This document shows positions 1 to 64,000 of a stretch of 64,000 nt of DNA, one piece after another (position 1 is the first letter of the stretch; the number at the start of each line of letters is the position of its first letter). The notes beneath the pieces were generated by a model. The model had not been told where the DNA came from, did not search any database, and was given only the letters and a program-made list of their open reading frames with translations. The position numbers were made by a program, and so were the translations under genes. The DNA is from Thermoanaerobaculia bacterium. Lineage in GTDB: Bacteria; Acidobacteriota; Thermoanaerobaculia; Gp7-AA8. Location of the stretch: positions 1 through 64,000 of the forward strand of contig JADGNZ010000013.1 of the NCBI GenBank assembly GCA_017883205.1, written 5' to 3'.

Positions 1-282
1 TGGCATGCCACAGACACTGGCTGTCTGTGCTCCCGGGTCATGTGGCAGAGGTAGAAGTACCTGAGCCTCGAAGCTGAAAGCCATGTGGCACAGACACTCT
101 TGTCTGTGCAAGACCCGGCTTCGAGGCTCGGATCCTCCTTGGTTGTGGCACAAAGGCCGGATCGATGTGGCATGCCACAGACACTGGCCTTCTTTGCTCC
201 CGGGTCATGTGGCAGAGGTAGAAGTACCTGAGCCTCGAAGCTGAAAGCCATGTGGCACAGACACTCCTGTCTGTGCAAGACC
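1..282. repeat. 115-bp imperfect direct repeat, two copies
   Basis: Positions 1-115 recur at 168-282, offset by 167 bases, with only a few differences. Each copy ends in a short imperfect palindrome built on CACAGACA/TGTCTGTG. The second copy lies just upstream of the M13 peptidase gene. No open reading frame of interest lies in the first 300 bases. The left copy starts at the first base of the window, so the repeat may continue beyond it. Confidence 0.85.
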
Positions 283-324
283 ATCAACGAAACGGCAGCC
301 TCACGCCCTCGTATACTTCCCGCC

Positions 325-2340
325 ATGCGAATGACGCCGATCGCCATCCTCTTCCTGGCCACCTCTCTTGCCGCGCAGACCACTCCCGAGCGCGGTGTTT
401 TCGTCGAAGACATCGACAAAAACGCGGATGCGTGCACGAACTTCTACGACTACGCGAACGGCGCCTGGCGCGCGGCGAATCCCATTCCCGGCTCGATGCA
501 GAAGTGGAGCCGCCGCTGGGCCGCCGGCGAGCAGAGCAAAGAGCAACTCCGCGCGCTTCTCGACGACGAGTCGAAGAAGAAGGATTGGCCCAAGGGGACG
601 ATCGATCAGCAGATCAGCGACTTCTACGCATCCTGCATGGATCAATCGCGCGTCGACGCACGCGGCGCGATGCCGATCCAGCCGCTGCTGCGCGAGATTA
701 AAGCGATGCGCACGCCTGCCGATTTGCAGAAGACGATCGCCGACCTTCACGACCTGCAGATGTTCGCGGCGTTCGGCATCACGTCGGCATCCGACAACCA
801 CAATCCCGGCTTCGTCATCGCCCGCGTCTTTGCCTCCGGCCTCGGCCTCCCCGACCGCGACTACTACCTGAAGCCCGAGAAGCGCTTCGCCGATGCCCGC
901 GCCAGGTACCGCGTTCACGTCGCGAAGATGTTCGAGCTCACCGGCTACTCAACCGCCGAGGCGAAACACGCCAGCGACGTGGTCTTCGCGATGGAGACGC
1001 GGCTCGCGGCCGCGCAGCTCGACAACGTCGCCCTTCGCGATCCGGCCGCGACCGATCACAAATACCAGGTGGCCACGCTGCAGAAGTTCACGCCGCACTT
1101 CGACTGGACGCGCTATCTCGACCGCTTCAAAGTCGCGCCTGAGGATCTCAACGTCGATCAGCCTGAGTACATGGGCGCAGTCGAGAAGGAGCTGCGCTCG
1201 ACGCCGCTGGCAACGTGGAAGGCTTACCTCGCCTGGAACGTCATCAACAACGCCGCGCGCCACCTCTCCTCGCCGATCGTCGAAGAACATTTTGCGTTCT
1301 ACGGAAAGTATCTGAGCGGCTCCACGGAGATGAAGCCGCGCTGGAAGCGGTGCGTCGAAGGCGATGACATGTTCCTCGGCGAAGCGCTCGGCCAGCGCTA
1401 CGTGGAGCGCTATTTCCCGCCCGAGGCCAAGGCGCGGATGAAAGAGCTGGTCAAGAACCTCCTGCTGGCCATGGGCGACACCATTCGCGGTCTCGACTGG
1501 ATGAGCCCCGCCACGAAGACGCGCGCGCTCGAGAAACTGGCCACGTTCAATCCGAAAGTCGGCTACCCCGACAAGTGGAAGGACTACAGCAGCGTCGTGA
1601 TCAGCCCTTCGTCGTACTGGGAGAACGTCGAGGCTGGATTGAAGTTCGACAACGCGGACAGTCTGGCGCAGGCAGGCAAACCGGTCGATCGCGGACGTTG
1701 GGGGATGACGCCGCCGACCTCCGATGCCTACTACAACCCGCTGCTCAACGAGATCGTCTTCCCGGCCGGCATCCTGCAGCCGCCGGCGTTCGACGTTCAC
1801 AACGCCGATGCCGTGAACTACGGCGCCATCGGCGTCGTCATCGGACACGAGATCAGCCACGGCTTCGACGATCAGGGCGCGCAATACGACGCACAGGGCC
1901 GCCTCAACAACTGGTGGACGGCCGAGGATCTGAAGCGATTCCATGAGCGAACGGCTTGCGTGTCCGATCAGTTCGAGAACTACTTCATCGAGCCCGGCAT
2001 CCATCACCAGGGCAAACTCGTCCTCGGCGAATCGATCGGCGATCTGGCCGGCGCGAAGATCGCCTGGCTGGCGTTCCAGAAAGCGCATCAGACGAAGCCC
2101 GCGGTGGCCATCGACGGCTTCACGCCCGAGCAGCAGTTCTTCATCGCCTGGGGCCAGTTCCGCGGCGACGAGACACGCCCGGAGACGCAGCGGCTGATGG
2201 TGCAGGGCGATCCGCATCCGGTGGCCAAGTACCGCGTCATCGGCCCGCTGTCGAACCTGCCCGAGTTTGCGAAGACGTTCGGATGCAAAGCCGACGCAGC
2301 GATGGTGCGGCCTGCCGACAAGCGATGCGCGGTCTGGTGA
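325..2340 (+). CDS. Secreted M13 family (neprilysin-like) zinc metallopeptidase
   Basis: A 671-residue endopeptidase of the neprilysin/PepO family, which cleaves short peptides outside the cytoplasm. The zinc motif HEISH is at residues 508-512, and the third ligand with its partner acid lies in GESIGD (E569, D573). The C-terminal tail resembles other M13 enzymes, including the final Cys near the end. The start at 325 is preferred because it gives a clean signal peptide (MRMTPIAILFLATSLAAQ); an in-frame upstream start at 250 would put 25 unrelated residues, encoded by the upstream repeat, before it. The length matches full bacterial M13 proteins. No operon partner is visible; the gene is followed by repeats. 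Family assignment is secure; the substrate is unknown. Confidence 0.95.
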   Translation: MRMTPIAILFLATSLAAQTTPERGVFVEDIDKNADACTNFYDYANGAWRAANPIPGSMQKWSRRWAAGEQSKEQLRALLDDESKKKDWPKGTIDQQISDFYASCMDQSRVDARGAMPIQPLLREIKAMRTPADLQKTIADLHDLQMFAAFGITSASDNHNPGFVIARVFASGLGLPDRDYYLKPEKRFADARARYRVHVAKMFELTGYSTAEAKHASDVVFAMETRLAAAQLDNVALRDPAATDHKYQVATLQKFTPHFDWTRYLDRFKVAPEDLNVDQPEYMGAVEKELRSTPLATWKAYLAWNVINNAARHLSSPIVEEHFAFYGKYLSGSTEMKPRWKRCVEGDDMFLGEALGQRYVERYFPPEAKARMKELVKNLLLAMGDTIRGLDWMSPATKTRALEKLATFNPKVGYPDKWKDYSSVVISPSSYWENVEAGLKFDNADSLAQAGKPVDRGRWGMTPPTSDAYYNPLLNEIVFPAGILQPPAFDVHNADAVNYGAIGVVIGHEISHGFDDQGAQYDAQGRLNNWWTAEDLKRFHERTACVSDQFENYFIEPGIHHQGKLVLGESIGDLAGAKIAWLAFQKAHQTKPAVAIDGFTPEQQFFIAWGQFRGDETRPETQRLMVQGDPHPVAKYRVIGPLSNLPEFAKTFGCKADAAMVRPADKRCAVW

Positions 2341-2380
2341 TCGCGAGGTTCAACTGGAGCGTGAAAAACCCGAAGTGGAA

Positions 2381-2480
2381 GTGACCCACCGGTAGCGGAA
2401 GGGGTCAGACCCAAAGTGAAAGTGACCCACCAGTAGCGGAAGGGGTCAGACCCAAAGTGAAAGTGACCCACCAGAAACGG
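2381..2480. repeat. 41-bp tandem repeat with GGGTC/GACCC palindrome
   Basis: Two full 41-base units (2381-2421 and 2422-2462) and a partial third unit follow the peptidase stop codon. Each unit carries gtgacccacc and a short inverted repeat, ggggtcagaccc. It is intergenic, with no coding potential seen. Confidence 0.8.
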
Positions 2481-2527
2481 TGGCAAGAGATTAACCAATC
2501 GTGGAAACGGACCGCGACATTTCCACT

Positions 2528-2790
2528 AATTTCGTCATCAACATCACAGAAATCGTCTTCGACGTCACAGAGATTGGTCTGTAACGTTGCAGAGACTGTC
2601 TGTTACGTCAGAGTCGATTGACTGTAACGTTAGAGAGGATTGACTGCAGCGTTAGAGTCGATTGACTGTAACGTTGGAGACGATTGACTGCAGCGTTAGA
2701 GTCCATCGACTGCAGCGTTAGAGTCGATTCACTGCAACGTCAGAGACGATTGACTGTAACGTTAGAGACGTTGTCTGCAAGGCTAAAGTC
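2528..2790. repeat. 22-bp tandem repeat array, about 12 units
   Basis: A degenerate array with a 22-base period. The clearest units run from 2616 to 2769, with consensus close to GATTGACTGTAACGTTAGAG plus two bases; the earlier units at 2528-2615 are more diverged. The period is not a multiple of three, so it is unlikely to be coding. The units share an ACGTT/GCGTT core with two other arrays in this window (17653-17883 and 45505-46215). The stretch 2341-2895 holds only this array and the 41-bp repeat. Confidence 0.85.
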
Positions 2791-2895
2791 ATTGTTCTCA
2801 ATGATATCGAGCTTTGCAGAACCATCGGCAAGCGATGTTGACGATCCCTTGACGGTGGCCTCTTGCCAAGCGACGACCGCCAGCCCGCAGTCCGG

Positions 2896-3447
2896 TCAAC
2901 ACTCGTCGCAGAAGTCGAGCAGCATCCGTTCCCCTTCCGGCCACGGACCGTAGCCGGACGCGCCGTTGATGTGGCCGGCGTCGCCGATGAAGACGAGACG
3001 GCTTCCCCAGGCATTGGCAAAGAGGCGAGCGCGGTCGTTGCTCACGTACTGATCGTTCGTGCTGGCGACGACGATGCTCGGAAAGGGCGGCTTGGCCAGC
3101 GGCATCTTCGCGAAACTTCGTCCTTCGATCGGATAGTCCGGCGCCTCGAGATCGCTCGGTGCTACGAGAAACGCTCCGCGCACCCCTCGGCCACCGCAAT
3201 CGATCGCCCATTGCCCGACGAGCGAGCAGCCGAGGGAGTGGGCGGCGAGGATCGGCGGAGTGGGACACGCGCGCACGGCAGAGTCGAGCGTGGCCACCCA
3301 CTCATCGCGATCGGGATGGTCAAAATCGCGCTGCTGGACGCGGCGAAACGATGGATGCTTCGCTTCCCAATGCGTCTGCCAGTGCAGTGGGCCGGAGCTC
3401 CAGAGGCCAGGGATCGTGAGAACGAGAGGGGTCGGGGCGTTTGCCAT
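2896..3447 (-). CDS. RBBP9/YdeN-type alpha/beta serine hydrolase
   Basis: A 183-residue small alpha/beta hydrolase of the RBBP9/YdeN (Ser_hydrolase) family, probably cytosolic. The nucleophile elbow AHSLGC puts the catalytic serine at residue 71. Asp132 (in STNDQYV) and His159 (in GDAGHINGASGYG) complete the triad, and that last motif is characteristic of the family. The start at 3447 (MANAPTPLVL) is chosen because the first beta strand begins immediately after it; a start at 3486 would add 13 residues with no family match. The gene stands alone between repeats and the P450 gene. Family members hydrolyse small esters in vitro; the natural substrate here is unknown. Confidence 0.88.
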   Translation of the reverse strand: MANAPTPLVLTIPGLWSSGPLHWQTHWEAKHPSFRRVQQRDFDHPDRDEWVATLDSAVRACPTPPILAAHSLGCSLVGQWAIDCGGRGVRGAFLVAPSDLEAPDYPIEGRSFAKMPLAKPPFPSIVVASTNDQYVSNDRARLFANAWGSRLVFIGDAGHINGASGYGPWPEGERMLLDFCDEC

Positions 3448-3485
3448 GCGGTGGAGTTTAGTTGGCGCACAGCAATCCGGGAACA

Positions 3486-3545
3486 CCGCCGCCGGGCCGG
3501 CGGCGGTACAGCCGGCCAGCGGCCGGCGCTACGAAAATCACGCGC
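3486..3545. repeat. GC-rich palindromic repeat (GCCGGC...GCGCTAC type)
   Basis: A GC-rich stretch of nested GCCGGC palindromes ending in gccggcgctacg, between the hydrolase and P450 genes. Related sequences occur at 29590-29655 and 42425-42495, so it appears to be a dispersed intergenic element. Confidence 0.55.
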
Positions 3546-3557
3546 TACGAAATCAAT

Positions 3558-4880
3558 TCACTTCTCCGTCACGGTCGCGCGCAGACCATCCTTCGGTTCC
3601 GGCGGCGTCTTGCTGTAGTCCATCTCGAAGTTCTGCGGCGGGATCGACCACGAGTATCCGCGTAGAAGGACCACCGCGAAGACCTCCATGATGTAGGTGG
3701 CGAAATCAAGTCCGGGACAACGATGCCCTGTCGCGGGGCCTGCGCCCTGCGGTGCGAACGCGTGCTCGTGGCGCTTGTCCTCTGCGCGCTCCGGCGAGAA
3801 GCGGTCGGGATCGAATGCCGTCGGATTCGTGTAGCCGCTCTGCGCCACGTGGCTCGGCGTCACCGCCCACATCACCATCCATCCGGCAGGGACGGAAACG
3901 CCATCGAATTCGATCGGCTTCTTTGTCTTGCCGAAAACCGCGGGCACGATCGGCGTGATGCGCTTCACCTCGTTGACGACCTGCAGCAGATACGGCATCG
4001 CCATCAACGTCTCGAGCGTCAGCGGTCCGTTCGGCGCAACAGCCTCGATCTCGGCAGTCAGTTTCGCGCGCACATCAGGATGCGCCGTCAGTTGCTGCAC
4101 GATCGATCCAAGCTCCGCGAAGACGATGAATCCGGCGATGACGATGTGGTGCAGTTCGAGGGCGGCATCATCGTCAGAAAGTGCGGCGTTGGATGTAACG
4201 GCAGCGCCCAGCATGCGCGACAGTCCGTCATCGGTCGGTGTCTGGCGCCGCTCGCGCACGAGCCGGCGAAGCACATCGAGAATCCGGTCGCGGGCCTGTA
4301 ACGCCTTGCGGTAACGCGTGCCGGGAATGTTGATCGGCAGCGACGCGAATCCATTAGTGAGAGTGCCGTAGTCGTCGCGCAGGCGGTCCATCTCGGCTCC
4401 AGGCTGCATCCCCATCACCGTCGTGCAGATCACTTCGATCGCCAGCCGTTTCAGCTCATCCAGCCAGCGCATCTCCCCTGCCGGCGGCCACGCGCGAAAG
4501 GACCGCTCCACTGTCTGCTGGACGATCGGCAGGTACGCGGTGATGGCGGCGCGGTTGAAGGCCTGATTGACGAGCCTCTTCCGAACGCTGTGAACCTCGC
4601 CGTCGAGCGCCGGAAGGCTCCGCCCGCCGAACAGCTCCTGCACATGCGGCGGCATCGCTCCCTCGCGCTTGACGAGATCCGTATCGATGAACTTTCCCGC
4701 CGCTTCAGGGCCGGCGATGACGGCGGTTTTTCTCCCGAGAACATTCGATCGGAAGATCCTCCCATGCCGCGCCAGGCGCTCTTCGATGAAGCGAAACGGA
4801 TTCTTCGCAAACGCCAACGTCTCGCCGAGGAGCGGCAGACCATCATTACCTGCAGGGCGCGGACCTTCAGTCGTGCTCAA
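3558..4880 (-). CDS. Cytochrome P450 with an unusual I-helix
   Basis: A 440-residue soluble P450. The ExxR motif of helix K is at E304-R307 (NEVKR). The haem-binding loop is FAPQGAGPATGHRCPG, with Cys388 as thiolate ligand. The loop form (TGHRCPG) recalls the CYP152 fatty-acid peroxygenases and some CYP120-like proteins. The I-helix reads AGFIVFAEL (249-257), so the usual acid-alcohol pair (AGxD/E-T) that activates O2 is absent. This suggests peroxygenase or isomerase-type chemistry rather than classical monooxygenation, which is an inference. No ferredoxin or reductase gene is adjacent. No membrane anchor or signal peptide is visible. The substrate is unknown. Confidence 0.93.
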   Translation of the reverse strand: MSTTEGPRPAGNDGLPLLGETLAFAKNPFRFIEERLARHGRIFRSNVLGRKTAVIAGPEAAGKFIDTDLVKREGAMPPHVQELFGGRSLPALDGEVHSVRKRLVNQAFNRAAITAYLPIVQQTVERSFRAWPPAGEMRWLDELKRLAIEVICTTVMGMQPGAEMDRLRDDYGTLTNGFASLPINIPGTRYRKALQARDRILDVLRRLVRERRQTPTDDGLSRMLGAAVTSNAALSDDDAALELHHIVIAGFIVFAELGSIVQQLTAHPDVRAKLTAEIEAVAPNGPLTLETLMAMPYLLQVVNEVKRITPIVPAVFGKTKKPIEFDGVSVPAGWMVMWAVTPSHVAQSGYTNPTAFDPDRFSPERAEDKRHEHAFAPQGAGPATGHRCPGLDFATYIMEVFAVVLLRGYSWSIPPQNFEMDYSKTPPEPKDGLRATVTEK

Positions 4881-4967
4881 TGGGGACCTCCGATGTTTGA
4901 TAACGATACGCTGATCGGAGGCCGGCGGATGTTTTGGGCGTTGTTGTTTGGAGCGCGGTCCGATCGG

Positions 4968-5303
4968 TCAGTCAAGAATCCACTGGCCGTGAGCGCGGAT
5001 CTCGTCATACATCGCATCGGGCGCCAGGTCGATCTCACCGGGCCATTCAACCGCTCCGAGGTGAACGGCCGCATGTGCGAAAAAGTCGGGATCGCAGAGC
5101 GGTGCAAAGATCGTTCGAGCGATGTCGGCACGACCGAGGCGCGAACGTAGATCGACGATTCCCTGCGTGCCGTCGACAAACTGCACACCTAGAACGCCAT
5201 GCTCGATTACGCGAACGTCGCGGACACGCCAGGCGGCGCGAGGCTCGATTGGAGGCTCTACGACAGCGGTGCGATCCGTTTCGGTGGCTGAGTTCGACTG
5301 CAT
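4968..5303 (-). CDS. DUF2442 family protein
   Basis: A 111-residue protein whose second half matches the DUF2442 pattern: a strand reading VRVIEHGVLGVQFVDGTQGIVDL, split here by description as V-R-V-I-E-H then LGVQFVDG, followed by the AVHLGAVEWPGEIDLAPD segment typical of the C-terminus. The start at 5303 excludes 97 upstream codons that are only the shadow of the neighbouring gene. It overlaps the preceding DUF4160 gene by 46 bases, so the two are co-transcribed. DUF2442/DUF4160 pairs are common and are often listed as putative toxin-antitoxin-like modules. Function is not established. Confidence 0.8.
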   Translation of the reverse strand: MQSNSATETDRTAVVEPPIEPRAAWRVRDVRVIEHGVLGVQFVDGTQGIVDLRSRLGRADIARTIFAPLCDPDFFAHAAVHLGAVEWPGEIDLAPDAMYDEIRAHGQWILD

Positions 5304-5518
5304 AGCTCCCAATCCTCCAATAGTTCCTTTCGATGCTCTGCGGCCCACTCCATCACCAGCGCCAATGCCCGACGCGGAAGCGACCCTCGGTGAACGCTGA
5401 GATCCCGCAAATCGATCAAGACTTCGTGCTCCGCGTAGAGCGCATGAAAGTGTGGTGGTGGATGATCTCCCGCGAACATCTGAACGACCACTCCATAAAA
5501 AACGCTGATCGTTGGCAC
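5258..5518 (-). CDS. DUF4160 family protein
   Basis: An 86-residue protein with the DUF4160 signature: an N-terminal MPTISVFYGVVVQMF strand and the metal-site-like stretch DHPPPHFHALY, then an acidic-basic helix (EWAAEHRKELLEDWELC). It is the first gene of a two-gene unit with the DUF2442 gene, and the coding regions overlap by 46 bases. Such pairs are conserved across many phyla and are suspected small regulatory or toxin-antitoxin modules. No enzymatic role is known. Confidence 0.85.
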   Translation of the reverse strand: MPTISVFYGVVVQMFAGDHPPPHFHALYAEHEVLIDLRDLSVHRGSLPRRALALVMEWAAEHRKELLEDWELCSRTQPPKRIAPLS

Positions 5519-5782
5519 AAGGTCCCCTGCAAACTTTCAAAAAGTGCCTGTAGTGTGATTGTGCGCCACCTTGGTTTTGCAAGGCAACCCTCACAGCGCT
5601 ATCGATAAGTCGCGGTTGGCAGCCTCACGCCCTCCCATCCTGCTCGCTGAGCTCGTTGGAGACTCTGTGACCTCGGTGCCTCTGTGGTTCATGCTTTCTC
5701 AGCCGTCCCGCGCGATACGCGGTAAGCTTTCACCACTCAAGGGCCCTCGAGACCAGACGGAGGCAGCCCACGTCCAATCCTC
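5519..5782. other. Intergenic region with half of a CACAGAG-type repeat
   Basis: A 264-base gap between the divergent DUF4160 gene and the first glycosyltransferase. It should hold the promoters of both. Positions 5661-5694 resemble one arm of the CCACAGAGACACAGAGG palindrome seen complete at 40758-40822. No gene or strong promoter motif could be identified. Confidence 0.4.
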
Positions 5783-6952
5783 ATGAGGGTGTTAGTCATC
5801 GCTTCGCGCTTCCCGTGGCCTGCGTACTCGGGCGATCGGATGCGTACGTCGAGTTGGCTCGCAGCGCTGGCTCCGCACGCGCGCGTTGCGCTCGTGGCAC
5901 CCGAGGGGACAGTACCGGTTGGGGTTGCTCCGTTCGATTTCTATCCCGCGCGGCGCTCCATCATGCGTGGCGTGCGCGGTGGCTTTACAATTCTGAAGAA
6001 CGGTCTGCCCGTGCAGAGTCTTCTGGCAGCACCGTACGAGTGGGATCGCGCCATCGCCGCCGCAAAGCGCGACCTCGGCGGCTTCGACACGACCATCGTC
6101 ATCCTCGCGCGCACCGATCCCTGGCTGCGCGGCTCTCTTGGCGGAGGCGTGAAAATCCTCGACGCCATCGATTCTCTCCGCCGCAATGCAGCAGAGCGGG
6201 GCAACGCCGCATCGATTCCGGCGCGGTGGTTCTGGCGACGGGAAGAGCGTCGCCTGGCGCGGGCGGAAAAGGATGTCGCGGCGTTCTACGATCACATCGT
6301 CGTCGTAAGCGAGGAGGAGACATCCGACCTCGGCGCCAACGCAGTGGCAATCGGTAATGGCGTCCCCGTTGCGCCGCTCGCGATCGACGCCCCGCGGCGA
6401 TTCGATTTCGGTTTCTGGGGCCGACTGGCCTACTTCGCGAACGCCGACGCGGCGATGTGGCTGATCGAGGAGATCTGGCCGGCCATCGTCGACCGGAATC
6501 CCTCTGCCACCTGCGTCATCGCCGGCGCCGACGCGCCGCGCGCGATCCGGCGTGCGGCCGAGCGGCGCGGCATCGCATTCTGCTCGCCAGTCGATGACAT
6601 GGCTGCACTGGCGCGCTCCGTTCGCGTCGCCCTGCTTCCGATCCGTTACGGCAGCGGGCAATCGAACAAAGTCGTGGAAGCAGGAGAGGCAGGCTGCGCG
6701 ATCGTCGCCACGCGCCAGGCATTGCGCGGCCTCGGGCCGCTCGCTCCGCACGTCCGCTTCGCGCACGATGCGCCGTCGTTTGCGGAGGCCGCGCTCGCGC
6801 TACTCGTTCCGCACGCGCGCGACGCCGCGGGAAGCGCGCTCCGCCGCATCACCACCGCCATGTATTCGCGTTCGCGAGTCTTCGACGAGCTCGCCCGCAT
6901 CGCGGGCGTCAGCGTGGGCGCCGGCATGGGCGCCGAGGCGGTGACGGCATGA
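5783..6952 (+). CDS. Glycosyltransferase, GT4-like
   Basis: A 389-residue two-Rossmann-fold (GT-B) glycosyltransferase. The N-terminal strand with acceptor loop is RVLVIASRFPWPAYSGDR. The C-terminal half has the sugar-nucleotide-binding pattern (FGFWGRLAYFANADAA; later LPIRYGSGQSNKVVEAGEAG), with the E of the EAG segment in the usual position. It is cytosolic or membrane-associated and transfers a sugar to a growing surface glycan. It is the first gene of a plus-strand unit, and its TGA overlaps the ATG of the sugar transferase gene (ATGA), so the two are translationally coupled. Donor and acceptor cannot be told from sequence. Confidence 0.88.
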   Translation: MRVLVIASRFPWPAYSGDRMRTSSWLAALAPHARVALVAPEGTVPVGVAPFDFYPARRSIMRGVRGGFTILKNGLPVQSLLAAPYEWDRAIAAAKRDLGGFDTTIVILARTDPWLRGSLGGGVKILDAIDSLRRNAAERGNAASIPARWFWRREERRLARAEKDVAAFYDHIVVVSEEETSDLGANAVAIGNGVPVAPLAIDAPRRFDFGFWGRLAYFANADAAMWLIEEIWPAIVDRNPSATCVIAGADAPRAIRRAAERRGIAFCSPVDDMAALARSVRVALLPIRYGSGQSNKVVEAGEAGCAIVATRQALRGLGPLAPHVRFAHDAPSFAEAALALLVPHARDAAGSALRRITTAMYSRSRVFDELARIAGVSVGAGMGAEAVTA

Positions 6953-8289
6953 TCCGGCCGAGCTCCAAAGAGAAACTTCTCAGAGTCGCGGGCGTGATGG
7001 CCGGCGACTTTCTCCTGGCCTGGGCTGCCCTCGCCGTCACCGTCTACGTTCGGCGGACAGTTCCTCTCGCCTTCACCAAGTCGCTGCTCCCGCCAATGAA
7101 CATCCGGCTCGATGCGCTCACCGTCTGTTTCTTTGGCGGCTCGCTGCTGGTCGCACTCGGATTGAGCGGCTTCTACCGGCGGCGGGCTCTCCCGCATGAA
7201 CGTCCGCTCATGGTGACGGCGCTGGTCATCCAGGTGGCGATCCTCGCGATCGGCGGCGCCTTCGACGAGCGCCTGCTGCCTCGCACGATTCTCATCGGTG
7301 TTCTGGCGATCGAATGGCTGACGCTTCCGGCGTGGCGCAGGTTCATCAGAATCGCGCTGCCGATTCGTCCGCGCGAAACGATCCTCGTCGGCGATGCCGC
7401 GCAGGTGCGGGCGGCGGTCGCGGCCCTGGACGCTGCGGCGGACCGGCGGATCCGCATCGCCGGCTGGGCGGGATCGCCTGACCCGACGCTGCCGATTCCG
7501 AACATCGGGCTGACTTCCAATCCCGGCGTGCGCGTGCTGCTGCGCGAGATTGAGGAAGTGATTTTCGTGAATCCCGAGGCTTCGCCGCGCGAACGGTTGG
7601 AGCTGCTGCAGATTCGTGGACCCCGAGGCTACCTGTTGCTCGCATCGCACGCCGACGCGCTGCTCACCTCGTCGATGCTCGGATGGGTCGGCGATCAACC
7701 GCTGATCGAGATCGCCGTCGGTTGCGGTTACGGGTTCCGCGCGGTGGTCAAGCGGACCATGGATATCGTGATCGGCAGTCTGCTCATCATCGTTGCGGCG
7801 CCGTTTGCGGTCGTCGCCGCCGCCGCGATCTGGCTCAACGACCGCGGACCCGTCCTCATCCGGCAACCGCGCGTTGGATTGGGCGGCGTGACGTTTCCGA
7901 TGTGGAAGTTCCGATCTATGCACGTGCCGCACGAAGGCCACGCCGATGGCGCCGGCGTCACACGCATCGGCTGGTTCCTGCGCCGCTATCGCATCGACGA
8001 GTTGCCGCAGTTGCTGAACATCATCGCCGGAGACATGAGCCTCGTCGGCCCGCGCCCGGAGCGGCCGGAGATCGTCGCGCAGATTCTCAGCGTGCTCCCC
8101 GAGTTCGAGTTGCGCAGTCTCGTGCGTCCGGGTCTGGCCGGACTGGCGCAGGTTTCCGCGGAGCGCGACAGCCGCCCGGAAGTGAAGCTCCGCTACGACC
8201 TCACTTACATGTGCGACTGGTCGGTGCAGCTCGACCTCCGGCTGCTGCTCTCGAGCGTGTCGGCGTCGCTCTCCGGAAGCGGCCTTTGA
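6949..8289 (+). CDS. WbaP-type polyprenyl-phosphate phosphoglycosyltransferase
   Basis: A 446-residue initiating enzyme that moves a sugar-1-phosphate onto undecaprenyl phosphate, starting the polysaccharide repeat unit at the inner membrane. The N-terminal part has several hydrophobic segments and a Rossmann-like CoA-binding-type domain. The catalytic C-terminal domain begins near VKRTMDIVIG with a re-entrant hydrophobic helix. It contains KFRSM, the catalytic acidic pair in RYRIDELPQ, and the MSLVGPRPE signature. It overlaps the upstream glycosyltransferase by four bases. Its stop codon TGA abuts the palindromic repeat at 8289-8358. Confident by motif; the sugar donor is unknown. Confidence 0.93.
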   Translation: MIRPSSKEKLLRVAGVMAGDFLLAWAALAVTVYVRRTVPLAFTKSLLPPMNIRLDALTVCFFGGSLLVALGLSGFYRRRALPHERPLMVTALVIQVAILAIGGAFDERLLPRTILIGVLAIEWLTLPAWRRFIRIALPIRPRETILVGDAAQVRAAVAALDAAADRRIRIAGWAGSPDPTLPIPNIGLTSNPGVRVLLREIEEVIFVNPEASPRERLELLQIRGPRGYLLLASHADALLTSSMLGWVGDQPLIEIAVGCGYGFRAVVKRTMDIVIGSLLIIVAAPFAVVAAAAIWLNDRGPVLIRQPRVGLGGVTFPMWKFRSMHVPHEGHADGAGVTRIGWFLRRYRIDELPQLLNIIAGDMSLVGPRPERPEIVAQILSVLPEFELRSLVRPGLAGLAQVSAERDSRPEVKLRYDLTYMCDWSVQLDLRLLLSSVSASLSGSGL

Positions 8290-8358
8290 TCCGCAGATGT
8301 CGCAGATGAGACGCCGATGAGAGAAAAGCATCTGCGAACATCTGCGACATCTGCGGAT
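8289..8358. repeat. ATCCGCAGATG palindromic repeat
   Basis: A perfect 20-base inverted repeat, atccgcagatgtcgcagatg (8289-8308), with its complement at 8339-8358 and a 30-base loop. The same element occurs at 43840-43904. It starts inside the stop codon of the sugar transferase and contains the start codon of the next glycosyltransferase. It may act as a transcript-stabilising or attenuating hairpin. Confidence 0.9.
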
Positions 8359-9321
8359 AGGACCACGGCACGACTCGATTTCTCGATCGTCATTCCGACG
8401 TTCAACACGGCGGCGATGACGCTGGCGTGTTGCCGCGCTGCAATCGCTGCGGCGCCGGCGGAAAGCGAAGTGATCGTCGTCGACGACGGCTCGAGTGATG
8501 GGACGTGCGAGGTCTTGCTGGCCGAAGTGCCGGAGGTTCGGATCGTTCGCCTTGATATCAACCGCCGCTTCGCCGCGGCAGCGAATGCGGGCGTTGCCGC
8601 GGCGAAGGGCGCGATCATCCTGCTGCTCAACAGCGACACGCGAATCGATCGTGAAGCGCCGGCGAAGATCCTCGAAGCATTCGCGGACGATAAGAAGCTC
8701 GGCGTGGCGGGCGCGCAACTCGTCGATGCGGATGGCGCGCCGCAGTGGAGCGGCGGTCCTCAACCGACGCTGCTCTGGATGGCGGTGATGGTGAGCGGGA
8801 TCGCGCGCGTGCTTCCGCGGCGCAAACGCAAACGCGGCGGCGACGTTGGATGGGTGAGCGGCGCCGCGATGGCGTTTCGTCGCGACGCGTGGAATGACGC
8901 CGGCCCATTCAACGAGACGTATCGCTTCTATGCGCAGGACCTCGAGCTCTGCGTTCGTGCTCGCGCAAACGGCTGGCGCGTGCGCGTGATCGAGAATGCG
9001 AGGGTCGTACACGACGGCGGCGCGACGCTGCGGCACGAGCGCCATGTTGCGGAGCTTCCGCACGACCCGTCGCTGCTCTGGCTCGATCTGCTGTCGTGGG
9101 GGCGCGCGCATTACGGTCGCGGGTGGGCGTGGGCGGCACGCCCGCTGATGTGCGCGGCGGCGTCTCTGCGAATTCTCGGCAGGACTCTTCGCGAGCTGTT
9201 CCTGCGAGGCGGTGCGCGGCGGTCGTCGCGTTCAACGACCCGCGTGTACGCCGCGGCCCTGCGTCAGCTCTTCGTAGAACGTGAGCAGTCCGCGGGCCAG
9301 GGCTTCGGTCGAGAAGCGTGA
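8317..9321 (+). CDS. Family 2 (GT-A) glycosyltransferase
   Basis: A 334-residue GT2 enzyme of the rhamnosyltransferase type. It has the nucleotide-binding opening DFSIVIPTFNT, an acidic EVIVVDDGSSDGT segment, the DxD-like LLLNSDTR, and the acceptor-side motif YAQDLELCVRARANGWRV. The first roughly 14 residues are read through a palindromic repeat, and no better in-frame start precedes the domain, so the ATG at 8317 is used with some doubt. It follows the sugar transferase by 27 bases and is probably in the same transcript. Its last 90 bases overlap the end of the convergent glycosyltransferase gene on the other strand. The linked sugar is unknown. Confidence 0.88.
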   Translation: MREKHLRTSATSADRTTARLDFSIVIPTFNTAAMTLACCRAAIAAAPAESEVIVVDDGSSDGTCEVLLAEVPEVRIVRLDINRRFAAAANAGVAAAKGAIILLLNSDTRIDREAPAKILEAFADDKKLGVAGAQLVDADGAPQWSGGPQPTLLWMAVMVSGIARVLPRRKRKRGGDVGWVSGAAMAFRRDAWNDAGPFNETYRFYAQDLELCVRARANGWRVRVIENARVVHDGGATLRHERHVAELPHDPSLLWLDLLSWGRAHYGRGWAWAARPLMCAAASLRILGRTLRELFLRGGARRSSRSTTRVYAAALRQLFVEREQSAGQGFGREA

Positions 9322-10575
9322 CGCCACGAGACGCCGCCCGGCCTCTCCGATCGTGCGCGCCTTCGCCGGATCGTCCAGCAGTTCCGAGACGGCAGCGGCG
9401 AAGGCATCGGGATCGTCGGCGAGGAGGATGTCTTCGCCGTGCCTCACGCCGATCCCTGCCGCTCCGATCGTCGTCGCCACGACCGGCTTGCCGAGCGCCA
9501 TCGCCTCGAGGATCTTGATGCGCATCCCGCCGCCCGAGAAGAGCGGGGCAACCATCACACCCATCGATCGGATGAACGCCTTCGCGTCCGGGATCTCTCC
9601 GTCGAACGCGACGCCGCTCGCCTCCAGCCGCTCGCGTAACCATCGCGGGGCGTTGCTTCCCGCGATGTGAACCTCGCCACGCAGCCGCGGCCCCAACTCC
9701 TCGGCGATCCAAACCGCGGCACCCTGATTGGGCCGGTAGTCGAGCGAGCCGAGAAAGCCGATGGGCGCCGCTGTGTTGCCGGCCGATGCCGCTTCGTTGC
9801 CGGCCGATGCGGCTTCGTGGGTTGGGGATTCCTCGCCCGCCCGCCGCCCCGCCCTCTCGGAATGACAGGCGGGCGAGATCGAGGCAAGCGCGGACGGAAC
9901 GCCGCCGTCACTCTCCTGTTGCTCGGCATCCTCATCGAAATCGACACCGCCCGGGAGTACGTGTATCGGCCGCGTACATCCGAGCGAACGAAAGTCGCGC
10001 GCGTCCTCCTCCGTAATCGGAACGAGCGCGTCGCACGTGTTGAGATGGCGAGTCTCGTAACGGCGAAGACTGCCAGCGATGAATTGCAGAGCCGCGCGAA
10101 ACGCCACCCGTTGCTCGCGCGCGGCGATCTGCTCCCATATCCGAAACTCGACGTTGAGCGATCGCAGGACGATCGCGGCACGCGACACGGCGCGAATCGC
10201 CGGAACGTACGGCAGCAGAAACGGGCTCTCGATCTGGACGACGTCCACATCGGACGCCTGGAGCAGCGCACGCAACTCTCGCCTGAACTGCGGCGAGAAG
10301 AAGCGGGCCACGAGCATCGGCATACCAATCCGCACGAAACTGCGCAGCACCGAAGCAGGTAGGTCATCGGTATCGATTTCGACTGCGTCGACCGGAATCG
10401 GAGCGAGTGCCTGCCGCGCCATCTCCAGGTCCGCATGCTGCTTCTTCGGATTCAGCGACAGGATGCGCACCTCGGCGCCGAGCCGCTGCATCGCCGCCGC
10501 AATCTGCAGCATGACCACGCGGCCGCCATCGCTGGGCGGATACGAGAGTCGCGGCGTGAGCTGGAGGATGCGCAT
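9232..10575 (-). CDS. GT4-like glycosyltransferase with a repeat-derived insertion
   Basis: A 447-residue GT-B enzyme, last of three minus-strand glycosyltransferase genes. The N-terminal strand is MRILQLTPRLSYPPSDGG. The C-terminal donor domain has FLGSLDYRPNQGA, VMVAPLFSGGGMRIKILEAM and the glutamate of the EAMALGKPVV segment. Between the two domains lies a low-complexity linker (CHSERAGRRAGEESP, then a doubled AASAGNE) encoded by a dispersed palindromic repeat and a 21-base duplication; the frame stays open through it. Three bases separate it from the upstream gene. The insertion sits at an inter-domain loop, so activity may be kept. Donor and acceptor are unknown. Confidence 0.88.
   Translation of the reverse strand: MRILQLTPRLSYPPSDGGRVVMLQIAAAMQRLGAEVRILSLNPKKQHADLEMARQALAPIPVDAVEIDTDDLPASVLRSFVRIGMPMLVARFFSPQFRRELRALLQASDVDVVQIESPFLLPYVPAIRAVSRAAIVLRSLNVEFRIWEQIAAREQRVAFRAALQFIAGSLRRYETRHLNTCDALVPITEEDARDFRSLGCTRPIHVLPGGVDFDEDAEQQESDGGVPSALASISPACHSERAGRRAGEESPTHEAASAGNEAASAGNTAAPIGFLGSLDYRPNQGAAVWIAEELGPRLRGEVHIAGSNAPRWLRERLEASGVAFDGEIPDAKAFIRSMGVMVAPLFSGGGMRIKILEAMALGKPVVATTIGAAGIGVRHGEDILLADDPDAFAAAVSELLDDPAKARTIGEAGRRLVASRFSTEALARGLLTFYEELTQGRGVHAGR
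9795..9876. repeat. CATTCCGAG/CTCGGAATG repeat plus 21-bp duplication inside a gene
   Basis: On the minus strand this reads tgtcattccgagagg followed by a GC-rich stretch and gaggaatcc, the same type of element as at 23281-23362. Next to it a 21-base unit (gaagc.gcatcggccggcaac) is duplicated. All of it is read in frame inside the glycosyltransferase at 9232-10575. Confidence 0.7.
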
Positions 10576-10578
10576 CGT

Positions 10579-11862
10579 CTAGTCAATCAGGCCAAGTGAA
10601 CGATAAAGCGCGACGTGATCAGTTGCTGCGTCCTGAGGCGTTCTCGTAACTGCGGGAATGCCGGTCGACAACTCGCCCGCCAGCCAGCGCCGGACGATCG
10701 TCACGATCCCGGCGACTCCTCCGTTCATGGGCGCGAGCCAGCCGCCTCCTTCGCGCGTGATGCGCTCTGCGATTGCGCCTTGTGCGAACGCGGCTGCCGG
10801 AACGCCGGCGGCCCAGCACTCGGAGAGCGTGAAGGAAAAGGTCTCGGGCCAGATCGAGAGTAACAGGCCGAGGTCGATAGCGTGTCTGGCGAGAAGTGAG
10901 GGGAGCTGGCCGGAGCGGTAGTAGCCGTGCACCGTCGTATTCGGGAGATTGCGGAGGCTGCGCAGAAGCTCTTCGTCGCCGCCGCCGAAGACATGCCAAT
11001 CGACCTCCTCGTTCGCCAACGCCTCGATGATCTGCGGCAGAAGATGCGCTCCTTTGTGTGGCTTCACGCTGCCGGCGTAGGCGACGCGCGCGCGGCGTCC
11101 ATGGGTTGCTCGCGGAACGACGCGCAACGGTACCGCTGGCTCGATCATGTGCGCGGTGAGATCGGGCAGTGCGAAGAGCTCGCGATGTTTGTCGCGTAAA
11201 AAGTCCGAAATAAAAACAACGGCCCGCGCCGCTTGCAAGAGATCTCGTGCGATGGCGCGGCGGTCGGACTGCGCATTCGGATCGGCGGACAGAGGTTGCA
11301 AGCAGCGGCGGCAACGATCGAGATCCGTCGAGTAGCCGCAGAAAATGCCGGCGGGTTGCTCGTCGAGGTGGGGCCTCGCGCAGAAGAGAGCAAAATCCAT
11401 CGGCGTGAGGATGACGTCGAGTCCCGTGTTCGCCATCCTCAGGATCGTGCCGATCGGAAGGCCGGCCGTGCCTTCGAGGTGAATCGCACGCGCGCCGGTG
11501 ATGTCGATCGCTTGTTCGAGGGCCAGCTCGAAATCGCGATCGTAGAGCGCAGCCGACGGAACGACGTGTGGTGCCCGTCGCGCACCCGAGCCCGCTTCCA
11601 GAATCCCGGGATAGAGAAGAGCCTCATTCCGCATAGACCGCTCCTCCTCGAGACGAGCGATCATCTGCGTGGGCACTCCGCCCAGCCGCGGGTGCGGCCC
11701 CATCGCCGAGACGTTGAGCAGCGGCGCCGTGCGGACGCGCTTTCCAACACCACGGATCAGCATTCCACGCAAGCGCAGCGATTCTCCGGCACGCTCGCGC
11801 GCCCGGCGCAACGCTGATCCGATCCCTTCCGAACGCGTCACGCGCACGATGGTTCGAATCAT
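10579..11862 (-). CDS. GT4-like glycosyltransferase
   Basis: A 427-residue GT-B enzyme. The N-terminal domain carries GPHPRLGGVPTQM, a glycine-rich loop near the acceptor site. A Cys-rich segment (CGYSTDLDRCRRC) in the middle resembles glycosyltransferases that carry a small zinc-like knob. The C-terminal donor domain has VAYAGSVKPHKGAHLL and SIWPETFSFTLSECWAAGVP, where the E of the SEC stretch takes the usual place. Its start overlaps the upstream gene's stop by four bases (ATGA) and its stop is three bases from the downstream gene, so it is in a three-gene operon. The exact reaction is unknown. Confidence 0.85.
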   Translation of the reverse strand: MIRTIVRVTRSEGIGSALRRARERAGESLRLRGMLIRGVGKRVRTAPLLNVSAMGPHPRLGGVPTQMIARLEEERSMRNEALLYPGILEAGSGARRAPHVVPSAALYDRDFELALEQAIDITGARAIHLEGTAGLPIGTILRMANTGLDVILTPMDFALFCARPHLDEQPAGIFCGYSTDLDRCRRCLQPLSADPNAQSDRRAIARDLLQAARAVVFISDFLRDKHRELFALPDLTAHMIEPAVPLRVVPRATHGRRARVAYAGSVKPHKGAHLLPQIIEALANEEVDWHVFGGGDEELLRSLRNLPNTTVHGYYRSGQLPSLLARHAIDLGLLLSIWPETFSFTLSECWAAGVPAAAFAQGAIAERITREGGGWLAPMNGGVAGIVTIVRRWLAGELSTGIPAVTRTPQDAATDHVALYRSLGLID

Positions 11863-14000
11863 CGGATCGAGCCCATCACGATCTCGTAGACCTCCTCGAT
11901 CTCTTCTGCATGCTCGTCGACGCTCTTCACACGCGGCAGGCGCGACGACCAGGCGTCGACGATCTCGGGTGCAATGGCCAGCCGGAGGACGATGCTTTGA
12001 AGCGCGTCGGCATCACGCGGCGGAAACAACTCCCCGCACAATCCCGACTCGAACATCTCCAGCAGAGCTCCGTCAGCCGAGGCGACGACCGGAACACCGC
12101 GGGCCATGGCCTCGCGCGCCGCAAGCCCGAACGATTCGAGGCCGATCGAGGGGACGAGCAGTACATCAATCGAGTCGAAGATCGCCGCCTTCGCATCCTC
12201 GGCAAACGTTCCTTCGAAAGTCAGGGCATCACCGCCGAGCGCTCGCAGCGTTTCGACGTAGGCCGGCGAAGCGGATGTGTCGCCCCATACGTGCAGCGTG
12301 GCCAGCGACGGATGAATCCCGCGAAATGCCTCCGCGGCGATATGAATGCCCTTGTGAGGAACGATCGATCCGACGATTCCGAAACGGAGCGGCCGTCGCG
12401 CCGGTTCCCGCGCTTTCCGCGTGGCCGTTTCCACGCCGTACGGCAACACGAACGCCGGAATCCCTGCCGGCAACAACCCGGACCGTTCGTAGTCGTTGTG
12501 AATGAACTGCGAGCCCATCACGAAGGCGCCGGCCGCAGAAAGCGCTTGTCGCGCCGCGTGCCGCCGCATGCGATGCAGCACGCGGTTCCAGAGCGGCGCC
12601 GGAGCGATGCGCGTCAGTGGCGCGCATTGCGCGCACTTGGAGATGCCCGGCCCGCTGCATCGCTGCCATTGGAAGTCGAACAGATTCACGCGGCCGCACA
12701 GGAACCACCAGTCCTGAATCTGCAGAACAATCGGGACGCCGGAGCGTTTCGCCACGCCGGCCAGCGAGAAGGCATGCCCGGCAAGATGATGGATGTGGAT
12801 CAGCTCAGGCTTTTCCTCGGCCAGGAAACGAGCGAAGGCGCGCTCGAATGTCCAGTCGCGCAACGCATTGCGCGCGACCGGATTGCGTTGCACGAAGTTG
12901 TTGGTCACGGTCCGCACGCGCGCGCCGTCGTCGGCAAGCTCGACCGACTCGCCTTGCGCGCGCTCCGCGTCAGCCATCCGCGTGAATACCGAGACCTCGC
13001 GCCACTGCAGTTGCCGTTGCGCGAGCCAGTACGCGTACAGCTCCGATCCGGCGTGCCGCCGTGGAGGCCAGCCATGCACGAGATGGACGACCTTGCGCGG
13101 CCCGCGACGCGCGGTCACTGGCTTGCGGGCGCGCAGCGCGGAATCAATGCGCTCGTGCACCGAGGCGAGTGGATTTGTCTTCATGAACGCTGCGATCGCG
13201 GGCATGTAGTCGGGATGCTGTCGCGCCAATGTCCTCGCTGCGGTGCGCTGCAATGCGCTACTCGACGAGCCGAAGCTGCGGTGGCCGGCGTGCGCGATGA
13301 ACGTGGCGTCGTCCGCGATGTGCAACCAGCCGCGCGCCAGCGCCCGCATGCAGAAGTCGTTTTCTTCGCCGTAGCCGAGGCCGAAGCGTTCCGCATCGAA
13401 GTAACCGATGTCGTCGAGCAGAGCGCGGCGGATGAAGAGACAGACTCCGACTCCGGTCGGCAGCCGCGGATAGGTCCGCGCGGACACGCGCCCGACGAGC
13501 TCCGCGAACGATTCCGCATCGAAGCCGGTGGGGATGAGGTTTTCCTCGAACGGGCGCGGCACCGAGCAGAGCGTGGCGTTGTTCGAGAGCGGCGTGACCG
13601 TTCCGATGTCACCCGAGGAGATGCTCGCGTCAATCAGCTTGTCGAGCCAGCGCGCCGTGACGATCGTGTCGCTGTTGAGCAGGACGACATCGCGCGACGA
13701 TGCGCGCATCCCGCGGTTCACGCTGGCGACGAAGCCGCAGCGCGCGTCGTTGCGCAGGATTTGCGAAGCCACCGAGGCGAACGCGCCTACGATCGACTCG
13801 ACAGCATCGTCTTGCGGGCCGTCGATTACCAGAATGAGTCCATGCCGCACGAGATCGGTTCGTGCGGCAACGCTCGTCAGGCAGCGCTCGAGATCCGCCG
13901 CGGCGCCGTAGATGGGAACGATCAAATCGACCGCTTCCGGCCTCTCCGCCAGCGGCCGGCCCGCGCCGATGGTCCAGTCGAGCGGCCGCCTAGCCTGCAT
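11859..14000 (-). CDS. Bifunctional GT2-GT4 glycosyltransferase
   Basis: A 713-residue fusion of two glycosyltransferases. Residues about 20-260 form a GT2 (GT-A) domain with VDLIVPIYGAAADLERCL, the acidic VVLLNSDTIVT and GYGEENDFCMRALARGW. Residues about 300-710 form a GT-B domain with VVHLVHGWPPRRHAGSE, a Cys-rich knob (CSGPGISKCAQCAPL) like that of the next gene, and FGIVGSIVPHKGIHIAAEA plus PSIGLESFGLAAREAMARG. It probably adds two successive sugars. It is first in the minus-strand glycosyltransferase operon. Its ATG lies in the terminal inverted repeat of a short mobile-like element (13997-14152), which suggests its upstream region was replaced by that element. Confidence 0.9.
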   Translation of the reverse strand: MQARRPLDWTIGAGRPLAERPEAVDLIVPIYGAAADLERCLTSVAARTDLVRHGLILVIDGPQDDAVESIVGAFASVASQILRNDARCGFVASVNRGMRASSRDVVLLNSDTIVTARWLDKLIDASISSGDIGTVTPLSNNATLCSVPRPFEENLIPTGFDAESFAELVGRVSARTYPRLPTGVGVCLFIRRALLDDIGYFDAERFGLGYGEENDFCMRALARGWLHIADDATFIAHAGHRSFGSSSSALQRTAARTLARQHPDYMPAIAAFMKTNPLASVHERIDSALRARKPVTARRGPRKVVHLVHGWPPRRHAGSELYAYWLAQRQLQWREVSVFTRMADAERAQGESVELADDGARVRTVTNNFVQRNPVARNALRDWTFERAFARFLAEEKPELIHIHHLAGHAFSLAGVAKRSGVPIVLQIQDWWFLCGRVNLFDFQWQRCSGPGISKCAQCAPLTRIAPAPLWNRVLHRMRRHAARQALSAAGAFVMGSQFIHNDYERSGLLPAGIPAFVLPYGVETATRKAREPARRPLRFGIVGSIVPHKGIHIAAEAFRGIHPSLATLHVWGDTSASPAYVETLRALGGDALTFEGTFAEDAKAAIFDSIDVLLVPSIGLESFGLAAREAMARGVPVVASADGALLEMFESGLCGELFPPRDADALQSIVLRLAIAPEIVDAWSSRLPRVKSVDEHAEEIEEVYEIVMGSIR

Positions 14001-14152
14001 TTCTCACACTTGTAGGAAATTGCCGGCAGCGTGTTTCCATCGAGCGCTTCTGTAACGCGCCCCTCATCCGGCTTCGCCACCTTCTCCCCCCGAAAAGCAC
14101 GGGGGGAGAAGGCGCTCGACGCAAAGGAGTCGCGGAAGCGTGCGAGAAATGC
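13997..14152. mobile_element. MITE-like element with GCATTTCTCACACTT-type inverted ends
   Basis: A 156-base element bounded by gcatttctcacact on the left and its near-complement (gtgcgagaaatgc) on the right. Inside is a strong hairpin made of ccttctcccccc and ggggggagaagg. A longer relative, 36877-37153, has the same ends and core. No transposase is encoded. It supplies the start codon of the bifunctional glycosyltransferase on its left edge. Confidence 0.6.
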
Positions 14153-14278
14153 GGCTTGAGAATCGTCACTGCCGCGATTCTATCCGCTGACCGCCCCGCG
14201 CTTACACGGCCAGACCGCTGGCACCACTCCGCATTCATTGCTTGAAAGCCAAACTGGATTCGCGTAGAAGGATCGGCG

Positions 14279-15106
14279 GTGATCGTCCAGAATCAGGAGC
14301 GCCACAATGTGGCCGGAGCCTCGCTACGCGCGCGCGACGAGATTCACGACCTGGCCGCACACGCGAATCTGCTGCTCGAGCTCGTTCACCGCGACCTTAC
14401 CGTTCGGTACAAACGTTCGATCTTCGGCTTTCTCTGGACACTCCTGCATCCGCTGCTCCTCATGGCAATCTTCACGGTCGTCTTCTCGCACCTCTTCCGG
14501 CGCGAGACGCCGCACTACGAGACCTACTTTCTCTCGGCCTACATCGCCTGGAACTTCTTCTCGCAGACAGTGACGAACGCAATGGCCAGCGTGGCATGGA
14601 ACGGCCCGCTGATGAAGCGCGTGCGCGTGCCGCGCTCGATCTTCACGCTGTCGTCGATCGTTTCGGGCCTCGTGAACCTTTTGCTTTCGATGCTCGCGCT
14701 GCTGGTCATCATGTTGATCGTGCGGGCGCCGCTGTTTCCGTCGCTGCTGTTCGTCCCTATCAGCCTCCTCATCGTCGGCGTCTTCACCTTCGGCGTCTCG
14801 CTCGCGCTCACGGCGCTGTCCGTCTTCTTCGCCGACGTCCGCGAGATGGTCCAGGCCGGCCTCCCGGCGCTTCTGTACATGACGCCGGTGATCTATCCCG
14901 TCTCGATCGTGCCGGCTTCGTTTCGGTGGATCGTGGAGCGGAATCCACTCACCTACCTCATCGAGATCGTGCGCGCGCCGATCTACTACGGGCACTTGCC
15001 ATCTCCGCGAACGATCATCGCGGCGCTGGCGGTCTCGCTGATCTCGCTGCTGTCCGGCTGGCTGATCTTCCGCCGGCTCGCGCCGAGCTTCGAGGGAAGG
15101 CTCTGA
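14279..15106 (+). CDS. wzm: ABC-2 type polysaccharide export permease (Wzm-like)
   Basis: A 275-residue inner-membrane protein with six predicted hydrophobic helices, of the family that exports O-antigen or teichoic acid-like polymers. The N-terminal amphipathic stretch LLELVHRDLTVRYKRSIFG precedes the first helix and is typical of the family, as is the C-terminal MTPVIYPVS segment. The start used is GTG at 14279; no ATG in frame would keep the N-terminal helix. Its TGA overlaps the ATG of the ATPase gene by one base (TGATG), so the two subunits are coupled. With the neighbouring glycosyltransferases it forms the export step of the locus. Confidence 0.92.
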   Translation: MIVQNQERHNVAGASLRARDEIHDLAAHANLLLELVHRDLTVRYKRSIFGFLWTLLHPLLLMAIFTVVFSHLFRRETPHYETYFLSAYIAWNFFSQTVTNAMASVAWNGPLMKRVRVPRSIFTLSSIVSGLVNLLLSMLALLVIMLIVRAPLFPSLLFVPISLLIVGVFTFGVSLALTALSVFFADVREMVQAGLPALLYMTPVIYPVSIVPASFRWIVERNPLTYLIEIVRAPIYYGHLPSPRTIIAALAVSLISLLSGWLIFRRLAPSFEGRL

Positions 15107-15834
15107 TGAACGCGATTGAACTGAAAGGCGTGAGCGTCCGCTATCGATCGGAAAAGGTCCGCAGCCTCAAGGAGCTGGTCGTGCGCGGGCTGCGCCCGAG
15201 CCGGCCATTCTTTTACAGTCTGCGAAACGTCACGCTCGCCATCGCCAACGGCGAGTCGGTCGGAATCATCGGATCGAACGGCGCCGGCAAGTCGACGCTG
15301 CTGCGCGTGGCCGCCGGAATCATTCAACCTTCCGAAGGCGTGGCCATCGGCCGCGGCAGCATCGTGCCGCTGATGGAGCTTGGCACCGGCTTCGAGGCCG
15401 AGTTGTCCGGCCGCGAGAACATTCTCTTCAACGGCGCACTTCTGGGCCGCACGCGAGCGCAGATGCGAGCGCAGATGGACGCGATTATCGAATTCTCGGG
15501 CATCGAGCAGTTTGTCGATGCACCGATCCGAACCTACTCCACCGGAATGATTGCGCGGCTGGCGTTCTCGATCGCCACGGCCGTCGATGCCGAAACGATC
15601 CTTCTCGATGAAATTCTCGCCGTTGGCGATGCCTCGTTTCGCGAACGCTGCGATGAGCGCATTCGGAAGTTCGTCCGCGAAGGGAGGACGGTCGTTCTCG
15701 TCTCGCACGACACCGACGCAGTGATGACGCTTTGCCGCCGCACGCTCTGGTTATCGCATGGCGAGATCGTCGGCGACGGCCGTTCCGAGGATGTGATTCG
15801 TGAGTACGAAGCTCACCGCTCGGATGCAGGCTGA
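15106..15834 (+). CDS. wzt: ABC transporter ATPase for polysaccharide export (short Wzt-like)
   Basis: A 242-residue ATP-binding subunit. Walker A is GSNGAGKST, the family-specific Q-loop region is MELGTGFEAELSGREN, the signature is YSTGMIARLAFS, Walker B is TILLDEILAVGD, and the switch His is in VLVSHD. It pairs with the permease upstream. It ends just after the nucleotide-binding domain, so it lacks the C-terminal carbohydrate-binding domain that reads chain length in classical Wzt proteins. The start at 15106 overlaps the permease stop; the longer upstream open frame is a shadow of the permease. Its 3' end overlaps the convergent membrane-protein gene by 22 bases. Confidence 0.95.
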   Translation: MNAIELKGVSVRYRSEKVRSLKELVVRGLRPSRPFFYSLRNVTLAIANGESVGIIGSNGAGKSTLLRVAAGIIQPSEGVAIGRGSIVPLMELGTGFEAELSGRENILFNGALLGRTRAQMRAQMDAIIEFSGIEQFVDAPIRTYSTGMIARLAFSIATAVDAETILLDEILAVGDASFRERCDERIRKFVREGRTVVLVSHDTDAVMTLCRRTLWLSHGEIVGDGRSEDVIREYEAHRSDAG

Positions 15835-17459
15835 ACGCGCCAGAGCTGCGCGGCGGCATCTTCGTAGGTGAGGATCATTCCGCCGCTCGGCAGCAGATCG
15901 CCGCACGACCGTTTGACGACGAGAAAGTAATGCGCGTCGATGCGCCTCAGCCGTTGCGCGACCGATGCTGTGTCGTGCTCGTCACCGAGAATGCGCTCGT
16001 ACGAAAAAGGACCGTTGAAGCCGCCGAGCAGCTCGCCGCCGGCATAGTCCTTCAACTGCTCGCCTCCGCAAACATAGACTCGGTCGCTGCCGGTGCGAAC
16101 GAGAGCGCGATAGGGCGGGACCTGCTGCGAGAGCCACGCGCTGCGCTGCGACGCGGTAACCGGCGGTACTCCCCACAACGCGATCCGGTATCCCGCATAG
16201 GCGACTCCGGGCGCGACCGCGAGGAGCGCGAGCAGTGCCGTCGCCTTTCCCCATCGCCGGGCAACGATCACTGCTGCCGTAACGCTGAGAAGAGGCAGCA
16301 GCGGCACGAGGTAGCGCGAGTCCTGCGGCAGGAACGCAAAGACCGCCACGTAGCCGGCACAAAGCAGTGCAACCCATCGCGCACGTGTGTCTCGAATCGA
16401 AGCAGCGATCACGAGCGCCACCATGATGATGAGCAGAGAGGTTACCGGCGGCTGGTAGTTCGTTCGGCCGCGCGCGAAGGTTACGTCCCAAATCACACGC
16501 AGCGCGCCAAAACTGCGTTCACCAAACGAGACCACTCGTGACGGCGGGAGTAACCAGAGGCTTGTACGAACGAAGGGAAAGAAGGGATCGCCTGTGTGCA
16601 TCACGATCCAGGTGGTGGTCGGCAAGGCTGCTGCCGTCCAAGCGATCACGAACATGCCCGCCTCACGACGTCTCCCAGCCGTGCGCACGAGAGCGATGAG
16701 CAGCGCCGCCAGCACAAAGTACCAGCCGAGATATTTCACGCTGCACGCGGTTCCGAGAAAGAAACCGGCAAGGAGGAATCGCTCGCGGTCGAGCGCATAG
16801 AACCCCGCGGCGACAAACAGCGCCAGAGCCGCATCGACGTAGGTGATCGTCGCCAGACTAATTACGAGCGGACTGCCGAGGAAAAGCGCCGCGGCCAGCC
16901 AGCCTGCGCGTACGTCGTATCGCCGGGCCCACTCAATGAGCAGCGCCGCAATGACGATGACCTCGGCGAGAGCAACGAGATGCGTCGCGACATCGCCGCC
17001 GAGGAGAAAGACGGGGACGCAGAGCAGTTCATGGAACTGCGGAAAGACCGGAAACCGCACCACGGGCAAGAATCGAAGCGCGCCGTCATGCGCCAGCGCG
17101 CGGACAAACGGCATGTGGTAGAGCGTCTCATCGAACGCGATCGGCGGGTAGAGCGCAAACACGAACAGCGGAGCGATCACGAGCAGACCCACGACGACGT
17201 GCGACACCGATGGCCGCACGATTCCGCGAGCGCGCGCCACGCCGCCAACGATCGCGAGGATCGTGAGTGCGATCAGTGGGAGAGGCCGAAGCTGTCCGAC
17301 AGCGGCGAGAAAAAAACAGGCATGCGCGCAAAGCGCAAGCCCGAGGGCGGCGCGCAACGCCAACCCCTCGCCAGCTCCCAACGCCAGCGTTCCCGCTCCC
17401 GCGACCGTGACCAGCAGCAACGCCAGGATGGCCGCGTGGCCCGCGAAGAAGAGAAACAT
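15813..17459 (-). CDS. Multi-pass GT-C-like membrane glycosyltransferase
   Basis: A 548-residue integral membrane protein with about twelve hydrophobic helices and a small C-terminal soluble domain. The first large loop carries an acidic pair (YPPIAFDETLYHMPF), the position where GT39/ArnT-type GT-C enzymes keep catalytic acids. The segment CSVKYLGWYFVL also fits polyprenyl-sugar-dependent transferases. It would act on the periplasmic face using a lipid-linked sugar. The start at 17459 (MFLFFAGHAAILALL) gives a first helix at once; the alternative start at 17510 adds 17 polar residues. Members are diverse, so the GT-C label is a good guess, not proof. Confidence 0.7.
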   Translation of the reverse strand: MFLFFAGHAAILALLLVTVAGAGTLALGAGEGLALRAALGLALCAHACFFLAAVGQLRPLPLIALTILAIVGGVARARGIVRPSVSHVVVGLLVIAPLFVFALYPPIAFDETLYHMPFVRALAHDGALRFLPVVRFPVFPQFHELLCVPVFLLGGDVATHLVALAEVIVIAALLIEWARRYDVRAGWLAAALFLGSPLVISLATITYVDAALALFVAAGFYALDRERFLLAGFFLGTACSVKYLGWYFVLAALLIALVRTAGRRREAGMFVIAWTAAALPTTTWIVMHTGDPFFPFVRTSLWLLPPSRVVSFGERSFGALRVIWDVTFARGRTNYQPPVTSLLIIMVALVIAASIRDTRARWVALLCAGYVAVFAFLPQDSRYLVPLLPLLSVTAAVIVARRWGKATALLALLAVAPGVAYAGYRIALWGVPPVTASQRSAWLSQQVPPYRALVRTGSDRVYVCGGEQLKDYAGGELLGGFNGPFSYERILGDEHDTASVAQRLRRIDAHYFLVVKRSCGDLLPSGGMILTYEDAAAQLWRVQPASER

Positions 17460-17579
17460 GCGGTGCGCATGATGAGGGAACGCGCAGAGAAAAGGTTCTC
17501 CGTGATTCAAGGATGAGGGATGAACGTCTCACGAAGAGAGGGCACACACCTCGGCACCGGACAGAGGACGGGGCGATCA

Positions 17580-17639
17580 TCACGCGGAGGCGCGGAGGGG
17601 CGGTGAAAGAAGCCCCGCGGCCTCCGCGGCTCCGCGTGA
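17580..17639. repeat. TCACGCGGAGGCGCGGAGG palindromic repeat
   Basis: An inverted repeat with arms at 17580-17598 (tcacgcggaggcgcggagg) and 17621-17639 (cctccgcggctccgcgtga), one mismatch. It is a separate family of dispersed palindrome and lies upstream of the membrane protein gene. Confidence 0.85.
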
Positions 17640-17652
17640 ACCCGTTCTCCCT

Positions 17653-17883
17653 TCCTGTTCACGGGTTCCGACTTCCCGTTGACGTGATCTGATCTCACGT
17701 TCATGTGATCCGGTTTCCCATTCACGCATTCCCGTTTACCGTTCACGGATTCCCGTTTACTGTTCACGGATTCCCGTTTACCGTTCACGGTTTCCGGTTT
17801 ACCGTTCATGGATTCCTATTTACCGTTCACGGTTTCCGGTTTACCGTTCATGGATTCCGGTTTACCGTTAACGGATTCTCATT
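17653..17883. repeat. 21-bp tandem repeat array, 11 units
   Basis: Eleven consecutive 21-base units with consensus close to taccgttcacggattcccgtt, more diverged at the left end. The period is a multiple of three and several frames stay open (seven-residue repeats such as VNGKRES on the minus strand), but no start or domain supports translation. Together with the palindrome at 17580-17639 it fills most of the gene-free stretch 17460-18011. Confidence 0.9.
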
Positions 17884-18011
17884 TTGTCTAGTTACCATTT
17901 TTAGTGGTGAAGTTGCCAACTTTTGTGACAATCGCTGGCCTGACTTATTCCGCCGGTGACCCCTTCTCATCTCGATGTGCTGGTCAACCGAGTTGACGCA
18001 AGAGTTGAGGG

Positions 18012-18392
18012 TCACTGTGATGTCGACTGGGACGTCGACGCCGTCTGCGGCCGAGGGGGCGAATAGCCGAACAGGATGCCGGTCTCGACGTCGACGGCCT
18101 TCCCGTTCTGCTGATACGGTCTGAACCTCCACTGGAAGAGAGCATCCGTGATGACCTTGGCCTGGTCCTGAAACGCGCTGATGACATGAACGTGCTTCAC
18201 CTTGCCATCTGTGCCGATGATGACGCGGACGGGGATGGAATTGAACTTGCGGTCGTTGATTACGGGCTCGACCTTGCTGATCATGTTCTGCTCCGCGTAG
18301 CCAGCCACGCACGTCACCCCGCTCGCTTCCTGCGTCTTTTTACAGGGCCGCGCGCAACGTCCCCAGCTTCTGCACGAACCTCGCGGGCTCAT
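18012..18392 (-). CDS. Short TonB C-terminal-like domain protein, start uncertain
   Basis: A 126-residue frame whose last 80 residues resemble a TonB C-terminal domain: ISKVEPV, then IPVRVIIGTDGKVKHVHV, then ALFQWRFRPYQQNGKAVDV. It has no membrane helix or proline-rich linker, so it cannot be a complete TonB. The longest start (18392) overlaps the upstream cytochrome stop by 53 bases; an internal ATG at 18284 is the smallest plausible start. It follows the penta-haem cytochrome and may be its last operon member, or it may be a remnant of a larger gene. The role is unknown. Confidence 0.5.
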   Translation of the reverse strand: MSPRGSCRSWGRCARPCKKTQEASGVTCVAGYAEQNMISKVEPVINDRKFNSIPVRVIIGTDGKVKHVHVISAFQDQAKVITDALFQWRFRPYQQNGKAVDVETGILFGYSPPRPQTASTSQSTSQ

Positions 18393-19701
18393 AGCGCTCG
18401 CGGTTCTGGATCTCGGCGAAGAGGGCGTCGATCGCTTCGGTCATTGGGCTCTTGAGCAGTTTCGGGTTGCTGCGCGTCAGGGCGGAGGCGAGGCTTTGCA
18501 GGGCCAGGGCGGTCTGTTCGGCGGAGTGGACGTCGGAGGTGAGGATGAAATCGGTGTCGCCGGCGATCGTGCGCATCAGCGTGCGGACGTCGTCGTCGCG
18601 CCAGCTCAGTGAGGCGATCTGCGGCGTAACGCCATCGATGACGTGGCGGGCTTCGACGGCGGTCTGGAAAACGCCATTGGAGTCGTTCATGTGACCGACG
18701 CGCGTGGCGATGATCGCCACGTCGTTGTCAAGCTGCGCGCGCGCCGAGGGGTTGGCGCGGCCGACGAGGAGGCGGAGGACGGCCCAGTGCTGCGGACTCC
18801 ACGCGGGAAGTCCGGCCCGGCCGGGCCAGCCACGCTCCTGGCGCCATCCGCTCCCTTCGAGCGAGTGATGGCAGTTGATGCAGCTCATGTCGGAAAACTC
18901 GGGCCACTTCTCGCCGCGCGCGTGACGGGCGAGATTGTCGAGCGACTGGCTGAATGCCACAGCCTGACCGACGGCGAATGCGCGCGCGCCATGCGTTTCG
19001 GCGGTGACCGTGTCCTTGCCGCGGCGCCAGTGCGGCGGCATCGTCTCGGTGTAGTTGTCGAGCTCGAAGGCGAGGATGGGATGGCCGGAGGCGATCAGCT
19101 CGTGATCGACTTCCTTCTTGTCGTTGCCGAGGTGGCAGGAGAGACAGCCGGAGGCGCGGGTGGGAACGTTGCGGAGATCGATCATGCCGCGCGCGACTGA
19201 CTGTTCGTGCGTCCAGCCGGCCATCGTGTGCTCGGCGCGCCAGCCGCTGGCGGGACCGTGGCAGGCTTCGCATTGCACGCCGTCTTCGGGATCGACTTTG
19301 CCGGAGACTATCCGCGCGGGAACGTTCGTCGAGTGGCAATCGAGGCAGACGGTTTCCTGGTAGGCCTTCCCTTTGAGCCGCATGTTGCGGGCGACGCGCG
19401 CGGAGCGCTCGCTGAAGAGGACGTTGTACGCCTGCGCGTGGCGATCGCTGCTCAGCCAGGTGTAGTACTCGTTCTGCAGGACGCGCGCGGCGTTGAGCGG
19501 CTGCGTCGAGCCGTGACAGCCGGAGTTGGCGCAGGAAGCGACGCCGTCGAAGTGGCCGGGGACGGATGGCGGCGTGGCAGGTGCGGTTGCCGCGGGAGGA
19601 GGAGGGGGTTGCGGAGTTGCTGGCTTGCTCGGTTGCTGGGCGATCCCTGCGACAGCGACGGCCGTTAGCGCGAAGAAGATCATCGTTCGTTTCATCGTCA
19701 T
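18340..19701 (-). CDS. Penta-haem c-type cytochrome, cytochrome c554-like
   Basis: A 453-residue exported cytochrome. A signal peptide (MTMKRTMIFFALTAVAVAGIAQ) is followed by a proline-rich linker. Haem sites are one unusual CX4CH (CANSGCH) and four CxxCH (CLDCH, CEACH, CLSCH, CINCH), with further histidines as likely distal ligands. The layout recalls the cytochrome c554/NapC-NirT-associated family. Its ATG at 19701 overlaps the stop of the decahaem gene (TGATG), so it is translated with that gene. A role in periplasmic or outer-surface electron transfer is inferred from the operon. The long upstream open frame beyond 19701 is a shadow. Confidence 0.9.
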   Translation of the reverse strand: MTMKRTMIFFALTAVAVAGIAQQPSKPATPQPPPPPAATAPATPPSVPGHFDGVASCANSGCHGSTQPLNAARVLQNEYYTWLSSDRHAQAYNVLFSERSARVARNMRLKGKAYQETVCLDCHSTNVPARIVSGKVDPEDGVQCEACHGPASGWRAEHTMAGWTHEQSVARGMIDLRNVPTRASGCLSCHLGNDKKEVDHELIASGHPILAFELDNYTETMPPHWRRGKDTVTAETHGARAFAVGQAVAFSQSLDNLARHARGEKWPEFSDMSCINCHHSLEGSGWRQERGWPGRAGLPAWSPQHWAVLRLLVGRANPSARAQLDNDVAIIATRVGHMNDSNGVFQTAVEARHVIDGVTPQIASLSWRDDDVRTLMRTIAGDTDFILTSDVHSAEQTALALQSLASALTRSNPKLLKSPMTEAIDALFAEIQNRERYEPARFVQKLGTLRAAL

Positions 19702-22700
19702 CACCTCGTGACCGGCTTCGTACCCGGCGTCTCGCTGACGGTGTAGAGACGGCCGTCGCGGAGGTAGAGCCGCTGCATTTCCAGGAGCGTCATCGGACGG
19801 GCGCCGATGCGGTTGAAGATCGAGACCTGATTGCCGCCTTCGTCGACAGCGCGGTCGCGGTCGAGGCCTTTCGACACCGCGAGTGCCGGCCCGTGCGTAT
19901 GGCGCACGGCCACGAGACGCGGCGCCGGCTCCGGACTGAAGCCGGCGTAACCCGGCGTCCACTCGGGCGACAGAAGCTGGTAGACCTTCAGGCCGTACTT
20001 GCCATCGGCGACGTACGCAAAGGTCGATGCATTCGTCGACGCCACTTTCACATCGTTCGCGTCGTGGGAAAGATCGTCGTGCCACGGCAGAACCGCGGGC
20101 TTTTCCGGGCGCTCGACGTCGACGATGACCATTCCTTGTGCACCATCGCCGACGTATGCGTACGTGCGCGCGACGTAGACGCTGCGAGCGTCGGGAATCG
20201 CGACGTGACCTGCCACGCGTGGGTGCGAAGGGTCGGTGATGTCGACGGTCGACAAACCGTCGCGCGTGGTCACGAAGGCGTAGCGGAACTGCACCGCGAT
20301 GCCTGTGGCATCTTTCAATTCGGGAACCGTGGCGACGATCCGCGGCGTGAGCGGCTTGTCGACATCGATGATGACGAGCCCACCCTCGGCACCGACGAAC
20401 ACCCATCGCCCGGCCACGTAGATCGACCGCGCTCCGTTCAACGCGCCGCCGGGGTTGAAGGTCACGGCGCGCGTCAGGAAGTTGTTCGACGGATTGGCGT
20501 CGGCCAGCGTCGTAACGTCGATGAGGATGAGTCCCTCTTCGCGGTCGGCGACGTAGACGTACTTGTAGAGCGGATGGATCGGCTGCTCCTGGTTCTCCGG
20601 AATGGACTGCGTCTGGCGGTTCGGATCCACCGGCATCGTCGTCGGCAACGCCACCGCCGACGCGAACTTCGTCTTCACGAAGGTGCGCTGCCCGATCGGA
20701 GAAACAGGCGCGGAGACAATCCGCTCAGAGAAGTCTTTGTTGTCGATGTTGGCGATGTCGTAGACGCTGAAGCCTTCTTCGCCGTTCGCGCTGTAGATGA
20801 ACTCCCCGCGCATCTGCAGCGAGCGCGAGTCTCCATGGTGCTCGTGCGCCTCTTGCAGCTCCATCTTGTTCTGCTGATGCTTCGCGTAGTAGTCGGGATA
20901 AACGATCTTGTGCAGCGACGAGCCGATCACCGCCTGCGGCTCATCCCACTCGGTGACGCAGACTCCCTCGAAGCCGCCCTTCCCTTCCGCGACGTAGGCG
21001 TAGCGGCCGACGAAGTTGACGAAGTTCGTTCCCTGCAGCAAAAGCTGCGCGAGCCAGGCGTTGTTGTCGTTCTCTTTCGTGACGTGGCAGCTTCCGCAGC
21101 CCTGCGTTTCGCGCGAACGGACGGTGTGCGGCACGTGGGCGTTGAAGGCCTGACTCGAATATCCAGCCGACGAGATCGGCGGCTGCTGGATGTAGATGCG
21201 ATCTCTCAGAGCATTGGTCGAGCTGATGACGAGCGCCGATGACGAGCGAACCGGAGCGAGGCGATGTCCTTTCGTCGTCCCATTCACGCCGAGCATGAAG
21301 ACGTCGGTGCGGATGACCTGCGGGTTGTACGAAGCGTAGTTCCTCGTCTCGCCGCCTTCGAAGTGATGCACTTCGGTCTTCGCGTTCTGCTCCTGCGGGA
21401 GATGGCAGCCCGAGCACGACGTCATCCACGATGTGTGGCAGGCGTAGCAGGTCATCTTCGCGTCGGCGTGCGCGAGATTGGCGCCTGCCTTGGCGCCCCA
21501 CGAGCCGTCGCGTTGGATCGTCTTCGCGTACGCCGAGCGCTCGTTGTAATGCTCATTGCCCGGCGTGATCGAGTCTTTGACCTGGATCACTTCCCACTGC
21601 ATGCCGGGATTGAGCATCGAGCGCTGGTAGAGCTTTCCGTTGACCCAGATGAAGCGGCGCTGGCCGAAGGGCGTCGTTCCGAGCAGCAGATCGGTGCCGC
21701 CCGGAGGCGCTGCCGGACCCGACGTACGCAAGTTCGTGTACGCATCGACGTTGCCGTGACAGTCCTGGCATTCGATCTCGATGTTGTTGCCGTACTCGGC
21801 GTAGATCTGACCGTTGCCGTGCTCGTCCTGCGAGAAGTGGCAGTCGGCGCAGTGCATCCCCTTCTCGAGGTGGATGTCCTGGAGATGCACGGCCTTCTTG
21901 AATTTCGCGGGATCGTCGAACGCAACGTGCTTCCCGTCGGCGTCGAGCAGATTGCCTTTGTGATCGCGTTTGTAGACGGCCATGAAGTTCCAGCCGTGGC
22001 CGTGATAGTCGGCGAACTGCGTGTTCTTCGCCTGCGAGTTAAGGTCCGTCAGATTCTCGAGGAACTTCTCATCCGACCACAATCCGCGCGGCGCGGCGCC
22101 TTCCGGATTGGCGTCGAGCGATGCGTATCGTTCAGCCTGGGTCGGGTACTTCTGCTTTTTCGGCCAGAGCAGCTCGGCGTCCGATTCGTAGTCCCACATC
22201 GTGTAGCCGAGGTAGGTGTTGACGAAGGAATTGGGCTGGTGCATGTGACACGACATGCACTGGCTCGTCGGCACGGCGCGCGTGAACTGATGGCGCAGCG
22301 GATGCCCCTGCTCATTTTTCGGAATCGACTTATCGCCGGTGATCGAGAGGCCGGTGTTGCCGTACTGTCCGTAGCCGGCGGAGTGCAGCGGATCGCGATC
22401 GTTGGCGTAGACGACGTGACATCCCGTGCACCCAGACGAACGGTAATCGCCGGGATGATCGTTCGTGCCCATGAACGAGAGATGCGGATCGTTGAGGCGC
22501 GTCTTGTTGAGATTAATCAGCGCGGGCGAGATGCGCAATCCGGTGCCGCGGCCGCGGTTGCCGAGGCGGATGTCCGGCCGGCCCGCATCGACCTCGGGAC
22601 TCGGATTGCCGATGTCGGGGAACGAGCTGCTGCCGGAAATGCCGCCGCGCTCGAACGCGCGGAAGTACTCGGCCGGCTGAAAGATTTCCCAGCGCGGCAG

Positions 22701-23390
22701 GGGCACGAGAATCGGCAGCGCGCCTTTCGCGATCTGATCGGGAGTCGGCGGCGTGGCCGGCTTGAGCGACTGCGCGTTGCCCTCGCGGCTGTAGCTCTCG
22801 CCGAGGAGGCCTTGCTTGCGGCTGACGAGACCGTTGGCGTAGCTCACCGCGGCCCAGAAAACCGCGGACGTCGTCATCGTGCTCCGCGGCACGGCATTGA
22901 CCTGACGCTGATGGCAAGCGCCGCACGTTTCCTGCGACACGCGCAAGTCGCCCGGGTTGATGAACTTCACAAACGCCACGGGCTCCCTCAGCAGTGCCGT
23001 GTACGAGCGCTTCGGATTCGCCGACGTCTTCCATATCTCGGGATGCAGCGGCTTGACGTGCGCGGCTTCCTTCGTCCGGGCATTGCCGTCGCCGCCGTGG
23101 CAATCGGTGCAGGCGAGCTTCACCGCGGCCGACGCGTGCATCGGTTCAATCCCGTTATGACAACTCAGGCAGCCTGCGCTCTTCGCGTCGGCTTCGGCCT
23201 GTGTCTGGCGCATGAGCGCTGGCAATTCCGGCGACGACTGCGCGCGGATGACCACCGTCGCTGCCGTGACGACGATCGCTGTCATTCCGAGCGTGGCGAG
23301 AAATCTCCCGCCGAGGAACGCGCTGCGCGTTCGCGAAGAGGATTCTTCAGCGTCGGAATGACCAAGGTTCTTTTCCATTTCGTTTTTCAT
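19701..23390 (-). CDS. Decahaem cytochrome c fused to LVIVD-type repeat domain
   Basis: A 1229-residue exported protein. The N-terminal two thirds contain ten CxxCH sites (CLSCH, CTDCH, CGACH, CTGCH, CMSCH, CADCH, CQDCH, CYACH, CSGCH, CGSCH). The last roughly 430 residues hold repeated segments such as YVADREEGLILIDV, VFVGAEGGLVIIDV, AFVTTRDGLSTVDI and AYVGDGAQGMVIVDV, which match LVIVD repeats and should form a beta-propeller. The propeller could bind a partner or mineral surface. Residues 10-37, including part of the signal helix, are encoded by a palindromic repeat. The gene overlaps both neighbours by one base (TGATG). It is a likely outer-surface terminal cytochrome; location and electron acceptor are not proven. 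Confidence 0.92.
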   Translation of the reverse strand: MKNEMEKNLGHSDAEESSSRTRSAFLGGRFLATLGMTAIVVTAATVVIRAQSSPELPALMRQTQAEADAKSAGCLSCHNGIEPMHASAAVKLACTDCHGGDGNARTKEAAHVKPLHPEIWKTSANPKRSYTALLREPVAFVKFINPGDLRVSQETCGACHQRQVNAVPRSTMTTSAVFWAAVSYANGLVSRKQGLLGESYSREGNAQSLKPATPPTPDQIAKGALPILVPLPRWEIFQPAEYFRAFERGGISGSSSFPDIGNPSPEVDAGRPDIRLGNRGRGTGLRISPALINLNKTRLNDPHLSFMGTNDHPGDYRSSGCTGCHVVYANDRDPLHSAGYGQYGNTGLSITGDKSIPKNEQGHPLRHQFTRAVPTSQCMSCHMHQPNSFVNTYLGYTMWDYESDAELLWPKKQKYPTQAERYASLDANPEGAAPRGLWSDEKFLENLTDLNSQAKNTQFADYHGHGWNFMAVYKRDHKGNLLDADGKHVAFDDPAKFKKAVHLQDIHLEKGMHCADCHFSQDEHGNGQIYAEYGNNIEIECQDCHGNVDAYTNLRTSGPAAPPGGTDLLLGTTPFGQRRFIWVNGKLYQRSMLNPGMQWEVIQVKDSITPGNEHYNERSAYAKTIQRDGSWGAKAGANLAHADAKMTCYACHTSWMTSCSGCHLPQEQNAKTEVHHFEGGETRNYASYNPQVIRTDVFMLGVNGTTKGHRLAPVRSSSALVISSTNALRDRIYIQQPPISSAGYSSQAFNAHVPHTVRSRETQGCGSCHVTKENDNNAWLAQLLLQGTNFVNFVGRYAYVAEGKGGFEGVCVTEWDEPQAVIGSSLHKIVYPDYYAKHQQNKMELQEAHEHHGDSRSLQMRGEFIYSANGEEGFSVYDIANIDNKDFSERIVSAPVSPIGQRTFVKTKFASAVALPTTMPVDPNRQTQSIPENQEQPIHPLYKYVYVADREEGLILIDVTTLADANPSNNFLTRAVTFNPGGALNGARSIYVAGRWVFVGAEGGLVIIDVDKPLTPRIVATVPELKDATGIAVQFRYAFVTTRDGLSTVDITDPSHPRVAGHVAIPDARSVYVARTYAYVGDGAQGMVIVDVERPEKPAVLPWHDDLSHDANDVKVASTNASTFAYVADGKYGLKVYQLLSPEWTPGYAGFSPEPAPRLVAVRHTHGPALAVSKGLDRDRAVDEGGNQVSIFNRIGARPMTLLEMQRLYLRDGRLYTVSETPGTKPVTR
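23281..23362. repeat. GTCATTCCGAG...TCGGAATGAC palindromic repeat within a signal region
   Basis: The element begins gtcattccgagcgtggcgag and ends tcggaatgac, with inner palindromes. It lies entirely inside the start of the decahaem cytochrome gene and encodes residues 10-37. A relative lies inside the glycosyltransferase at 9795-9876. Confidence 0.8.
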
Positions 23391-25471
23391 CAGAAGGTCA
23401 GAATCACATTCGTGAAGACGTGAACGAGCGGACGGTCTCTCTCATAAATGTCTTTGAATCCTCGGCCCGGCAAAAACAGCGCCGAGCCACCGACGATGAC
23501 GACGTTCTGATTCAGGAGCGGGCGGTAGCGAAGTCCGATCGAGAGGTCGGTGCCGAGCTCTTTGTGGATGTTGCCCTGAAAGAGAATCGCTTCGACCGAT
23601 TGCACCGCATCGAAGCGGATGTAGTTGCCGGTGAAGATCGCTTTCAGGCGCGGCGTGACATCGACGTCGAGGCCCGCGCTCGCGATCTGAACTCCAGGAT
23701 TGACATACTGCGGCTGTCCCTCATCCTTCGAACTGCGCAGGCTGGTCAGCAGCGAACCGCGCTCGACGAGCGCGACGCCGGTGCCCGCGAGCCGAATGCC
23801 GAGTCGATTGAAGAAGGAGAATCCGCCGCCTGCGAAGTTGGGACTGTCGAAGATCGCGTCGAAGCCGGTGGCCTTGCGGTCGCGCGGGCTGCGGTCGCCC
23901 GATGCGTAGAAGAACGCCAGCCGAGGACGGATCCAGTCGCGGTCGTAGGAGACTTCGAGCGCTGCGCTGCCAGCTCCGATCCTGACACCGTTTCCGTCTT
24001 TGAGGCGCGGATCGGGCCCGGCGATCGGATTGAGATCGTCGTGACCGAAGACGTAGTAGACGGCGTGATCGACATTGAAACGGCCGATGTGGCCAAGTCC
24101 TGATTCGCCGAGGTACGTTGCGCGAATCTCGTGCGGCGTGAAGACGCCGACCGGCGCAGGTCGCACGAGGATGCCGTTGCGGTCGTAGTGGAACGTCGCC
24201 TCATCGCGAACGTAGTGGACGCTGAACTGCTGCGTGTAGCCGTGGACGAGGAAGTCCTGCAGATAGATGTTCGCGATCGCGACCTGCTGATCGCGAAGCT
24301 GCATCGTGTTCAGGCCCGAGTTGGTGTCTTTCTCCAACCGGTCGAAGACGGCCACGTTGTACTGATAGCGATTCGAGGCGAAGTTGCCGAAGACGCGGGC
24401 GCCGAGGTTCGTATCGTTGAAGATGAAGCCGCGGAAGTCGCTGTTGAACGGCTGCGAACCGACACGGATCGAGATGAAGTCGTAGTTCGGCGAGACGTCC
24501 TTGAGCTTGCGCTCGTAGAAAAACTCCTGCAGTGAGAGCGCGCCGTCGGTGCGCGACGTGCCGCGAGTAACGTCAGGCTTGACCAGCCCGTTCTCGCGAA
24601 GGTGAACGTAGTTCAGATTGCCGATCAGCGTGGCCTTGAAGCGCTGCATGATCGGCTTGAACGCCGTGTCGCCCTGGAAGAGATCGAACGAGGCGATGAG
24701 GTTCTCGTTGAAGAGGTTCTGGTTGTCCTTTCCGAACACCGTGATCGACGTCGGCTTGACCGCGCTGACTCCGGATGGCGTCGGCAACGTTCGCGACTCC
24801 GCGAGCGTGTCGCTGATTCCGGTGAAGTCGAAGAACCAGTCTTTGCCGAAGATCGGCAGGTCGCCTTTGATGAGGTTCTGGTTGTACGGGTCGAGCGTCG
24901 CGCCGTTCTTGCCGATGGCGCGAGCCTTTGCCTTCTCGGTGAGCTCGTACGGCGGCGGCGCGATCCTCCAGCGATCCGTCATCTCCTGATACGCCTCGGG
25001 ATGCGGAATCTCCGGTGTGCCGTAGCGCAGCACCGGCTCGATGATCGGCTGCCGCTGCACGTTGCCGGGAAGCTGCACGCGCAGGAGTTGCGTCGCCGTG
25101 ACGCCACCGGATGTTGCTGTGATCGTCCACGTACCAGTCTTCACCGGCGGAGTCCAGATCAGCGTCCAATGTCCGGTCGTGTCGGCGGTGGTTTGTCCGT
25201 TGCCCGATTTCTCAATTGCGATTGCGATCACGGCGCCGGGCGCCGACGTTCCCGTCAGCATGAACGGCACGCCCTCGGCGTAGACCGGTTGGTCGTCGTT
25301 GATGGTGATGGTGTTTGCGGGTTGCGCGAATGCGGATGTGGCGAGTAGCGCCAAAGCAACGAAGAAAAACGAAGCGAAACGTAGGTCGGACTCTCTAGTC
25401 CGACCAATCGCGCCATGGAGTCGGACTGGAGAGTCCGACCTACGTTTCCTTCCGGCGTCGTTTACGGACAC
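23390..25471 (-). CDS. Outer-membrane beta-barrel protein with N-terminal Ig-like domain
   Basis: A 693-residue protein. After a signal peptide core (FFFVALALLATSAFAQ) comes an Ig-like domain of about 90 residues (APGAVIAIAIEKSGNG; TGTWTITATSGGVTA). A long barrel-type region of alternating aromatic strands follows, ending in FTNVILTF with the terminal Phe of outer-membrane proteins. The start is assigned to GTG at 25471: GGAGG lies six bases upstream and no ATG, and no other GTG, follows it in frame before the signal peptide. The GTG overlaps the end of the upstream gene by ten bases. The resulting long N-region (residues 10-31) is encoded by a palindromic repeat. Beside two multihaem cytochromes, it could be the porin of a porin-cytochrome conduit; this is inference. 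Confidence 0.82.
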   Translation of the reverse strand: MSVNDAGRKRRSDSPVRLHGAIGRTRESDLRFASFFFVALALLATSAFAQPANTITINDDQPVYAEGVPFMLTGTSAPGAVIAIAIEKSGNGQTTADTTGHWTLIWTPPVKTGTWTITATSGGVTATQLLRVQLPGNVQRQPIIEPVLRYGTPEIPHPEAYQEMTDRWRIAPPPYELTEKAKARAIGKNGATLDPYNQNLIKGDLPIFGKDWFFDFTGISDTLAESRTLPTPSGVSAVKPTSITVFGKDNQNLFNENLIASFDLFQGDTAFKPIMQRFKATLIGNLNYVHLRENGLVKPDVTRGTSRTDGALSLQEFFYERKLKDVSPNYDFISIRVGSQPFNSDFRGFIFNDTNLGARVFGNFASNRYQYNVAVFDRLEKDTNSGLNTMQLRDQQVAIANIYLQDFLVHGYTQQFSVHYVRDEATFHYDRNGILVRPAPVGVFTPHEIRATYLGESGLGHIGRFNVDHAVYYVFGHDDLNPIAGPDPRLKDGNGVRIGAGSAALEVSYDRDWIRPRLAFFYASGDRSPRDRKATGFDAIFDSPNFAGGGFSFFNRLGIRLAGTGVALVERGSLLTSLRSSKDEGQPQYVNPGVQIASAGLDVDVTPRLKAIFTGNYIRFDAVQSVEAILFQGNIHKELGTDLSIGLRYRPLLNQNVVIVGGSALFLPGRGFKDIYERDRPLVHVFTNVILTF
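25381..25443. repeat. GTAGGTCGGACT palindromic repeat within a signal region
   Basis: Arms at 25381-25404 and 25420-25443 match in 23 of 24 positions around a 15-base loop. Given the GTG start at 25471, it is translated as residues 10-31 of the barrel protein. It sits right after the stop codon of the upstream gene. Confidence 0.9.
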
Positions 25472-27285
25472 GGTTTGCCTCCGCACTCGGTGACACCTTC
25501 GGGGCTTCGCGGGAACTTGAACATGGGAAGCCGTGCGTCGTTGATCTTGAGCTGATCGGCCCACTTGTCGGTTGGCGGCAGGAATTCGCCGGCGCCGAGG
25601 TAGGTGACGTAGTCGTCTTGTTCGATGCCGTCGCCGCTGACGCCGAGTCCGCCGACGAGCTTGCCGTTCTGCACGAGCGGCGTCGCGCCGCCGAAGAACG
25701 TGATGCCGTTCTGATTGTCGTTCGGCGCCTGCGACCCCTGGCTGCACGGCTTGGCGATGTTCGGCAGGAACAACGTCGCGTACCACGGTCCCGGTTTTGG
25801 ATCGAACACGCTCGAGTCGATTCCGGGCGGATAGAACGGCTGCGCGCCGAATCCGAGCGTTCGCGTCGTGACCCAGTAGCCGGCAGGAATGCCGGGCAGA
25901 TCGTTGCGCACGTTTGGATCACTGCTGTTGAAGTAGACGACGTTGCGCGCCTTGGCTGGAACGACATCGACGGCGTCGAAGAGCGCGTCGGGCATCCGGT
26001 AGTGCGCGAGCAGCGTGCCGTCGAGATCGGCGACGGAGATGACCATGCGCGAGTAGCTGCTGAGCGGCAGCCGCACCTGCGCACGCGTCTTCTTCGATGC
26101 CGCGACGGAACGTTGGACGATGGCATCGACCTGCGCGGCGGTCAGTCCGCCCGGGAATGAGCTGGCGTTCGGACCGACGAGATATCCGTGCGGCGGGCAG
26201 CCGCCGTTGAACGGGCCGTAAACGAACGTTCCGCCTGTGAATCCAACAGCGGAACCGGGCGATGTGCCCGTCAACTGCTGCAGCCCGACCGGCAGTCCAT
26301 CGGTGTTGAATCGCAGCTTCTGATCCGGCCCGATGAACGGCAGGCGGATCCCGTCGATGAAGACGTTCTGCGGATCCGGCAGCGGATAGTTCGGCAGCGG
26401 GATGATCGGTGCGACGCCGGCGTTGAGTGGCCCGAACGCGCCGGTGACCGCGGCGAACTCGTCAAGCTGCGAATCGCCGGGAATGCCGGCAACGCCGATG
26501 GCGCCGAGAAGCTTGCCGGTTCTGGCGATGCCCTGCTTGACCGCGCTGACGTCGAGGATGCGGTAGAGAGGAATGCCGCCCGCGTCGATAGGACGGTTAT
26601 CCACTTCCTGCGGGTACGGCGGATCGTCAGGCAGAATTTTCCCGGTGACGAGGCCGGGCCCGCAGCCGGATCGGTCGGTTGCCGGGCACGGTTTCGGAGC
26701 GCCGGTGAACGAGGCGAACTGCCCGATCGATTTCGCCCGCGGAATGCACTGGTTGGTGTTCCAGAGAGCGTTGAGCCCGCATCCGCGGTTGGATTGCTCG
26801 ATGCCGTACAGCGCGCCGACCGGTGCGTTGACGACGCCCGGTGGAAAGTGAACCTGCGCAATCGTGCGCACGGTGCGCGACGAGAGCGGCGCCTGACTGT
26901 TGCTGAAGAACGCGGCGGTGCGGGCGACGCCGAGGGCGACGTCATCGTTGGCCGGGTTGGCGTTGGCCTGGCGGAACAGCGCCACCGGACGGCCGGTGCG
27001 GTCGACGATCGCAATCGTCGCGGTGTCGCCGGCGAGCGCCGTCGCCGCCGCCTGCACGATTGCAGTCGCTTCGGCCTTCGACATCGCGCTGAACGATTCG
27101 GGCGTGCCGCTGCCGACCGTACCGTCGGTGCAGACATCGGGAACAGCGGCGGTCAGAGGGATGGCGCACGAGGGAGGATCGGGCACCGTCGCCAGCACAT
27201 TCGCGCGCCTTCCCGGAGTGCGGCCCTGCGCAAGGCACACGGTGGCGGCCGAAAAAATGAGGATTGATGTGACGCTCGGACGCAT
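25462..27285 (-). CDS. Secreted two-domain GlcG/HbpS-like protein
   Basis: A 607-residue exported protein with two copies of the GlcG/HbpS (DUF336) fold. The first copy includes MSKAEATAIVQAAATAL and TIAIVDRTGRPVALFRQ; the second includes LTAAQVDAIVQRSVAAS and VISVADLDGTLLAHYRMPDA, with NGKLVGGLGVSGDGIEQDD near the end. HbpS-type proteins bind haem, and some sense redox stress. Eight or more cysteines suggest disulfides in the periplasm. The start at 27285 is chosen for the strong GGGAGGGAG upstream and an immediate signal peptide (MRPSVTSILIFSAATVCLAQ). Position in a multihaem-cytochrome operon suggests a haem-handling or redox role; this is not demonstrated. Confidence 0.83.
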   Translation of the reverse strand: MRPSVTSILIFSAATVCLAQGRTPGRRANVLATVPDPPSCAIPLTAAVPDVCTDGTVGSGTPESFSAMSKAEATAIVQAAATALAGDTATIAIVDRTGRPVALFRQANANPANDDVALGVARTAAFFSNSQAPLSSRTVRTIAQVHFPPGVVNAPVGALYGIEQSNRGCGLNALWNTNQCIPRAKSIGQFASFTGAPKPCPATDRSGCGPGLVTGKILPDDPPYPQEVDNRPIDAGGIPLYRILDVSAVKQGIARTGKLLGAIGVAGIPGDSQLDEFAAVTGAFGPLNAGVAPIIPLPNYPLPDPQNVFIDGIRLPFIGPDQKLRFNTDGLPVGLQQLTGTSPGSAVGFTGGTFVYGPFNGGCPPHGYLVGPNASSFPGGLTAAQVDAIVQRSVAASKKTRAQVRLPLSSYSRMVISVADLDGTLLAHYRMPDALFDAVDVVPAKARNVVYFNSSDPNVRNDLPGIPAGYWVTTRTLGFGAQPFYPPGIDSSVFDPKPGPWYATLFLPNIAKPCSQGSQAPNDNQNGITFFGGATPLVQNGKLVGGLGVSGDGIEQDDYVTYLGAGEFLPPTDKWADQLKINDARLPMFKFPRSPEGVTECGGKPCP

Positions 27286-27308
27286 CCGCGGTCTCCCTCC
27301 CCTTTCCG

Positions 27309-29549
27309 TCAAATCTGATACACGAACGTTGCAGCGTTGTCGGCAAGCACGAGGATATCGCCTCGCTTGAGCTGGTGCTCCGTGATCCGTTCACCGCCGG
27401 CCTTCCCGAGGAAGGTACCGTTGGTCGAATTCTGATCGATGGCCATTACCTTACCATCACGCGGGATGATTCGAATATGACGTTTTGATATCCGCTTGTC
27501 GGGAATGGCCACTTGTGAGAGCGCTGGGTCACGGCCTATATAAAGACCGCTTTCCTCAATAATGAAACGCTGACCCTCGAGCACGCCGCTCGTGCATTGA
27601 ATCAACCCATACCACTGCACCATGACCGTCGCTCCGCCCTCGGCCTGCTGCGTTGGCCTGGGCGCCATGCTCGTCGCATCGTTGTCCGGTTTCGGCGCAG
27701 GTGCTGGCGGCGCTGGAGCCGCAGCCGCCTCGGCGGGCTGCAACGGCGGAATCTTCGCAGAAGGACCTTCACGTGGCGCGGCGCCGCGCACTCCGGCTGC
27801 ACGGTCGAGCTCCCCGGCTCTGATTCGTTGAACGAGCGCCAGTCCTGCCGGCACGAGAACGACCAGCAACAGCAGAACAATCGCCCAAAGAAGTACGGTG
27901 TTCAGCATCCCCGCTCCGCCTCCCAAGACATTCACGCGTAACGCCCGCTGTTTGAACGCAGGCGCCATCTTCGTCAACAACAGTCTCGAACGCTCATGAT
28001 ACTCATGACACGTCGCGCAGCTACTGGATGATTTCGCTGACGGTCCGCCGTGGCATCCCGTGCAGTCCTTACGCGACGGCATGAGTACGTCTGCAGTTTT
28101 CGTGCTCTGGCGCGCTTTCTCGTGACATGACTCACACGCGAGATTGCGATGCTCTGTGTGCGAGAACTTCGCGTGCAACAGCCAGCGGGCCGGAATCTCG
28201 GGCGGCTTTGCCGCGATGCGCGTTCCGGCACGCTCGATGACGTGGCACTTGCTGCACTTCGTCTTGATGACCTGCTCGGCGTTGAGGACGGCGCGCTCGT
28301 CGGGAGCGACCGGCGGCCGTGAGGTCAGGATGCGGCGGATCTCATCCGGGCTCTTGCCGACGATGTCGCGATTGCCCGCGTAGGTGGCCAGGACGAAGCC
28401 ATAGACCAGCCCCGGATCGCCGCCGTGCGGCACCTCGACGTCGGGAAAGCGCGGATCGAAGGTCAGCTTGTGGCAGCGCTGGCAGGCGTCGCGGAACTTG
28501 AGAGCGACAGGATCAGCCTTCCCTTTCGTCTCGACCAGCTTGTGGCACTGAACGCACTGCAGTTCTTCGCGCCGCCCTTCACCGTTGAAGATCCCGCCGG
28601 CCTTGAGGTGCAGCGCATGATTGAAACGCAGCGTGTCGGGATCGCTGCGCGGTGAAAAGTCGGGATGCTGTCCGCCGAACGACGTGATCTCGAGCAAATC
28701 CTTCGGTCTCGTCGCGAACAGCGCCGGATCCTTCACGTGCGCGAGCAGATTGCGATGGCACGTCGAGCAGGTTGCGTCCGCCGAGGCCGCGAGCTTGGCC
28801 ACGTCGCGATGCTCCGAATGGCAGTCGGCACACGCCGGCACGCCGGTCTGCTGCTCGGCGTGCGGCAGCTTTCCGTGACATTCGGTGCAACTGGCATCGG
28901 AAACGCCACGCCACGGATCGTGACACGCGCGGCAGTTCTTCGCGATCGGCTCGCCACTGGCGTCTTTTGCGCGCGCATGCGCGGACGACACGCCGCCCGG
29001 CATGAACGCTGTCTGCTTCTCCGGTTTCGTGACTTCCGCAACGACGAGGAAGGCGATGATGAGAAGGATCGCAACCAACGACCGTTTCGTCAGCCATGCG
29101 CGTTTGAGACGGAAGGCATCGACATAATCGACCTTCGGCGCTTTGAGCACGCCGCCTCGCGCGCTGCCAGCACCCGGCGTTGCCACGGACTCTTCCTCGT
29201 CGAAGGCCGCTCCGGCGGCTGCCGCGGTCGAGCTGATCCGGAGAAACAACGGCTTGCCGGGCTCGAGCACCTGCACTTCGATGCGCAGGTCGCCGATCTC
29301 GATCACGTCGGAGCGCGACAACCGTGCCGTCTCAACGGGACGCCTGTTGACGTAGGTGCCGGTGATGCTCCCCTTGTCCGTGATCGTAAAACCGGTGGCA
29401 TCGCCCTCGATAACGGCGTGCTCCAGCGCGACGGCGGGATTCTCCGAGCGCAGCTCCGCATTCGTCCCGCGTCCGATGCGGAGCAACTTGCCCCGCACCT
29501 GCGTCAGGGCCAGCCCGCGGCCCGAAGCGCGCTGGATGACGAAACTCAT
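27309..29549 (-). CDS. FHA - decahaem cytochrome c - FHA membrane protein
   Basis: A 746-residue protein. Residues 1-95 form an FHA domain (IGRG at 25-28; GSITGTYVNRR at 60-70). A transmembrane helix lies at 157-173. Residues 206-515 hold ten CxxCH sites (CRACH, CTECH, CADCH, CSTCH, CVQCH, CQRCH, CSKCH, CESCH, CTGCH, CATCH). A second helix spans 548-574. A proline-alanine linker follows, then a second FHA domain at about 655-746 (YIGRDPAL, ISKRHIRI, NSTNGTFLG). Haems must attach in the periplasm, so both FHA domains should lie in the cytosol and could read a phosphothreonine signal. The start at 29549 opens the first FHA strand directly. A Ser/Thr kinase and another FHA protein are nearby upstream. 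The fusion looks rare. Confidence 0.92.
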   Translation of the reverse strand: MSFVIQRASGRGLALTQVRGKLLRIGRGTNAELRSENPAVALEHAVIEGDATGFTITDKGSITGTYVNRRPVETARLSRSDVIEIGDLRIEVQVLEPGKPLFLRISSTAAAAGAAFDEEESVATPGAGSARGGVLKAPKVDYVDAFRLKRAWLTKRSLVAILLIIAFLVVAEVTKPEKQTAFMPGGVSSAHARAKDASGEPIAKNCRACHDPWRGVSDASCTECHGKLPHAEQQTGVPACADCHSEHRDVAKLAASADATCSTCHRNLLAHVKDPALFATRPKDLLEITSFGGQHPDFSPRSDPDTLRFNHALHLKAGGIFNGEGRREELQCVQCHKLVETKGKADPVALKFRDACQRCHKLTFDPRFPDVEVPHGGDPGLVYGFVLATYAGNRDIVGKSPDEIRRILTSRPPVAPDERAVLNAEQVIKTKCSKCHVIERAGTRIAAKPPEIPARWLLHAKFSHTEHRNLACESCHEKARQSTKTADVLMPSRKDCTGCHGGPSAKSSSSCATCHEYHERSRLLLTKMAPAFKQRALRVNVLGGGAGMLNTVLLWAIVLLLLVVLVPAGLALVQRIRAGELDRAAGVRGAAPREGPSAKIPPLQPAEAAAAPAPPAPAPKPDNDATSMAPRPTQQAEGGATVMVQWYGLIQCTSGVLEGQRFIIEESGLYIGRDPALSQVAIPDKRISKRHIRIIPRDGKVMAIDQNSTNGTFLGKAGGERITEHQLKRGDILVLADNAATFVYQI

Positions 29550-29589
29550 CGGAGGGCTCCCGCGAGCACACGCGCCTCTTCGCGACAAT

Positions 29590-29655
29590 TTGGATGGCGG
29601 CGGGACGCCGCCAGGCCAGCCGCCGAGACGGCGGCGCTCCGGCGCTTCGCGCCAC
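29590..29655. repeat. GC-rich palindromic repeat
   Basis: A GC-rich stretch (ggcggcgggacgccgcc, ccgccgagacggcggcgctcc) between the membrane b-type protein and the FHA-cytochrome genes. It resembles the elements at 3486-3545 and 42425-42495 and fills most of the 106-base gap. Confidence 0.5.
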
Positions 29656-30501
29656 TCACCACGAAATCCTCCCGTAATAGAACACCGCGACGACATGCAC
29701 GATCGCGAACAGCAGCAGCAGGATCGTGAACGGGATGTGGATGTAGAGCCAGAACTCGAGGATGTTCTTGTAGCGCTGTTGATAGATGAGGCGGATCAGC
29801 AGCTCTTTGCGCTGGCGCGAGGCGACGAGAAGTTGACGAAGCTCCTCCTGCTCGTCTTTCTGGACGAGGCCGAGCAGGTTGGCCCAGTCCGCCGTCTGCG
29901 CTTTCCCGCGGCGCATGCGCGCGATCAGCAATCGCCATCCTGCCAGCCATCCCGGCGCAGCCTCGCGAATGAGCTGGTCGTAAATGCGCTGAAATGGCGC
30001 CGATTTCCCCGAGGCGATGCGCGCCATCTGTTTGCCCTGTTGATTGAGCTGATCGGAAATCTCCCCAACCGTCAGGTTCGATTCCACCTCGGTCAACAAA
30101 CGCGGCACGGTGACATAAAGAATCGCGCCCAGGATCCCGCTCAAGACGACAATGGCGACCAGAATCAGCGTCGCCACGGCCACTTTGTCGTGAAAGCGTC
30201 CGCCGGTGTGGAAGACCAGGATGATCAGCACGAGGATGCCGAGGTAGATATGAGACTGCATCCATTGCTCGACCGTGCCGAACGTCGAGCGATACCAGCG
30301 CTTGCGAATGCCGAAGAACGCCAGGAGGAAGCAGAGAAAAAAGCCCGCAATCCCGTAGATCAACCCCATGCGCGAGCCGCCGTGCGGGTACTCGCGCTGC
30401 GCGTACCAGATGAACGACGCCGTCGCGGCGATCAACAGTACGAAGAAGATGCGGCGCCAGAGAACGCCGGAGCGGGCTATGGGCATGCGCGCCCGCCCCA
30501 A
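29656..30501 (-). CDS. Membrane di-haem b-type protein
   Basis: A 281-residue integral membrane protein with about five helices. Two helices carry histidine pairs spaced by 14 residues: H84-H98 and H255-H269. That spacing is typical of bis-histidine b haems stacked across a membrane, so it could pass electrons between a cytosolic donor and periplasmic cytochromes. Between helices four and five is a charged cytosolic segment of about 120 residues. It lies between the gene for the Fe-S flavoprotein upstream and the FHA-cytochrome gene downstream, which supports that role. The start may be the ATG at 30501 or the one at 30486. Haem binding is inferred from spacing only. Confidence 0.78.
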   Translation of the reverse strand: MGRARMPIARSGVLWRRIFFVLLIAATASFIWYAQREYPHGGSRMGLIYGIAGFFLCFLLAFFGIRKRWYRSTFGTVEQWMQSHIYLGILVLIILVFHTGGRFHDKVAVATLILVAIVVLSGILGAILYVTVPRLLTEVESNLTVGEISDQLNQQGKQMARIASGKSAPFQRIYDQLIREAAPGWLAGWRLLIARMRRGKAQTADWANLLGLVQKDEQEELRQLLVASRQRKELLIRLIYQQRYKNILEFWLYIHIPFTILLLLFAIVHVVAVFYYGRISW

Positions 30502-30507
30502 CGGATC

Positions 30508-30593
30508 AGGGAGTCGGGAGTCGGGAGTCGGGGGTCGGAGAATGGCGTCCGATGCCAGTCTTCGACCCCCGACCCCCGACTCCCGACTCCCGA
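30508..30593. repeat. GGGAGTCGGGAGTCGGG inverted repeat
   Basis: G-rich arm at 30508-30538 (repeated gggagtc units) and complementary C-rich arm at 30564-30593. Several runs of three or more G could also form a quadruplex. Related strings occur at 45326-45382, 46356-46388, 53371-53401 and 53502-53520. It separates the first two genes of the electron-transfer operon. Confidence 0.75.
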
Positions 30594-30612
30594 ATCATTC
30601 AACATTGCACAC

Positions 30613-32991
30613 TCACCTCTCGCCTCTCGTAATCACCAGCTCCTCGAGGGTCGACCGATACTCCTCCGGCGTCAGACGAATCGCGGCTCCCGTCGGGCAA
30701 CTGCGCACGCACGCCGGGCCGCCTTTGATCTCGCGGCAGAGGTCGCACTTTACGGCCACCGTCTGCTCGACCTCATTGTGAGATTCTTTGCCGAAGAGCG
30801 AGGCCACCCACGAGAAGATCGTCTTCTTCGGTTCCTTATGAATCATGAAGATGTTGCCGTAGGGACAATTGCGCTCGCAGTTGCCGCAGCCGATGCAATT
30901 GCTCTTGATGTACACCTCGCCTCGGGGATCGCGGACGATGGCGTCGGGGGGGCAGTCGAGCATGCACATCGGGTTCTCGCACTGCCAGCAGGAATTCGGC
31001 GCCAGCAGGTTGTAGAACTTGATGCCCGTCAATGACAGACGCGCCTGTCCGTCGCGATGCACGCCTTCGCATCCGGCGATGCAGTTGCCGCAACGGATGC
31101 ATTTGTGCTCGTCGATGATGAGCGTCTGCGTCCCCATCACCACTTCTTCGCGGATCAGATCGCCGAGGATGTTGCCGGAGCCGGGGGTAGCATCGGCGAT
31201 GAGGCTGGAGATGCGGCGCTCTTCGAGTTTTTGCAGCGGAGCCTCGCGCAATTCCGGATGCGCGCTGAGGAAATTGTTGAAGTCGCGTTTGGACAGCTTG
31301 ATGAGATCGGAGGGAAAGATCGTCGTGACTGTGGCCGTCCGGTCGGCGTCCGAAAAGAGCGCCGCTTCGCCGAAGAAATTGCCGGCCACGAGATACGAAA
31401 GGACGACCTCTTTCTCGCCCGACTTCTTGGAGATCTTCACCATGCCGTTGCGGATCAGATAGAAGGCATCGGCCGGATCATCCTCCTTGAAGACCACGGC
31501 ATCTTTGGCTAGGTTATTGACGACCGCCAGTTCCACCAGCTCGCCGAGCTGCGCCTCAGGGATGCCCGGAAAGAGATAGCCGCCGAACGCGCGGAGCAAG
31601 AATGCCTGATCGACCAGCGCTTTCGCGCGCGGCGCAGCGCCGAGGAGTTTGAGGATCGCTTTGCGCGGGATCTCGATGATGCGCGTCGGCCCGATCGCGC
31701 GCGCCGTCGCGGTGCGGCGGCGGCCGGAGATGAGGCTCATCTCTCCGAAGAAGTTCCCTGCCGTCAGCTCGACAATCTTCACCTCGGCAGGCGCTTTCTC
31801 CGGCTTCTTCCAGAGCTCGACACGACCGTCGGCGATGATGAGGAAGTCGTTCGTGTAGTCGTTCTGGCGAATGATGATCTCGCCGTTCGCATACTCGCGA
31901 ACGCGCGCCGAAAGGAACGTTTCGCGCAGTTGCTGCTCGTCCGCGGCGGCCAGCAGAGGAACGCGTTTCCGCAGGAAGGCGATGCGCTCGCGCACCGTCC
32001 CTTCCCAGTACGGCAGGCGCTCCTTGAGCACCGCCTCATCGGCCGGCTCGACCTCGCGCCCCATCAGATGCTCGACGACCTCGTAGCCCTGATTCATGCC
32101 GAGCTTGATGAGATCGCGCCCGCTCGCGGCACCGATCAGAAAGAGCCCCGGCACGCTCGACTCGTGAACCTGGCTGAGGATGGGCCGCGAGTCTTTTCCC
32201 TGTCCGCTGTAGGTGATGCCGATCGATTCGAAGAACTTGCGCGGCGCGTCGGCGCCGAGCTTGAGGAAGATCAGTTCCGCCGCGACGCGCGTCACGTCAC
32301 CGCGCACGGTCAGGTCGGCATAGCCCGGATAGACCTGCTTCACGCTGGCGTTGAAGTAGATCGTCATCTGCCCGGTGGCCTGGCGGCTCAGCACTTCTTT
32401 GATCAGGACGTCGTTGGCGCGCGTGATCTCGGCGCCGCGCACGATGAGACCGACGCGATTCTCGTCGGCGAGCGCGATGGCGATCTCCAGCGCGGAGTCG
32501 CCCGCGCCGACGACGAGGAGATCCTGATCGCGGTGCTCGGCCGGGTCGACGAGGCGGTAACGGACGTGCGGCAGATCCTCGCCCGGCACGCCGAGCTTGC
32601 GCGGATTGCCTTGCGTTCCCATCGCCAGAATGACATTGGCGGCATCGAATTCGTCGCCCTTCGCCGTCTTGACCTTGAACCGCGATCCCTCCTTCTTCAC
32701 CGAGCGCACCTCGGCGTTGAAGAGAACGTTGAGCTTCTTCTCGCTCACGTGTCCGCCCCACGCCGCCAGAATCGATTCGCGCGATCCCGCCTGGAACGGC
32801 ACCTCCCCCCGCGCCGGGATCAGCATCGGCTCGGCCATGACGTACTTGCGGGCCTGGTACGCGTCGATCGTGTCGGCGAGATGGTCGGTGCGCTCGAGCA
32901 GCGCGTAGGAGAGTCCGTTGGTCCGTGCGTGGGAGGCCGCCGCAAGCCCTGCAGGTCCGGAGCCGACGATGATCAGGTCGTGAGAGGTCAT
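30613..32991 (-). CDS. FAD oxidoreductase - two cNMP-binding domains - four [4Fe-4S] fusion
   Basis: A 792-residue cytosolic fusion. Residues 1-315 are a YpdA/thioredoxin-reductase-like flavoprotein with dinucleotide sites GSGPAG (10-15) and VGAGDSA (161-167); no redox CxxC is present. Residues about 345-460 and 470-585 are two cyclic-nucleotide-binding domains (NFFGEMSLISGRRRTATA; NFFGEAALFSDADRTATV). Residues 625-775 hold four cysteine clusters of the HybA/DmsB-type ferredoxin (CIRCGNCIAGC, CWQCENPMCMLDC, CIGCGNCERNC, CDLC...CVRSC). It probably takes electrons from NAD(P)H and passes them to the membrane b-type protein. The cNMP domains suggest allosteric control. The start at 32991 begins the FAD strand; the earlier one at 33042 adds 17 unrelated residues. 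First gene of the operon. Confidence 0.92.
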   Translation of the reverse strand: MTSHDLIIVGSGPAGLAAASHARTNGLSYALLERTDHLADTIDAYQARKYVMAEPMLIPARGEVPFQAGSRESILAAWGGHVSEKKLNVLFNAEVRSVKKEGSRFKVKTAKGDEFDAANVILAMGTQGNPRKLGVPGEDLPHVRYRLVDPAEHRDQDLLVVGAGDSALEIAIALADENRVGLIVRGAEITRANDVLIKEVLSRQATGQMTIYFNASVKQVYPGYADLTVRGDVTRVAAELIFLKLGADAPRKFFESIGITYSGQGKDSRPILSQVHESSVPGLFLIGAASGRDLIKLGMNQGYEVVEHLMGREVEPADEAVLKERLPYWEGTVRERIAFLRKRVPLLAAADEQQLRETFLSARVREYANGEIIIRQNDYTNDFLIIADGRVELWKKPEKAPAEVKIVELTAGNFFGEMSLISGRRRTATARAIGPTRIIEIPRKAILKLLGAAPRAKALVDQAFLLRAFGGYLFPGIPEAQLGELVELAVVNNLAKDAVVFKEDDPADAFYLIRNGMVKISKKSGEKEVVLSYLVAGNFFGEAALFSDADRTATVTTIFPSDLIKLSKRDFNNFLSAHPELREAPLQKLEERRISSLIADATPGSGNILGDLIREEVVMGTQTLIIDEHKCIRCGNCIAGCEGVHRDGQARLSLTGIKFYNLLAPNSCWQCENPMCMLDCPPDAIVRDPRGEVYIKSNCIGCGNCERNCPYGNIFMIHKEPKKTIFSWVASLFGKESHNEVEQTVAVKCDLCREIKGGPACVRSCPTGAAIRLTPEEYRSTLEELVITRGER

Positions 32992-33118
32992 GTGTTTTTG
33001 GAATGTGAATGATAAAGGATCATCGAACCACGCGACGACCACGGGTGAGTTGCGCGCCGCCGCAGAACGGCATCATGCACCCCCGTGAGGCAACACGTCT
33101 TATGAGCGCACGATCGGC

Positions 33119-33403
33119 TCAGTAGCGGACATCGTCCACCGTCTCGAAGATTCGCGCTTTTGGCTCGTTCATCACTTTGCCTTCCGCGTTTCGCCAGACG
33201 CCCTTGAGAACCTCGAGGAAAGCCTGCGCTCTCGCAGGTTCGTCAAACTCGAGATCTACGATGGCGTAGTTGGTGTCGTCGACAGGCCGGAGAACACGAT
33301 AGGAGCGAACACCACCAGCCTGCCGGCGCGCGGGGTCGCGATCGAACGCGTTCTTCCAACGCTCAAAATCAGGAACCGGATGCTCAATTCGCAACGTCGT
33401 CAC
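33119..33403 (-). CDS. Small conserved protein, possible dimeric alpha-beta barrel fold
   Basis: A 94-residue protein with the pattern of ferredoxin-like or ABM-type small proteins: HPVPDFERWKNAFDRDP, then YRVLRPVDDTNYAIVDLEFD, then a helix and a final strand. Its ATG overlaps the stop of the upstream DUF4388-FHA gene by four bases, so the two are coupled. No catalytic motif is visible. The function is unknown. Confidence 0.7.
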   Translation of the reverse strand: MTTLRIEHPVPDFERWKNAFDRDPARRQAGGVRSYRVLRPVDDTNYAIVDLEFDEPARAQAFLEVLKGVWRNAEGKVMNEPKARIFETVDDVRY

Positions 33404-34566
33404 TTCATCATCTCCCGCTCCGTCGACTGCTTTATCTGCACATTCGACGCGAGGTTGAACGTCAGAATGATCTTGCCGAGGCGGACGAGATCGCCCTCGG
33501 CGAGGAGACGCTTCTCCGACAGCTTCTCGCTGTTGACGTAGGTGCCGTTGCGGCTGCCGAGGTCTTCGATCGTGAAGCCGTCCGCGCCGCGGACGATGCG
33601 AGCGTGCGTCGCAGAGACACTCGGATCGCGCAACGCAATCGCGTTCACCGCGGTACGTCCGATCGTCGAAGTCTCTTCCAATAGCGGATGCATCACGCCG
33701 TCGTCGGCGGTGAGCGTGGCCACGAACGGCGTCTCGACGGATTGGTTTGTCGAGAGTCCGCCCTTCGCGTCCGGCGGGGGCGTCAATGGCTCGATCAACG
33801 TCGGCGGCTGCTCGTCGGCGGGTGGAGGCGGAGGCGGCGCGGGTGGTGTGGGCGCGGGAGGCGCGGCTGCGGGTGGTGTACGCGAGGAAAGCGTAGCCGC
33901 CTTTCCCGCCGCGGGAGCCGGCTCAGGCGCTGAAACGGGCGACACCACCGCCGTCGCAAACGCCGGCGGAGCAACCTTCGGCGACCCCGCATCGCGCGAG
34001 GTCGCCTCGGGATCCGCAACGGGTTCGATGAGGCCCGTCATCTGAAGACGCTTCACGATCGGGTAGAGATCCACCGCCGCGCGGCCACTATCGCTCTTCA
34101 ATTGGGCGAGCGACTTGCCCGTGCCGATCTGGAAAAGGAGCTGGAACTCTTCAGCAGTAAGGCTGATCTCACCCGGCGGCCGGTTGACGACGCGAAACTT
34201 GACGCTGTCATCGGGATAGAGATCGGCGAGCCGCCTCGCTTCCGCGATGCGCATCTCGGCCTCGGCGATCAGCGCCTCGATGTCCGCTGCGAGCGGCGCC
34301 GCCCCCTCGGCAATCACGACATCATCGAGAAAGGTGAACGTTCCATCGCTCCACTGGAGCAGCTTCGCAACCGCGTCCGCGGCATCCCCGGCATCCGACG
34401 TTCCGGCCGACTCCGTCCCGATGACCTGCCCGCCGCGCAGCGCGATCCGCACGCGCTCGCCGCCCGACTCCGCATCGAACGTCCCTTCCTGCGCACTCCG
34501 GGCAACGAACGCGAGAAGGTCACGTACACCGAAATGGATGAGACTACCTTGCAGCACGATGCGCAT
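33400..34566 (-). CDS. DUF4388 (PATAN-like) - FHA domain protein
   Basis: A 388-residue cytosolic protein. Residues 1-90 resemble DUF4388/PATAN (QGSLIHFGVRDLLAFVARS; GTFTFLDD). A winged-helix-like middle segment (FQLLFQIGTGKSLAQLK) is followed by a long proline-alanine linker. Residues about 285-375 form an FHA domain (STIGRTAVNAIAL; SVSATHARI; SRNGTYVNSEKL). Proteins of this design are common near gliding, polarity or signalling genes in Myxococcota and Acidobacteriota. The FHA domain would bind a phosphothreonine, perhaps made by the kinase encoded just upstream. A hairpin at 34676-34701 lies between them. Its partner is unknown. Confidence 0.85.
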   Translation of the reverse strand: MRIVLQGSLIHFGVRDLLAFVARSAQEGTFDAESGGERVRIALRGGQVIGTESAGTSDAGDAADAVAKLLQWSDGTFTFLDDVVIAEGAAPLAADIEALIAEAEMRIAEARRLADLYPDDSVKFRVVNRPPGEISLTAEEFQLLFQIGTGKSLAQLKSDSGRAAVDLYPIVKRLQMTGLIEPVADPEATSRDAGSPKVAPPAFATAVVSPVSAPEPAPAAGKAATLSSRTPPAAAPPAPTPPAPPPPPPADEQPPTLIEPLTPPPDAKGGLSTNQSVETPFVATLTADDGVMHPLLEETSTIGRTAVNAIALRDPSVSATHARIVRGADGFTIEDLGSRNGTYVNSEKLSEKRLLAEGDLVRLGKIILTFNLASNVQIKQSTEREMMK

Positions 34567-34675
34567 GGGTAAATTCTAGCAGTGAAGGCGGGGCGACCAG
34601 GTTCGGGACACCTGCTGGGTTCGATTGAGGTCCAGATCGAATTCACGTCGACGAATTTCGGCCTCCGCCCTGACA

Positions 34676-34701
34676 GCACTCGGGCGGGGACGCCCGAGTG
34701 C
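34676..34701. terminator. Perfect 11-bp stem hairpin after the kinase region
   Basis: Arms gcactcgggcg (34676-34686) and cgcccgagtgc (34691-34701) with loop ggga. It lies 24 bases past the stop of the kinase C-terminal fragment on the minus strand. There is no T-tract, so it could be a terminator-like or a repeat-derived hairpin. Confidence 0.45.
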
Positions 34702-34724
34702 CCGCGGTCGAGACGACCGCACTC

Positions 34725-35276
34725 CTACTTCTTCGCGCGCAACCTGATATCCGCATCAAGCCGATGCCGTCCATCGGGCCACGATTTCAGAAACGCGCGC
34801 CACATCGATGCGGTGTCAAGGGACGAGGCCAGCTCGAAGTCGATTGCTTCCTGACGGCAACGCTTGGCTTCCTCCGTTCGCGGCGAGCCTGGATGCTCAT
34901 CGATGAACTTCGTCCACGCCGCCGCCGTTCCTGTCTCCCACGCCTTCTGAAGCTCGCGCTCTTCTTCGATCTGGCGCTCCGGCGAACGGCTCACGCGCCC
35001 GAGCGCTTCCCGCGCCGCATCGCCCACGACCGATCCAGGGGGATGCGCCTCGGCCAGCCGTTGCAGCGCATTCCGATCGCCATCGGCTTCCCTTGCTCGC
35101 ACTCCCGCGATCAACTCGAGCTCGAAGAGGCGCGCTTTCGCTTCCGTCGTATCCGATCCCTCGGGAACCTTGCCGAGAAAGTCACGGTATGCGGAGATGG
35201 TGTCGATCGCTTTTGTCTTCCTCCATTCCACCGCCGAGTTGAAGGTCTTTAACGGCCCGCGCCCGCAGACGCGCAA
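34725..35276 (-). pseudogene. C-terminal extension of the Ser/Thr kinase, out of frame
   Basis: A 183-residue frame with repeats of the type TISAYRDFLGKVPEGSDTTEAKARL and AAWTKFIDEHPGSPRTEEAKR, which are usual in the C-terminal parts of bacterial Ser/Thr kinases. It has only a TTG start (35276) inside the kinase gene. Removing a single base near 35245 (within aaagaccttc on the minus strand) joins AVKD of the kinase to FNSAVEW of this frame. The two are best read as one gene of about 490 residues broken by a frameshift, real or from sequencing. Confidence 0.65.
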
Positions 35277-36195
35277 TCGCTTCGCGCGTGAGCGTACCGG
35301 CCGGCGCGGAAAGAAACGGCTGCAGCGCTGCCGACATCTCGCGCGCGTCGGCGAAGCGGCGGCGGCGATCCTTCTCCAGCGCGCGCAGCACCACCGCTTC
35401 CAGCGAAGCCGACCAGTCGCCTTCGGGCTTCGCGTCGCGGAAACGGCGCGGCTGCTGCGTGAGGTGTTTCATGATGTAGCCCTGCGGCGTCTCGCTGGCG
35501 AAGGGAGGCACGCCGAGGAGCATCTCGTACAACACGACGCCGAGCGCGTAGAGGTCGGCGCGGCCATCGAGCTGTTCGCCATCCTCGATGCTGCCGAGTT
35601 GCTCCGGCGACATGTACTTCGGATTGCCGATGAGCATGCCCGCCTGCGTCGCCATCTCGCCCGACGGTGTGTTCACATCCTTTGCGATGCCGAGGTCGAT
35701 GATCTTGGCGATGAAGGAACCGTCTTCGTCGTACGAGAGCATCACGTTGTCGGACGAGATGTCGCGGTGCAGCAGGCCGCGGCGGTGGATGTGATCGAGT
35801 CCCGCCAGAACCTGCACCGCCACGTCGGCGGCCAGCGGCAACGGGAACGGCCCGTTCGCTCTCCCCCACTGCCGCACGGTCGTACCGTCGATGAACTCCG
35901 TCACCATGTAACTGCCGCCATCGCCGATGAAGAAGTCGTGAACGACAGCAATATTAGGATGGTGAATCTGCGTGGCCATCCGCGCCTCGCGCAGGAATCG
36001 CGCGCGGTAGCCTTCGTCCGCAAGCATCGCTTCCTTCATCACCTTGATGCAGCGAAAGACGTTGAGGTGAACGTGTTGCGCTTTGAAGACGTCACCCATC
36101 CCGCCGCCGCCGAGGCGAGTCAGAATCTCGTACTTGCCATCGAGCACCTTGCCGGGCCCGAGCCCGGAAATCCCGAGCGAGTCACCGCTGGCCAT
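35182..36195 (-). CDS. Ser/Thr protein kinase (Hanks type)
   Basis: A 337-residue cytosolic kinase without a transmembrane helix in this frame. The glycine loop is LGGGGMGDVFKA, the ATP lysine lies in CIKVMKE, the catalytic loop is HRDISSDNVML, the Mg site is DLGIAKD (DLG for DFG), and SPEQL ends the activation segment. The catalytic-loop lysine is serine, a substitution seen in related bacterial kinases. The last 20 or so residues (after AVKD) look random, and a neighbouring frame carries the expected repeat extension, so the gene is probably frameshifted there. It is a good candidate to phosphorylate ligands of the nearby FHA proteins. Confidence 0.92.
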   Translation of the reverse strand: MASGDSLGISGLGPGKVLDGKYEILTRLGGGGMGDVFKAQHVHLNVFRCIKVMKEAMLADEGYRARFLREARMATQIHHPNIAVVHDFFIGDGGSYMVTEFIDGTTVRQWGRANGPFPLPLAADVAVQVLAGLDHIHRRGLLHRDISSDNVMLSYDEDGSFIAKIIDLGIAKDVNTPSGEMATQAGMLIGNPKYMSPEQLGSIEDGEQLDGRADLYALGVVLYEMLLGVPPFASETPQGYIMKHLTQQPRRFRDAKPEGDWSASLEAVVLRALEKDRRRRFADAREMSAALQPFLSAPAGTLTREAIARLRARAVKDLQLGGGMEEDKSDRHHLRIP

Positions 36196-36272
36196 GGCTT
36201 CTTTTTGACCCTCGGCGATCAGAATACCGTGAAAGGAAGGCGGGCGGGTGCGACTAACAGGGGCCGCGGAAA

Positions 36273-36782
36273 TTACCGAAGCAAGCTTCCAAGCAATGCC
36301 CGTTCGTCCCGACTCAGCTCTGCTGCCAGTTCGGGGCTTGCTTCAATGAGCGCCTCGGCATCAGCTAGATCCTGAAGACGCTTCGATCTCCTTCGCGCCG
36401 GATCGCTCCCGGCGCGAAGCTTCTCGTGGAGCAGGTCGGCGACTCGAATGACTCGAAGCGTGACGTCCTCGATTCGGATCTCCTCCGCGTGCGCAACAGC
36501 TCGCGCCAACATCGGATCATCCGTAAATTGAACGGGCGTGCCATCAGCGGCATACCAGTTCTCTGAATGCTCGAAACTCTCGTGAAACCGGAAGCCCGCG
36601 GCGGTCAGCGCAACCTTCGGAATCGATTCCCGCGACGGAACTGCAACGTCGATGTCGAGCGTCGTCCTGGCTTCCCGCTGGTGGATCTGAACGGCCAGAC
36701 CTCCGATGATCGCGTATTCAGTGTGTGAATCGCGAAGAACCCGGCATAACGTAAGGAGTGAAGGCCGCTTACTCTCTTCCAT
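36273..36782 (-). CDS. Nucleotidyltransferase-like protein (AbiEii/MNT-type fold)
   Basis: A 169-residue protein with the core of a nucleotidyltransferase: YAIIGGLAVQIH followed by TTLDIDVAV, where two aspartates occupy the metal position. The rest fits the short AbiEii-like or DUF6036-like group (HEKLRAGSDPARRRSKRLQDLADAEAL). The start at 36782 has GAGAGGTG just upstream. No partner antitoxin-like gene is adjacent; the upstream DNA is a mobile-like repeat. It may be an orphan toxin-type enzyme. The activity is untested. Confidence 0.75.
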   Translation of the reverse strand: MEESKRPSLLTLCRVLRDSHTEYAIIGGLAVQIHQREARTTLDIDVAVPSRESIPKVALTAAGFRFHESFEHSENWYAADGTPVQFTDDPMLARAVAHAEEIRIEDVTLRVIRVADLLHEKLRAGSDPARRRSKRLQDLADAEALIEASPELAAELSRDERALLGSLLR

Positions 36783-36876
36783 TTCACCTCTCAGCCAGTG
36801 CCACTGGCGATCGAGAAGAAAACCTTGGGCGAGACCAGAGCTCATGCACCACCATTCTACGCGGACCACCTGCGCC

Positions 36877-37153
36877 ACATTTCTCACACTTCCTGAAGCA
36901 CTCTCCAATCGAGCGCCTTCTCCCCCACGCTTTTCAGTGGGGGAGAAGGTGCCGAAGGCGGATGAAGGGGCATTGCATGAGCAAACATCGGTGCGTTTTG
37001 CCCATGTTTTGAGGCAATTTCAGACGGGCCGCGGTTGATCGTCCTGTGTATTTGCGCCCCCCTCATCCGCCTTCGGCACCTTCTCCCTCCGCAAAAGCGC
37101 GGGGGGAGAAGGCGCTCGACGCAAGGGAGTCGCCTAAGAAGTGTAAGAAATGC
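36877..37153. mobile_element. Composite MITE-like element with inverted ends
   Basis: The left end acatttctcacactt and the right end aagtgtaagaaatgcg are inverted. Inside are two opposite copies of a hairpin-forming block (about 36912-36972 and 37057-37120: cgccttctccccc ... gggggagaagg with CCTCATCCGCCTTCGG). The same ends and block form the element at 13997-14152. There is no transposase gene. Confidence 0.6.
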
Positions 37154-37167
37154 GGGCTTCGCCAGAC

Positions 37168-37746
37168 CTACGCCACCTTCTGCGCGATGACCACCCACCG
37201 CAGCGGCGTGCCCGGCTTTACCGCATCGAACGGGTAGCAGGTGATGAGCGTGAGGCGCGTGCGGGCGTCCTGGCGGAGGACTGACGTGTCGTTCTTGCGG
37301 ACGACGCGTGTGGCCTGGACGCGGTAGCGGACGATGCGGCCGTCGGGGCGCTGGAGCGTGACGATGTCGCCGGGTCCGAGGTAGCGGAGCGGGGCGAAGT
37401 GCGTGTCGCGATGCGCGGTGATGACGCAGTTGCCGATGTCGCCGGGCATCGCGGTACCGTCGAGGTGTCCCGGTCCGAAGGCCATCGTCCGGCCGCTCGC
37501 GCCGTCGAGGACGATCACCGCAGCGCCGTCGCGCTCGATCGTGAGGCGCGCGATGGCGCGCGTGTCCGCCCACGGCCACGGCTTGAGCTGTTCTCCGGCA
37601 AGCGCACTGCGCCACGAGATTTCCAGGAGCAGTTGCGCCAGCCTGGCTTTCGCGTAAATCCAGAGCCCCTCCCCGCCGACCGCCATGCCGGCGAGAAGGA
37701 CGAAAACGAGAAGGGTGCGGGTGAGGGTGCGGAGTTTCGTGGACAT
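37168..37746 (-). CDS. Sortase, class GN-like, of the dedicated sortase system
   Basis: A 192-residue membrane-anchored transpeptidase. An N-terminal helix (LLVFVLLAGMAVGGEGLWIY) anchors it in the inner membrane. The catalytic residues are His in ITAHRDTHF, Cys in LTLITCYPF and Arg in PLRWVV. It should cut the LPQTA-like motif of the protein encoded next door. The start at 37746 gives a typical anchor; a longer start adds a proline-rich tail. It matches the single-sortase systems of Gram-negative bacteria rather than Gram-positive housekeeping sortases. It is the second gene of a minus-strand pair with its target. Confidence 0.92.
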   Translation of the reverse strand: MSTKLRTLTRTLLVFVLLAGMAVGGEGLWIYAKARLAQLLLEISWRSALAGEQLKPWPWADTRAIARLTIERDGAAVIVLDGASGRTMAFGPGHLDGTAMPGDIGNCVITAHRDTHFAPLRYLGPGDIVTLQRPDGRIVRYRVQATRVVRKNDTSVLRQDARTRLTLITCYPFDAVKPGTPLRWVVIAQKVA

Positions 37747-37874
37747 GGGTTCCTCGGGGTGTGGGGGGTTGGGTGTGGGGGGTGGGAGATAGAAAGACGA
37801 GCGCGGGGCGGCGGAGAGCGGGGAGCGGAGTCGAATGAGCAAATCCGATATGTTCAACTCCCACCCCCCACTCC

Positions 37875-39881
37875 CTATCTCATCAATCTCAAAGCAATCC
37901 CCGCCACCGCCATCAACGACATCCCGATCATCAGCATCAGCGCTGCGGGCGTCGCGGTTTGCGGCAGCGTGCCTTGCTGCGGATCAACGACTGTGTTGTC
38001 GACCGGCAGCAGTTCGGGCTTGCACGATGGATTGAGCCCCTGCGGCGTCTGGTCGATGGCGACAAGGCTCGTGTACTGCGACACGAGGTGGTTTTGCAGG
38101 GCGACGGCGATCACCGCCGCTTCGATGCCCTTCGGATCGCTGCCATCGGTGAGATGGTCCATCAGCGACTCGATCTTTTCGCGGCCCCACAACTTCGCGA
38201 TTCCTTCCGAATCGCCCGGCGCGGGAAGCGTCAACTCCTTCGCCCACGGCTCGCTGCCGATGCGGCCGCGCAGCGTGACCTTCGCGCCGGCGTCGCGTAC
38301 GCGCAGCGCGACGACCAGCGGCTCGCCGCGATAGAGGTCGGGCACGCGCTCCGGCCATGCTTCCGCCGTCGCGTCGCTGCTGTGAATCTCGATCGACGTC
38401 ATCACCGGCGCGTCGAGCTTCGCGAAGAGCTCCGACATCCGCTCCTGCACCTGCTGCACGTCGCCGATGTAGGTGAACGTGCCGCGGCCGAAGCGCGCCG
38501 CGTTGCGCATGAAATGCGAGTTCGGCGCGGCACCGATGCCGACCGTGAAGAGACGGCTCTCGCCGAGGCGGCTGTGGATGAAGTTGAAGAGCTCTTGTTC
38601 GTTGCTGACCTGGCCGTCAGTCATGAAGATCACCTGGCGCACGGTGCCCGACGGCGTATTCGCTTTCTCCGGAAGCGCAATGCGCAACGCGCTCATCATC
38701 TCGGTGCCGCCATCCGCGGTAATCGTTCCAACGAACTGCTTGGCTGCGGCGATCGAAGGTCCGTCGGCGGCGCGGCTCTCGTTGAACAGCGGACGAGTCT
38801 CGGAGTCGAAGTCGATGATGTTGAACGTGTCGCTCGGCTTCAGATCGTCGAGGGCGAGCAGCAGCGCCGCTTTGGCCTGTTCCATCGACGCGCCTTCCAT
38901 CGAGCCGGAGCTGTCGATGATGAAGATCGTCTCGCGCGGCAGGCGGACTGTCGACGACGCCGGCGGCGTAACCATGACCAGCGCGTAGGTTTCTTCGCCG
39001 AGTTTCTCGGTGAGGACCGAGGCCTCAGGATTCGCGCCGAGGTCGGGCTGCCAGGCCAACTCGAAATCGTGGTCTGCGTTGAGCGTGCTTGAGTCGGCGA
39101 TCACGCGGTAGTGCCGGTTGCCGAGTGTTTCGGATCGCACCTGCTGCGCGCTGTGGATATTGCGGATCGAATAGCCCGGCTGCAGATCGACCGAGAGCGT
39201 TACGTTGTTGCCAGCGGTGCTACTGGCAGGCGTGGCCGGGAGTTTCGCCATTACCGCCGTCGCGAACGCCTTCGCCGGTGTGTAGCGCGGCGCGACAACC
39301 ATCGGGAAGCGCAGACGGAGCTCGCCGTTCTCGAAGCGCGCCGTCTCCTGGTAGGCGATCTCGATCGTCACATCCTCGTCCGGCATCACGCCGGAGACCG
39401 ACGTCGTGAAAACGTTCGGCCGCTGCTGCTCCACGAGCGCGGCCTTGCGTCCCTCGCTCTTGGCCTGCTCGTACTCCTTGCGGGCCTGCTCGCGCTCGCG
39501 GATCTCGCCGACGATCACGCGTGATCCGATCGTCATCTTCAGCGTATCGACGGCGCTCATCTCCGGCAGCGGATAGACATACAGCCCTTCGACGCACTGT
39601 CCGGTGACGTTGTGGAAGGTCTGTTTGACCGACGTGCGCACGATCGGTCCGGCGACGCTGATGCTCACTTCCGACTTCACCGCCGTCGAAAGCGCATAGA
39701 CGCCCGGCTTTGACGTTTTGACGAGAAGCGCAGCGCGGTCGTTCTGGTCGAGCGTGGTCAGCTCCTGCGCCTGCGCCACGAACGGCAGCGCGAAGAGCAG
39801 GCAAAGCAGCATCACGATCCATCGCTCCAGCGTGTAATCGCGCGGTTTGTATTCGATTGTCTTGGTGTCGTTGGTCTCCAT
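37875..39881 (-). CDS. Sortase target: VIT-vWA domain protein with LPxT-like C-terminal anchor
   Basis: A 668-residue exported protein. The signal peptide (WIVMLLCLLFALPFVAQAQ) is preceded by about 20 polar residues. A VIT domain (about 40-240) is followed by a vWA domain with a MIDAS motif (DSSGSMEG) and the further acidic residues. The C-terminus has LPQTA at 639-643, a hydrophobic helix and the basic tail LRLMR, the expected sorting signal. This matches the 'marine proteobacterial sortase target' family. The vWA domain suggests adhesion or complex assembly at the cell surface. The gene lies 129 bases upstream of the sortase gene and diverges from the regulator gene. Confidence 0.93.
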   Translation of the reverse strand: METNDTKTIEYKPRDYTLERWIVMLLCLLFALPFVAQAQELTTLDQNDRAALLVKTSKPGVYALSTAVKSEVSISVAGPIVRTSVKQTFHNVTGQCVEGLYVYPLPEMSAVDTLKMTIGSRVIVGEIREREQARKEYEQAKSEGRKAALVEQQRPNVFTTSVSGVMPDEDVTIEIAYQETARFENGELRLRFPMVVAPRYTPAKAFATAVMAKLPATPASSTAGNNVTLSVDLQPGYSIRNIHSAQQVRSETLGNRHYRVIADSSTLNADHDFELAWQPDLGANPEASVLTEKLGEETYALVMVTPPASSTVRLPRETIFIIDSSGSMEGASMEQAKAALLLALDDLKPSDTFNIIDFDSETRPLFNESRAADGPSIAAAKQFVGTITADGGTEMMSALRIALPEKANTPSGTVRQVIFMTDGQVSNEQELFNFIHSRLGESRLFTVGIGAAPNSHFMRNAARFGRGTFTYIGDVQQVQERMSELFAKLDAPVMTSIEIHSSDATAEAWPERVPDLYRGEPLVVALRVRDAGAKVTLRGRIGSEPWAKELTLPAPGDSEGIAKLWGREKIESLMDHLTDGSDPKGIEAAVIAVALQNHLVSQYTSLVAIDQTPQGLNPSCKPELLPVDNTVVDPQQGTLPQTATPAALMLMIGMSLMAVAGIALRLMR

Positions 39882-40005
39882 CGTCGTCTCCTTGATTCTT
39901 CGATGCCATCAATAGAGGTCCGCAATGTGACGCGGCATCTGCGCAATCGAGGAGAAGCGGAGGCAGGAATGTGGCGGGATTGTGGCGGCGGCCCGTTTCG
40001 TGGCG
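39882..40005. promoter_or_regulatory. Divergent intergenic region of the sortase system
   Basis: A 124-base region between the divergent target and regulator genes; it must contain both promoters. A repeated tgtggcggga/tgtggcggcgg segment (39970-39992) could be a regulator site. No canonical promoter was seen. Confidence 0.35.
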
Positions 40006-40722
40006 ATGACAGCAGATAATCGCCCTGTGAACCCGATCATCGTCGTCGACGACGAAGAGACCATCCGTGAGACGGTGGCGTTCGCGCTCCGCCGTGAAGG
40101 GCATGACGTCGTCACGTTTGCCGATGGATTGGCTGCGTGGGAAGTCGTCAAAGACCGGCTGCCGTCGCTCGCGATTCTCGACATCACCATGCCGCGAATG
40201 GACGGACTCGAGCTCTGCCGGCGCCTGCGTGCCCGCAGCGACACGCTCCCGATCATCTTCCTCACCTCGCGCGACGAAGAGCTCGACCGCGTGCTCGGAC
40301 TCGAGCTCGGCGCCGACGACTACCTCTGCAAACCGTTCTCGATGCGCGAGCTCGCGGCGCGCGTCAAAGTCCTCTTCCGCCGTCTCTCATTCATCCAGAA
40401 CCCGGCGTCGCAACAGCAGGAAGCACCGCTGCAAGTCGGTCCGCTCGCGCTCGACCTGCAGCGCTACATGGCCACGTGGAACGGCAAGCGAGTCGAGCTC
40501 ACCGTCACCGAGTTCATGATGCTGCACGCCCTCGTCCGCCATCCCGGCCACGTGAAATCGCGCAAGCAACTCACGAAAGAGGGCTACCCGAACGACACGT
40601 ACGTCAGCGACCGCACCATCGACACGCACATCAAGAGACTGCGCCGCAAGTTCGAAGAAGCCGATCCAGCGTTTGCTGCCATCGAGACGGTCTACGGAGT
40701 GGGATATCGGTGGGTGGTATGA
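40006..40722 (+). CDS. OmpR-family response regulator of the dedicated sortase system
   Basis: A 238-residue regulator. The receiver domain has the acidic pair VVDDEE, the phosphoacceptor Asp in LAILDITMPRMDG, and Lys in CKPFSM. The DNA-binding domain has the winged-helix pattern LTVTEFMMLHALVRHPG and the end VYGVGYRW. It resembles ChvI and the 'dedicated sortase system' regulators. The start is either ATG 40006 or GTG 40027. It is divergent from the target gene and 144 bases before its cognate kinase, with a palindromic repeat between. It likely controls the divergent target and sortase genes. Confidence 0.9.
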   Translation: MTADNRPVNPIIVVDDEETIRETVAFALRREGHDVVTFADGLAAWEVVKDRLPSLAILDITMPRMDGLELCRRLRARSDTLPIIFLTSRDEELDRVLGLELGADDYLCKPFSMRELAARVKVLFRRLSFIQNPASQQQEAPLQVGPLALDLQRYMATWNGKRVELTVTEFMMLHALVRHPGHVKSRKQLTKEGYPNDTYVSDRTIDTHIKRLRRKFEEADPAFAAIETVYGVGYRWVV

Positions 40723-40757
40723 AGCTGGTGTTCGTGGGAATCAATGGGAAAAACATG

Positions 40758-40822
40758 AACCACAGAGACACAGAGGACACAGAGGTGAAGACTTTCTCTG
40801 TGCCCTCTGTGTCTCTGTGGTG
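40758..40822. repeat. CCACAGAGACACAGAGG palindromic repeat
   Basis: Arms at about 40760-40785 (ccacagagacacagaggac) and 40796-40821 (the complement). It lies between the regulator and kinase genes of a two-component pair. A half-copy is at 5661-5694. Confidence 0.88.
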
Positions 40823-40866
40823 AAAAGGGTTTGTCACCGAACTACCCGATCGCCGAGCCCGCGCAA

Positions 40867-42432
40867 ATGACGCCCCCCCGCTCCCGCCGCTTTTTCTCCC
40901 GCATCGCCTTCCGGGTGATGGCGCTCAACCTTCTCCTCGTCTTTCTCCCCGTCGCCGGCATCCTCTACCTCGGCACCTACGAACAGCGCCTCCTCGGATC
41001 GCAGCGTCGCGCCTTGCAGGAACAGGCGCGCCTCCTCGCCGCCGCCGTCGCCTCGGCGCCCGTGCCCGGCCGCGCAGCGCAGGACATCCTCCTCGCACGT
41101 CACCGGCTGCGCGGTGACGCCAACGATCCAACCCGGCTGCGCGTCATCTCGCCCATCGGCTACATCATCGCCGACTCGCACACGCTCTCCGGGCCGCCGC
41201 CGGCTCCGCGCCCCAGCCGCGCCAAGCGCAACATCCTCTATCGCGCCGGCGCCGCGCTGCTCCGGCCATTTCTCGGGACCCGATCGATCGAGCAGCCGCT
41301 CGACGAAGGCGACTACTACGAACGATCGACGCGCCTCTTCGGCCCCGAAGTGCGCAGCGCGCTACGCGGCGAGCCCGGCGTCATCGAGCGCATCTCACCC
41401 GATCGCCGCTCCGTCACTGTCTACGTCGCCGAACCGATTCGCGTCGGCGACGACGTCATCGGCGCGGCGCTGGCCTCGCAGAGCACCTTCCCCATCCTCC
41501 AGGACCTCTACACCGTTCGCCTCGGCATCCTGCGCATCTTCATCATCTCGGTGATCGTCGCGATCATCATCAGCTTCCTCATCGCCACGACGATTGTTCG
41601 TCCGCTGCGCCGGCTGCGGCTCGAAGCGGGCGCCATCCTCGACCGGCGCGGCAGACTGCGCGGACGCTTTCGCGGTTCGCGCAAACAGGATGAGATCGGC
41701 GATCTCTCCCGCGCGCTGGAGCGCCTCACGCGCCGTCTCGACGAGCACGTGCGCTTCATCGAATCGTTCGCCGCCGATGTCTCGCACGAGTTCAAGAACC
41801 CGCTCGCCTCCATTCGCACGGCGACGGAAATGCTTGCCGAGGTCGATGAGCCGGAGCAGCGAGGACGGTTTCTGCGGATGGTCGAGCAGGAGATCGCGCG
41901 GATGGAATCGCTCCTCTCCGGCGTGCGCGAGATCACGCACATCGACGCACAACTCACCAGCGAGCAACGAACGCGCGTCGACGTTCGCGCGCTGCTCGAG
42001 CGGATCGTCGACGGCTTCCGCATGCGCGAGCGCTCGAACGTCTCGATCGTCTTCGACGCGCCCGGGGAGCCGGTCGATGTGAGCGCATCCGAGGATCGGC
42101 TGATTCAGGTCTTCGTAAACGTACTCGAGAACGCGATCAGCTTTTCACCGCCCGCCGGCGTCGTGACCATAAGCCTCGCCCGCCTCGGCAACGAAGTGTT
42201 GATCACGATTTCCGACCAGGGCGCAGGGATCCCCGAGGCGAACATGGCGCGCGTTTTCGACCGCTTCTTCACGCATCGCCCCGACCCAAATCGCCCACGC
42301 GCCTCGCACACAGGCCTCGGCCTCTCGATCGTCAAAGCAATCGTCGACGGCTACGGCGGCTCGATCGCGCCGAGGAACAACGAGGCAGGCGGCGCCACGT
42401 TCGAGATCCGCCTGCCCGCCGCGAAGGCGTAG
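40867..42432 (+). CDS. Sensor histidine kinase of the dedicated sortase system
   Basis: A 521-residue inner-membrane kinase. A first helix (ALNLLLVFLPVAGILYLG) is followed by a periplasmic domain of about 200 residues, a second helix (IFIISVIVAIIISFLIATTIV), a HAMP domain, and the dimerisation His in DVSHEFKNPLASIRTA. The ATPase domain has N-box NVLENAI, G1 DQGAGIPE and G2 GLGLSIVKAI. It resembles ChvG and the TIGR03785-type sortase-linked kinases. The ATG at 40867 is preferred over a TTG at 40831 that lies beside the palindromic repeat. It should phosphorylate the regulator encoded upstream. Confidence 0.92.
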   Translation: MTPPRSRRFFSRIAFRVMALNLLLVFLPVAGILYLGTYEQRLLGSQRRALQEQARLLAAAVASAPVPGRAAQDILLARHRLRGDANDPTRLRVISPIGYIIADSHTLSGPPPAPRPSRAKRNILYRAGAALLRPFLGTRSIEQPLDEGDYYERSTRLFGPEVRSALRGEPGVIERISPDRRSVTVYVAEPIRVGDDVIGAALASQSTFPILQDLYTVRLGILRIFIISVIVAIIISFLIATTIVRPLRRLRLEAGAILDRRGRLRGRFRGSRKQDEIGDLSRALERLTRRLDEHVRFIESFAADVSHEFKNPLASIRTATEMLAEVDEPEQRGRFLRMVEQEIARMESLLSGVREITHIDAQLTSEQRTRVDVRALLERIVDGFRMRERSNVSIVFDAPGEPVDVSASEDRLIQVFVNVLENAISFSPPAGVVTISLARLGNEVLITISDQGAGIPEANMARVFDRFFTHRPDPNRPRASHTGLGLSIVKAIVDGYGGSIAPRNNEAGGATFEIRLPAAKA

Positions 42433-42495
42433 CGCCGCGGTCGTGCGTAGCGCCGGCGGCCTCGCCGGCTGTATCGCTGGCGGCCCGCCGGCGAT
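42433..42495. repeat. GC-rich palindromic repeat (GCGTAGCGCCGGCGG type)
   Basis: A cluster of GCCGGC palindromes around gcgtagcgccggcggcctcg, between the sortase-system kinase and the next gene. It belongs to the same loose group as 3486-3545 and 29590-29655, and may serve as an intergenic hairpin at the convergent gene ends. Confidence 0.5.
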
Positions 42496-42504
42496 TCTCA
42501 ACCC

Positions 42505-42789
42505 CTACACGTTCGGCGCGAAAACCGACAAGCTCTCGGCGATCTCCACCTTCGGCTGCCCGTCGACCCCCACCCTCTGCACGCTCGGCATCAACCGCTG
42601 CTGCACGAAGTTCTCGAAATGAGCCGGCGAATCCCACAGATCGAGAACATGGAAGCCATCGGCCGCCATCCACGCCGTGTGAAACTTCGCGCCGACCGGC
42701 GGCTCCCCTTCCCAATTCACGTCGCGCCGCACTTCCTCGTACTTCTCTTTCGTCACTTCGGGCCAGTGCATCAGCATCACAGTTGCCAT
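42505..42789 (-). CDS. Small conserved protein, dimeric alpha-beta barrel-like
   Basis: A 94-residue cytosolic protein beginning MATVMLMHWPEVTKEKYEEV and containing GAKFHTAWMAADGFHVLDLWD. This layout (strand, helix, strand, His-rich strand, helix) suggests a ferredoxin-like dimeric barrel such as ABM or EthD-like proteins. GGAGG lies six bases before the ATG, which fixes the start. No known reaction can be assigned. It is 29 bases downstream of the threonine aldolase gene and may be in its transcript. Confidence 0.7.
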   Translation of the reverse strand: MATVMLMHWPEVTKEKYEEVRRDVNWEGEPPVGAKFHTAWMAADGFHVLDLWDSPAHFENFVQQRLMPSVQRVGVDGQPKVEIAESLSVFAPNV

Positions 42790-42818
42790 GAGCATCCTCC
42801 GACCAGCACTTACGATCG

Positions 42819-43817
42819 TCAGGGGCAACTGGATTGCTGGATCGCCGCGATGAACGAATCGATCTCCGCATCCGTCGAATCGAATGCCGTGACCAGCCGC
42901 TTGGAGCCCGCGCCAAAGAGCTCCCAGTCGTAGAACGAGAAGCCCTGCGCGCGCAACGCGGCGGCGAGCGAGTCCTCCATGCGAACGAAGAGCACGTTCA
43001 CCTCGACCGGCCGCAAGATCTCGACATGACCGCGAATGCCGTGCGCGAGCCGCGCCGCGGCCGCATTCGCGTGACGCGCGTTACGAAGCCAGAGATCGTC
43101 CGTGAGATAGGCCTCGAGCTGCGCGGAGAGGAAGCGCGACTTCGATAATCGATGCCCGCTGCGATGCCAGAGCGCGCCGAGGCGAGCCGCGAGATCCTTG
43201 CGGAAGACGACGATCATCTCGGCGCCCATCGCTCCGTTCTTCGTCGCGCCAAACGAGAGCACGTCCACGCCCACGCGCCGCGTCAGATCCGCCGGAGCGC
43301 AGCCGAGCGCGGCCACCGCGTTCGCGAAGCGCGCACCGTCCATGTGCACGCCCGCCCCGCGCGCGTGCGCCAGACCGCCCAGCGCAGCAAGATCGTCGGG
43401 GCGGTACAGAGTCCCCGCTTCCGTCGCTTGCGTGATGCTGAGACAGTCGAAACTCGCGACTGAAGCAACGTCCTTGTCGTTCAGCTTTCCGTCGACGCCG
43501 TCGATGGGAACCAGTTTCGCGCCGCCGCTCAAAAACTCCGCGGCGCCCAGCTCCTCCAGATGGATGTGCGCCTCGCTGTGGCAAACGATTCGCGAAGCCG
43601 GCGTCGTCATCGAGGCGATCGACAGCGCGTTCGCTGCCGTGCCGGTCAGGACAGGGAAGACATCGACATCGCACGCGAACAGCTCGCAGCAGCGATCGCG
43701 CAATCGCGCCGTGACCGCGTCATCCCCATACGACGTCATCGTGCCGCGGTTCGCGCGCACGAGCGCCTCGACGATCTCGGGCGAGCAGCCATGCGTGTTA
43801 TCCGATCGAAAATCCAT
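42819..43817 (-). CDS. ltaE: Low-specificity L-threonine aldolase
   Basis: A 332-residue PLP enzyme of fold type I that splits threonine to glycine and acetaldehyde. It begins with the family's DFRSDNTHGCSPEI. The His stacking on PLP is in CHSEAHIHLEE, the Asp-Arg pair is in HMDGARFANA, and the PLP lysine lies in LSFGATKNGAMGAE. The length is typical. The start at 43817 sits at the usual N-terminus. A palindromic repeat lies just upstream (43840-43904). The call is confident. Confidence 0.94.
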   Translation of the reverse strand: MDFRSDNTHGCSPEIVEALVRANRGTMTSYGDDAVTARLRDRCCELFACDVDVFPVLTGTAANALSIASMTTPASRIVCHSEAHIHLEELGAAEFLSGGAKLVPIDGVDGKLNDKDVASVASFDCLSITQATEAGTLYRPDDLAALGGLAHARGAGVHMDGARFANAVAALGCAPADLTRRVGVDVLSFGATKNGAMGAEMIVVFRKDLAARLGALWHRSGHRLSKSRFLSAQLEAYLTDDLWLRNARHANAAAARLAHGIRGHVEILRPVEVNVLFVRMEDSLAAALRAQGFSFYDWELFGAGSKRLVTAFDSTDAEIDSFIAAIQQSSCP

Positions 43818-43839
43818 GGGCGGATGATGACACTGGATT

Positions 43840-43904
43840 GATCCGCAGATGTCGCAGATGAACGCAGATGTTTTATCTGCGTCCCATCTGCGTCATCTGC
43901 GGAT
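43840..43904. repeat. ATCCGCAGATG palindromic repeat, second copy
   Basis: Left arm atccgcagatgtcgcagatg (43841-43860) extended by aacgcagatg, and right arm catctgcgtcatctgcggat (43885-43904). Same family as 8289-8358. It provides the stop codon of the small membrane protein gene at 43893. Confidence 0.9.
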
Positions 43905-44153
43905 CAAGCTTCTGCGCCTCGGCAGCAACAGCATCAACCCCCGAATCACCACCGCCCACGTCCCCACATTGATCACGATCAGCCCAACCACCACCGCCAC
44001 CTTCGCCGCGCGCGGCAACTCCGCGAACGCTGAGTAGTGGCCGAGCGCGTCCAGGGCGAAGCTCGCCGGCCAGCCCGGCCAGACCCACGAGCCGAACCAC
44101 GCCAGCAACGTCAGCGCGACTCCGCCCAGCGTGGCAACGAATCCGCGGCTCAT
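43893..44153 (-). CDS. Small membrane protein of unknown function
   Basis: An 86-residue protein with two hydrophobic segments: FVATLGGVALTLLAWFGSWV and VAVVVGLIVINVGTWAVVI. Its last codons and stop are inside the palindromic repeat 43840-43904, so the natural C-terminus may have been changed. It is divergent from the DUF3187 gene. No family was recognised. Confidence 0.6.
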   Translation of the reverse strand: MSRGFVATLGGVALTLLAWFGSWVWPGWPASFALDALGHYSAFAELPRAAKVAVVVGLIVINVGTWAVVIRGLMLLLPRRRSLIRR

Positions 44154-44238
44154 TCAGGCAGTGTATCCGCGGCCCAAAGAAACACTGGACAAATCCAATC
44201 CTCACGCGTCATCGTTTTGACAACCGGATGGACTCGAC

Positions 44239-45321
44239 ATGACTCGCTGCCTGAGCTTCGCGGCGCTATTGGTCCTTTCCGTACTGGCTCTGCCCGCGCG
44301 CGGCCAGGAACCGGAGCGCGGCGACATCCTCGGGCCGCTGCCCGTCCGCGACCAATACCTGCTCAGCAACGGCTTCTTTTTCTTCGAGCCGGAGAGCGCG
44401 AGGGTTCTCGACGATGACGACTGGCTCATCGTTCTTCATGCCGCCGACTCCAACACGTTCGCCAAATCGCGCTGGATCAGCCACAACCTCGACGGCGACA
44501 CCGCCCGCCGAACCGGCGCGCAGACGCTCAGCCTGATCCGGATGGACGACGGGCAAGCAGTCTTTCTCGTCGACGGCGAGATCCACCGCGTCACGATCAC
44601 CGCGCACCGCGGCCTCGGCGCGAACCTCGAAGTCGGCATCGCCGTGCCGTTTGCGACGATTGGAGGCGGCAGCTCCGACGGCTTCATCGAGCACTTCCAC
44701 GCCGCCTTCCACCTCGGCGGCGACGAGCGCCCAGCCATGCAGCGCAACCGCGAGACGATCTACGTTCGCGCCGATGACGGCAGAACCTTCTTCCGCCAGC
44801 AGACGGCCGGCGCACAACTCGGCGACGTCGCCCTCACCGCAAAATACGAGCTCCCCGCGCTCGAGGATCCCAACCTCGCGCTCTCTGTCGAAGGGGCGCT
44901 GGAGCTTCCCACCGGCAACGCGCAGACGCTCGACGGCTCCGGTTCACTCGACGGTGGCGTGCAACTCCTGGCCACGCGCGACTACGGCCGCACCCGCCTC
45001 CACGCCTCGGCCGGCATGCTCCTCCTCGGCCACAACGGCGCCCTCGGCACGAGGTCGCAATTCGTCATCACCGATTCGATCGCCATCTCCAGCCTCATCG
45101 CCGGCCGCACATCCGCAACCGCGCAGATCACCATCTCTCAGAGCCCCTTCCGAACGATCGGCGCCCCCGAGCTCACACGCCGCTCCTACCAGATGACGGT
45201 AGGCGTCCAACACGCCGTCGGCCGCACCCTCACCGCCTACGCCGGCATCGTCGAGAATCTCATCACGTACCAGAACAGCGCCGATGCGGGGCTGGTGTGG
45301 GGAGTTTCGCGGAGATTCTGA
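44239..45321 (+). CDS. DUF3187-like outer-membrane protein
   Basis: A 360-residue exported protein. A signal peptide (MTRCLSFAALLVLSVLALPARG) is followed by alternating polar and aromatic strands (QLGDVALTAKYELPALEDP, SLDGGVQLLATRDYGRTRL), which suggests a beta barrel, with the final Phe typical of outer-membrane proteins. The N-terminal GPLPVRDQYLLSNGFFFFEP segment fits the DUF3187 family. The function is unknown. The gene stands alone; a G-rich repeat and the large tandem array follow. Confidence 0.8.
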   Translation: MTRCLSFAALLVLSVLALPARGQEPERGDILGPLPVRDQYLLSNGFFFFEPESARVLDDDDWLIVLHAADSNTFAKSRWISHNLDGDTARRTGAQTLSLIRMDDGQAVFLVDGEIHRVTITAHRGLGANLEVGIAVPFATIGGGSSDGFIEHFHAAFHLGGDERPAMQRNRETIYVRADDGRTFFRQQTAGAQLGDVALTAKYELPALEDPNLALSVEGALELPTGNAQTLDGSGSLDGGVQLLATRDYGRTRLHASAGMLLLGHNGALGTRSQFVITDSIAISSLIAGRTSATAQITISQSPFRTIGAPELTRRSYQMTVGVQHAVGRTLTAYAGIVENLITYQNSADAGLVWGVSRRF

Positions 45322-45325
45322 GAGA

Positions 45326-45382
45326 GGGGGTCGGTTTTCGGGGGTCGGGGGTCGGAAGAGTGATTGTCGGGGGTCGGGGGAG
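45326..45382. repeat. G-rich GGGGGTCGG repeat
   Basis: Runs of G5 separated by TCGG (gggggtcggttttcgggggtcgggggtcgg), right after the DUF3187 stop codon. Related to 30508-30593. Confidence 0.7.
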
Positions 45383-45504
45383 ATACACACGTTCCCGACG
45401 CGATGACTCTACCGCGTGTGACAACAACTATCACCGGAAGGCGGACACGCGGGCGAAAGCGAGGGCTAACCGCGACCGAACCGCCGACAATCGGGACAGA
45501 CCGC

Positions 45505-46215
45505 TGTGTCGTCGCGTTTACCCGGCGTGTTGCCGTGTTCATGCGCCGCGCTGTCGCGTTCACACGCCGTGTTGCCGTGTTCACCCGGGGATGTTGTCGC
45601 GTTCATCAGCCATGCTGTCGCGTTTGTCCGGCGTGGTGTCGCGTTTATCCGGCGTGATGACGCGTTCGTCCGGCCTGCTGTCGCGTTCATTGGCCCCCGC
45701 TGTCGCGTTCATCCGCTCCGCTGTCGCGTTCATCCGCTCCGCTGTCGCGTTCATCCGCTCCGCTGTCGCGTTCATCCGCTCCGCTGTCGCGTTCATCCGC
45801 CCCGCTGTCGCGTTCATCCGCCCCGCCGTCGCGTTCATCCGCCCCGCTGTCGCGTTCATCCGCCCCGCTGTCGCGTTCATCCGCCCCGCTGTCGCGTTCG
45901 TCCGGCCTGCTGTCGCGTTCGTCCGGCCTGCTGCCGTGTTCATCAGCCCCGCTCTCACGCTCATCCGGCCTGCTGTCGCGTTCGTCCGGCCTGCTGTCCC
46001 GTTAATCAGCCCCGCTGTCGCGTTCATGCGGCCTACTGTCGCGTTTATCCGCCGTGCTGTCGCGTTTTCTACCTCGAAAATCGCGCTCATCCGCCGTGTT
46101 GTCGCGTTTTTCCGCCGAAAATCGTGTTCATCCGGCGTGTTGTCGCGTTTTTCGGCGGGGAAATCACGTTTATCCGCCGAAAATCGTGTTTGTCCGCAGG
46201 ACTGTCGCGATCAGC
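45505..46215. repeat. 21-bp tandem repeat array, over 30 units
   Basis: More than thirty units with a 21-base period (a few are 22), consensus close to tgtcgcgttcatccgccccgc. Units at 45700-45900 are almost identical; the edges are diverged. Several frames are open through it, but no start, domain or biased composition favours translation. It fills most of the gene-free stretch 45322-46387; the remaining 46216-46355 holds nothing recognised. Confidence 0.92.
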
Positions 46216-46355
46216 GGTCCAGCTGCTCGAGCAACCGGGACGGTTTCGCAAGCTCGGCCTATGACAACCGAAAGCCGCGGCGTGTCGCCGTCGCTGCCAG
46301 CCGCAAAGCCGCCTGCCGCGCGCTCAACCTTCCGATTCGATCGAAATCCCTGTAC

Positions 46356-46388
46356 TCCGACACCCGACCCCCGACTCCCGACTCCCGT
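46356..46388. repeat. C-rich CCCGACCCCCGACTCCCG repeat
   Basis: A C-rich string (cacccgacccccgactcccg) that is the opposite strand of the GGGAGTCGGG elements. It ends exactly at the stop codon of the GNAT protein gene. Confidence 0.65.
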
Positions 46389-46669
46389 CACCGCAGAATA
46401 TCGTCGTACTCGCGATGCCGTTTCAGCCAGCTCGTCACGTACGCACATTTCGAGATCACGCGCAGCTTCGACTCGCGCGCGTACGCCAGCGCGGCGGCCA
46501 CGAGCTTCCCGGCAATCCCTTTCCCCTCCGCCTCTTCCGGCACCTCGGTGTGCGTGAACGTGATCTCATCGCCGTCGATGATGTACTGGACAAACGCGGG
46601 GCCGCCGTCGGTATCGATCTCGAATCGATCGTTCTCGGGGTTGTGCCACACTTCGAAGTCGTCGCTCAT
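46388..46669 (-). CDS. Small GNAT N-acetyltransferase (Acetyltransf_CG/YjdJ-like)
   Basis: A 93-residue cytosolic protein of the short GNAT type. It has the acyl-CoA region EEAEGKGIAGKLVAAALAYA followed by the CAYVTSWLKRHREYDDIL end typical of the family. GGAGAG just upstream of 46669 supports that start over a much longer open frame. Substrates of this family are poorly known. It is divergent from the PAS kinase gene. Confidence 0.88.
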   Translation of the reverse strand: MSDDFEVWHNPENDRFEIDTDGGPAFVQYIIDGDEITFTHTEVPEEAEGKGIAGKLVAAALAYARESKLRVISKCAYVTSWLKRHREYDDILR

Positions 46670-46950
46670 GCTCTCTCCGGAAAACTTGCATCGCAGCCGG
46701 CCACCCGCTCGCGTCCGACGTTGATCTGCATGTGATGATAGCGAACTTGAACCCGCCGCGGCTTTTTCCGGCCAACTCGTCCGAACCCCTTCAGTACGTC
46801 CTCTGGGCCGGGCAAGAAAACCATCCGCACCGATGCGCGTGATGAAAGTCACGCCTTTGTGTTGCACATCACAAGACGGGGAATTTCATTTCATTCTTTG
46901 CGCTCTGGAGTAACATTCTGGCGGCGCCGCCGTAGTCAGGTGCCAGCCGG

Positions 46951-49644
46951 TTGGTCAAGGACGTGCGGAATCTCAATCCATCTGCTTCTTATGGAGTGAA
47001 CGCCAATCTTCTGTCCGGTATTGTGTTACTCGGTCTTGTGGTTTTTGCGCTCGATTACGTAACACCGGTCGGATATTCAGTATGGCCTCTGTACCTGATA
47101 CCGCTGATGCTCACGGTGCGACTGCGCAAGGCGCACCTTCTGCCGATTGTGGCTGCGTTCTGCACTGTCCTTGTCGTATTGGGTTTCTTTTTTCCACTGC
47201 CTGAGACCTTCCAACCTGAAGCCGTCTTCCGCCGTGCCATTGGCATCAGTATGCTGTGGTTCACAGCAGTGCTGCTGTTGAAGCGGATACGGGTGGAAGA
47301 GGAACGATTCTCAACGGCGTTTCGCGCCGCGCCAGTCGCCTTTGGAATGACATCTCTGGAGGATGGACGCATCGTCGAAGTAAACGATGCTTATGTCCAA
47401 CTGCTTGGCTATTCCAGAGAGGAGTTGATCGGGCACAGGGCCACGGATCTCGATCTTTACGCGAGCCCCTCCGATCGCGCACGGATGCTCGAATTGCTGC
47501 GGGCAGACGGTTCACTTCCTGATTTCGCCACGATCTTCAGGACAAAATCGGGCGAGTTGCGTCACGTGACGGTGTCGTCCTCCATCATCGCGATGGAGGG
47601 CAAGCCGCACCTCCTCGCTACCGTGGTGGACGTTACCGAGCGCCGGCACGCGGAAGAGAAACTCCTGAAAAGCGAGGCCCAGGCACGAGCTGTTCTGGAG
47701 TCTCTTAATGAAGGCGTAGTCTTTCTCGATACCGCGGGGAACGTCGTGAGCATCAATGACGCGGTCTCCAAAGTCCTCGGCCGGGGCCTCCAGGAGTTGA
47801 CCGATCCGGAGGCGGACCCGCGCTCGAGGCTCATCCGAAGCGACGGCTCTTTGTTTCCCATGGAGGAACAACCGGCCATTGTTGCGCTACGTACAGGAGA
47901 ACCGGTACGAAATGTCGAGATGGGCGTCCCGACGCGCGACGGTAAGGTCAAGTGGATCATCGCGGGTGCGCAGTTGGCCCGCGATACCGACGGCAAGAAT
48001 CTCGGGGTTGTTGTCTCATTCTTCGATATTACGGATCGCAAGCGCGCGGAGGCGGCGCTACGCGAGAGCGAAGCGCGCCTGAACGAAGCGCAACACAATG
48101 CCCGGATCGGAAGCTGGTGCTATCGAGCCGGCGGTTCGCTCACGATGTCCGATGAGATGTATGACTTGTACGGGATCCCGCTCGAAGTGCGGGCCACGTA
48201 TGAAATGGTGATTGCAGCAGTCCACCCTGATGACCGGGCTCGCAATCACAATCGATTTCAAGATGCACTGGCGTCCGGCGCGTGCGATTTCCAGGACGAA
48301 TATCGCCTGATCCGGCCGGATGGCGAGGTGCGAAACATCTTCGCGCTAGGCAAAATCCGGCGCGACGCGGACGGAGAACTGCTTGAAGCCGTCGGCACAG
48401 TACAGGATGTGACGGAGCGTAAGCAGGCCGAGGAGGCTCTCCGCGCAACCGAGGAGCGATTGAGGCTGTTCATTGAGCACGCACCAGCATCTTTGGCCAT
48501 GTTCGACCGCGAGATGCGCTACCTGAGCGTGAGCCGCCGTTGGTTGAACGATTACGGCCTCGGCGAACGAGACCTGCGCGGACTCTCGCACTATGAGGTC
48601 TTCCCGGAAATCGGTGAGGCATGGAAAGCGATCCACCGCCGCGCCCTTGCAGGAGAGGTTGTACGCAATGACGGCGAACGGTTCGAACGAATCGACGGCT
48701 CCGTGCAGTGGCTTCGATGGGAGGTGCGTCCCTGGCACGATGCGGCGGGCGTTGTCGGCGGCATCGTTGTCTTCAGCGAAGACATCACGGAGCGCAAGCT
48801 GGCGGAAGACGAAATCCTCCGGCTTCACGAGGAACTGCGGCGGCATGCCGCAGACCTCGAGCAGCACGTACTCGATCGCACCGCTCAGCTCGAAGCCGCC
48901 AACAAGGAGCTCGAAGCGTTCAGCTACTCGGTCTCACACGACCTTCGCGCGCCGCTCCGTGCCATCAACGGCTTTGCGCGCATTCTCACTGAGGATCACG
49001 GTCCGGCGCTCGACGCGGAAGGCCAGCGGCTGCTGGAGGTAATCCGCGGCGAGGCATCGCGCATGGGGCAGCTGATCGACGAGTTGCTTCAGTTCTCGCG
49101 CCTCAGCCGGCAGCCATTGCGCAAGTCCTCGTCTGATATGACCGCAATGGCTCGCGGTGTTTACGACGAGTTGCGCGCCGGCACGCCGGACCGGATTGTC
49201 GACTTCCGACTCGAATCGTTGCCTTCCGTCCCGGCGGATCCGGCGTTGCTGCGGCAGGTGTGGATCAACCTGCTCGACAATGCTCTGAAATTCACGCGTC
49301 ACCGGGAGCACGCCGGAATTGTCGTGTCGGGCTCGGTCCATGCGGGCGAGGCCATCTACTCCGTGCGGGACAACGGCGCGGGTTTCGATATGCAATACGC
49401 AGGCAAGCTCTTCGGCGTGTTTCAGCGCCTTCACGGACTCGAAGAGTTCGAGGGTACCGGCGTCGGGCTCGCGCTTGTGCAGCGGATTGTGAATCGGCAC
49501 GGTGGCCGTGTGTGGGCCGAAGCCACGCCGGACTGCGGCGCGACGTTCTCATTCAGCCTTCCACTGCCGGAGACGTCGGTGGGAGACGCACTGCCGGGCA
49601 ACCATGCCGGCGCAATTCCCGCCAACGCAGCCCAAAGGAACTGA
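46951..49644 (+). CDS. Membrane multi-PAS sensor histidine kinase
   Basis: An 897-residue kinase. An N-terminal membrane part has about four helices (LLSGIVLLGLVVFALDYV; LLPIVAAFCTVLVVLGFFF). Four PAS/PAC units follow (marked by [54 protein letters not shown]). Then comes a phytochrome-type DHp domain (SYSVSHDLRAPLRAINGF) and an ATPase domain (NLLDNALKF, VRDNGAGFD, GTGVGLALVQRI). The start is uncertain: TTG 46951 or GTG 46963. The next two genes encode a receiver protein and a hybrid kinase with three and minus four bases of spacing, so this is one signalling operon. The stimulus is unknown. Confidence 0.9.
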   Translation: MVKDVRNLNPSASYGVNANLLSGIVLLGLVVFALDYVTPVGYSVWPLYLIPLMLTVRLRKAHLLPIVAAFCTVLVVLGFFFPLPETFQPEAVFRRAIGISMLWFTAVLLLKRIRVEEERFSTAFRAAPVAFGMTSLEDGRIVEVNDAYVQLLGYSREELIGHRATDLDLYASPSDRARMLELLRADGSLPDFATIFRTKSGELRHVTVSSSIIAMEGKPHLLATVVDVTERRHAEEKLLKSEAQARAVLESLNEGVVFLDTAGNVVSINDAVSKVLGRGLQELTDPEADPRSRLIRSDGSLFPMEEQPAIVALRTGEPVRNVEMGVPTRDGKVKWIIAGAQLARDTDGKNLGVVVSFFDITDRKRAEAALRESEARLNEAQHNARIGSWCYRAGGSLTMSDEMYDLYGIPLEVRATYEMVIAAVHPDDRARNHNRFQDALASGACDFQDEYRLIRPDGEVRNIFALGKIRRDADGELLEAVGTVQDVTERKQAEEALRATEERLRLFIEHAPASLAMFDREMRYLSVSRRWLNDYGLGERDLRGLSHYEVFPEIGEAWKAIHRRALAGEVVRNDGERFERIDGSVQWLRWEVRPWHDAAGVVGGIVVFSEDITERKLAEDEILRLHEELRRHAADLEQHVLDRTAQLEAANKELEAFSYSVSHDLRAPLRAINGFARILTEDHGPALDAEGQRLLEVIRGEASRMGQLIDELLQFSRLSRQPLRKSSSDMTAMARGVYDELRAGTPDRIVDFRLESLPSVPADPALLRQVWINLLDNALKFTRHREHAGIVVSGSVHAGEAIYSVRDNGAGFDMQYAGKLFGVFQRLHGLEEFEGTGVGLALVQRIVNRHGGRVWAEATPDCGATFSFSLPLPETSVGDALPGNHAGAIPANAAQRN

Positions 49645-49647
49645 TCG

Positions 49648-50130
49648 ATGAGCGCGAAGCCTTCCACCTATCCCGGTGTCGTCGAGATTCTCCTGGTCGA
49701 GGACAACCCCAGTGACGCCGAGCTGACCATTCGCGCGCTCACGCGTAACAACCTGGCGAACCGCCTCGTCTGGGTGAAGGACGGTGCCGAAGCGCTCGAG
49801 CTCATTTTCGGACCGTCAGCAGACCCCGAGACTCCAATCAATCACATCCCCAAGCTGATCCTGCTGGATCTCAAGCTTCCGAAGGTGGACGGCCATCAGG
49901 TGCTGGAGCGGATCAAGTCCGATCCACGCACACGCATGATCCCGGTGGCCGTGATGACTTCCTCGCGCGAAGAGGCAGACCTGCTTCGCGCATACAAGGC
50001 AGGCACCAACAGCTTCATCGTCAAGCCGGTCGACTTCGACAGCTTCATCGAGGCCGTTCGGGAGCTCGGCCTTTACTGGCTCCTGCTCAACCAGTCTCCT
50101 GCCGGAGACGCGAACCCGCTCGGATCATGA
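49648..50130 (+). CDS. Single-domain response regulator, Rcp1-like
   Basis: A 160-residue receiver without an output domain. The acidic pair is LLVEDNPSD, the phosphoacceptor Asp lies in LILLDLKLPKVDG, then MTSS, and Lys in FIVKPVDF. Rcp1-type receivers serve phytochrome-like kinases, which fits the kinase three bases upstream. Its last bases overlap the start of the hybrid kinase gene (ATGA). It probably carries phosphoryl groups within the pathway. Confidence 0.93.
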   Translation: MSAKPSTYPGVVEILLVEDNPSDAELTIRALTRNNLANRLVWVKDGAEALELIFGPSADPETPINHIPKLILLDLKLPKVDGHQVLERIKSDPRTRMIPVAVMTSSREEADLLRAYKAGTNSFIVKPVDFDSFIEAVRELGLYWLLLNQSPAGDANPLGS

Positions 50131-52445
50131 GCACGGGCACCAACATGAGCGAACCAATCCGTTTGCTGCACGTTGAGGATCTTGCCGGCGACGCGGAGCT
50201 GATCTGGCGCGAGTTGTCGCGCGCGGGTCTATCGTTCCAGCCGATGCGGGTCGAGGAGGAAGCCTCATTTCTCGACAGGCTGGTCACGTTCAAGCCGGAG
50301 ATTGTGCTGTCGGACTACTCGCTCCCGCGGTTCGACGGAATGCGCGCGCTCGAGCTGGCCCGGCAGTACGCGCCCGATGTGCCCGTCATCATCGTAACGG
50401 GATCGCAGAACGAGGAGACGGCCGTCGCCTGCATGCGTGCCGGAGCAGCCGACTACGTCATCAAGGAGTTTCTGTCGCGGCTCCCTGGCGCCATCAAGTC
50501 CGCTCTCCGTCACCGCGAATTGGAGAGCCTTCGGCGCGAAGCTGAGCAGCGATTCGCCCTGTTCATGCAGTTCCTTCCAGCACGTGCGTACATCCGCAAC
50601 GGCGAAGGCCTCTACATCTTTGCGAACGAAAAGCTGGGCGAGCTCTTCGGGGAGGCGGCAGCAGACATCGTCGGCAAGAGCCTTTCGGACTTCGTAGGCG
50701 CAACCTCCGCCCTTGAGTCGGACCAGAACAACGCACTCGTCCTGGCCAGCGGCACGCCGCAGTTGTTCGAAGAAACGATCGTCGTCGGTGGAGAGGAGCA
50801 CACCTACCTCTCCTCGAAGTTTCCGATCGTCCAGCACGATGGAAGCCGCCTCCTCGGCGGAACATCCATCGACATCACGGACAGAAAACGCGCGGCCGAA
50901 GCGGTCCTCAAGAGCGAACGCGAATTCCGAGCTCTGGCCGAGAATCTGCCGGATGGCGTCGCCCGCTTCAATCGTCAGCGCATTCTCATCTACGTCAATC
51001 GCCGGGTCGAGGCAGCCACCGGCTTGCCGCGTGACGTATTCATCGGACGAAGTTACGCGGAGCTCGGGTTTCCACCAGCGCTCGTCCAACTATTGGATAA
51101 CGCGATCGACCGGACGTTTGAGACGAACGAGGTAACGCATCTGGAGTTCGCGTTCGATACGCCGGCCGGGCCTCGCCAGTTCGAGGCCCGCTTCGTGCCG
51201 GAATCCGTTGCTGGGAACGAGCAGACCGTATTGACCGTCGCTCGCGATGTCACCCGGCGGAATCAGCGCGCCGCCGAGCTCCGCGAATCGGAGCAGCAAC
51301 TCCTCCAGGCACAGAAGATGGAGGCCGTGGGACGGCTGGCCGGAGGCATCGCCCACGATTTCAACAACGTTCTGATGGCGATCCTGCTGCAAGGCAACGT
51401 TCTCCTCCGGCTGGCCGGCGGGAACGAGGCCATCCTGAAGCGGGTCCAGGAGATTCTGAAGGCTGGTCATCGGGCCGCAGCACTGACCAAGCAACTTCTC
51501 GCATTCAGCCGCAATGAACCGGCAAACCGCAAGGCCGTGTCGCTGCCGCTCCTCGTTCGGAACCTGGAGGAGATGCTGCAACGTCTCGTGAGCGAGGATG
51601 TCGCGCTGCATTTCGAGCTCGACCAGGATTGCCCGAACGTGTTTGGAGATACGGGTCAGTTCGAACAGGTCGTCATGAATCTCGTGATGAACGCACGCGA
51701 CGCAATGCCGTGCGGCGGAGCCATACGCATTCAGGCGCGCAAGGCCGCGGCAGCCGAGGTGGACTCCGCTGGCGGCGTCCACAGAACGCCGTATGCGGTT
51801 CTTCTCATCACCGACACAGGCATCGGCATGGACAGCAGTACCCAGCAGCGGATCTTCGAACCGTTCTTCACGACGAAATCGAAGGACAAAGGCACCGGCC
51901 TCGGACTGTCGACCGTTTACGGGATCGTCAACCAGGCCAATGGCTTGATCCGCGTTGCCAGCGAGCCGGGCAAAGGATCGACCTTCAGCATCTTCTTGCC
52001 GGCAACGGTACACGGCGCCGATCGGCCAGCATCAGTCACAAGCCACGCCCTCGAGGAGAGTCTGCGCGGCACCGAGACGATCCTTCTCGTCGAAGATGAT
52101 CCCCTCGTTCGCCGCATCCTCGCGGAAACGCTGCAGACGAATGGCTATACCGTTCTGGAAGCGAGCGATGGAGCCGCGGCGCTGGAGATTGCCCGCCAGA
52201 GACGCCAAATCGATCTGTTGCTGAGTGACGTCGTGATGCCGAACGCCAACGGCATCGAGGTCGCGCGGACCATCGCAGCAGGCCGGCCCGCCTTGCGTGT
52301 CGTGCTGATGTCCGGTTACGCGGACGATGCGCTTTCCCCCTACGGACTCGATGCGCAGGATGCCGTGCTGCTCCACAAACCATTCACCGAGGAACGGCTC
52401 CTCTCCGTCCTGCGCGACGTGCTCGCGCCGCTCGCGAGGGCGTGA
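50127..52445 (+). CDS. Receiver-PAS-PAS-histidine kinase-receiver hybrid
   Basis: A 772-residue cytosolic hybrid kinase. The N-terminal receiver ([26 protein letters not shown]) is followed by two PAS domains. A DHp domain of the NtrB-like type comes next ([19 protein letters not shown]), then an ATPase domain ([31 protein letters not shown]). A C-terminal receiver ends the protein ([26 protein letters not shown]). The ATG at 50127 overlaps the preceding gene; an in-frame ATG at 50145 is also possible. It is the third gene of the signalling operon. Output genes are not visible here. Confidence 0.92.
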
Positions 52446-52469
52446 GGAGAAACGCCGCATCGTCGCCGC

Positions 52470-53333
52470 TCATCGCACTGCTCCCGAGGCGAACGTGTCG
52501 CAATCGGAGATCTTGCCCGCATCGAAGCCACGCTTGAACCACGACGACCGCTGCGCGGACGAGCCGTGCGTGAACGATTCCGGATTCACGGTCTTGCCCG
52601 CCATCCGCTGAAGCCGGTCATCACCGACCGCCGCCGCGGCATTCAAGCCTTCTTCCACGTCGCCCGCCTCGAGCAGATTGCGCTGCTGCGTCGAATGCGC
52701 CCATATCCCGGCGAAGCAATCGGCCTGCAACTCCAGCCGCACGGAGTATTGCTTGGCGTGACGCGAGTCGCCCTCCATCGCGCTGTGAACCTTCTCCTCG
52801 ATACCGAGGATTTTCTGGACGTGGTGGCCGATCTCGTGAGCGATGACGTACGCCTGGGCGAAATCACCCGATGCGCCGAACCGCTGCTTCAGCTCATCGT
52901 AAAACGCCAGATCGATGTACACCTTCTCATCCTCGGGACAATAAAACGGACCGGAAGCCGCCTGCGCGTAACCGCATCCCGAGTTGATGGAATCGCGGAA
53001 GAGAACCAGCTTCGCGTGGTGATACGAGGCGTCGCTCTGCTGCGAGAGGATGCGCGGCCACGTCTTCTGCGTGTCGTTGAGAACGAACGTCACGAACTGC
53101 CGCTCCGTGCTCTCGCCCGGAGTCTCCTGAACCGGCCGCGTCGCCACCGGCCCCGAGCCCGTTTGATCGCCCGTGCCGAGGAGGGCGAAGAAATTCTTGT
53201 GGAAGAGGAGACTGAGGACGAGCAGGATCACGGCCCCGCCGCATCCGATATGCACGCCTCCGAACCTAAATCCTCCGCCCGATCCGCGCTGATCTTCTAC
53301 ATCGCTGCTGTCGCCGCTAGGTGTCCATCGCAT
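52470..53333 (-). CDS. Neutral zinc metallopeptidase, YpfJ family
   Basis: A 287-residue membrane-anchored peptidase-like protein. One N-terminal helix (GGAVILLVLSLLF) follows a short glycine-rich stretch. The zinc motif HEIGHH is at 166-171, followed by ELQADCFAGIWAH with a likely third ligand. The start at 53333 (MRWTPSGDSSDVEDQR) matches the family N-terminus. It is convergent with the hybrid kinase gene (24-base gap). Members are widespread; their substrates are unknown. Confidence 0.92.
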   Translation of the reverse strand: MRWTPSGDSSDVEDQRGSGGGFRFGGVHIGCGGAVILLVLSLLFHKNFFALLGTGDQTGSGPVATRPVQETPGESTERQFVTFVLNDTQKTWPRILSQQSDASYHHAKLVLFRDSINSGCGYAQAASGPFYCPEDEKVYIDLAFYDELKQRFGASGDFAQAYVIAHEIGHHVQKILGIEEKVHSAMEGDSRHAKQYSVRLELQADCFAGIWAHSTQQRNLLEAGDVEEGLNAAAAVGDDRLQRMAGKTVNPESFTHGSSAQRSSWFKRGFDAGKISDCDTFASGAVR

Positions 53334-53370
53334 GGCCAGCAACAAAGCACATCAAAGGCCAACGTTTGCG

Positions 53371-53520
53371 CGGGGGTCGCGGGTCGGGAGTCGGGTGTCG
53401 GAGCTTGCGGGTTGGTGGATTGCTGCGCTAGGGGTTTCGGGTTCCTGCGTTGCTGGATGATCGCCTCCTCCACACCCCACCCCCCACTCCCAACTCCCCG
53501 CTCCGACCCCCGACCCCCGA
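53371..53520. repeat. G-rich/C-rich GGGAGTCGGG-type repeats
   Basis: G-rich string at 53371-53401 (cgggggtcgcgggtcggg) and C-rich string at 53502-53520, opposite orientation, forming a possible long inverted repeat. The middle holds ccccacccccc runs. No gene was seen in the 191-base gap between the peptidase and phosphoesterase genes. Confidence 0.6.
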
Positions 53521-53524
53521 AACC

Positions 53525-54796
53525 CTACGACCCCCCCGAACCACACAACGCCGTCCCATACAACGGCACAACATTCACAGTCACGGACGGTCCATTCACC
53601 GTCACCGTCAGGTAGTGAAAGAACGCGCCCGGCTTCCCCCCCTTCCCGTTCTTGCAACCCGACAGCGGCGCGCCCGCCCCGCCCGTCACGATGAACACCG
53701 GCTTCCCTTTGTCCGGCGAGCTTCCCGTGAACGGGCCGGTCGGATTGGACTGCGCCGGATCGACATACAACAGATGATCGTGCGACGCGAAGACAAAGGT
53801 CATCTTCGGATACTTCCCCTGATCGAGAAGATGCCGGAACGCCTCGACCTGCGTGCCGTAGTCGGACGTATCGCCCTTCGGCGCCCCGATCTGCGACCCG
53901 CCTTTGTCTTTGATGGGACGGTGCATGAAACAGAAGATGTGGGTGACCGAGGCATCGGAAGAAAGCTGATCGAGCGTGGCCTGCAGCGAGGCGAGCTGCG
54001 TCTTCCCGACGTAGCCGTTGTACACGCAGGCGTTCGCGAGCGTGACGTCGAGAACATCGTCGGTATTGATGATGAGGAACGCGGCGTTGCCGTAGCGGAA
54101 CATCCCATACGGCGGCGCCATCGAGGTCTCGTAATCGGCCATCATCGAGCCGCTGAAGTCTGGTAGCTCGGCGTCCCACGGATCGCTCGCCGTGCCGCAC
54201 GATATGAGCGTCTGCACCACCATCTCGTGATTGCCCGGCGCGTTGAACACCGGCACCGTCAGCGGCTTGAGCGCGCCGAGGAATTGCGCGTACTGCTCGG
54301 TGATGCCGACCTCCTGCTTGCCATACACCGTATCGCCATTCCAGACGACAAACTCCGGCGGATTGGCCGAAAGCCGCTGCACCATATCGAGCATCGCCGT
54401 CGTCAACGGATCCCCGCTATGCGCCGGCCGATTGTCGCCCGCCACGACAAAGGTGAAGCTCGTCGACCCCAGACTCGGCTCCAACTGCGTCGCGCCGGTC
54501 GGCAACTGCGTCATCGGGGGAAAGGGCTGGGCCGGGGGAGCGGGTGCTGCCGGCGCCGGCGTGGCAGGGGCGGACGTCTGCGCGGACTTTTTCGCCGACG
54601 CCTGACCCGACTTTTTCGCAGACGTCTGACCGGACTTGTTCGCGGATGTCTGCGCGAACTGTTTCGCGGATGTTTGCGCGGATGTTTGCGCGGATGTTTG
54701 CGCGGATGTTTGCGCGGATGTCTGCGCGGACGAAGTCTGCGCAGTCAGGGAGAGAGCCCAGGCGAGCACGGCGAGCGACGCAATGATTTTCTTCAT
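53525..54796 (-). CDS. Exported calcineurin-like metallophosphoesterase
   Basis: A 423-residue secreted protein. The signal peptide (MKKIIASLAVLAWALSLTAQ) is followed by a low-complexity segment with repeated SAQT units and lysine variants (about residues 20-75) and then Pro-Ala stretches. The catalytic domain has metal motifs VVAGDNRP, VVWNGDTVYG, APGNHEM, FCFMHRPI and ASHDHLLY. It probably hydrolyses phosphoesters at the cell surface or in the periplasm. The low-complexity repeat is encoded by 12-base tandem units (54651-54740). No nearby gene suggests a substrate. Confidence 0.9.
   Translation of the reverse strand: MKKIIASLAVLAWALSLTAQTSSAQTSAQTSAQTSAQTSAQTSAKQFAQTSANKSGQTSAKKSGQASAKKSAQTSAPATPAPAAPAPPAQPFPPMTQLPTGATQLEPSLGSTSFTFVVAGDNRPAHSGDPLTTAMLDMVQRLSANPPEFVVWNGDTVYGKQEVGITEQYAQFLGALKPLTVPVFNAPGNHEMVVQTLISCGTASDPWDAELPDFSGSMMADYETSMAPPYGMFRYGNAAFLIINTDDVLDVTLANACVYNGYVGKTQLASLQATLDQLSSDASVTHIFCFMHRPIKDKGGSQIGAPKGDTSDYGTQVEAFRHLLDQGKYPKMTFVFASHDHLLYVDPAQSNPTGPFTGSSPDKGKPVFIVTGGAGAPLSGCKNGKGGKPGAFFHYLTVTVNGPSVTVNVVPLYGTALCGSGGS
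54651..54740. repeat. 12-bp tandem repeat coding SAQT units
   Basis: Tandem 12-base units (gcggatgtttgc type) in the phosphoesterase gene; copies are near identical at 54669-54725. They extend the low-complexity segment and may vary in number between strains. Confidence 0.8.
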
Positions 54797-54909
54797 GCGC
54801 CAAGTTTCGCACAAAACAGGTTGCCCCGGCCCCGCCCCACCCCTATAATCCGCGCGCCGGAATTCTCCTCCGGCAAGCTGCCGTTAGCAGCGATACTTTC
54901 CAACATCGT

Positions 54910-54985
54910 GGGGCTGTAGCTCAGCTGGGAGAGCGCCTGCTTCGCACGCAGGAGGTCATCGGTTCGATCCCGTTCAGCTCCACCA
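54910..54985 (+). tRNA. tRNA-Ala (anticodon CGC)
   Basis: A 76-base cloverleaf with encoded CCA. Acceptor stem GGGGCTG/CAGCTCC contains the G3-U70 pair that marks alanine tRNAs. D-stem GCTC/GAGC; anticodon stem CCTGC/GCAGG with loop TTCGCAC, so the anticodon is CGC. T-stem ATCGG/CCGTT has one mismatch, and the loop TTCGATC is standard. Discriminator base A. Confidence 0.96.
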
Positions 54986-55046
54986 CTCATTCTCTGATGA
55001 GGACCGCCGAGTGTCGCGCACCCACCGTCACCGCGCCGAATTGCGG

Positions 55047-57266
55047 TCAGACGGGCGAGATCTCGTGGCGTGCAGCGAAGACGTCAATCGCTACGTCGAG
55101 CAGGTCCTTGATCTTGCTGTCAAATGTGTCGGCGCGGCGGCTACACGCCTCTTCGAACGTTCGATCGCGCTCGCAGACGTACGTGGCCTCGATCAAGACG
55201 ATCTTACGCCGACCGATCAGGCGAGAGATCTCGGCTCCGTCCGTAATCGTCCAGCTCTCCCCGAACCGACCAGTTCGAATCAGGCGGCTGCTCCAGTATT
55301 CTTGTTGCGCTTTCTGCGTCATCCAATATCCGACAAACGTGTGACCGGTAACGAGCAGCAGCAGGGGGTGCACGCCGATGTACTCAGCACAGGCGGCGAT
55401 CAGGAGAGCGATGTCATGACACGTTCCGAGCTTGCGATCGATGACTTCGGTATGCGTGCGCACGATCTGGCCGACCACGTGCTTTGAGGTACGGTCAAAA
55501 ACGGGACTGCCCGGCGGAGAGATGTAGGTCACTTCGATCGAGTCGCGCAGCGTTTGAAAGATCGCTTTCATTTGTGTTGAGACATAGTCCGGCCGTTTGG
55601 AAACCGCCTGGTATCCGCAGAAGGTGTCGCCGGGATCGCCGAGCGTTCGCAGCACTCTCTTCGCAATCTCGAATACCTTGACTACGCCGTCATCCCACGG
55701 GTTCACAAACGCGGGGATGAAGGCCCATGAGTCCTCCTGGTCGAGCCATTCCTTGGGGCCCATCCAGAGCACGGAAGTTGTCTGACTGGCCAGTTCCACG
55801 CCGTTTGCCGAGGTCACGGTGGCCGTGAAGCTCACGCGCCGCCGACGACCGTGGCGCTCAACGAGCTCGTGCAACGCGGGGAAATAGATGTTCTCCACGT
55901 TGACGGGAACCACGCCCGTCTTGAGATGGATAGTCTGGCGGAAGATCGATATGTTCGCGCCGGTATCGCACTGGATGCACAGATTGCCATCCTGTGCGAT
56001 CGGCGATTCGATGCTAAGGTGCTCGATCGGGTGGAGGCCGTTCACCAGGAGCGCCGGGTTGATGGTTGGACGCGGGCGAAACTCCAGCTTTACGCCGGAC
56101 AGTGGCGGCGTCTCGCTCGTTCCAGGCTGAAGAACTATCTCGCCCCCAAGTGTTCCCATCGCCGACGTAGGCTGCCGTTCTTCCGAGGGGGCTCCGGTTG
56201 CGACTTGAGTCCGTGCTGTCTCCCGCGTAGAGGATTCCGCAATCGGTTGCGCGGCCTGAGGAAAGGGAAGCCATTCGACCCAGTCGGGAGACGGCAGCCA
56301 CACCGTGGGGACTTCGCTTCGACTCAAGGCCGAACCGATGGTACGCGCGAACGAGAGTACCGCCGCGATCGGCGAAAGGCCCTCCAGCAGGCGTTGATAG
56401 AAATAAAACGTGAAGTCGGCGGCCATGTCGTCCGTGACCAGGGCAGGCCAGCCGATGCTGAGCACGTTCAGCTCTTTGGCAACGTCTCCGCAGGCACGCC
56501 CTCCCGCCTCACACGCGTTAATCACCACCATCGACAGCCGCCTGTTCTCACCAAGCGCCTTGTAAATCGAGGCGAGCGGGATGAGCGAAAAAGGCGAGGA
56601 CGCCGAGGTGCGCGAGCGATCAGATGTGACAGGCAAGGCTAGCTGTCCGCCGTCGTCAATGACGGCTGGCGGCGAGAAGTGGAGAAAATCCGCCAGCGTT
56701 TTCTCACACTCGATGAGCAATTGCTGTCCCGTTGGCTCGATCACCACCCGTACTTGCATTCTCGCCAGATCGATCTTGCCAGCGAAGTCATTCATCTCAC
56801 GGCGTACGCCGGGAAGTTCGTATCCCATGAGGTTGGCCCAGCCGGCCATCAGCATCGTGAGCGAGGTTCGGGCAGCCGGAGGCCGCGTGGCGTTAAGACC
56901 GGCTACGCGCGCAACGGCAACATCACCGCTGATCGCCCCTCTGGGTATGAGTAGTTCCGACCACGGCAACGCGATTAGAACGGGGTTTACGGCATTGACG
57001 CATAGAACATTTTCATTGGAGGAGTTCGAGGCCCATTGCCGGATCCACGAGGCAAGTTTCGGCGGCTGGAACGCTTCACGATACCTCTGGATGGCGGCCT
57101 TTCGCTGCGATCCCTCTGAGAATTGGCACTGGACCAGTTCAGCTTTCAGCTCATTTGCGATCCCCATGGACGGACCAGCAAATTTTTCCCTCGCACCGCC
57201 ACTGATGATCTCAAACTCGATTCGCTTCTTTTGGGAAACGACGCAACGGATCGTGGCACTCTTCAT
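55047..57266 (-). CDS. CHAT-like domain - transglutaminase-like domain fusion protein
   Basis: A 739-residue protein. Residues about 130-310 resemble a CHAT caspase-like domain. The Cys motif is NACEAG (C252), but at the His position LHFSPPAVIDDGG (195-207) replaces the usual HFxGHG, so the catalytic His seems lost. Residues about 580-700 look like a transglutaminase/cysteine-protease domain with Cys616 (GTCHD), His642 (TGHTFVGYW) and Glu693 (IEATYV). The middle region, probably beta-rich, is unrecognised. The ATG at 57266 overlaps the upstream stop (TGATG); a GTG lies one codon earlier. It lies in the same strand cluster as a receiver-CHAT protein, which suggests a regulated protease cascade. 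Function is inferred. Confidence 0.78.
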   Translation of the reverse strand: MKSATIRCVVSQKKRIEFEIISGGAREKFAGPSMGIANELKAELVQCQFSEGSQRKAAIQRYREAFQPPKLASWIRQWASNSSNENVLCVNAVNPVLIALPWSELLIPRGAISGDVAVARVAGLNATRPPAARTSLTMLMAGWANLMGYELPGVRREMNDFAGKIDLARMQVRVVIEPTGQQLLIECEKTLADFLHFSPPAVIDDGGQLALPVTSDRSRTSASSPFSLIPLASIYKALGENRRLSMVVINACEAGGRACGDVAKELNVLSIGWPALVTDDMAADFTFYFYQRLLEGLSPIAAVLSFARTIGSALSRSEVPTVWLPSPDWVEWLPFPQAAQPIAESSTRETARTQVATGAPSEERQPTSAMGTLGGEIVLQPGTSETPPLSGVKLEFRPRPTINPALLVNGLHPIEHLSIESPIAQDGNLCIQCDTGANISIFRQTIHLKTGVVPVNVENIYFPALHELVERHGRRRRVSFTATVTSANGVELASQTTSVLWMGPKEWLDQEDSWAFIPAFVNPWDDGVVKVFEIAKRVLRTLGDPGDTFCGYQAVSKRPDYVSTQMKAIFQTLRDSIEVTYISPPGSPVFDRTSKHVVGQIVRTHTEVIDRKLGTCHDIALLIAACAEYIGVHPLLLLVTGHTFVGYWMTQKAQQEYWSSRLIRTGRFGESWTITDGAEISRLIGRRKIVLIEATYVCERDRTFEEACSRRADTFDSKIKDLLDVAIDVFAARHEISPV

Positions 57267-58138
57267 CACTTCTTCCTGTCGCGCGCAACACGCTTCTTGA
57301 CGCTTTTCGCACGCCCGACAGTCGCCGCGCGAACACCCGATACTTTCGAGCTGTCGTCTTCCGCGTCATCCCATGAAACGTTTTCCAGAACGCGATTCGG
57401 CATCGACCCCGACCGAAACGCGGCACGGCCAAAATCAATATTCTCATCGGTTCCGACAAGCCGATCAAGCAGGCTCCGCTTGATACGCGACACTCGAAAC
57501 AGCGGTGACAGTCCGGCCTCGGCCAGCACGGACGTCACTTCACCTTTTTGTGCGATCACGCTCAAAGAACCGTTCACGGAGGCGAGGGGGGCCGGGCCAC
57601 CAACCGGGACTTTTCCGTTCGCGGCCAATTCGACTTTTGAGTCCTTGGAATCTGATACCAGGACTGTTAGCCGATCGGCGGTCAGCAATTCAGTGACGAC
57701 GCACCAATCGACTTCCCAGCCCCGCTGCCGTCCCGGTTTCCTATAGAGCGTCAGGATTTCCTTTCCTACGCCTGCCTGGTTGTCTATTTCGCGAACGACC
57801 GGGGCTGTTGCTTGAAAGACAAATGCGCCCGATGAGCTGAATTCGACGACCGCACCGGCCTTCGCCTGCGGTATGGTCGTACCCGGCAACGATTGTCCCT
57901 CCGCCTTCAGTTTCACCGACACGGATGCACCAGAGGTGTAGGAAATGTCGGCTCCGGGCGGGCCGACGCGCTCGGCGAACTTGATGCCGAGCAGTTCGAG
58001 CGAAGTTTGCGGTTGGAATTCCCCATGGACGAGCCGCCCCACATCGCCTAGGCGGCGTGGCTGGTTCGGCGGCCATGCGGCGTGGTACTTGAGCTTTTCA
58101 AAAACTCCCTTCAGGTAACGGGACCACGGACGCGGCAT
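57266..58138 (-). CDS. Unrecognised protein encoded with the CHAT-transglutaminase gene
   Basis: A 290-residue protein with no recognised family. The N-terminus MPRPWSRYLKGVFEKLKYHA is basic and possibly helical. The middle is beta-rich (PGADISYTSGASVSVKLKA; GAVVEFSSSGAFVFQA). The C-terminus is strongly basic (RAKSVKKRVARDRKK). The start at 58138 is chosen because upstream codons are shadows of the SH3 gene. Its stop overlaps the next gene (TGATG), so it is tightly coupled to the CHAT-transglutaminase protein and may be its partner, target or regulator. No signal peptide is visible. Confidence 0.65.
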   Translation of the reverse strand: MPRPWSRYLKGVFEKLKYHAAWPPNQPRRLGDVGRLVHGEFQPQTSLELLGIKFAERVGPPGADISYTSGASVSVKLKAEGQSLPGTTIPQAKAGAVVEFSSSGAFVFQATAPVVREIDNQAGVGKEILTLYRKPGRQRGWEVDWCVVTELLTADRLTVLVSDSKDSKVELAANGKVPVGGPAPLASVNGSLSVIAQKGEVTSVLAEAGLSPLFRVSRIKRSLLDRLVGTDENIDFGRAAFRSGSMPNRVLENVSWDDAEDDSSKVSGVRAATVGRAKSVKKRVARDRKK

Positions 58139-58157
58139 AAGCCCTCCCTCATTCTCT

Positions 58158-58460
58158 TCATTCTCGTCTCCGAACGGCGTGCAGATACTGTTGCATGGCG
58201 TAACCATCGTGTTTGTTCCACGCCACGTGACACCACGAGCCGTCACAGTGATCTACTAACAGAGTCGATCCGCTGGGAATGGTGGCGCGAATATCCGATT
58301 GCGCATTGCGAGCAGCGCGCAGGATCAGGTTCACTCGGGCAATCGCCGGTTGATGCTCGACCGCGTTGATCGAAAGGCTAATAGCCAGAAGCAGCACTGC
58401 TGCCGAACGCCAAGCCTCGGACCGATGAGTAGAAGCGCCACGTCCGCGAACGATGTTCAC
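58158..58460 (-). CDS. Small exported SH3-domain protein
   Basis: A 100-residue protein. An N-terminal hydrophobic segment (SAAVLLLAISLSINAVEH) looks like a signal or anchor. The rest fits a bacterial SH3 domain: VNLILRAARNAQSDIRATIP, then SGSTLLVDHCDGSWCHV, then HDGYAMQQYLH. Two cysteines could form a disulfide. The start is GTG at 58460 with GGAGG eight bases before it. It is first in a unit with the unknown and CHAT-transglutaminase genes (19-base gap). It could bind cell-wall or peptide ligands outside the membrane. Confidence 0.75.
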   Translation of the reverse strand: MNIVRGRGASTHRSEAWRSAAVLLLAISLSINAVEHQPAIARVNLILRAARNAQSDIRATIPSGSTLLVDHCDGSWCHVAWNKHDGYAMQQYLHAVRRRE

Positions 58461-58718
58461 CGCATAGACCTCCGTTGGGGTGGATTGACACCTATATCAT
58501 ATGACGAACGCGCTCCGCCTGTTTCGCTCGCAGTCGCGTCGTCTCCGCGAATGCTGGAACGGTGGTGAGGAATCCCCTGTAACATCCCATTCCCCAAGCA
58601 CTTGTACCGAGCTTCGATCATCGCTGTCTCCTGAGAAATGCTAAGGAGGGTGCCGGATCGAGAAGCGGCGGGGCGCGAGCACCGGCTTCGATTCGTGGCG
58701 CTCGTGCGCCACTCGTAC
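58461..58718. promoter_or_regulatory. 258-base gap, candidate promoter of the SH3/CHAT-transglutaminase genes
   Basis: The gap breaks the conflict-type operon in two. An AT-rich patch on the minus strand gives a -10-like TATGAT at 58501-58496, next to a TCATATGA palindrome, about 35 bases upstream of the GTG start. No matching -35 hexamer is clear. No gene is supported in the gap. Confidence 0.3.
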
Positions 58719-60269
58719 CTACGGCTCGACGAGTGAAACCAGTACCGGACACGCCCACATCGAATTGTCGCGTCCACGTTTCGGGTCCGCAGCTGCAGCA
58801 TTACGCGCGCGAAGCAGCGCAACGCCTGGAGAGAGTGTCGTCATCAGTTCTTCGTAGAACGTAAGCGCAAACGCACGCGCAGCCGCGTCGGGAACTCTCC
58901 AACGGTGCCCGAGTACGGTAGGAACACCAGCGCGCGCGATCGCCTCAAGGATGCCGTGAAAATTGCCTTTACCAGCGTCCTTCGCGGTCCTCGCGCCGAC
59001 ACAGCAACTCAACACTACGATTTCGACGCCGCTTCCTGCAAGCAAAGCCTTCAGCGCTCCTGCTGAGAGAATCTGAGCCGATTTCCCAACATCGACGACG
59101 ACGCCGCTTTCTTCAGGAAGAGTGTCATCGAACCGGCCGTGACCAGCGAAGTGCAGCAGATGAACAGTTCCCCCCGCCAGACGCTCGCACACTTTGTCGT
59201 ACGTTGCCTCGGCATCCCTGAGAGTCGTGATCAAGTGAGGGACACCGATGTTGCGGAGGCTTCGCCGTATGCACGCTTCGATCTCCGCGACCTCGTCCTC
59301 CACTCCTGCGATCGTCCCATCGCTGTTGACACCGATCAAGAGCACGTTCAGCGGCTGATCGGTTGCCATAAGGTGCGCGATGAGGCTATGAAACGGTCTC
59401 GTTTTCGAAGCTGGAATGTCATCGATCGTCAGACGCCGAGTGATGATCGAGTCGAAGCAGAAGAAGTCATTGTCGCTCGTCATGAGCTCGAACGGAACAC
59501 GCAGCAGTTCGGAGGGACCGGCGAACTCAAGAACCGAGGGCACTCTGCGCGTCGACAGATGCCTCGCGGTGGAGATGACACGAGAGATCGCCGCGCGACC
59601 CATCAGCGCGTCGTAGAGATCCGCGCCAATCTGCTTCGCAGGCTGACGCCATCGCCCGCCACCGAAGTACACGAGTTGTTCGATCGCGTCGGCTCGGCGC
59701 CCAAATGCAGCAACGTCCAATCGTGCACGGGGCTTGATTAGGGTGAGCGCCTCTTGTTGCGGTCCGGAAATCTCGGAACTGATGATCTGCGACGAGCTGG
59801 CGACAATCGTGGCGCGGTGACGTTCGCTTAGTCGCCGCTCTGCGGCACGAATGCGACCGCTCACGAGGACGCGGCGAATGCGCGAGACGAACGTATCACC
59901 GGCAAACATTTCGGCATTCTTCTCGATAAAGTCGTCGACGTGATACTCGGCGAATGCGTTTCGGACGCGTTCCGTCGTCGGGTAGCCTGTGATCATGACG
60001 ATGGCGGTTGGCGCGTCGCGCGGACTTCGGCGGATCCGCGCCAGGAGCTCGAATCCTTTTTCATTCGGTACGACCTTGGTCGGCTTCACACCGGCGACGA
60101 GCGAAAGATCGATCGTCACCAACTCGTAGTCCTGTGAATTGAGGTACGACCACGCTTTTTCGATGTCCTCGGCGATGTCGACTGCGGGGAAGATCTCTCC
60201 CAGTCGTTGCGTAAGACCGCGGTGGATCTTCGCTTCGTCTTCCACCACCAGCGCACGCCGAGTGGTCAC
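58719..60269 (-). CDS. Response-regulator receiver - CHAT protease fusion
   Basis: A 516-residue cytosolic protein. Residues 1-130 form a receiver with the acidic pair VVEDE, phosphoacceptor Asp54 (VTIDLSL), Thr94 (MITGY) and Lys117 (IEKN), all intact. Residues about 240-516 form a CHAT caspase-like domain with His377 (LLHFAGHGRFDD) and Cys423 (VVLSCCVG), both catalytic residues present. Phosphorylation by the histidine kinase encoded in the same operon would switch the protease; this is inference. The ATG overlaps the stop of the upstream receiver-kinase gene by four bases. A direct receiver-CHAT fusion is unusual. Confidence 0.9.
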   Translation of the reverse strand: MTTRRALVVEDEAKIHRGLTQRLGEIFPAVDIAEDIEKAWSYLNSQDYELVTIDLSLVAGVKPTKVVPNEKGFELLARIRRSPRDAPTAIVMITGYPTTERVRNAFAEYHVDDFIEKNAEMFAGDTFVSRIRRVLVSGRIRAAERRLSERHRATIVASSSQIISSEISGPQQEALTLIKPRARLDVAAFGRRADAIEQLVYFGGGRWRQPAKQIGADLYDALMGRAAISRVISTARHLSTRRVPSVLEFAGPSELLRVPFELMTSDNDFFCFDSIITRRLTIDDIPASKTRPFHSLIAHLMATDQPLNVLLIGVNSDGTIAGVEDEVAEIEACIRRSLRNIGVPHLITTLRDAEATYDKVCERLAGGTVHLLHFAGHGRFDDTLPEESGVVVDVGKSAQILSAGALKALLAGSGVEIVVLSCCVGARTAKDAGKGNFHGILEAIARAGVPTVLGHRWRVPDAAARAFALTFYEELMTTLSPGVALLRARNAAAADPKRGRDNSMWACPVLVSLVEP

Positions 60270-61882
60270 AGCCCGAGGCGCTCCGCCAGAAGGCCGGCTG
60301 CTAGAACGCCATGCTCTTTCTGCACCGTGGCCATGTGATAAAAACGGATCATGTTCGTCGCGTAGAACATCGACGCGACATCGTAGTCCGGCATGTCGAT
60401 GCTTGTGCGATGGTGACCGTGTTTGGCGGCGATCGAACGGAGATGCAACGACGTCTCGAACGCCTGCTGCAACGACGGGTTGTCGGACTGAAGCTGACCG
60501 ACCGGGACACCTTTCGCGTCGGTTCTCCGGAGCTGCAACAACGCCTGTTCGAGCTGCAGCCGTTCGTCAAGGGTGGCCTCGCCCGGTCCAAGGATGGCGC
60601 AACGCGTGTAGACGTCGAGGAACGCGTGATCGCGAAGGACGTGACCGTGTCCGGTCCTGAAAAAGTCGATAAGCCACGTCTTGCGGTCAGGGTCGATGAG
60701 GATGTTGCCGCCGTTCAAGTCTCCGTGTGTAATACAGCGGTACGTTTGCGTGATGAACGGGCTTTCGGCCAATGGGATCGGATTCTTGATCGCTACCGGC
60801 GACGAGAGCGATTGGAATTTGAGCGTCGTACCGCCCTGAACCGTTTTCAGTTCCTTCCATGCCGTCTCGAGGTTGGTCGGTGTCATGCGCAGCCATGTTC
60901 GGTATTCCTCCGCCAAGTCATAGACCTCGGCTGACATAGGGGCCGCGTACCAGCGCGCGCATGTTGAGAGGAAGAGGTGGTCAAGGACTTGTCGGACATC
61001 GTCCTGTGATGCTGACGCGTAGAATGATGCGAACGGCTCGAACTCCTCGGCGCCGAGAAGTGAGTAAACGATTCCGCCGAGGAAGCGGGTGCGAGCAGTG
61101 GCTGCAATCGATGGCGAGCGGTTGCCTCCAAGCATCCCCACGACGTATTCGTCGTAATTTGTGTGCTCCGTTTCGATATCGGCGACGTCGCCGAACTTAA
61201 CAACAACCGGTCCATGTGCGACACCACGGACGACCGGCTGCACTTTCACTACGCCCGCTCCGCTCCGCCCACCTGGCAACTTCGAGATAAGGATGCTTTC
61301 AGCCTTCCAGAAGAGGCGGCAAAAGAGATCCTCGAGTTCCTCCTGAAAGCGCGCGAAATCTTTGCTATCCGGCCTCACCCGTTTCCCGGCGACTTTTAGG
61401 TTGAAGAGCGCGGCGGACGCTTCGCGCGGACCGTGCGTCCACGCAACGAGCAGCGACCGATTAAGTTTCATCTTCGTTTCGGCGAGTTGGCGCATCCTCT
61501 CGCCGAAGCTCTCGATGTGAAATCGCGACTTGTCCATAACTTCGTCGACATGGAAGTCGTGGAAGGACTCGTGAAGGTACTCCGGAAGCTCGCCGTAGTT
61601 CGAGACTACGACGACGAGACACGAATCGATCTTGCCCTCCGATCGCAGCTTGCCGAGGAGGTCCAGCCAATCGCGATTGCCCCTGCCACCCATGCTGATA
61701 TCGAAGATCAGCAGGTGAAAGTTCTGGCTGTCGATTCGGGCAACGCCTTCGCTCGGGTCCTTCGCGGTATCGACGACGAATCCCTTGACGCGCAGGATGT
61801 CACCCGCCAGGCGGCGAAACCGCTCATCGTCGTCAAGAATGAGCGCTCGGTAGGGGCGGATATTCACGCCGTCGGGTGCCAT
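60266..61882 (-). CDS. Receiver - aminoglycoside-phosphotransferase-like kinase fusion
   Basis: A 538-residue protein. Residues 10-125 form an intact receiver (LILDDDE, phosphoacceptor Asp61 in LLIFDISMGG, Ser94 in VVVSNY, Lys118 in VMDKS). The remainder is a kinase of the APH/choline kinase fold, with a lysine in GPVVVKFGD (K229), the catalytic loop THGDLNGGN (385-393) and the metal Asp in WLIDFFRTGHGH (D406). This resembles 'ternary complex associated domain' kinases of bacterial conflict systems, from memory. The start at 61882 overlaps the preceding gene by 19 bases. It may phosphorylate a small molecule or protein in the CHAT pathway. Confidence 0.83.
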   Translation of the reverse strand: MAPDGVNIRPYRALILDDDERFRRLAGDILRVKGFVVDTAKDPSEGVARIDSQNFHLLIFDISMGGRGNRDWLDLLGKLRSEGKIDSCLVVVVSNYGELPEYLHESFHDFHVDEVMDKSRFHIESFGERMRQLAETKMKLNRSLLVAWTHGPREASAALFNLKVAGKRVRPDSKDFARFQEELEDLFCRLFWKAESILISKLPGGRSGAGVVKVQPVVRGVAHGPVVVKFGDVADIETEHTNYDEYVVGMLGGNRSPSIAATARTRFLGGIVYSLLGAEEFEPFASFYASASQDDVRQVLDHLFLSTCARWYAAPMSAEVYDLAEEYRTWLRMTPTNLETAWKELKTVQGGTTLKFQSLSSPVAIKNPIPLAESPFITQTYRCITHGDLNGGNILIDPDRKTWLIDFFRTGHGHVLRDHAFLDVYTRCAILGPGEATLDERLQLEQALLQLRRTDAKGVPVGQLQSDNPSLQQAFETSLHLRSIAAKHGHHRTSIDMPDYDVASMFYATNMIRFYHMATVQKEHGVLAAGLLAERLGL

Positions 61883-62268
61883 ACGAGTGTGCGCAGACGA
61901 CGCTTTCGAGATGACACCACGGATTTTTCGATTATGCCGGCAAGGCGCTGCGCCGGCAGCAGCGGATGACACACCTCGGTGGCGCCGGAGACAAACAAGA
62001 GATGCGCCGCGCGGACATCGCAGTCGGTGACGAGCGCAACGACCGTGTAGTCGCGTGACAGCACTTCTACCAGCAACGCAAGCTCGTCATCCACGCGAGG
62101 CCAACTCACGACGATGGCATCGACCTCCGCGCGCGTTGGCGATGCGCGCAGTTCGTTCGTCGAGTGACAGACAGTCGCGCTCAGACCGCACGCAAGCAGC
62201 GACGCTGCAACGTTCGTCGCCCACGCTTCATCCTGATCAAACAACGCGATTCGAAGGGGTTGGCTCAT
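61864..62268 (-). CDS. Degenerate receiver-domain protein
   Basis: A 134-residue protein with a receiver-like fold: acidic start RIALFDQDEAW, a VVALVTDCD segment and a final helix. The phosphoacceptor position reads IVVSWPRVD, so the usual Asp is absent. It may bind partners without being phosphorylated. The start is ATG 62268 or GTG 62277; both overlap the kinase gene upstream (32 to 41 bases). Its position between the histidine kinase and two receiver fusions suggests a connector role. Confidence 0.75.
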   Translation of the reverse strand: MSQPLRIALFDQDEAWATNVAASLLACGLSATVCHSTNELRASPTRAEVDAIVVSWPRVDDELALLVEVLSRDYTVVALVTDCDVRAAHLLFVSGATEVCHPLLPAQRLAGIIEKSVVSSRKRRLRTLVWHPTA

Positions 62269-64000
62269 TTTCGACACTCACCTCCCAGTCATCAGGACCC
62301 GCTCTCGGAAGGCGCAACGTAAATGTTGTGCCTCGTTCAGAAGTCTGCGCCACAAAGAGTGTACCGTCATTGAACTCAGCGCGCCGAAGCGCGCTTCGCA
62401 GCCCCCAACCGGTATGGCCCGGCTTCGGATGCGACGCAGTCTCGAAGTCGCGGATGTACGCCTCGTCAATCCCGCAACCCGTATCGATGACGTCGATATC
62501 GACGCTCGGGGGATTATCGCGCACCGAGAACGAGAGCGTTCCGCCGTCCGGCATTGCTTCGACAGCGTTCGAAACAAGGTGGTTGAGAATCTTCGACATG
62601 TCATATAGGTCGGCATAGATTATCGGCGAGGGCTTCGGGATGTCGATGACGATGTCGACGCTCTCCGGGACCTGCGCATCCTTGATGACTTTTTCGATGA
62701 GGCTCTGCACGGATTTGTTTACCGGCTCGGGCACAGAGGCCATACGGTCCCGAACCGTGCGAATCAGTTCGATGGCTTTCGAGACCTCTACGTTGACTTC
62801 GGCGTATTCCTTCCGTGCCTTCTCGAAGTCGTTTTGCGCAAGCGCTTGTTCGGCGAGGGTAATCCAACTCGAGACGTAATTCAGGCCGCCGAAATCGTGG
62901 TGGAGATCGAGCGCATCCTGAGCCGTCGCTGACAGGATTACCGTCCGCTTCTGTTTCATTTCGCGCCGCAGGCTTTCGAACCGTTGCAGAGTCGAACCGA
63001 GCAGGTGCGCCAAACCCAAGACGAAATTCTTGTCCAGGTCTCCGAAATGATTTGGCTGTGGGTGGCTCAGCCCGACGCTTCCGTACGGCACTCCTTGGAC
63101 GATGACAGGAGCAATGAGGAGCGACCGCGTTTTCGGATCCGATAGCACGATCGCCGGCGTTCCCGGCGGCTTGTCGAGAAGATCGTCGATGCACTGCAAA
63201 TCTGCTGTTTGCATCGCCTGTCCGGTCAACCCGTCCTTCGCGTTGACGCGCGTGAAAGGGTCTTCTCCTGCGCCGGCGCGATGCTTGAGGACGAGATCGT
63301 CGTGTTGCCGATCGTACAGCCGCACGACCGCCAGGCAACCGCAGTGCGTCGCCGCAGTCTCGGCGGTGAGCTCACACGCTTCGCCGTAGTTTTCATGCGT
63401 CATCTCTGCCAGTCTCACGGCCACATTGACGATCTCCCTGCTACGCGCGATCTCGAAGGCAGTCACGGCCGCATCGCCGAAAAGCTCGAGCAGATGCTTC
63501 GAGCGTTCATCGAACGCATTCACGTACCTGCTCTCGACGTTCAGAACGCCGAGCAGCTCGCCGCTTCGGGTAAGCAGCGGCACTGCCAACTCGCAGTGGA
63601 TGCCTTCGATGCCGGCGTAGAGTGGGTCGTCCTGCGCGTCGCCCTTGGTGTAGTACGCCTGCCGCGTTTTCGCCACGTGCGCCATGATGCTGCGGACCAC
63701 GCCCTTCGGCATCGGATCGAGGCTCTTTTCGTGTACAGCCGACGGATGGCCGTCCACCATGTCGCAGAAGTACGTCTTCATCAGCTTGTTGTTCGCGTAC
63801 AGGTCGAGATCGGACCGCGTCGAATTCGTCAGCTTTAACGCATGCGTCACGACGGAGTGGACGACGGCGGTCGGATTTCCCGAAACCTGAAGCACTTGCG
63901 CCGAGAGATCGTGCAGAGCCTCGCGGTCCTTCTCCGATTTCTCGTACTCCTCAGCATTTTCGAGCGCGATCGCGATCATACCGGAAATCGCCTCCGTGAG
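62237..64000 (-). CDS. GAF-domain histidine kinase, 5' end beyond the window
   Basis: The frame is open to the right edge (LTEAISG precedes the first in-window ATG at 63979), and the sequence there reads like the end of a GAF domain, so the N-terminus is missing. The visible 587 residues contain two full GAF domains (VVHSVVTHALKL; CELAVPLLTRSGELLGVLNVES; LIAPVIVQGVPYGSVGLSHP). A DHp-like helix follows with LDLHHDFGGLNYVSSW, where His is the likely phosphosite, then an ATPase domain (LNHLVSNAVEAMP, DTGCGIDE, TGWGLRSAL). No transmembrane helix is visible. It is the probable kinase for the receiver fusions encoded downstream. Confidence 0.88.
   Translation of the reverse strand, partial: LTEAISGMIAIALENAEEYEKSEKDREALHDLSAQVLQVSGNPTAVVHSVVTHALKLTNSTRSDLDLYANNKLMKTYFCDMVDGHPSAVHEKSLDPMPKGVVRSIMAHVAKTRQAYYTKGDAQDDPLYAGIEGIHCELAVPLLTRSGELLGVLNVESRYVNAFDERSKHLLELFGDAAVTAFEIARSREIVNVAVRLAEMTHENYGEACELTAETAATHCGCLAVVRLYDRQHDDLVLKHRAGAGEDPFTRVNAKDGLTGQAMQTADLQCIDDLLDKPPGTPAIVLSDPKTRSLLIAPVIVQGVPYGSVGLSHPQPNHFGDLDKNFVLGLAHLLGSTLQRFESLRREMKQKRTVILSATAQDALDLHHDFGGLNYVSSWITLAEQALAQNDFEKARKEYAEVNVEVSKAIELIRTVRDRMASVPEPVNKSVQSLIEKVIKDAQVPESVDIVIDIPKPSPIIYADLYDMSKILNHLVSNAVEAMPDGGTLSFSVRDNPPSVDIDVIDTGCGIDEAYIRDFETASHPKPGHTGWGLRSALRRAEFNDGTLFVAQTSERGTTFTLRLPRAGPDDWEVSVENEPTPSNRVV

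Follow-up and report, generated by a model that had tools for sequence, protein, structure and literature searches.

A conserved seven-gene locus predicted to encode an NAD(P)H-linked electron conduit across the envelope of a Thermoanaerobaculia bacterium

Results

Organization of the locus

The window analysed here is a stretch of 64,000 nucleotides from a Thermoanaerobaculia bacterium (contig JADGNZ010000013.1). Positions 18340–32991 hold seven genes, A to G in order of transcription (from 32991 down to 18340). A sequence-only reading had placed seven genes there, and all are present, on the minus strand. Their predicted products, with the evidence for each, are as follows.

A, 30613..32991, minus strand: cytosolic FAD pyridine-nucleotide oxidoreductase with two cNMP domains and a ferredoxin domain (Pfam, motifs, hydropathy)
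B, 29656..30486, minus strand: five-TM di-haem b protein (hydropathy, motifs)
C, 27309..29549, minus strand: decahaem protein of the order FHA-TM-decahaem-TM-FHA (Pfam, hydropathy, motif count)
D, 25462..27285, minus strand: exported protein with two HbpS/GlcG (PF03928) domains (Pfam, co-occurrence with F)
E, 23390..25471, minus strand: outer-membrane barrel with an N-terminal Ig-like domain (AF2 model, co-occurrence with F)
F, 19701..23390, minus strand: exported decahaem c protein with a C-terminal LVIVD beta-propeller (Pfam, motif count, AF2)
G, 18340..19701, minus strand: exported cytochrome c554-like protein with four CXXCH sites and one CX4CH site (Pfam, motifs)

Genes E and F overlap by one base, as do F and G. 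Either GTG at 25471 or TTG at 25354 could be the start codon of E, B has an alternative upstream start (TTG at 30501), and the start of C at 29549 differs from the first ATG of its open reading frame. The export signals of D, E, F and G are signal-peptide-like hydrophobic stretches read from the N-termini by hydropathy. The domain labels proposed earlier are borne out by Pfam for A, C, D, F and G, and by hydropathy and histidine pairs for B. Likewise, the earlier count of 25 haem c sites is correct if the CX4CH site of G is included, the other 24 being CXXCH (10 in C, 10 in F and 4 in G). Neither E nor B matches a Pfam family at gathering level, and among the NCBIfam matches listed none is above cut-off for any of the seven proteins.

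Several features lie between or beside the genes. An inverted repeat of 46 nt, 87% complementary and built of GGGAGTC units, separates A and B (30504–30596); its element GGGAGTCGGGAGTCGGG has 42 copies in the genome against 0 in a reversed control, which marks it as a dispersed repeat. Tandem arrays with periods of about 21–24 bases, one of them with 25 copies, occur at 2540–2779, 17709–17878, 45537–46197 and 54570–54732, and the array at 17.7 kb sits just downstream of G. A small open reading frame (18012–18392, minus strand) overlaps the end of G in another frame; it matches TonB_C weakly (9.8e-6), lacks an evident export signal, and looks like a remnant. Directly upstream of A, a gene for a DUF4388 and FHA protein (33400–34566, minus strand) is possibly part of an FHA-based control, and matches of the DUF4388/FHA type are also found near A in close relatives (loci L034–L036 and L038).

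The cytosolic and inner-membrane proteins and the cytochrome G

The Pfam domains of A comprise Pyr_redox, two cNMP domains and a 4Fe-4S domain. The FAD part is of the YpdA/thioredoxin-reductase type, with GxGxxG motifs at residues 10 and 162, and the nearest NCBIfam model, at a score below its cut-off, is YpdA. Four 4Fe-4S sets of four cysteines, between C631 and C765, are 96–100% conserved in 51 sequences, and the protein matches Fer4_11 (PF13247) at 1.1e-7. By hydropathy, A has neither a signal nor a TM helix.

Five hydrophobic helices are apparent in the hydropathy profile of B, which contains the motif WX3HX13H twice (W75/H79/H93 and W246/H250/H264) together with SGXXG. The four histidines, in two HX13H pairs, are invariant in 41 of 41 sequences; in a set of 26 homologues, both full motifs are kept in 25, and SGXXG also in 25. 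Many members of the family weakly match cytochrome b561/ferric reductase families.

In C, Pfam identifies two FHA domains and cytochrome c7/c3 segments. The haem region is flanked by two predicted TM helices (157–175 and 552–570), and because the helices bracket this region, both FHA domains would be cytosolic. Besides its ten CXXCH motifs, C has exactly ten other histidines, all invariant or near-invariant in 51 sequences. The C profile matches chain A of 6r2q (E 3.4e-9) over a short stretch only; we take 6r2q to be an MtrCAB entry, and the table of matches names the molecule otherwise.

The sequence-only reading named the signalling domains as a difference from porin-cytochrome conduits. They are not an oddity of this locus: every A homologue scanned has cNMP domains, and of 33 C homologues 16 have FHA domains, a count on which we rejected the view that the latter are peculiar to the locus. 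The cNMP domains of A and the FHA domains of C probably gate electron entry on the cytosolic side.

The Pfam family of G is cytochrome c554. Its CX4CH site reads CANSGCH, and this site and the four CXXCH sites are kept in nearly all homologues.

The outer module

D matches the HbpS-like family (PF03928) in two stretches, at 90.4 bits against a gathering score of 25. Its nearest solved relatives include EfgA, NahX and the extracellular haem-binding HbpS, which makes the binding of a ligand or of haem plausible for D.

The AF2 model of E (pLDDT 79.5) consists of an N-terminal Ig-like domain and 18 strands. An outer-membrane barrel usually ends in Phe or Tyr, and a C-terminal Phe or Tyr is present in 29 of 29 E homologues. 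A sequence search of solved structures with E gave no match. By structure, the model aligns with AlgE at Z of about 27–28 over 358–367 residues (rmsd 3.0–3.3, 14–15% identity), the best match having Z 27.9 and rmsd 3.0 over 358 aligned residues, and OprD-type barrels are matched as well, at ≤15% identity. The Alginate_exp family is matched, weakly, by only one of 29 E homologues, and no alginate genes were noticed in the cluster.

F combines LVIVD repeats with c3/c7 segments in Pfam. The propeller is confidently predicted by AF2 and the haem domain with low confidence; the Foldseek matches of the model are generic propellers and were set aside. In a sequence search of solved structures, F resembled octahaem nitrite reductase over a short stretch and nothing else. 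F contains ten CXXCH motifs and exactly ten other histidines, all invariant. The histidine complements of F and C (ten in motifs and ten others in each), and the four invariant histidines of B, are what would be expected of bis-His electron-transfer haems.

Conservation of the seven genes

F is present in a single copy in the source genome; across the phylum, 32 of the 297 genomes sampled have it. E was found in 31 of the 297, every one of them also with F, and in the sole genome with F but no E, the contig that bears F measures 4.3 kb. D likewise occurs in 31 genomes, 30 of them with F, the remaining one being 75% complete. The probability of such co-occurrence with F by chance is about 3e-41 for E and 1e-37 for D (hypergeometric, phylogeny ignored). 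In several genomes (e.g., G096, G123 and G165), D lies more than 100 kb from F, which points to a link between the two beyond proximity; their co-occurrence even when unlinked led us to reject D as a neighbour by chance. The near-obligate pairing of E with F makes it likelier that E serves F specifically, as a platform or conduit, than that it is a general porin.

When named genomes were scanned with the F alignment, at least 577 relatives were obtained, and the best 80 were kept. These 80 share at least 50% identity over nearly the whole protein, and span Acidobacteriota, Nitrospirota, Binatota, Myxococcota, Ignavibacteriota, and alpha-, beta- and gamma-Proteobacteria. Near F in these 80 loci, many of them on short contigs, E was found in 76, D in 58, G in 55, C in 53, and A and B in 49 each. 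When all open reading frames of the 57 longer loci were clustered without labels, seven families were present in at least 30 loci, and these were exactly A–G; the next family reached 10 of the 57. This supports A–G as one conserved functional unit, with a redox chain from the cytosol to the outer membrane that, as judged from the sequences, is plausibly unbroken.

F is rarer in the Pseudomonadota sample, where it occurs in 6 of 349 genomes (the chosen centre counted), than in the Acidobacteriota sample. It is also carried on plasmids of Sphingobium and Sphingopyxis, and a Sphingobium plasmid with the cluster was typed as conjugative. Culturable carriers include Sphingobium, Limnobacter and Parahaliea. 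In a tree of F (FastTree only), the class of the source organism is separated from other Acidobacteriota and has Nitrospirota and Binatota as neighbours, a placement that suggests inter-phylum transfer. Two records with the cluster are titled Bordetella parapertussis and Klebsiella pneumoniae MAGs (L110 and L142), and are very probably mislabelled environmental bins. In some Acidobacteriota genomes, A-B-C-like genes are located away from E and F, and a fixed complex of A-B-C with E-F does not follow from the conservation.

Gene fusions and exchanged entry modules

The cNMP/Fe-S part is fused with B in one chain in three loci (L061, L151 and L184), and in L150 and L151 an FAD domain is joined to a C-like FHA-multihaem protein. 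The latter fusions (L150, 7351–10674; L151, 5774–8941) are single chains of about 1,060–1,110 residues, and combine FHA, eight haem c sites, Fe-S and a pyridine-nucleotide flavoprotein domain. The entry module is also exchangeable. A YpdA-like FAD module is found in the window and in Proteobacteria; NuoEF-like and NuoG-like Fe-S parts take its place in L145 and L147, and an NADH flavodehydrogenase of the FNR type (NAD/FAD/2Fe-2S) does so in L187 and L191, two clusters that resemble the porin-cytochrome type PCC4. These fusions and exchanged modules argue for A as the site of electron exchange with NAD(P)H, in either direction, and for A-B-C as the route.

In L184/L185, an A-B fusion of about 1,120 residues occurs together with C, with E and F absent nearby; in L184 a chemoreceptor gene lies downstream. 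This is a possible further use of the inner core.

Comparison with known electron conduits

The closest described relative of the locus is PCC4, a putative cluster proposed by He et al. 2017 (PMC5566968) to comprise a porin, 4-, 5- and 10-haem cytochromes, an Fe-S protein and a five-helix protein. The inner-membrane protein of PCC4 has five TM helices, two WX3HX13H motifs and SGXXG; in subgroup II, a PF13247 Fe-S protein is encoded upstream of it; and the cytochromes are three periplasmic ones, with none extracellular (PMC5566968). B has precisely this inner-membrane signature, and A corresponds to the upstream PF13247 protein. The haem complement differs: instead of 4-, 5- and 10-haem cytochromes, the window encodes 10 (C), 10 (F) and 4+1 (G) sites, with no separate 5-haem gene, and because of this difference we do not assign the locus to PCC4.

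Pseudomonadota were searched with B and loci without F were read; two clusters (L187 and L191) were judged PCC4-like by composition. The 4-haem protein of these clusters is a homologue of G, the cNMP/Fe-S protein of A, the b-haem protein of B and the 10-haem protein of C. The clusters have a barrel-like protein of their own and a 5-haem cytochrome, which show no detectable similarity to E or F (the E profile against the barrel of one such locus gives an E-value of 0.36), carry the FNR-type flavoprotein where A has its FAD domain, and do not contain D. The window, in contrast, has a second decahaem protein with a propeller (F), an AlgE-like barrel (E) and an HbpS protein (D). Judged from sequence, the window thus appears to share an inner core with clusters of PCC4 composition, with D-E-F as a different outer module. 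The sequence-only reading noted a likeness to porin-cytochrome conduits without naming PCC4; the kinship with PCC4 concerns the inner core and does not extend to D-E-F. Assignment to PCC3 was rejected, as PCC3 cytochromes have very many haems and low residue-to-haem ratios.

With MtrCAB, MtoAB and PioAB the locus has a general principle in common, i.e., an inner-membrane donor, periplasmic multihaem proteins, an outer-membrane barrel and an exported decahaem cytochrome. The comparison of the barrel with MtrB and PioB that had been proposed earlier gave no family match: at E ≤ 0.1 none of 29 homologues of E matches MtrB_PioB (PF11854), and a match is likewise absent from the genome as a whole. 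MtrB-type chains are also absent among the listed fold matches of E, an absence that by itself excludes nothing. MtoB and PioB are reported to have 24–32 strands, whereas the model of E has 18, and the entry point of MtrCAB is CymA, whereas that of the window is of the NAD(P)H type. The locus is not MtrAB or PioAB, and E is modelled as an 18-strand AlgE-like barrel.

The extHIJKLMNOPQS cluster of Geobacter likewise combines a porin (ExtI) and multihaem cytochromes with a b cytochrome, and the nearest NCBIfam model of F is ExtM (NF040943; E 1.6e-22), at 79.6 bits against a cut-off of 800. Unlike the window, the ext cluster has rhodanese, Rieske and bc-type parts, and it is a more distant analogue than PCC4. 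Among open-access papers searched for biocathode clusters, clusters of Acidobacteria, LVIVD cytochromes and HbpS/GlcG conduits, we found no description of the A–G combination.

Discussion

A proposed path for electrons

Based on the predicted cofactors and the conservation of the locus, we propose, with a probability of about 0.68, that A–G constitute an NAD(P)H-linked electron conduit that is complete in itself and spans the entire envelope. NAD(P)H would reduce the FAD of A in the cytosol. The four 4Fe-4S clusters of A would relay electrons to B in the inner membrane, and its two b haems would pass them to the ten c haems of C, which would be tethered in the inner membrane and face the periplasm. 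From C they would travel by one or both of the exported cytochromes, G and F, located at the outer-membrane protein E, and end on an acceptor outside, perhaps quinones or humics, metal oxides, or a reaction outside the cell that consumes oxygen or peroxide. D would be a near-constant accessory, either binding haem or a ligand or acting as a terminal redox or sensing subunit.

The conserved unit and its plausible redox chain uphold the earlier proposal of a cytosol-to-surface conduit as far as the outer membrane; passage through E to the surface we infer, as we do the order G-F-E, the surface exposure of F, the outward direction and the acceptor. An 18-strand barrel, as modelled, would be narrower than MtrB and might not admit a haem wire.

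The resemblance of E to solute barrels of the AlgE/OprD type leads to the first alternative, which we consider unlikely: E would admit a soluble substrate, and F and G would reduce it with electrons from A-B-C, in the periplasm or at the membrane, with no wire through the outer membrane. ExtM, the nearest named relative of F, fits this picture, since it comes from the ext cluster, whose porin ExtI is tied to selenite/tellurite handling. Every haem of F has a candidate second ligand, however, which leaves no obvious open catalytic haem, and a general porin would not be expected to keep to one partner as E does to F.

The direction of flow in the proposed conduit could also be reversed. He et al. 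2017 (PMC5566968) drew PCC4, which has a homologous core, as a system for inward electron flow, and one homologue of the cluster is from a biocathode Haliea MAG (L085). An extracellular donor (a reduced metal, a mineral or a quinol) would then feed electrons to F/G, and these electrons would travel by C and B as far as A, so that NAD(P)H is formed or quinone supplied in a manner similar to PioAB and MtoAB. Such inward use seems improbable. Haem-copper oxidase genes number three in the source genome, and at least one such oxidase scores above the family cut-off in 34 of the 36 carrier genomes tested. This indicates that most carriers respire; many of them come from heterotroph lineages. Moreover, reduction of NAD(P)+ would be uphill for most donors unless coupled to energy, and the cluster has no coupling subunit. 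As most carriers examined keep haem-copper oxidases, the outward conduit that we favour is probably auxiliary rather than the sole respiratory outlet, and it is more likely an auxiliary outlet or an electron supply for surface chemistry than a means of main respiration.

Similarly doubtful is an exchange of electrons between B and the quinone pool, with A mainly regulatory. B has the b-type inner-membrane signature that was read as quinone-active by He et al. (PMC5566968), but the occurrence of different NAD(P)H-oxidising modules on the same core is hard to square with A as a mere sensor. A chance neighbourhood of cytochromes and an unrelated transporter, finally, which the sequence-only reading had named as the outcome that would refute its proposal, can practically be dismissed: nothing beyond the fold similarity of E to solute porins speaks for it, and it is contradicted by the co-occurrence of E, F and D and by the recurrence of the same seven families around F.

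Implications

The NAD(P)H-linked conduit may be given a more specific form, which we offer as a speculation that is less likely to be right than wrong by a wide measure: a widespread surface redox system of aerobes, powered by NAD(P)H and serving not metal respiration but extracellular oxidative or signalling chemistry, in which A-B-C-G would be an export core with a gate controlled by the cNMP/FHA domains, and D-E-F a module of a new structural type with D as terminal catalyst or sensor.

Extracellular electron transfer has mostly been studied in specialists that breathe metals; here, seven genes recur in ordinary aerobes, and their outer-membrane part is most likely unlike that of the well-studied metal-breathing bacteria. 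The locus is widespread in respiring bacteria, and would represent a known type of conduit in a new combination of parts. This suggests a construction from swappable blocks, where one inner core is combined with varied outer-membrane modules and several modules for NAD(P)H entry. With culturable carriers and a plasmid of the conjugative type, the locus offers a genetically accessible and testable case of electron transfer at the cell surface.

Follow-up and report, generated by a model that had tools for sequence, protein, structure and literature searches.

Dispersed palindromic repeats appear to be read as signal-peptide leaders at overlapping gene junctions of an Acidobacteriota cytochrome operon

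The window analysed here, a stretch of 64,000 nucleotides of a Thermoanaerobaculia bacterium (contig JADGNZ010000013.1; genome G000 in the comparisons below), contains an operon in which a gene with an HbpS-like domain is followed by a gene encoding a putative barrel protein, a decahaem c-type cytochrome gene, and a gene for another multihaem cytochrome. The features relevant to this study are as follows.

25462..27312, minus strand: gene with an HbpS-like domain (PF03928), upstream of the barrel gene in the operon; the barrel start signals sit in its last codons
25478..25482, minus strand: GGAGG ribosome-binding site, six bases before the GTG at 25471, within Gly-Gly codons of the upstream gene
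23390..25471, minus strand: barrel protein gene; its GTG start at 25471 overlaps the upstream stop TAA (25464-25462)
25381..25443, no strand assigned: family A inverted pair of GTAG-type REP units, in frame with barrel residues 10-31, RRSDSPVRLHGAIGRTRESDLR
19701..23390, minus strand: decahaem c-type cytochrome gene; its ATG at 23390 and the barrel stop TGA have one A in common
23281..23362, no strand assigned: family B 82-bp palindrome GTCATTCCGA..TCGGAATGAC, in frame with cytochrome residues 10-37, GHSDAEESSSRTRSAFLGGRFLATLGMT

The HbpS-like gene ends in ECGGKPC-stop, and both the barrel GTG and its GGAGG lie within these codons. Ten CXXCH motifs were counted in the cytochrome. The barrel protein gave no match in Pfam or PDB searches, and its AlphaFold model had a mean pLDDT of 45, too low for a fold search, with only the strand-rich part at about residues 51-130 predicted confidently; the name is therefore a provisional one, based on predicted strands, a C-terminal phenylalanine, and the operon context. 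The closest relatives found by sequence search are metagenome-assembled Acidobacteriota, one of which carries the name Thermoanaerobaculia. All genomes compared are drafts in which gene boundaries near repeats come from a simple codon-usage caller, signal peptides were assessed by eye, and counts are small throughout and in part curated by eye.

The first-pass annotation of this DNA had placed two palindromic repeats of different families in frame in the signal regions of the two adjacent genes, and both ranges proved exact: 23281-23362 corresponds to cytochrome residues 10-37 counted from the ATG at 23390, and 25381-25443 to barrel residues 10-31 counted from the GTG at 25471, with GGAGG at 25482-25478, six bases upstream. 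The full extent of the barrel palindrome is 25376-25448. It had also been proposed that the two repeats landed at the same relative place; both do begin at residue 10, but this agreement looks coincidental, and the trait they have in common is their position 18 nt (barrel) and 27 nt (cytochrome) past the stop codon of the overlapping upstream gene.

The repeats belong to two unrelated families, and neither is due to chance, as genome-wide copy counts exceed those of control sequences. The barrel repeat is a 29-nt inverted pair (I12, 97% complementary), in which each family A unit consists of GTAG followed by the stem GTCGGACT/AGTCCGAC. The family A 12-mer GTAGGTCGGACT occurs exactly 95 times in the genome, compared with once for the reversed control, and its units lie mostly as +/- pairs at a spacing of about 45-75 bp. 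Among other genomes, the congener G002 has 55 occurrences, a genome search of the congener G001 found none, and the other members of the bacterial family that were searched have 0-1. Contig C55 encodes a predicted RAYT (P0003, 162 aa; NF047646 match of 103.9 bits, cut-off 80), the gene of which (363-851 of L083) has family A units on both sides (14-286 and 863-927). The GTAG foot with its hairpin, the many inverted pairs, the RAYT flanked by the same REP, and the preference for gene 3' ends place family A among the GTAG-type REPs. No family A units flank the RAYT homologue of G002 (51% identical), and in G016, which carries the heptad palindromes described below, no close RAYT was found; the link between RAYT and repeat is thus shown for G000 only and not for the heptads, and in G000 the RAYT may mobilise family A. 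Family B, searched as GTCATTCCGAGCG within one mismatch, has 47 genome occurrences compared with 5 for the control; on inspection, about a dozen or more of the 47 appear to be genuine copies. With 10-bp inverted ends (GTCATTCCGA/TCGGAATGAC) and dispersed copies that vary in their interiors, it may be a MITE, for which no target-site duplication or related transposase turned up. One family B copy lies in the inter-domain linker of a glycosyltransferase in this window.

Whether these repeats are translated depends on where the genes start. Ten members of the bacterial family are readable at the barrel junction, and nine of them share the GTG that overlaps the upstream stop, whether or not a repeat follows, while in the tenth (G014) the barrel starts at an ATG overlapping the upstream stop. 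A perfect GGAGG six bases before the GTG is also found in G010, G012, and G016. The comparison with orthologues could have spoken against the proposal that the repeats contribute to signal peptides; instead it showed short repeat-free barrel leaders in five family members (e.g., VLVRRTALITLLLLAAVPLFA, VSVSPRWWLLALALAPPLMA, and VRLNIGRFTGALLLSLCLQLRA), four of which (G003, G008, G012, and G016) use the same GTG overlapping the upstream stop. Likewise, the cytochromes of both congeners lack the repeat and the residues it encodes, and they start from the equivalent ATG overlapping the barrel stop, followed by the leader MKRITIALAAVLIVALAVIRIRAQ or nearly so. Since the conserved starts lie upstream of the repeats, translation must cross both of them unless a non-standard start is used, and the repeat DNA appears to be read as the leader of both proteins.

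The competing view, that the repeats are extragenic, with translation beginning downstream and the repeats acting as RNA hairpins or as passive passengers of an untranslated leader, has a precedent, as many N-terminal REPs of other species were judged extragenic with a start downstream (Di Nocera et al., PMC3733652). It also holds elsewhere in these genomes, where a conserved start follows the repeat (G009 L226, L230, and L243; G016 L310; G000 L066 and L084), and copies of families C and D before genes mostly have starts after the repeat; moreover, both repeats fold into stable hairpins as RNA. At the two genes in question, however, downstream starts were considered and rejected, as no standard start past the repeat leaves a usable signal peptide: the barrel gene has no in-frame ATG, GTG, or TTG between repeat and h-region, and the sole downstream start of the cytochrome gives MTAIVVTAATVVIRAQ, without a charged n-region. 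Together with the upstream position of the starts conserved in relatives and with barrel leaders that remain open and in frame despite unequal lengths in G000, G002, G001, G009, and G010, this makes an extragenic location of these two copies quite unlikely.

The repeats contribute differently to the two predicted leaders. In the barrel protein the repeat supplies only the n-region, and the helix or h-region FASFFFVALALLATSAFA is native, whereas in the cytochrome it supplies the n-region, its final arginine, and FLATLGM, about half of the hydrophobic stretch, before the native continuation AIVVTAATVVIRA. The earlier suggestion that signal peptides can be built or extended by elements of this kind is thus supported, with a correction for the barrel: the cytochrome repeat does reach into the signal helix, while in the barrel protein the n-region was lengthened but no helix was built. 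The cleanest before-and-after pair is provided by the RND adaptor, which in G016 begins with MKRSLLLLSLIAAVAC and in G009 with MRR, about 33 repeat residues, and SALAILVLGSLAC; the ribosome-binding site is nearly the same and the start is the same in both, and the repeat in G009 lies between MRR and the h-region. Cytochrome, barrel protein, and RND adaptor each have homologues lacking the repeat-coded part of the n- or h-region, as judged by eye from orthologue comparison of predicted leaders. In G009, the leader of the cytochrome (L140) also coincides with a CCCTCTCCCC-like repeat; owing to its ambiguous start, this leader was excluded from the counts.

In five of the ten readable members, the barrel leader holds a repeat that is dispersed in the member's own genome, always in frame and drawn from four unrelated families. 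G000 carries the family A inverted pair and G002 a family A array grown to about three units, the two insertions having the same right-hand boundary, different lengths, and an open frame. The G001 leader contains GCCGGCGGCTCGCCGGCTG twice (35 occurrences genome-wide at up to one mismatch), that of G009 has GAACGCA heptads and their inverted partner (58 exact 19-mers in the genome, 0 in the control), and that of G010 has CCCTCTCCCCGC..GCGGGGAGAGGG palindromes (58 in the genome). Such recurrence of four families at one junction could also mean that the repeats are kept for a benefit, for example if a hairpin early in the coding region adjusted translation or shielded the mRNA between the genes of the operon, coding being a by-product, and REPs have often been proposed as RNA elements (PMC3733652). 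We regard this as unlikely, because half of the readable family members have no repeat at the junction and because the same elements occur at many unrelated sites, including protein loops, which fits tolerance. A leader insertion might alternatively be the first lesion of genes turning into pseudogenes, in which case the repeats would mark lost function. This is plausible as an inference, but both ORFs are intact, dN/dS against both congeners is 0.10 for the barrel protein and 0.07-0.08 for the cytochrome, and the barrel insertion has stayed open in frame in both G000 and G002 despite its unequal lengths. Both proteins are under purifying selection, and early decay, contradicted by this estimate, was rejected as highly improbable.

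Insertions are tolerated not only in leaders but also in loops and linkers of cytosolic proteins. Of the 45 family A clusters in this genome, 16 are in-frame parts of ORFs, with hosts that include DnaE, PheT, DnaX, ThrC, an Lhr-type helicase, an IMS-family polymerase, and a PLP decarboxylase, and translation of the elements inside DnaE, PheT, DnaX, and ThrC seems hardly avoidable. Stop-bearing CTAG loops are rarer within genes (5 per 34 units vs 25 per 65 units, p = 0.02). The DnaE insertion is also present in G002, where it is three residues shorter, and is lacking in G001 and G009. The ThrC and Lhr loops carry family A here and a GGGAGTC-type heptad palindrome in G001 and G002; different palindromes thus occupy the same loops across sister species, permissive sites that different repeats have colonised repeatedly. 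In G009 the ThrC loop has no repeat, and in this genome a short TCCCGACTCCCGA remnant adjoins the REP.

Among family A clusters that our gene calls place outside genes, 20 of 29 lie within 35 bp after the 3' end of a gene, compared with 13% expected for random intergenic points (p = 6e-12), a preference already published for other REPs. Where genes overlap, a spot just past a stop falls in the leader of the next gene. The same overlap of start and upstream stop is found at the RND adaptor (ATGA), GGT (GTGA), and a sulfatase (TGATGA) of G009 and, as read from the sequence, at a cytochrome c lipoprotein of G001 (ATG..TAA), while in the G016 sulfatase start and upstream stop do not overlap.

We therefore favour, with a probability of roughly 0.8, an explanation in which two unrelated dispersed palindromes were inserted past the stops of overlapping genes, kept in frame, and translated as tolerated leader sequence. 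Unrelated palindromes would insert just downstream of stop codons in an operon of overlapping genes, where the site past the stop already belongs to the gene that follows: it comes after the start codon and ahead of the signal peptide's h-region. An insertion that is free of stops and keeps the frame would survive and be read as leader, tolerated presumably because signal peptidase removes the leader and the length of the n-region is free. The effect would be set by the inserted DNA: hydrophilic family A would lengthen the n-region, and elements with a hydrophobic second arm, such as family B and the GAACGCA heptads of genus g8, would also provide part of the h-region. We infer that the leaders are translated and probably function in Sec export as signal peptides, and that they would be retained because they are tolerated and not because they help. 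Points against this explanation include the GTG starts of the barrel gene and several others, and the very stable barrel hairpin (-88.6 kcal/mol for the 170-nt fold in RNA), which might hinder translation.

The heptad palindrome of genus g8, (GAACGCA)n..(TGCGTTC)n, contains no stops and in every frame and both orientations reads (ERRTQNA)n, with a mean hydropathy of -2.6, followed by (CVLRSAF)n, with +1.4. The residue cycle is the same in three frames because the unit has seven bases, and the peptides are the same in both orientations because the repeat is inverted. Over all stop-free heptamers the hydropathies of the two arms are anticorrelated (r = -0.71), as expected, because codon second positions base-pair. 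All six N-terminal heptad copies in g8 with translation predicted from sequence lie in exported families, comprising the barrel protein, RND adaptor, GGT, two sulfatases, and a periplasmic binding protein (p = 0.0002-0.002, assuming 25-35% exported proteins). The ratio of leaders to internal sites is 6:1 for the heptads in g8 and 1:16 for family A in this genome (p = 0.0003, with counts curated by eye). In the G016 GGT the h-region FFFILPSAFCILHSA is apparently a degenerate heptad arm. Three heptad calls inside genes (L309, L312, and L323) look like antisense ORFs and one copy (L228) apparently has its start after the repeat; none of these was counted. A tentative extension, to which we give somewhat less than an even chance, is that some palindromic elements may be portable signal peptides, whose charged and then hydrophobic arm, inserted in frame after a start, could create or replace an export signal, with arm hydropathy sorting families into leaders or loops.

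In-frame palindromes in genes are already known from the Rickettsia palindromic elements (RPEs) and GTAG REPs (PMC3733652), as is a predicted signal peptide built by a MITE in Yersinia (PMC2759123). Family A resembles the GTAG REPs described in genes by Di Nocera et al. (2013, PMC3733652) in its GTAG tag, hairpin, inverted pairs, RAYT flanked by the same REP, placement after gene ends, in-frame copies in unrelated and DNA-replication genes, and N-terminal copies; that study also reported different REPs at about one site in recB of X. campestris and X. oryzae. Acidobacteriota, however, are missing from its list of phyla with GTAG repeats, and the present leader insertions differ in being tied to conserved overlapping starts, and unrelated families recur here both in a single leader and in loops that sister species share. 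RPEs likewise comprise several palindrome families in frame inside unrelated, often essential proteins (PMC10969869, PMC2229807), and N-terminally decorated RPE-1 proteins were reported to be expressed in R. conorii (PMC3733652); family A works like an RPE yet is not classed as one, as it lacks the CGTC tag (PMC3733652), carrying GTAG instead, and measures about 60 bp rather than about 150 bp (PMC10969869). In Yersinia, the MITE RU-2/YPAL forms part of the predicted signal peptide of YPO1552 (Delihas 2007, PMC2759123), a single locus encoding a 144-aa putative exported protein, whereas conserved proteins and starts and several families and genera are involved here. The heptads recall the dispersed arrays of 7-bp TAACTGA units in Beggiatoaceae, which, unlike the inverted, stop-free, coding arms found here, are intergenic, stop-containing direct repeats with possible regulatory roles (PMC4679880). 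They also recall the coding palindromes of Nematomorpha mitochondria, in which both arms are translated and second-position pairing constrains hydrophobic residues, although those are long inverted repeats in conserved mitochondrial genes (PMC6649704) and not dispersed elements in signal peptides. As far as the searched papers show, it is new that unrelated families return to a single leader and, in sister species, to the same protein loops; the tie to stop/start overlaps and a heptad leader independent of frame and orientation are new as well. Nothing on repeat-built signal peptides in Acidobacteriota was found in the open-access literature. The proposal that such elements extend or build signal peptides appears supported, and the pattern is wider than the first-pass annotation had seen.

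Signal peptides change rapidly in evolution, and where they come from can seldom be seen. In the related genomes compared here, leaders are caught shortly after insertion, while the ancestral start and h-region can still be made out, and the case extends a known but rarely documented route from mobile DNA to new protein sequence. The finding links the settling of REPs after stops with operons in which compact genes overlap and with the regions of proteins that accept additional residues, and it warns annotators against trimming repeat-coded N-termini as artefacts by default. It also makes it directly testable whether an export signal can come from mobile DNA. If the portable-signal proposal is true, the hydropathy of the encoded arms would decide which repeat families persist in leaders and which in loops.

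The palindromic repeat family found in the decahaem cytochrome leader (family B) also has a copy within a glycosyltransferase gene, where it is read in frame, encodes ..CHSERAGRRAGEESPTHEAASAGNE.. and occupies the linker between the two domains of the protein (PF13439 at 18-215 and PF13692 at 273-403). This gene and the other features of the window considered here are as follows:

9232-10578, (-) strand, glycosyltransferase gene, with the family B repeat core at 9854-9866
30504-30596, heptad palindrome GGGAGTCGGGAGTC..GACTCCCGACTCCC, immediately before the 5' end of a membrane gene (29656-30501)
27309-29549, (-) strand, predicted protein with FHA domains and cytochrome c7-type haem domains
2572-2791, tandem array, 22-bp spacing
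17624-17896, tandem array, 21-bp spacing
45501-46150, tandem array, 21-bp spacing
54583-54738, tandem array, 12-bp spacing

The heptad palindrome is probably extragenic, since the membrane gene has start codons located after the repeat. The pairing of FHA and cytochrome c7-type haem domains in a single predicted protein is unusual, and its gene adjoins the cytochrome operon.

Two different palindrome families were observed at separate sites within one and the same essential protein in two cases, PheT of locus L082 (insertions at residues 76-112 and 503-525) and DnaE of locus L090 (residues 930-949 and 1134-1164). The ThrC loop of locus L063 retains, immediately beyond residue 109, a short heptad-family remnant, TCCCGACTCCCGA, adjoining the REP. 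This arrangement suggests turnover or nesting of repeats at one site.

In copies of the GTAG-type REP (family A) located inside genes, the palindrome often runs a few bases into the variable flanks, as in loci L064 (gggaac..gttccc), L066 (agaaac..gtttct), and L078 (aagaac..gttctt). This extension may be a trace of a palindromic target or of the insertion mechanism.

Follow-up and report, generated by a model that had tools for sequence, protein, structure and literature searches.

A candidate two-component-gated lytic cell-death operon with a receiver-linked CHAT protease and a gasdermin-like protein

Gasdermin forms the pores in the inflammatory cell death of animals, and bacterial gasdermin operons were reportedly described by Johnson et al. 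in 2022. The N-terminal Cys is palmitoylated in most, but not all, bacterial gasdermins. Detocs is a defensive two-component system (PMC11249213). It is composed of the TPR histidine kinase DtcA, an additional receiver protein and the receiver–PNP effector DtcC. To our knowledge, no gasdermin-type death system with sensor-kinase input has been described.

Bacterial gasdermin operons have been reviewed (PMC9612521, PMC10989679); bacterial gasdermins adjoin caspase-like/CHAT proteases, and which cues activate them is named as one of the major open questions (PMC9612521). The TCAD and EAD domains have been linked with the vWA-MoxR ternary conflict systems, and histidine kinases are reported to be absent among the vWA-associated effectors (Kaur et al. 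2020, PMC7159879).

Here, we analyzed a stretch of 64,000 nucleotides (the window) from a Thermoanaerobaculia bacterium, which contains a locus of seven genes. We favor, with a probability of roughly 0.55, reading the locus as a lytic cell-death (conflict) operon under two-component gating, with a gasdermin-like protein as its pore output.

Gene organization and the signalling core

The seven genes lie on the minus strand from contig position 66346 to 55047. The initial annotation had noted overlapping or closely spaced genes on one strand; all seven are present, with two overlaps of 4 bp (one between the second and third receiver genes described below, the other between the last two genes of the locus) and one gap of 258 bp (58461..58718, minus strand), which splits the operon into a signalling block and an effector block and in which no terminator-like site was found. 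Pfam matches back the GAF, HATPase_c, two receiver, CHAT, TCAD9/APH and SH3 assignments. The GC content is 59% for the seven-gene block versus 64% elsewhere in the window, and the regions less than 5 kb from a CHAT gene make up approximately 1.7% of this genome. The flanking genes are housekeeping-like in appearance, one of them encoding a metallophosphoesterase-like protein.

The first gene encodes the histidine kinase. The window holds its C-terminal part (62237..64000, minus strand), and extension of the contig to the right, which had been proposed as a check, showed that the window truncates a gene reaching 66346 (contig 66346..62237; 12347..8238 in locus L009). The protein was correctly recognized as a GAF histidine kinase; it measures 1369 aa in full and carries five or more GAF domains (GAF_2 matches in five stretches, E=3.1e-60) and an HATPase_c domain (E=5.4e-14). 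Alignment with the kinases of related loci located the H-box His and the N, G1 and G2 boxes. These kinase H-box and ATP boxes, together with the receiver Asp/Lys residues, point to a two-component phosphorelay at the sequence level.

The kinase gene is followed by that of a stand-alone receiver (61864..62268, minus strand), in which the motif IVVSWP places Ser at the position of the phospho-acceptor Asp. The receiver is thus degenerate, as had been claimed, and normal phosphate acceptance is not possible. A relative in Anaerolineae (L093, 3907-4344) has Ser at the same position and matches this pseudo-receiver by phmmer with E=8.6e-6.

The third protein, REC-TCAD9 (60266..61879, minus strand), combines Response_reg (E=1.4e-9) with TCAD9 (PF19974, E=2.3e-39). 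Counted from the GTG at 61972, its receiver Asp is residue 91 and its kinase residues are Lys259, Glu269, Asp418, Asn423 and Asp436. Among 12 homologues, the receiver Asp and Lys (D60 and K117 in that comparison) and the kinase Lys, Glu, HGD and Asn are invariant, and the DFG-type Asp is nearly so. The AlphaFold model (pLDDT 87.6) resembles APH(3') kinases and CheY-type receivers, which confirms, as a predicted structure, a receiver plus an APH fold. Of the “receiver-phosphotransferase” proposed initially, the receiver therefore stands, while the transferase is an APH-fold kinase and not an HPt domain.

The fourth protein, REC-CHAT (58719..60269, minus strand; CHAT E=3.6e-29, Response_reg E=4.4e-11), overlaps the preceding gene. 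Its receiver Asp54, already singled out together with Cys423 in the initial annotation, its catalytic His377 and its Cys422/423 are kept in both relatives, L085 and L091. The intact His/Cys dyad (H377, C422/C423) is that expected of a CHAT caspase-like protease.

The initial annotation was staked on co-occurrence of these genes in related genomes, and the order kinase, REC-TCAD9, REC-CHAT is indeed kept in two other Acidobacteriota genomes (L085/L092, which are one genome, and L091). The kinase/REC-TCAD9 pair without CHAT is widespread, and a kinase-type gene lies directly upstream of nearly every REC-TCAD9 gene examined in Acidobacteriota and Chloroflexota. The slot after REC-TCAD9 holds REC-CHAT, a lone receiver, an EAD7-receiver, a STAND NTPase or a TIR fusion. 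Such a fixed pair with a varying next slot behaves as a conflict system does. Full REC-TCAD9 is sporadic (3 of 396 Acidobacteriota); weak TCAD9 matches in many genomes were taken as APH-type kinases. Among the genomes examined, the exact seven-gene set occurs in this genome only, and the core together with the gasdermin-like gene at this locus only. A scan of genome contigs with REC-CHAT alone and plasmid searches with REC-TCAD9 and REC-CHAT gave no match, and a viral-contig scan with REC-TCAD9 gave only short APH-motif matches.

The gasdermin-like protein and its partners

The effector block begins with a small SH3_3 protein (58158..58460, minus strand; E=1.5e-5, slightly under the Pfam cut-off), whose hydrophobic N-terminal stretch, as read from the sequence, resembles a signal peptide or membrane anchor. 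The next gene (57266..58138, minus strand; most likely start ATG 58138, after a GGAGG site) had been listed as encoding an unknown protein. The 290-aa product has a conserved core of approximately 225 residues and a C-terminal extension, and its family had no prior annotation. When the family profile was compared with the PDB, the sole significant match was the Bradyrhizobium gasdermin 7n50_A (E=1.3e-4; next, 0.72), spanning profile positions 57-205 and collinear across approximately 150 residues. A profile built without the window sequence still matched 7n50 (E=0.0088), and the reversed-profile control gave no match in the PDB. Over the same piece, the match between two known gasdermins, 7n50 and 7n52, reaches only 0.0032. 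These results, in which the profiles scored 19 to 25 bits, suggest that the protein is a distant, profile-level relative of gasdermin, and the gene formerly listed as unknown is now called gasdermin-like.

The protein reached no cut-off in Pfam, PADLOC or NCBIfam. With NCBIfam prok_gasdermin (cut-off 100 bits), the Mesorhizobium homologue alone scored (11.9 bits, E=0.14), which indicates a divergent relative outside the family of that model. A prok_gasdermin match in another genome (G973, E=9.7e-4) was judged to be due to chance, since the 488-aa protein concerned has a hydrophobic stretch at its N-terminus and does not match the gasdermin-like profile. Of the nine gasdermin-like proteins, eight lack a Cys close to the N-terminus; the exception is the Streptomyces member, with Cys18. 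AlphaFold, run on the single sequence only, returned a pLDDT of 33. No match was obtained by tblastn of 7n50 fragments against plasmids or by a viral-contig scan with the gasdermin-like query.

A protease gene adjoins the gasdermin-like gene in the window and in five of its eight homologues, leaving three of the nine genes without a recognized protease neighbor. The neighbor is a CHAT protease in Embleya, Streptomyces and Planosporangium, the last with an NLR-CHAT-gasdermin arrangement that was seen once; Mesorhizobium has caspase C14-FGE and CHAT neighbors, and in Gemmatirosa the gene directly follows that of a ProA-type transglutaminase-like (TGL) protein. Protease and NLR neighbors are the signature of gasdermins.

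The last gene (55047..57269, minus strand), which overlaps the gasdermin-like gene, encodes a protein of 740 aa. Both the CHAT-like and transglutaminase-like regions noted initially are present. In the N-terminal CHAT part (Pfam CHAT E=0.0014), the Cys is kept within an INACEAGG motif, but the catalytic His is lost (HFAGHG to HFSPPA), so this half is a pseudo-protease, suggesting interaction with the CHAT protease. The cysteine-protease triad of the TGL part (Cys617/His643/Asp677) is kept. Residues 406-739 match the anti-phage protein ProA (NF058533, E=3.9e-39) and align with ProA positions 3-311; in contrast, the remainder of the 1903-aa ProA model is missing, with the pseudo-CHAT in its place. 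TGL matches in L051-L054 belong to other proteins with a TGL domain and were set aside.

Proposed mechanism and alternative readings

We propose that the GAF-sensor histidine kinase would detect an internal cue, possibly infection, and transfer phosphoryl groups to a pair of receivers, those of the APH-fold kinase and of the CHAT protease. The pseudo-receiver, which has no Asp, probably serves to tune or dock the kinase. Phosphorylation of its receiver would free the CHAT protease, which may cut the gasdermin-like protein near its C-terminus, directly or via the pseudo-CHAT/TGL protease. Membrane pores formed by the gasdermin-like protein would then kill or arrest the cell. We infer this direction of phosphotransfer, the receiver-driven activation, the substrate, the pore formation, the trigger and an anti-phage role. 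The CHAT-transglutaminase had been cast as substrate or second effector; since the 290-aa protein is gasdermin-like, a substrate role for the pseudo-CHAT/TGL protein is not required, and the gasdermin-like protein is likely the substrate that was missed. More tentatively, at slightly below even odds, the locus may represent an undescribed, widespread class of bacterial death or defense systems, driven by a histidine kinase that acts on a receiver-regulated APH-type kinase and on interchangeable receiver-linked effectors; here, a phospho-gated caspase-like protease would fire a gasdermin, giving pyroptosis-like death under two-component control.

The 258-bp gap raises the question of whether two adjacent same-strand systems are present, the signalling block acting on its own substrates and the SH3, gasdermin-like and pseudo-CHAT/TGL genes forming a separate set in which TGL cuts the gasdermin-like protein. 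The gasdermin-like gene was not found in the two other genomes with REC-CHAT (G394 and G498), so that REC-CHAT must have another substrate there, and at the Gemmatirosa locus, with its ProA-type TGL neighbor, no kinase match was seen. Against this, both blocks share the strand and the lower GC content, the gap has no terminator, and the pseudo-protease half of the TGL protein suggests a link to the CHAT protease. We consider two separate systems rather unlikely.

It is improbable that the operon serves conflict while the 290-aa protein is some other beta-rich effector or adaptor, with REC-CHAT and TGL themselves as toxic proteases. The low bit scores, the failure to obtain a fold, the missing N-terminal Cys and the unreached family cut-offs would fit such a protein, but gasdermin was the only significant and a collinear PDB match, the reversed control was clean, and the protease and NLR neighbors carry the gasdermin signature. 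An ordinary two-component operon for signalling or stress response, without a conflict or death role, is very improbable: GAF kinases and receivers are common and the surroundings housekeeping-like, but TCAD9, EAD7, STAND, TIR, CHAT and ProA-type domains are all known from conflict systems, and the sporadic occurrence, effector swapping and lower GC content also argue against it. The conflict or death role proposed in the initial annotation thus gains support from the swapped effector slot (EAD7-receiver, STAND, TIR) and from the ProA and gasdermin links.

Comparison with known systems

The locus shares TCAD9, EAD7, STAND and caspase-type modules and effector swapping with the vWA-MoxR ternary systems. 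However, neither vWA nor MoxR is among the operon's proteins, and a histidine kinase drives it; membership was therefore rejected. With Detocs it shares the logic of a kinase, an extra receiver protein and a receiver–effector fusion. In contrast to Detocs, its sensor is of the GAF and not the TPR type, its receiver-linked effector is a CHAT protease in place of PNP, one receiver is joined to an APH-fold kinase and another has no Asp. Since the defining TPR kinase DtcA and receiver–PNP DtcC were not found, it was not assigned to Detocs; a library search, which may not have covered Detocs, gave no clear match to it.

As in bacterial gasdermin operons, a gasdermin-like protein (about 240-290 aa) stands beside CHAT/caspase-type proteases, and relatives of the gene have NLR-CHAT-gasdermin and caspase-FGE neighbors. 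The input, however, runs through a histidine kinase and a protease fused to a receiver, in contrast to the NLR/NACHT or lectin-type sensors of those operons; the family is divergent, with no N-terminal Cys and scores under all family cut-offs, and the partner is a ProA-type TGL protein.

The receiver within the protease makes the gasdermin trigger, a major open question (PMC9612521), testable in vitro. If our reading is true, the commonest bacterial sensing chemistry is linked to pyroptosis in an ancestral form, a gasdermin branch has escaped the family models tried here, and a family of kinase/REC-TCAD9/effector systems is defined in Acidobacteriota and Chloroflexota. On the best reading of these comparisons, the locus appears to resemble Detocs in its logic and bacterial gasdermin operons in its output.

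Operon and its conserved core

ORF calling and a Pfam scan of the window (contig 11, bases 1–64000, of a 6.4-Mb Acidobacteriota genome) bore out the gene list of the initial annotation in full, and extension of the contig to the right, as proposed there, gave a histidine kinase of 1369 aa (contig 66346–62237, minus strand) that carries HATPase_c and five or more GAF domains. The genes that follow encode a 134-aa pseudo-receiver, REC-TCAD9 (a receiver with the APH-fold kinase domain TCAD9, PF19974), REC-CHAT (a receiver with a CHAT caspase-like protease) and, after a 258-bp gap in which no terminator-like site was found, an SH3 protein, a 290-aa protein (57266–58138, minus strand) and a 740-aa CHAT/transglutaminase-like (TGL) protein (55047–57269, minus strand). 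The REC-TCAD9/REC-CHAT and 290-aa/740-aa gene pairs each overlap by 4 bp. The GC content of the 8954 bases of the operon inside the window is 59.3%, versus 63.5% in the remaining window, and the TGL gene was absent from the two congeners searched, as expected for an accessory locus. Ordinary-looking signalling genes, a lone receiver and a receiver/kinase/receiver hybrid, lie 2.6 kb away (49648–52445, plus strand), and 53525–54814 encodes a metallophosphoesterase-like protein with an N-terminal QTSA repeat run.

The gene-order search proposed in the initial annotation recovered the kinase, REC-TCAD9 and REC-CHAT in the same order in two other genomes, an uncultured Acidobacterium (G394, locus L085, on the same contig as L092; 1273, 582 and 542 aa) and Acidobacteria MAG9 (locus L091; 1272, 592 and 518 aa); neither contained the 290-aa gene, whose combination with the core was seen here only. 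Identity to the window copies was 36–39% for full-length REC-TCAD9 and 26–33% for REC-CHAT, and Asp54, His377 and Cys422/423 were present in all three REC-CHAT proteins. Few Acidobacteriota genomes (3 of 396) carry a full-length REC-TCAD9. That the genes are present and the core is conserved is virtually certain.

A gasdermin-like protein beside proteases

The 290-aa protein contains LGDVGRL..F.P followed by a YTSG.. motif, and a gasdermin was suspected by eye ahead of any search. Homologues of 240–290 aa were found in Acidobacteriota, Planosporangium and plasmids of Embleya, Gemmatirosa, Mesorhizobium and Streptomyces. As the profile grew from seven to eight and nine sequences, its match to the Bradyrhizobium gasdermin (PDB 7n50) improved from E = 0.47 to 0.0077 and 1.3e-4, collinear at every size, with the next PDB match at E = 0.72; for comparison, a search with 128 residues of 7n50 matches 7n52, also a bacterial gasdermin, at no better than E = 0.0032. 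Gasdermin was again the top match without the window sequence (E = 0.0088), and the reversed nine-sequence control gave no PDB match at E up to 10. The sole NCBIfam match of the Mesorhizobium homologue was prok_gasdermin (E = 0.14). No family-model cut-off was reached by these proteins, suggesting a divergent branch; judged by homology, the 290-aa protein is quite probably a divergent gasdermin relative.

Residues 406–739 of the adjacent 740-aa protein match anti-phage ProA (E = 3.9e-39) and keep the Cys617/His643/Asp677 triad, while residues 150–309 show a weak CHAT match (Pfam, E = 0.0014) that has lost the catalytic His. On the Gemmatirosa plasmid (L119, 5465–7753), a ProA-type TGL protein is likewise encoded immediately upstream of the gasdermin-like gene, so that this pair is present in two phyla; the N-terminal region of that TGL protein appears TIR-like by eye. 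TPR-CHAT genes lie directly upstream of the homologue in Embleya and adjoin it in Streptomyces avidinii, and a caspase C14-FGE fusion and a CHAT protein flank it on the Mesorhizobium sp. AR10 plasmid (L120, 4379–13347). Consecutive genes for an NB-ARC NLR, CHAT and an unannotated gasdermin-like protein form an inflammasome-like trio in Planosporangium mesophilum (L133, 6343–11928). No protease neighbour was recognised for three Acidobacteriota homologues. Chance is an unlikely explanation for this pattern, given that stretches no more than 5 kb from a CHAT gene make up approximately 1.7% of the genome that carries the window. That whole genome has ten CHAT-domain matches, which is rich for one bacterium.

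REC-TCAD9 as a modular family

A histidine-kinase-type gene precedes REC-TCAD9 in further loci from Chloroflexota and others (L049, L086 and each of L093–L101); two short ORFs, one of them a receiver, intervene in L094, and in L102 the upstream 690-aa gene has no Pfam match. The slot after REC-TCAD9 holds a lone receiver in L093, an EAD7-receiver fusion in L094 (11673–12398), and a STAND-type NTPase in L086 (by Pfam) and in L096 and L098–L101 (by N-terminal sequence resemblance). The L094 fusion could be an adaptor that brings EAD7-bearing effectors to the phosphorelay. A TIR fusion in L086, where it involves REC-TCAD9, and an ATPase fusion in L097 are further variants. As in the window's pseudo-receiver, Ser replaces the phosphosite Asp in a receiver of the Anaerolineae locus L093. 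We know of no prior description of the arrangement in L098–L101 and L086 (Chloroflexota/Acidobacteriota), an upstream gene, receiver-GAF-kinase, REC-TCAD9 and then STAND-like NTPases, in which the upstream gene of L098 encodes an S1-receiver-GAF-kinase. A further variant, L049 (5925–10077), has an SMC-like ATPase, a small histidine kinase and REC-TCAD9 in a row.

Across 12 homologues there is no variation in the Asp and Lys of the receiver or in the Lys, Glu, HGD and Asn of the kinase domain, and the AlphaFold model of REC-TCAD9 (pLDDT 87.6) has both APH(3') kinases and CheY-type receivers among its structural matches; thus, both halves look enzymatically competent. A constant core with an exchanged effector resembles the behaviour of conflict systems (PMC7159879), and a conflict role is very probable.

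Proposed mechanism and comparison with known systems

The simplest chain using the main parts would run from the kinase through the receivers to the CHAT protease and a gasdermin-like pore; we assign phospho-gated cleavage of the gasdermin-like protein a probability of about 0.5. A threshold or signal amplification would come from the pseudo-receiver and REC-TCAD9. In Detocs, an additional receiver serves as a phosphate sink. The TGL protease may serve as an additional activator, its pseudo-CHAT half may be a docking part or a REC-CHAT substrate, and a role at the cell wall is possible for the SH3 protein. Known bacterial gasdermins adjoin caspase-like proteases, including CHAT, together with NLR/NACHT or FGE-lectin genes (PMC9612521).

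Follow-up and report, generated by a model that had tools for sequence, protein, structure and literature searches.

The window—the whole 64,000-nucleotide stretch of DNA that was analyzed—carries on its minus strand a row of genes running from a histidine kinase through a small receiver-like protein, a receiver-TCAD9 protein, a receiver-CHAT protein, an SH3-domain protein and a gasdermin-like protein to a protein in which a CHAT-like domain is joined to a transglutaminase-like (TG) domain (Table 1). The open reading frame of this last protein, which we call pseudoCHAT-TG, was verified: it has its stop at 55047 and tandem starts, GTG at 57269 and ATG at 57266, and residue numbers here run from the ATG, as they did in an earlier, sequence-only reading of this DNA. 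Its start and the stop of the gasdermin-like gene overlap in a TGATG, and overlaps of that type are a usual sign of translational coupling. The SH3 gene precedes the gasdermin-like gene by about 20 nt, and a 258-nt gap separates it from the receiver-CHAT gene; wall-acting enzymes near gasdermins have been mentioned in a review (PMC9612521). A promoter and terminator scan of the locus found no promoter-like site and a single terminator-like match, inside the gasdermin-like gene and below the shuffle counts. The gasdermin-like gene and the TG relative are missing from both congeners sampled, which gave only generic CHAT and receiver matches, and the GC content of these genes is about 0.59 vs. 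a window mean of 0.63; the locus is accessory and was probably acquired. Beyond it, at 53525-54814, lies a putative metallophosphatase, recognized by eye, in which an apparent signal peptide is followed by an AQTSA-type repeat run.

Table 1. Features of the locus and of its relatives elsewhere, with coordinates and the basis of each assignment
Feature	Position	Strand	Basis or remark
pseudoCHAT - beta-rich region - transglutaminase-like (TG) protein, 739 aa	55047..57266	minus	ORF, alignment, AF2 model, fold searches
Core of the CHAT-like domain (residues 127-316), without the catalytic His	56319..56888	minus	fold search and motif check
HFSPPA (196-201) replacing HFxGHG	56664..56681	minus	11-sequence alignment and motif check
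Cys252 of NACEAG	56511..56513	minus	11-sequence alignment and motif check
Beta-rich stretch (residues 393-504) with homology to the ProA N-terminus (DUF4011/DUF3320 helicases)	55755..56090	minus	
TG-like domain, residues 506-739, with C616, H642, E693	55050..55751	minus	alignment and Pfam
Gasdermin-like protein, 290 aa from ATG 58138	57266..58138	minus	family profile, hhalign, neighborhood
Small SH3-domain protein, hydrophobic N-terminal stretch	58158..58460	minus	SH3_3 just below cut-off
Receiver-CHAT protein, a candidate active protease with HFAGHG and SCCVGA both intact	58719..60269	minus	
Receiver - APH-like (TCAD9) protein	60266..61972	minus	
Small receiver-like protein, apparently without phospho-acceptor Asp (by eye), between kinase and receiver-TCAD9 genes	61864..62277	minus	no Pfam match over cut-off
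Multi-GAF histidine kinase	62237..64000	minus	start beyond window, contig position 66346
pseudoCHAT-TG and DUF7379 two-gene unit, 16 loci	L022-L034, L036, L044, L080		several phyla

What kind of CHAT domain is this? In a model of the protein built with AF2 from an 11-sequence alignment, residues 134-313 match the SAVED-CHAT protease 8tl0 (Foldseek E 3.5e-6; Z 14.8 over 169 residues at 3.1 Å), which of all solved folds comes nearest to the CHAT core and is followed by caspases and MALT1 at Z about 10-11. Unlike 8tl0, the window protein has no catalytic His, and no SAVED domain was detected in it. The Pfam CHAT profile scores it under the cut-off (E 0.0014) and its 54%-identical relative L021, from a Gemmatimonadaceae MAG, over it (E 1e-8). 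The sequence-only reading had called this a CHAT copy that keeps its Cys motif and lacks its His, and on both points it was right; it had also proposed a structural alignment of this kind. Cys252 of NACEAG is there, and HFSPPA occupies the position that HFAGHG takes in the active-looking receiver-CHAT protein. Rescue of the site by another His—one of the observations that were to count against the claim—is ruled out, because H196, invariant and noncatalytic, is the only His within residues 1-330. The domain is, in other words, a CHAT-fold pseudoprotease and not a protease of the CHAT/caspase-like family: it has the fold and one half of the His-Cys dyad. Since the catalytic His is missing from every one of the 11 aligned members and the Cys from 9 of them as well (Tyr, Trp or Ser stands in its place, with Cys kept only in the window protein and L021), the alignment indicates that the loss is a pseudoprotease state of the whole family, not a local mutation, chance or a sequencing slip.

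The other end of the protein tells a different story. C616, H642 and E693 are at the positions given for the triad by the sequence-only reading, which is thereby confirmed, and none of the 11 aligned sequences departs from them. The order of the triad (Cys-His-Asp/Glu) and the similarity to family profiles place the domain in the transglutaminase-like superfamily. DUF553 is matched by 14 of 17 relatives and Transglut_core by 5 of 17 (best E 1.3e-4; Pfam), whereas the Pfam match of the window protein itself falls below the cut-off (E 0.04). The AF2 model gives the domain a pLDDT of mostly 80-94 and predicts a disordered linker (about residues 330-390, pLDDT 22-35) between the CHAT part and the beta-rich region. 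Among the matches listed, the fold search returned CHAT chains, which says nothing against a TG fold, and a sequence profile of the TG module found no TG chain in the PDB. From about residue 405 on, the protein is homologous to ProA (NCBIfam NF058533, E 3.9e-39, covering the N-terminal 311 positions of ProA), and the same region is present in DUF4011/DUF3320 helicases. A transglutaminase-like domain has been described in helicases of the DUF3320 type, in the TG-helicase-Vsr-HEPN arrangement (PMC3710099); the beta-rich and TG module leads a giant helicase-nuclease there, whereas here it stands behind a dead CHAT with no helicase. A literature search under the name ProA found nothing. As the CHAT site decayed, selection appears to have preserved the catalytic residues of TG, which points to the TG domain as the working enzyme of the fusion. 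TG-like domains may also act by crosslinking or deamidation, or have no activity. The module also occurs elsewhere in the phylum without a CHAT domain, in a protein with an apparent signal peptide (L082, 9222-10427).

The pseudoCHAT-TG family, apparently uncharacterized so far, is represented by 18 separate loci in our searches, which come from Acidobacteriota, Gemmatimonadota, Planctomycetes and Pseudomonadota. In 16 of them, the gene directly downstream encodes an alpha/beta-hydrolase, DUF7379, with a serine-hydrolase-like HSRGG motif in those sequences inspected; its family and this motif suggest a lipase. The exceptions are the window and its closest ortholog, L021, which is 54% identical over its full length and has no recognizable system gene around it. 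CHAT and TG are split into two separate, adjacent genes in five Bradyrhizobium loci. Receiver-CHAT genes adjoin none of the other 17 loci in the flanking sequence examined, and a receiver-TCAD9 protein is present in 1 of 10 genomes that carry the family, on another contig; in that genome, the kinase/receiver-TCAD9/receiver-CHAT module has no TG or gasdermin-like neighbor (L066).

What, then, is the small gene whose stop overlaps the start of pseudoCHAT-TG? Bacterial gasdermins are inert until a neighboring protease removes a C-terminal peptide; such protease neighbors are typical of them, and the usual activators are CHAT/caspase-like (PMC9079055, PMC9612521). A gasdermin was suspected from the genes that surround this gene's relatives (described below) prior to the search of the PDB. 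The 290-residue product belongs to no Pfam, NCBIfam or PADLOC family (PADLOC has no match for the TG protein either), and its relatives are rare: they occur in 2 of the 297 genomes sampled from the phylum, the window's own included, and in 4 plasmid records of 72,556, with none in the other 39 relatives checked and none in viral contigs. The profile of this family, run against 177,635 PDB sequences, has the gasdermin 7n50 as its top match (E 0.0045 with 6 sequences, the next match being at 0.19); with five sequences, the top match is the same at E 0.23, and the single sequence gave no match. By hhalign, the family aligns collinearly with a Bradyrhizobium gasdermin (E 5.6e-4) and with two gasdermins (E 7e-5), and among 1,629 ORFs of a local set, the family profile found the Bradyrhizobium gasdermin at 19.8 bits vs. 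3.9 for the next unrelated ORF. In the opposite direction, a gasdermin profile built from two sequences detected the family only at close to noise level (window protein, E 2.8), the AF2 model made without an alignment is unusable (pLDDT 32) and a search of plasmids and phages with the 7n50 fragment returned no match. Gasdermins that are recognized and solved are far apart themselves (7n50 vs. 7n51, E 0.0028).

Two features of the family bear on its membership. An N-terminal Cys is absent—the window protein has its first Cys, if any, beyond residue 100, and the N-termini of the six aligned members have none—and a palmitoylated N-terminal Cys is typical of most, not all, bacterial gasdermins. 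The aligned family ends in a variable tail of about 65 residues. A candidate protease is directly adjacent in the window and in three other loci: in L075 and L079, it is a TPR-CHAT protein, and in L074, it is a TG-module protein without CHAT (A6 profile E 6.8e-15), and no other candidate protease was found next to that gasdermin-like gene. Caspase-FGS and CHAT proteins lie within a few genes of the relative in L076, and no protease was seen beside the one in L069 in the flanking sequence read. With modest homology to solved gasdermins and an adjacent protease gene on one side and no N-terminal Cys on the other, we regard 57266-58138 as quite likely a divergent bacterial gasdermin. The L074 protein (5217-7979), on a Gemmatirosa plasmid directly upstream of the gasdermin-like gene, looks TIR-like to the eye and ends in the same TG module as the window protein.

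We have tried to read the two coupled genes together. Because the broken CHAT-TG fusion is coupled to a gasdermin-like gene, the two genes probably make up a switch for bacterial cell suicide, perhaps one that serves in phage defense. The gasdermin-like protein would be a pore-former kept inert until it is cut; the Cys-His-Glu domain of its partner would perform the cut; the CHAT fold, enzymatically dead, would act as a scaffold, sensor, docking surface or regulator; and the upstream module of histidine kinase, receiver-TCAD9 and receiver-CHAT proteins would probably supply or gate the trigger. That the genes between 58138 and 55047 form an effector and its activator in this way, with the TG domain doing the cutting, is a proposal to which we give nearly, but not quite, an even chance. 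It draws support from L074, since the TG-module protein is the sole protease candidate there. The pairing is seen in only two loci, the window and L074, because L021 has no gasdermin-like neighbor and most relatives have the hydrolase instead.

An apparently active CHAT protease about 0.6 kb upstream counts against the TG domain as the cutter, since it could cut as well. The receiver-CHAT protein, which retains its His and Cys motifs, might cleave the gasdermin-like protein itself and leave pseudoCHAT-TG as a regulator or second effector, for example, a c-FLIP-like pseudo-caspase that partners the active CHAT. That gasdermins are usually activated by CHAT/caspase-like proteases (PMC9612521, PMC9079055) favors such a division of labor, as does the presence of TPR-CHAT genes beside two relatives of the gasdermin-like gene, but the 258-nt gap and the SH3 gene stand between the receiver-CHAT gene and the gasdermin-like gene, which the TG gene overlaps, and in L066, the same module does without a gasdermin-like or TG neighbor; we consider it somewhat unlikely. 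A different answer is that no pore-former is involved: pseudoCHAT-TG would be an effector or modifier in its own right, one that crosslinks, deamidates or cuts a protein of the invader or the host, and the gasdermin-like gene would be a passenger or no gasdermin. The close ortholog L021 manages without a recognizable partner, and for the homologous modules in giant DUF3320 helicases, an extra line of defense by protein cleavage has been proposed (PMC3710099). The TGATG overlap, the second TG-gasdermin-like pair in L074 and the constancy of the hydrolase partner in 16 of 18 loci all speak against such independence, which strikes us as distinctly improbable.

The sequence-only reading had made the dead CHAT a bait, which the receiver-CHAT protein would cut to release an active TG domain. 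Both CHAT types are indeed encoded in one locus on one strand, with the predicted disordered linker a fitting place for a cut. This idea has fared badly: the other 17 pseudoCHAT-TG loci have no receiver-CHAT gene alongside in the flanking sequence examined, receiver-TCAD9 accompanies the family in a single genome of 10, L021 lacks recognizable system genes altogether and the usual partner of the family is an alpha/beta-hydrolase, with a gasdermin-like gene in its stead here. Release by cleavage can be no general requirement because CHAT and TG are already separate genes in the five Bradyrhizobium loci. We think the bait very improbable. At the window locus, the dead CHAT may instead be a subunit by which another CHAT is docked or regulated.

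How does TG-domain activation of the gasdermin-like protein compare with systems already described? Bacterial gasdermin systems (Johnson et al. 2022, via PMC9612521 and PMC9079055) share the direct adjacency of a protease gene and a small gene for a gasdermin-like protein, and relatives of ours lie beside or near CHAT or caspase-FGS genes; the window differs in its very divergent gasdermin-like sequence with no N-terminal Cys and in a coupled protease that is TG-like, carries a dead CHAT and has a two-component module upstream. None of the papers covered by our literature search describes a TG-like protease in a bacterial gasdermin system. The VMAP/ternary conflict systems (Kaur et al. 2020, PMC7159879) share the TCAD9 domain and frequent inactive peptidase domains, and they pair caspase-type peptidases with a neighboring alpha/beta-hydrolase, as the sister pseudoCHAT-TG loci do. 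However, the window operon is ruled out as a member, with no VMAP, vWA or MoxR gene, and it has a histidine kinase, of which the authors found none among vWA-associated effectors (PMC7159879). A vWA/MoxR-like pair does lie about 11 kb upstream of the kinase, separated from it by unrelated genes.

Gasdermins usually owe their activation to caspase-like or trypsin-like proteases. If our proposal is true, the protease of a cell-death switch is exchangeable while the caspase fold persists as a regulator, a parallel to the pseudo-caspases of animals; the pseudoCHAT-TG family, spread over several phyla, gains a testable role, with a TG module that it has in common with anti-phage helicases; and sensory two-component control bears on what triggers bacterial gasdermins. 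A bolder version, which we hold with more doubt than confidence, is that caspase-type catalysis was replaced, so that CHAT became a scaffold and the fused TG protease activates a pore-former under a histidine kinase here and a lipase-like hydrolase in the sister system. The TG protein may serve membrane-acting effectors generally: gasdermin-like in the window and lipase-like in the sister loci. On another contig of the window's own genome (L086, G000:C80), a CHAT protein whose His and Cys motifs are both intact (5141-7369) is followed by a DUF7379 alpha/beta-hydrolase (7387-8847). An intact-motif CHAT and the pseudoCHAT-TG family, therefore, each adjoin the same kind of hydrolase, and this pair is possibly the counterpart of the hydrolase-linked pseudoCHAT-TG pairs.
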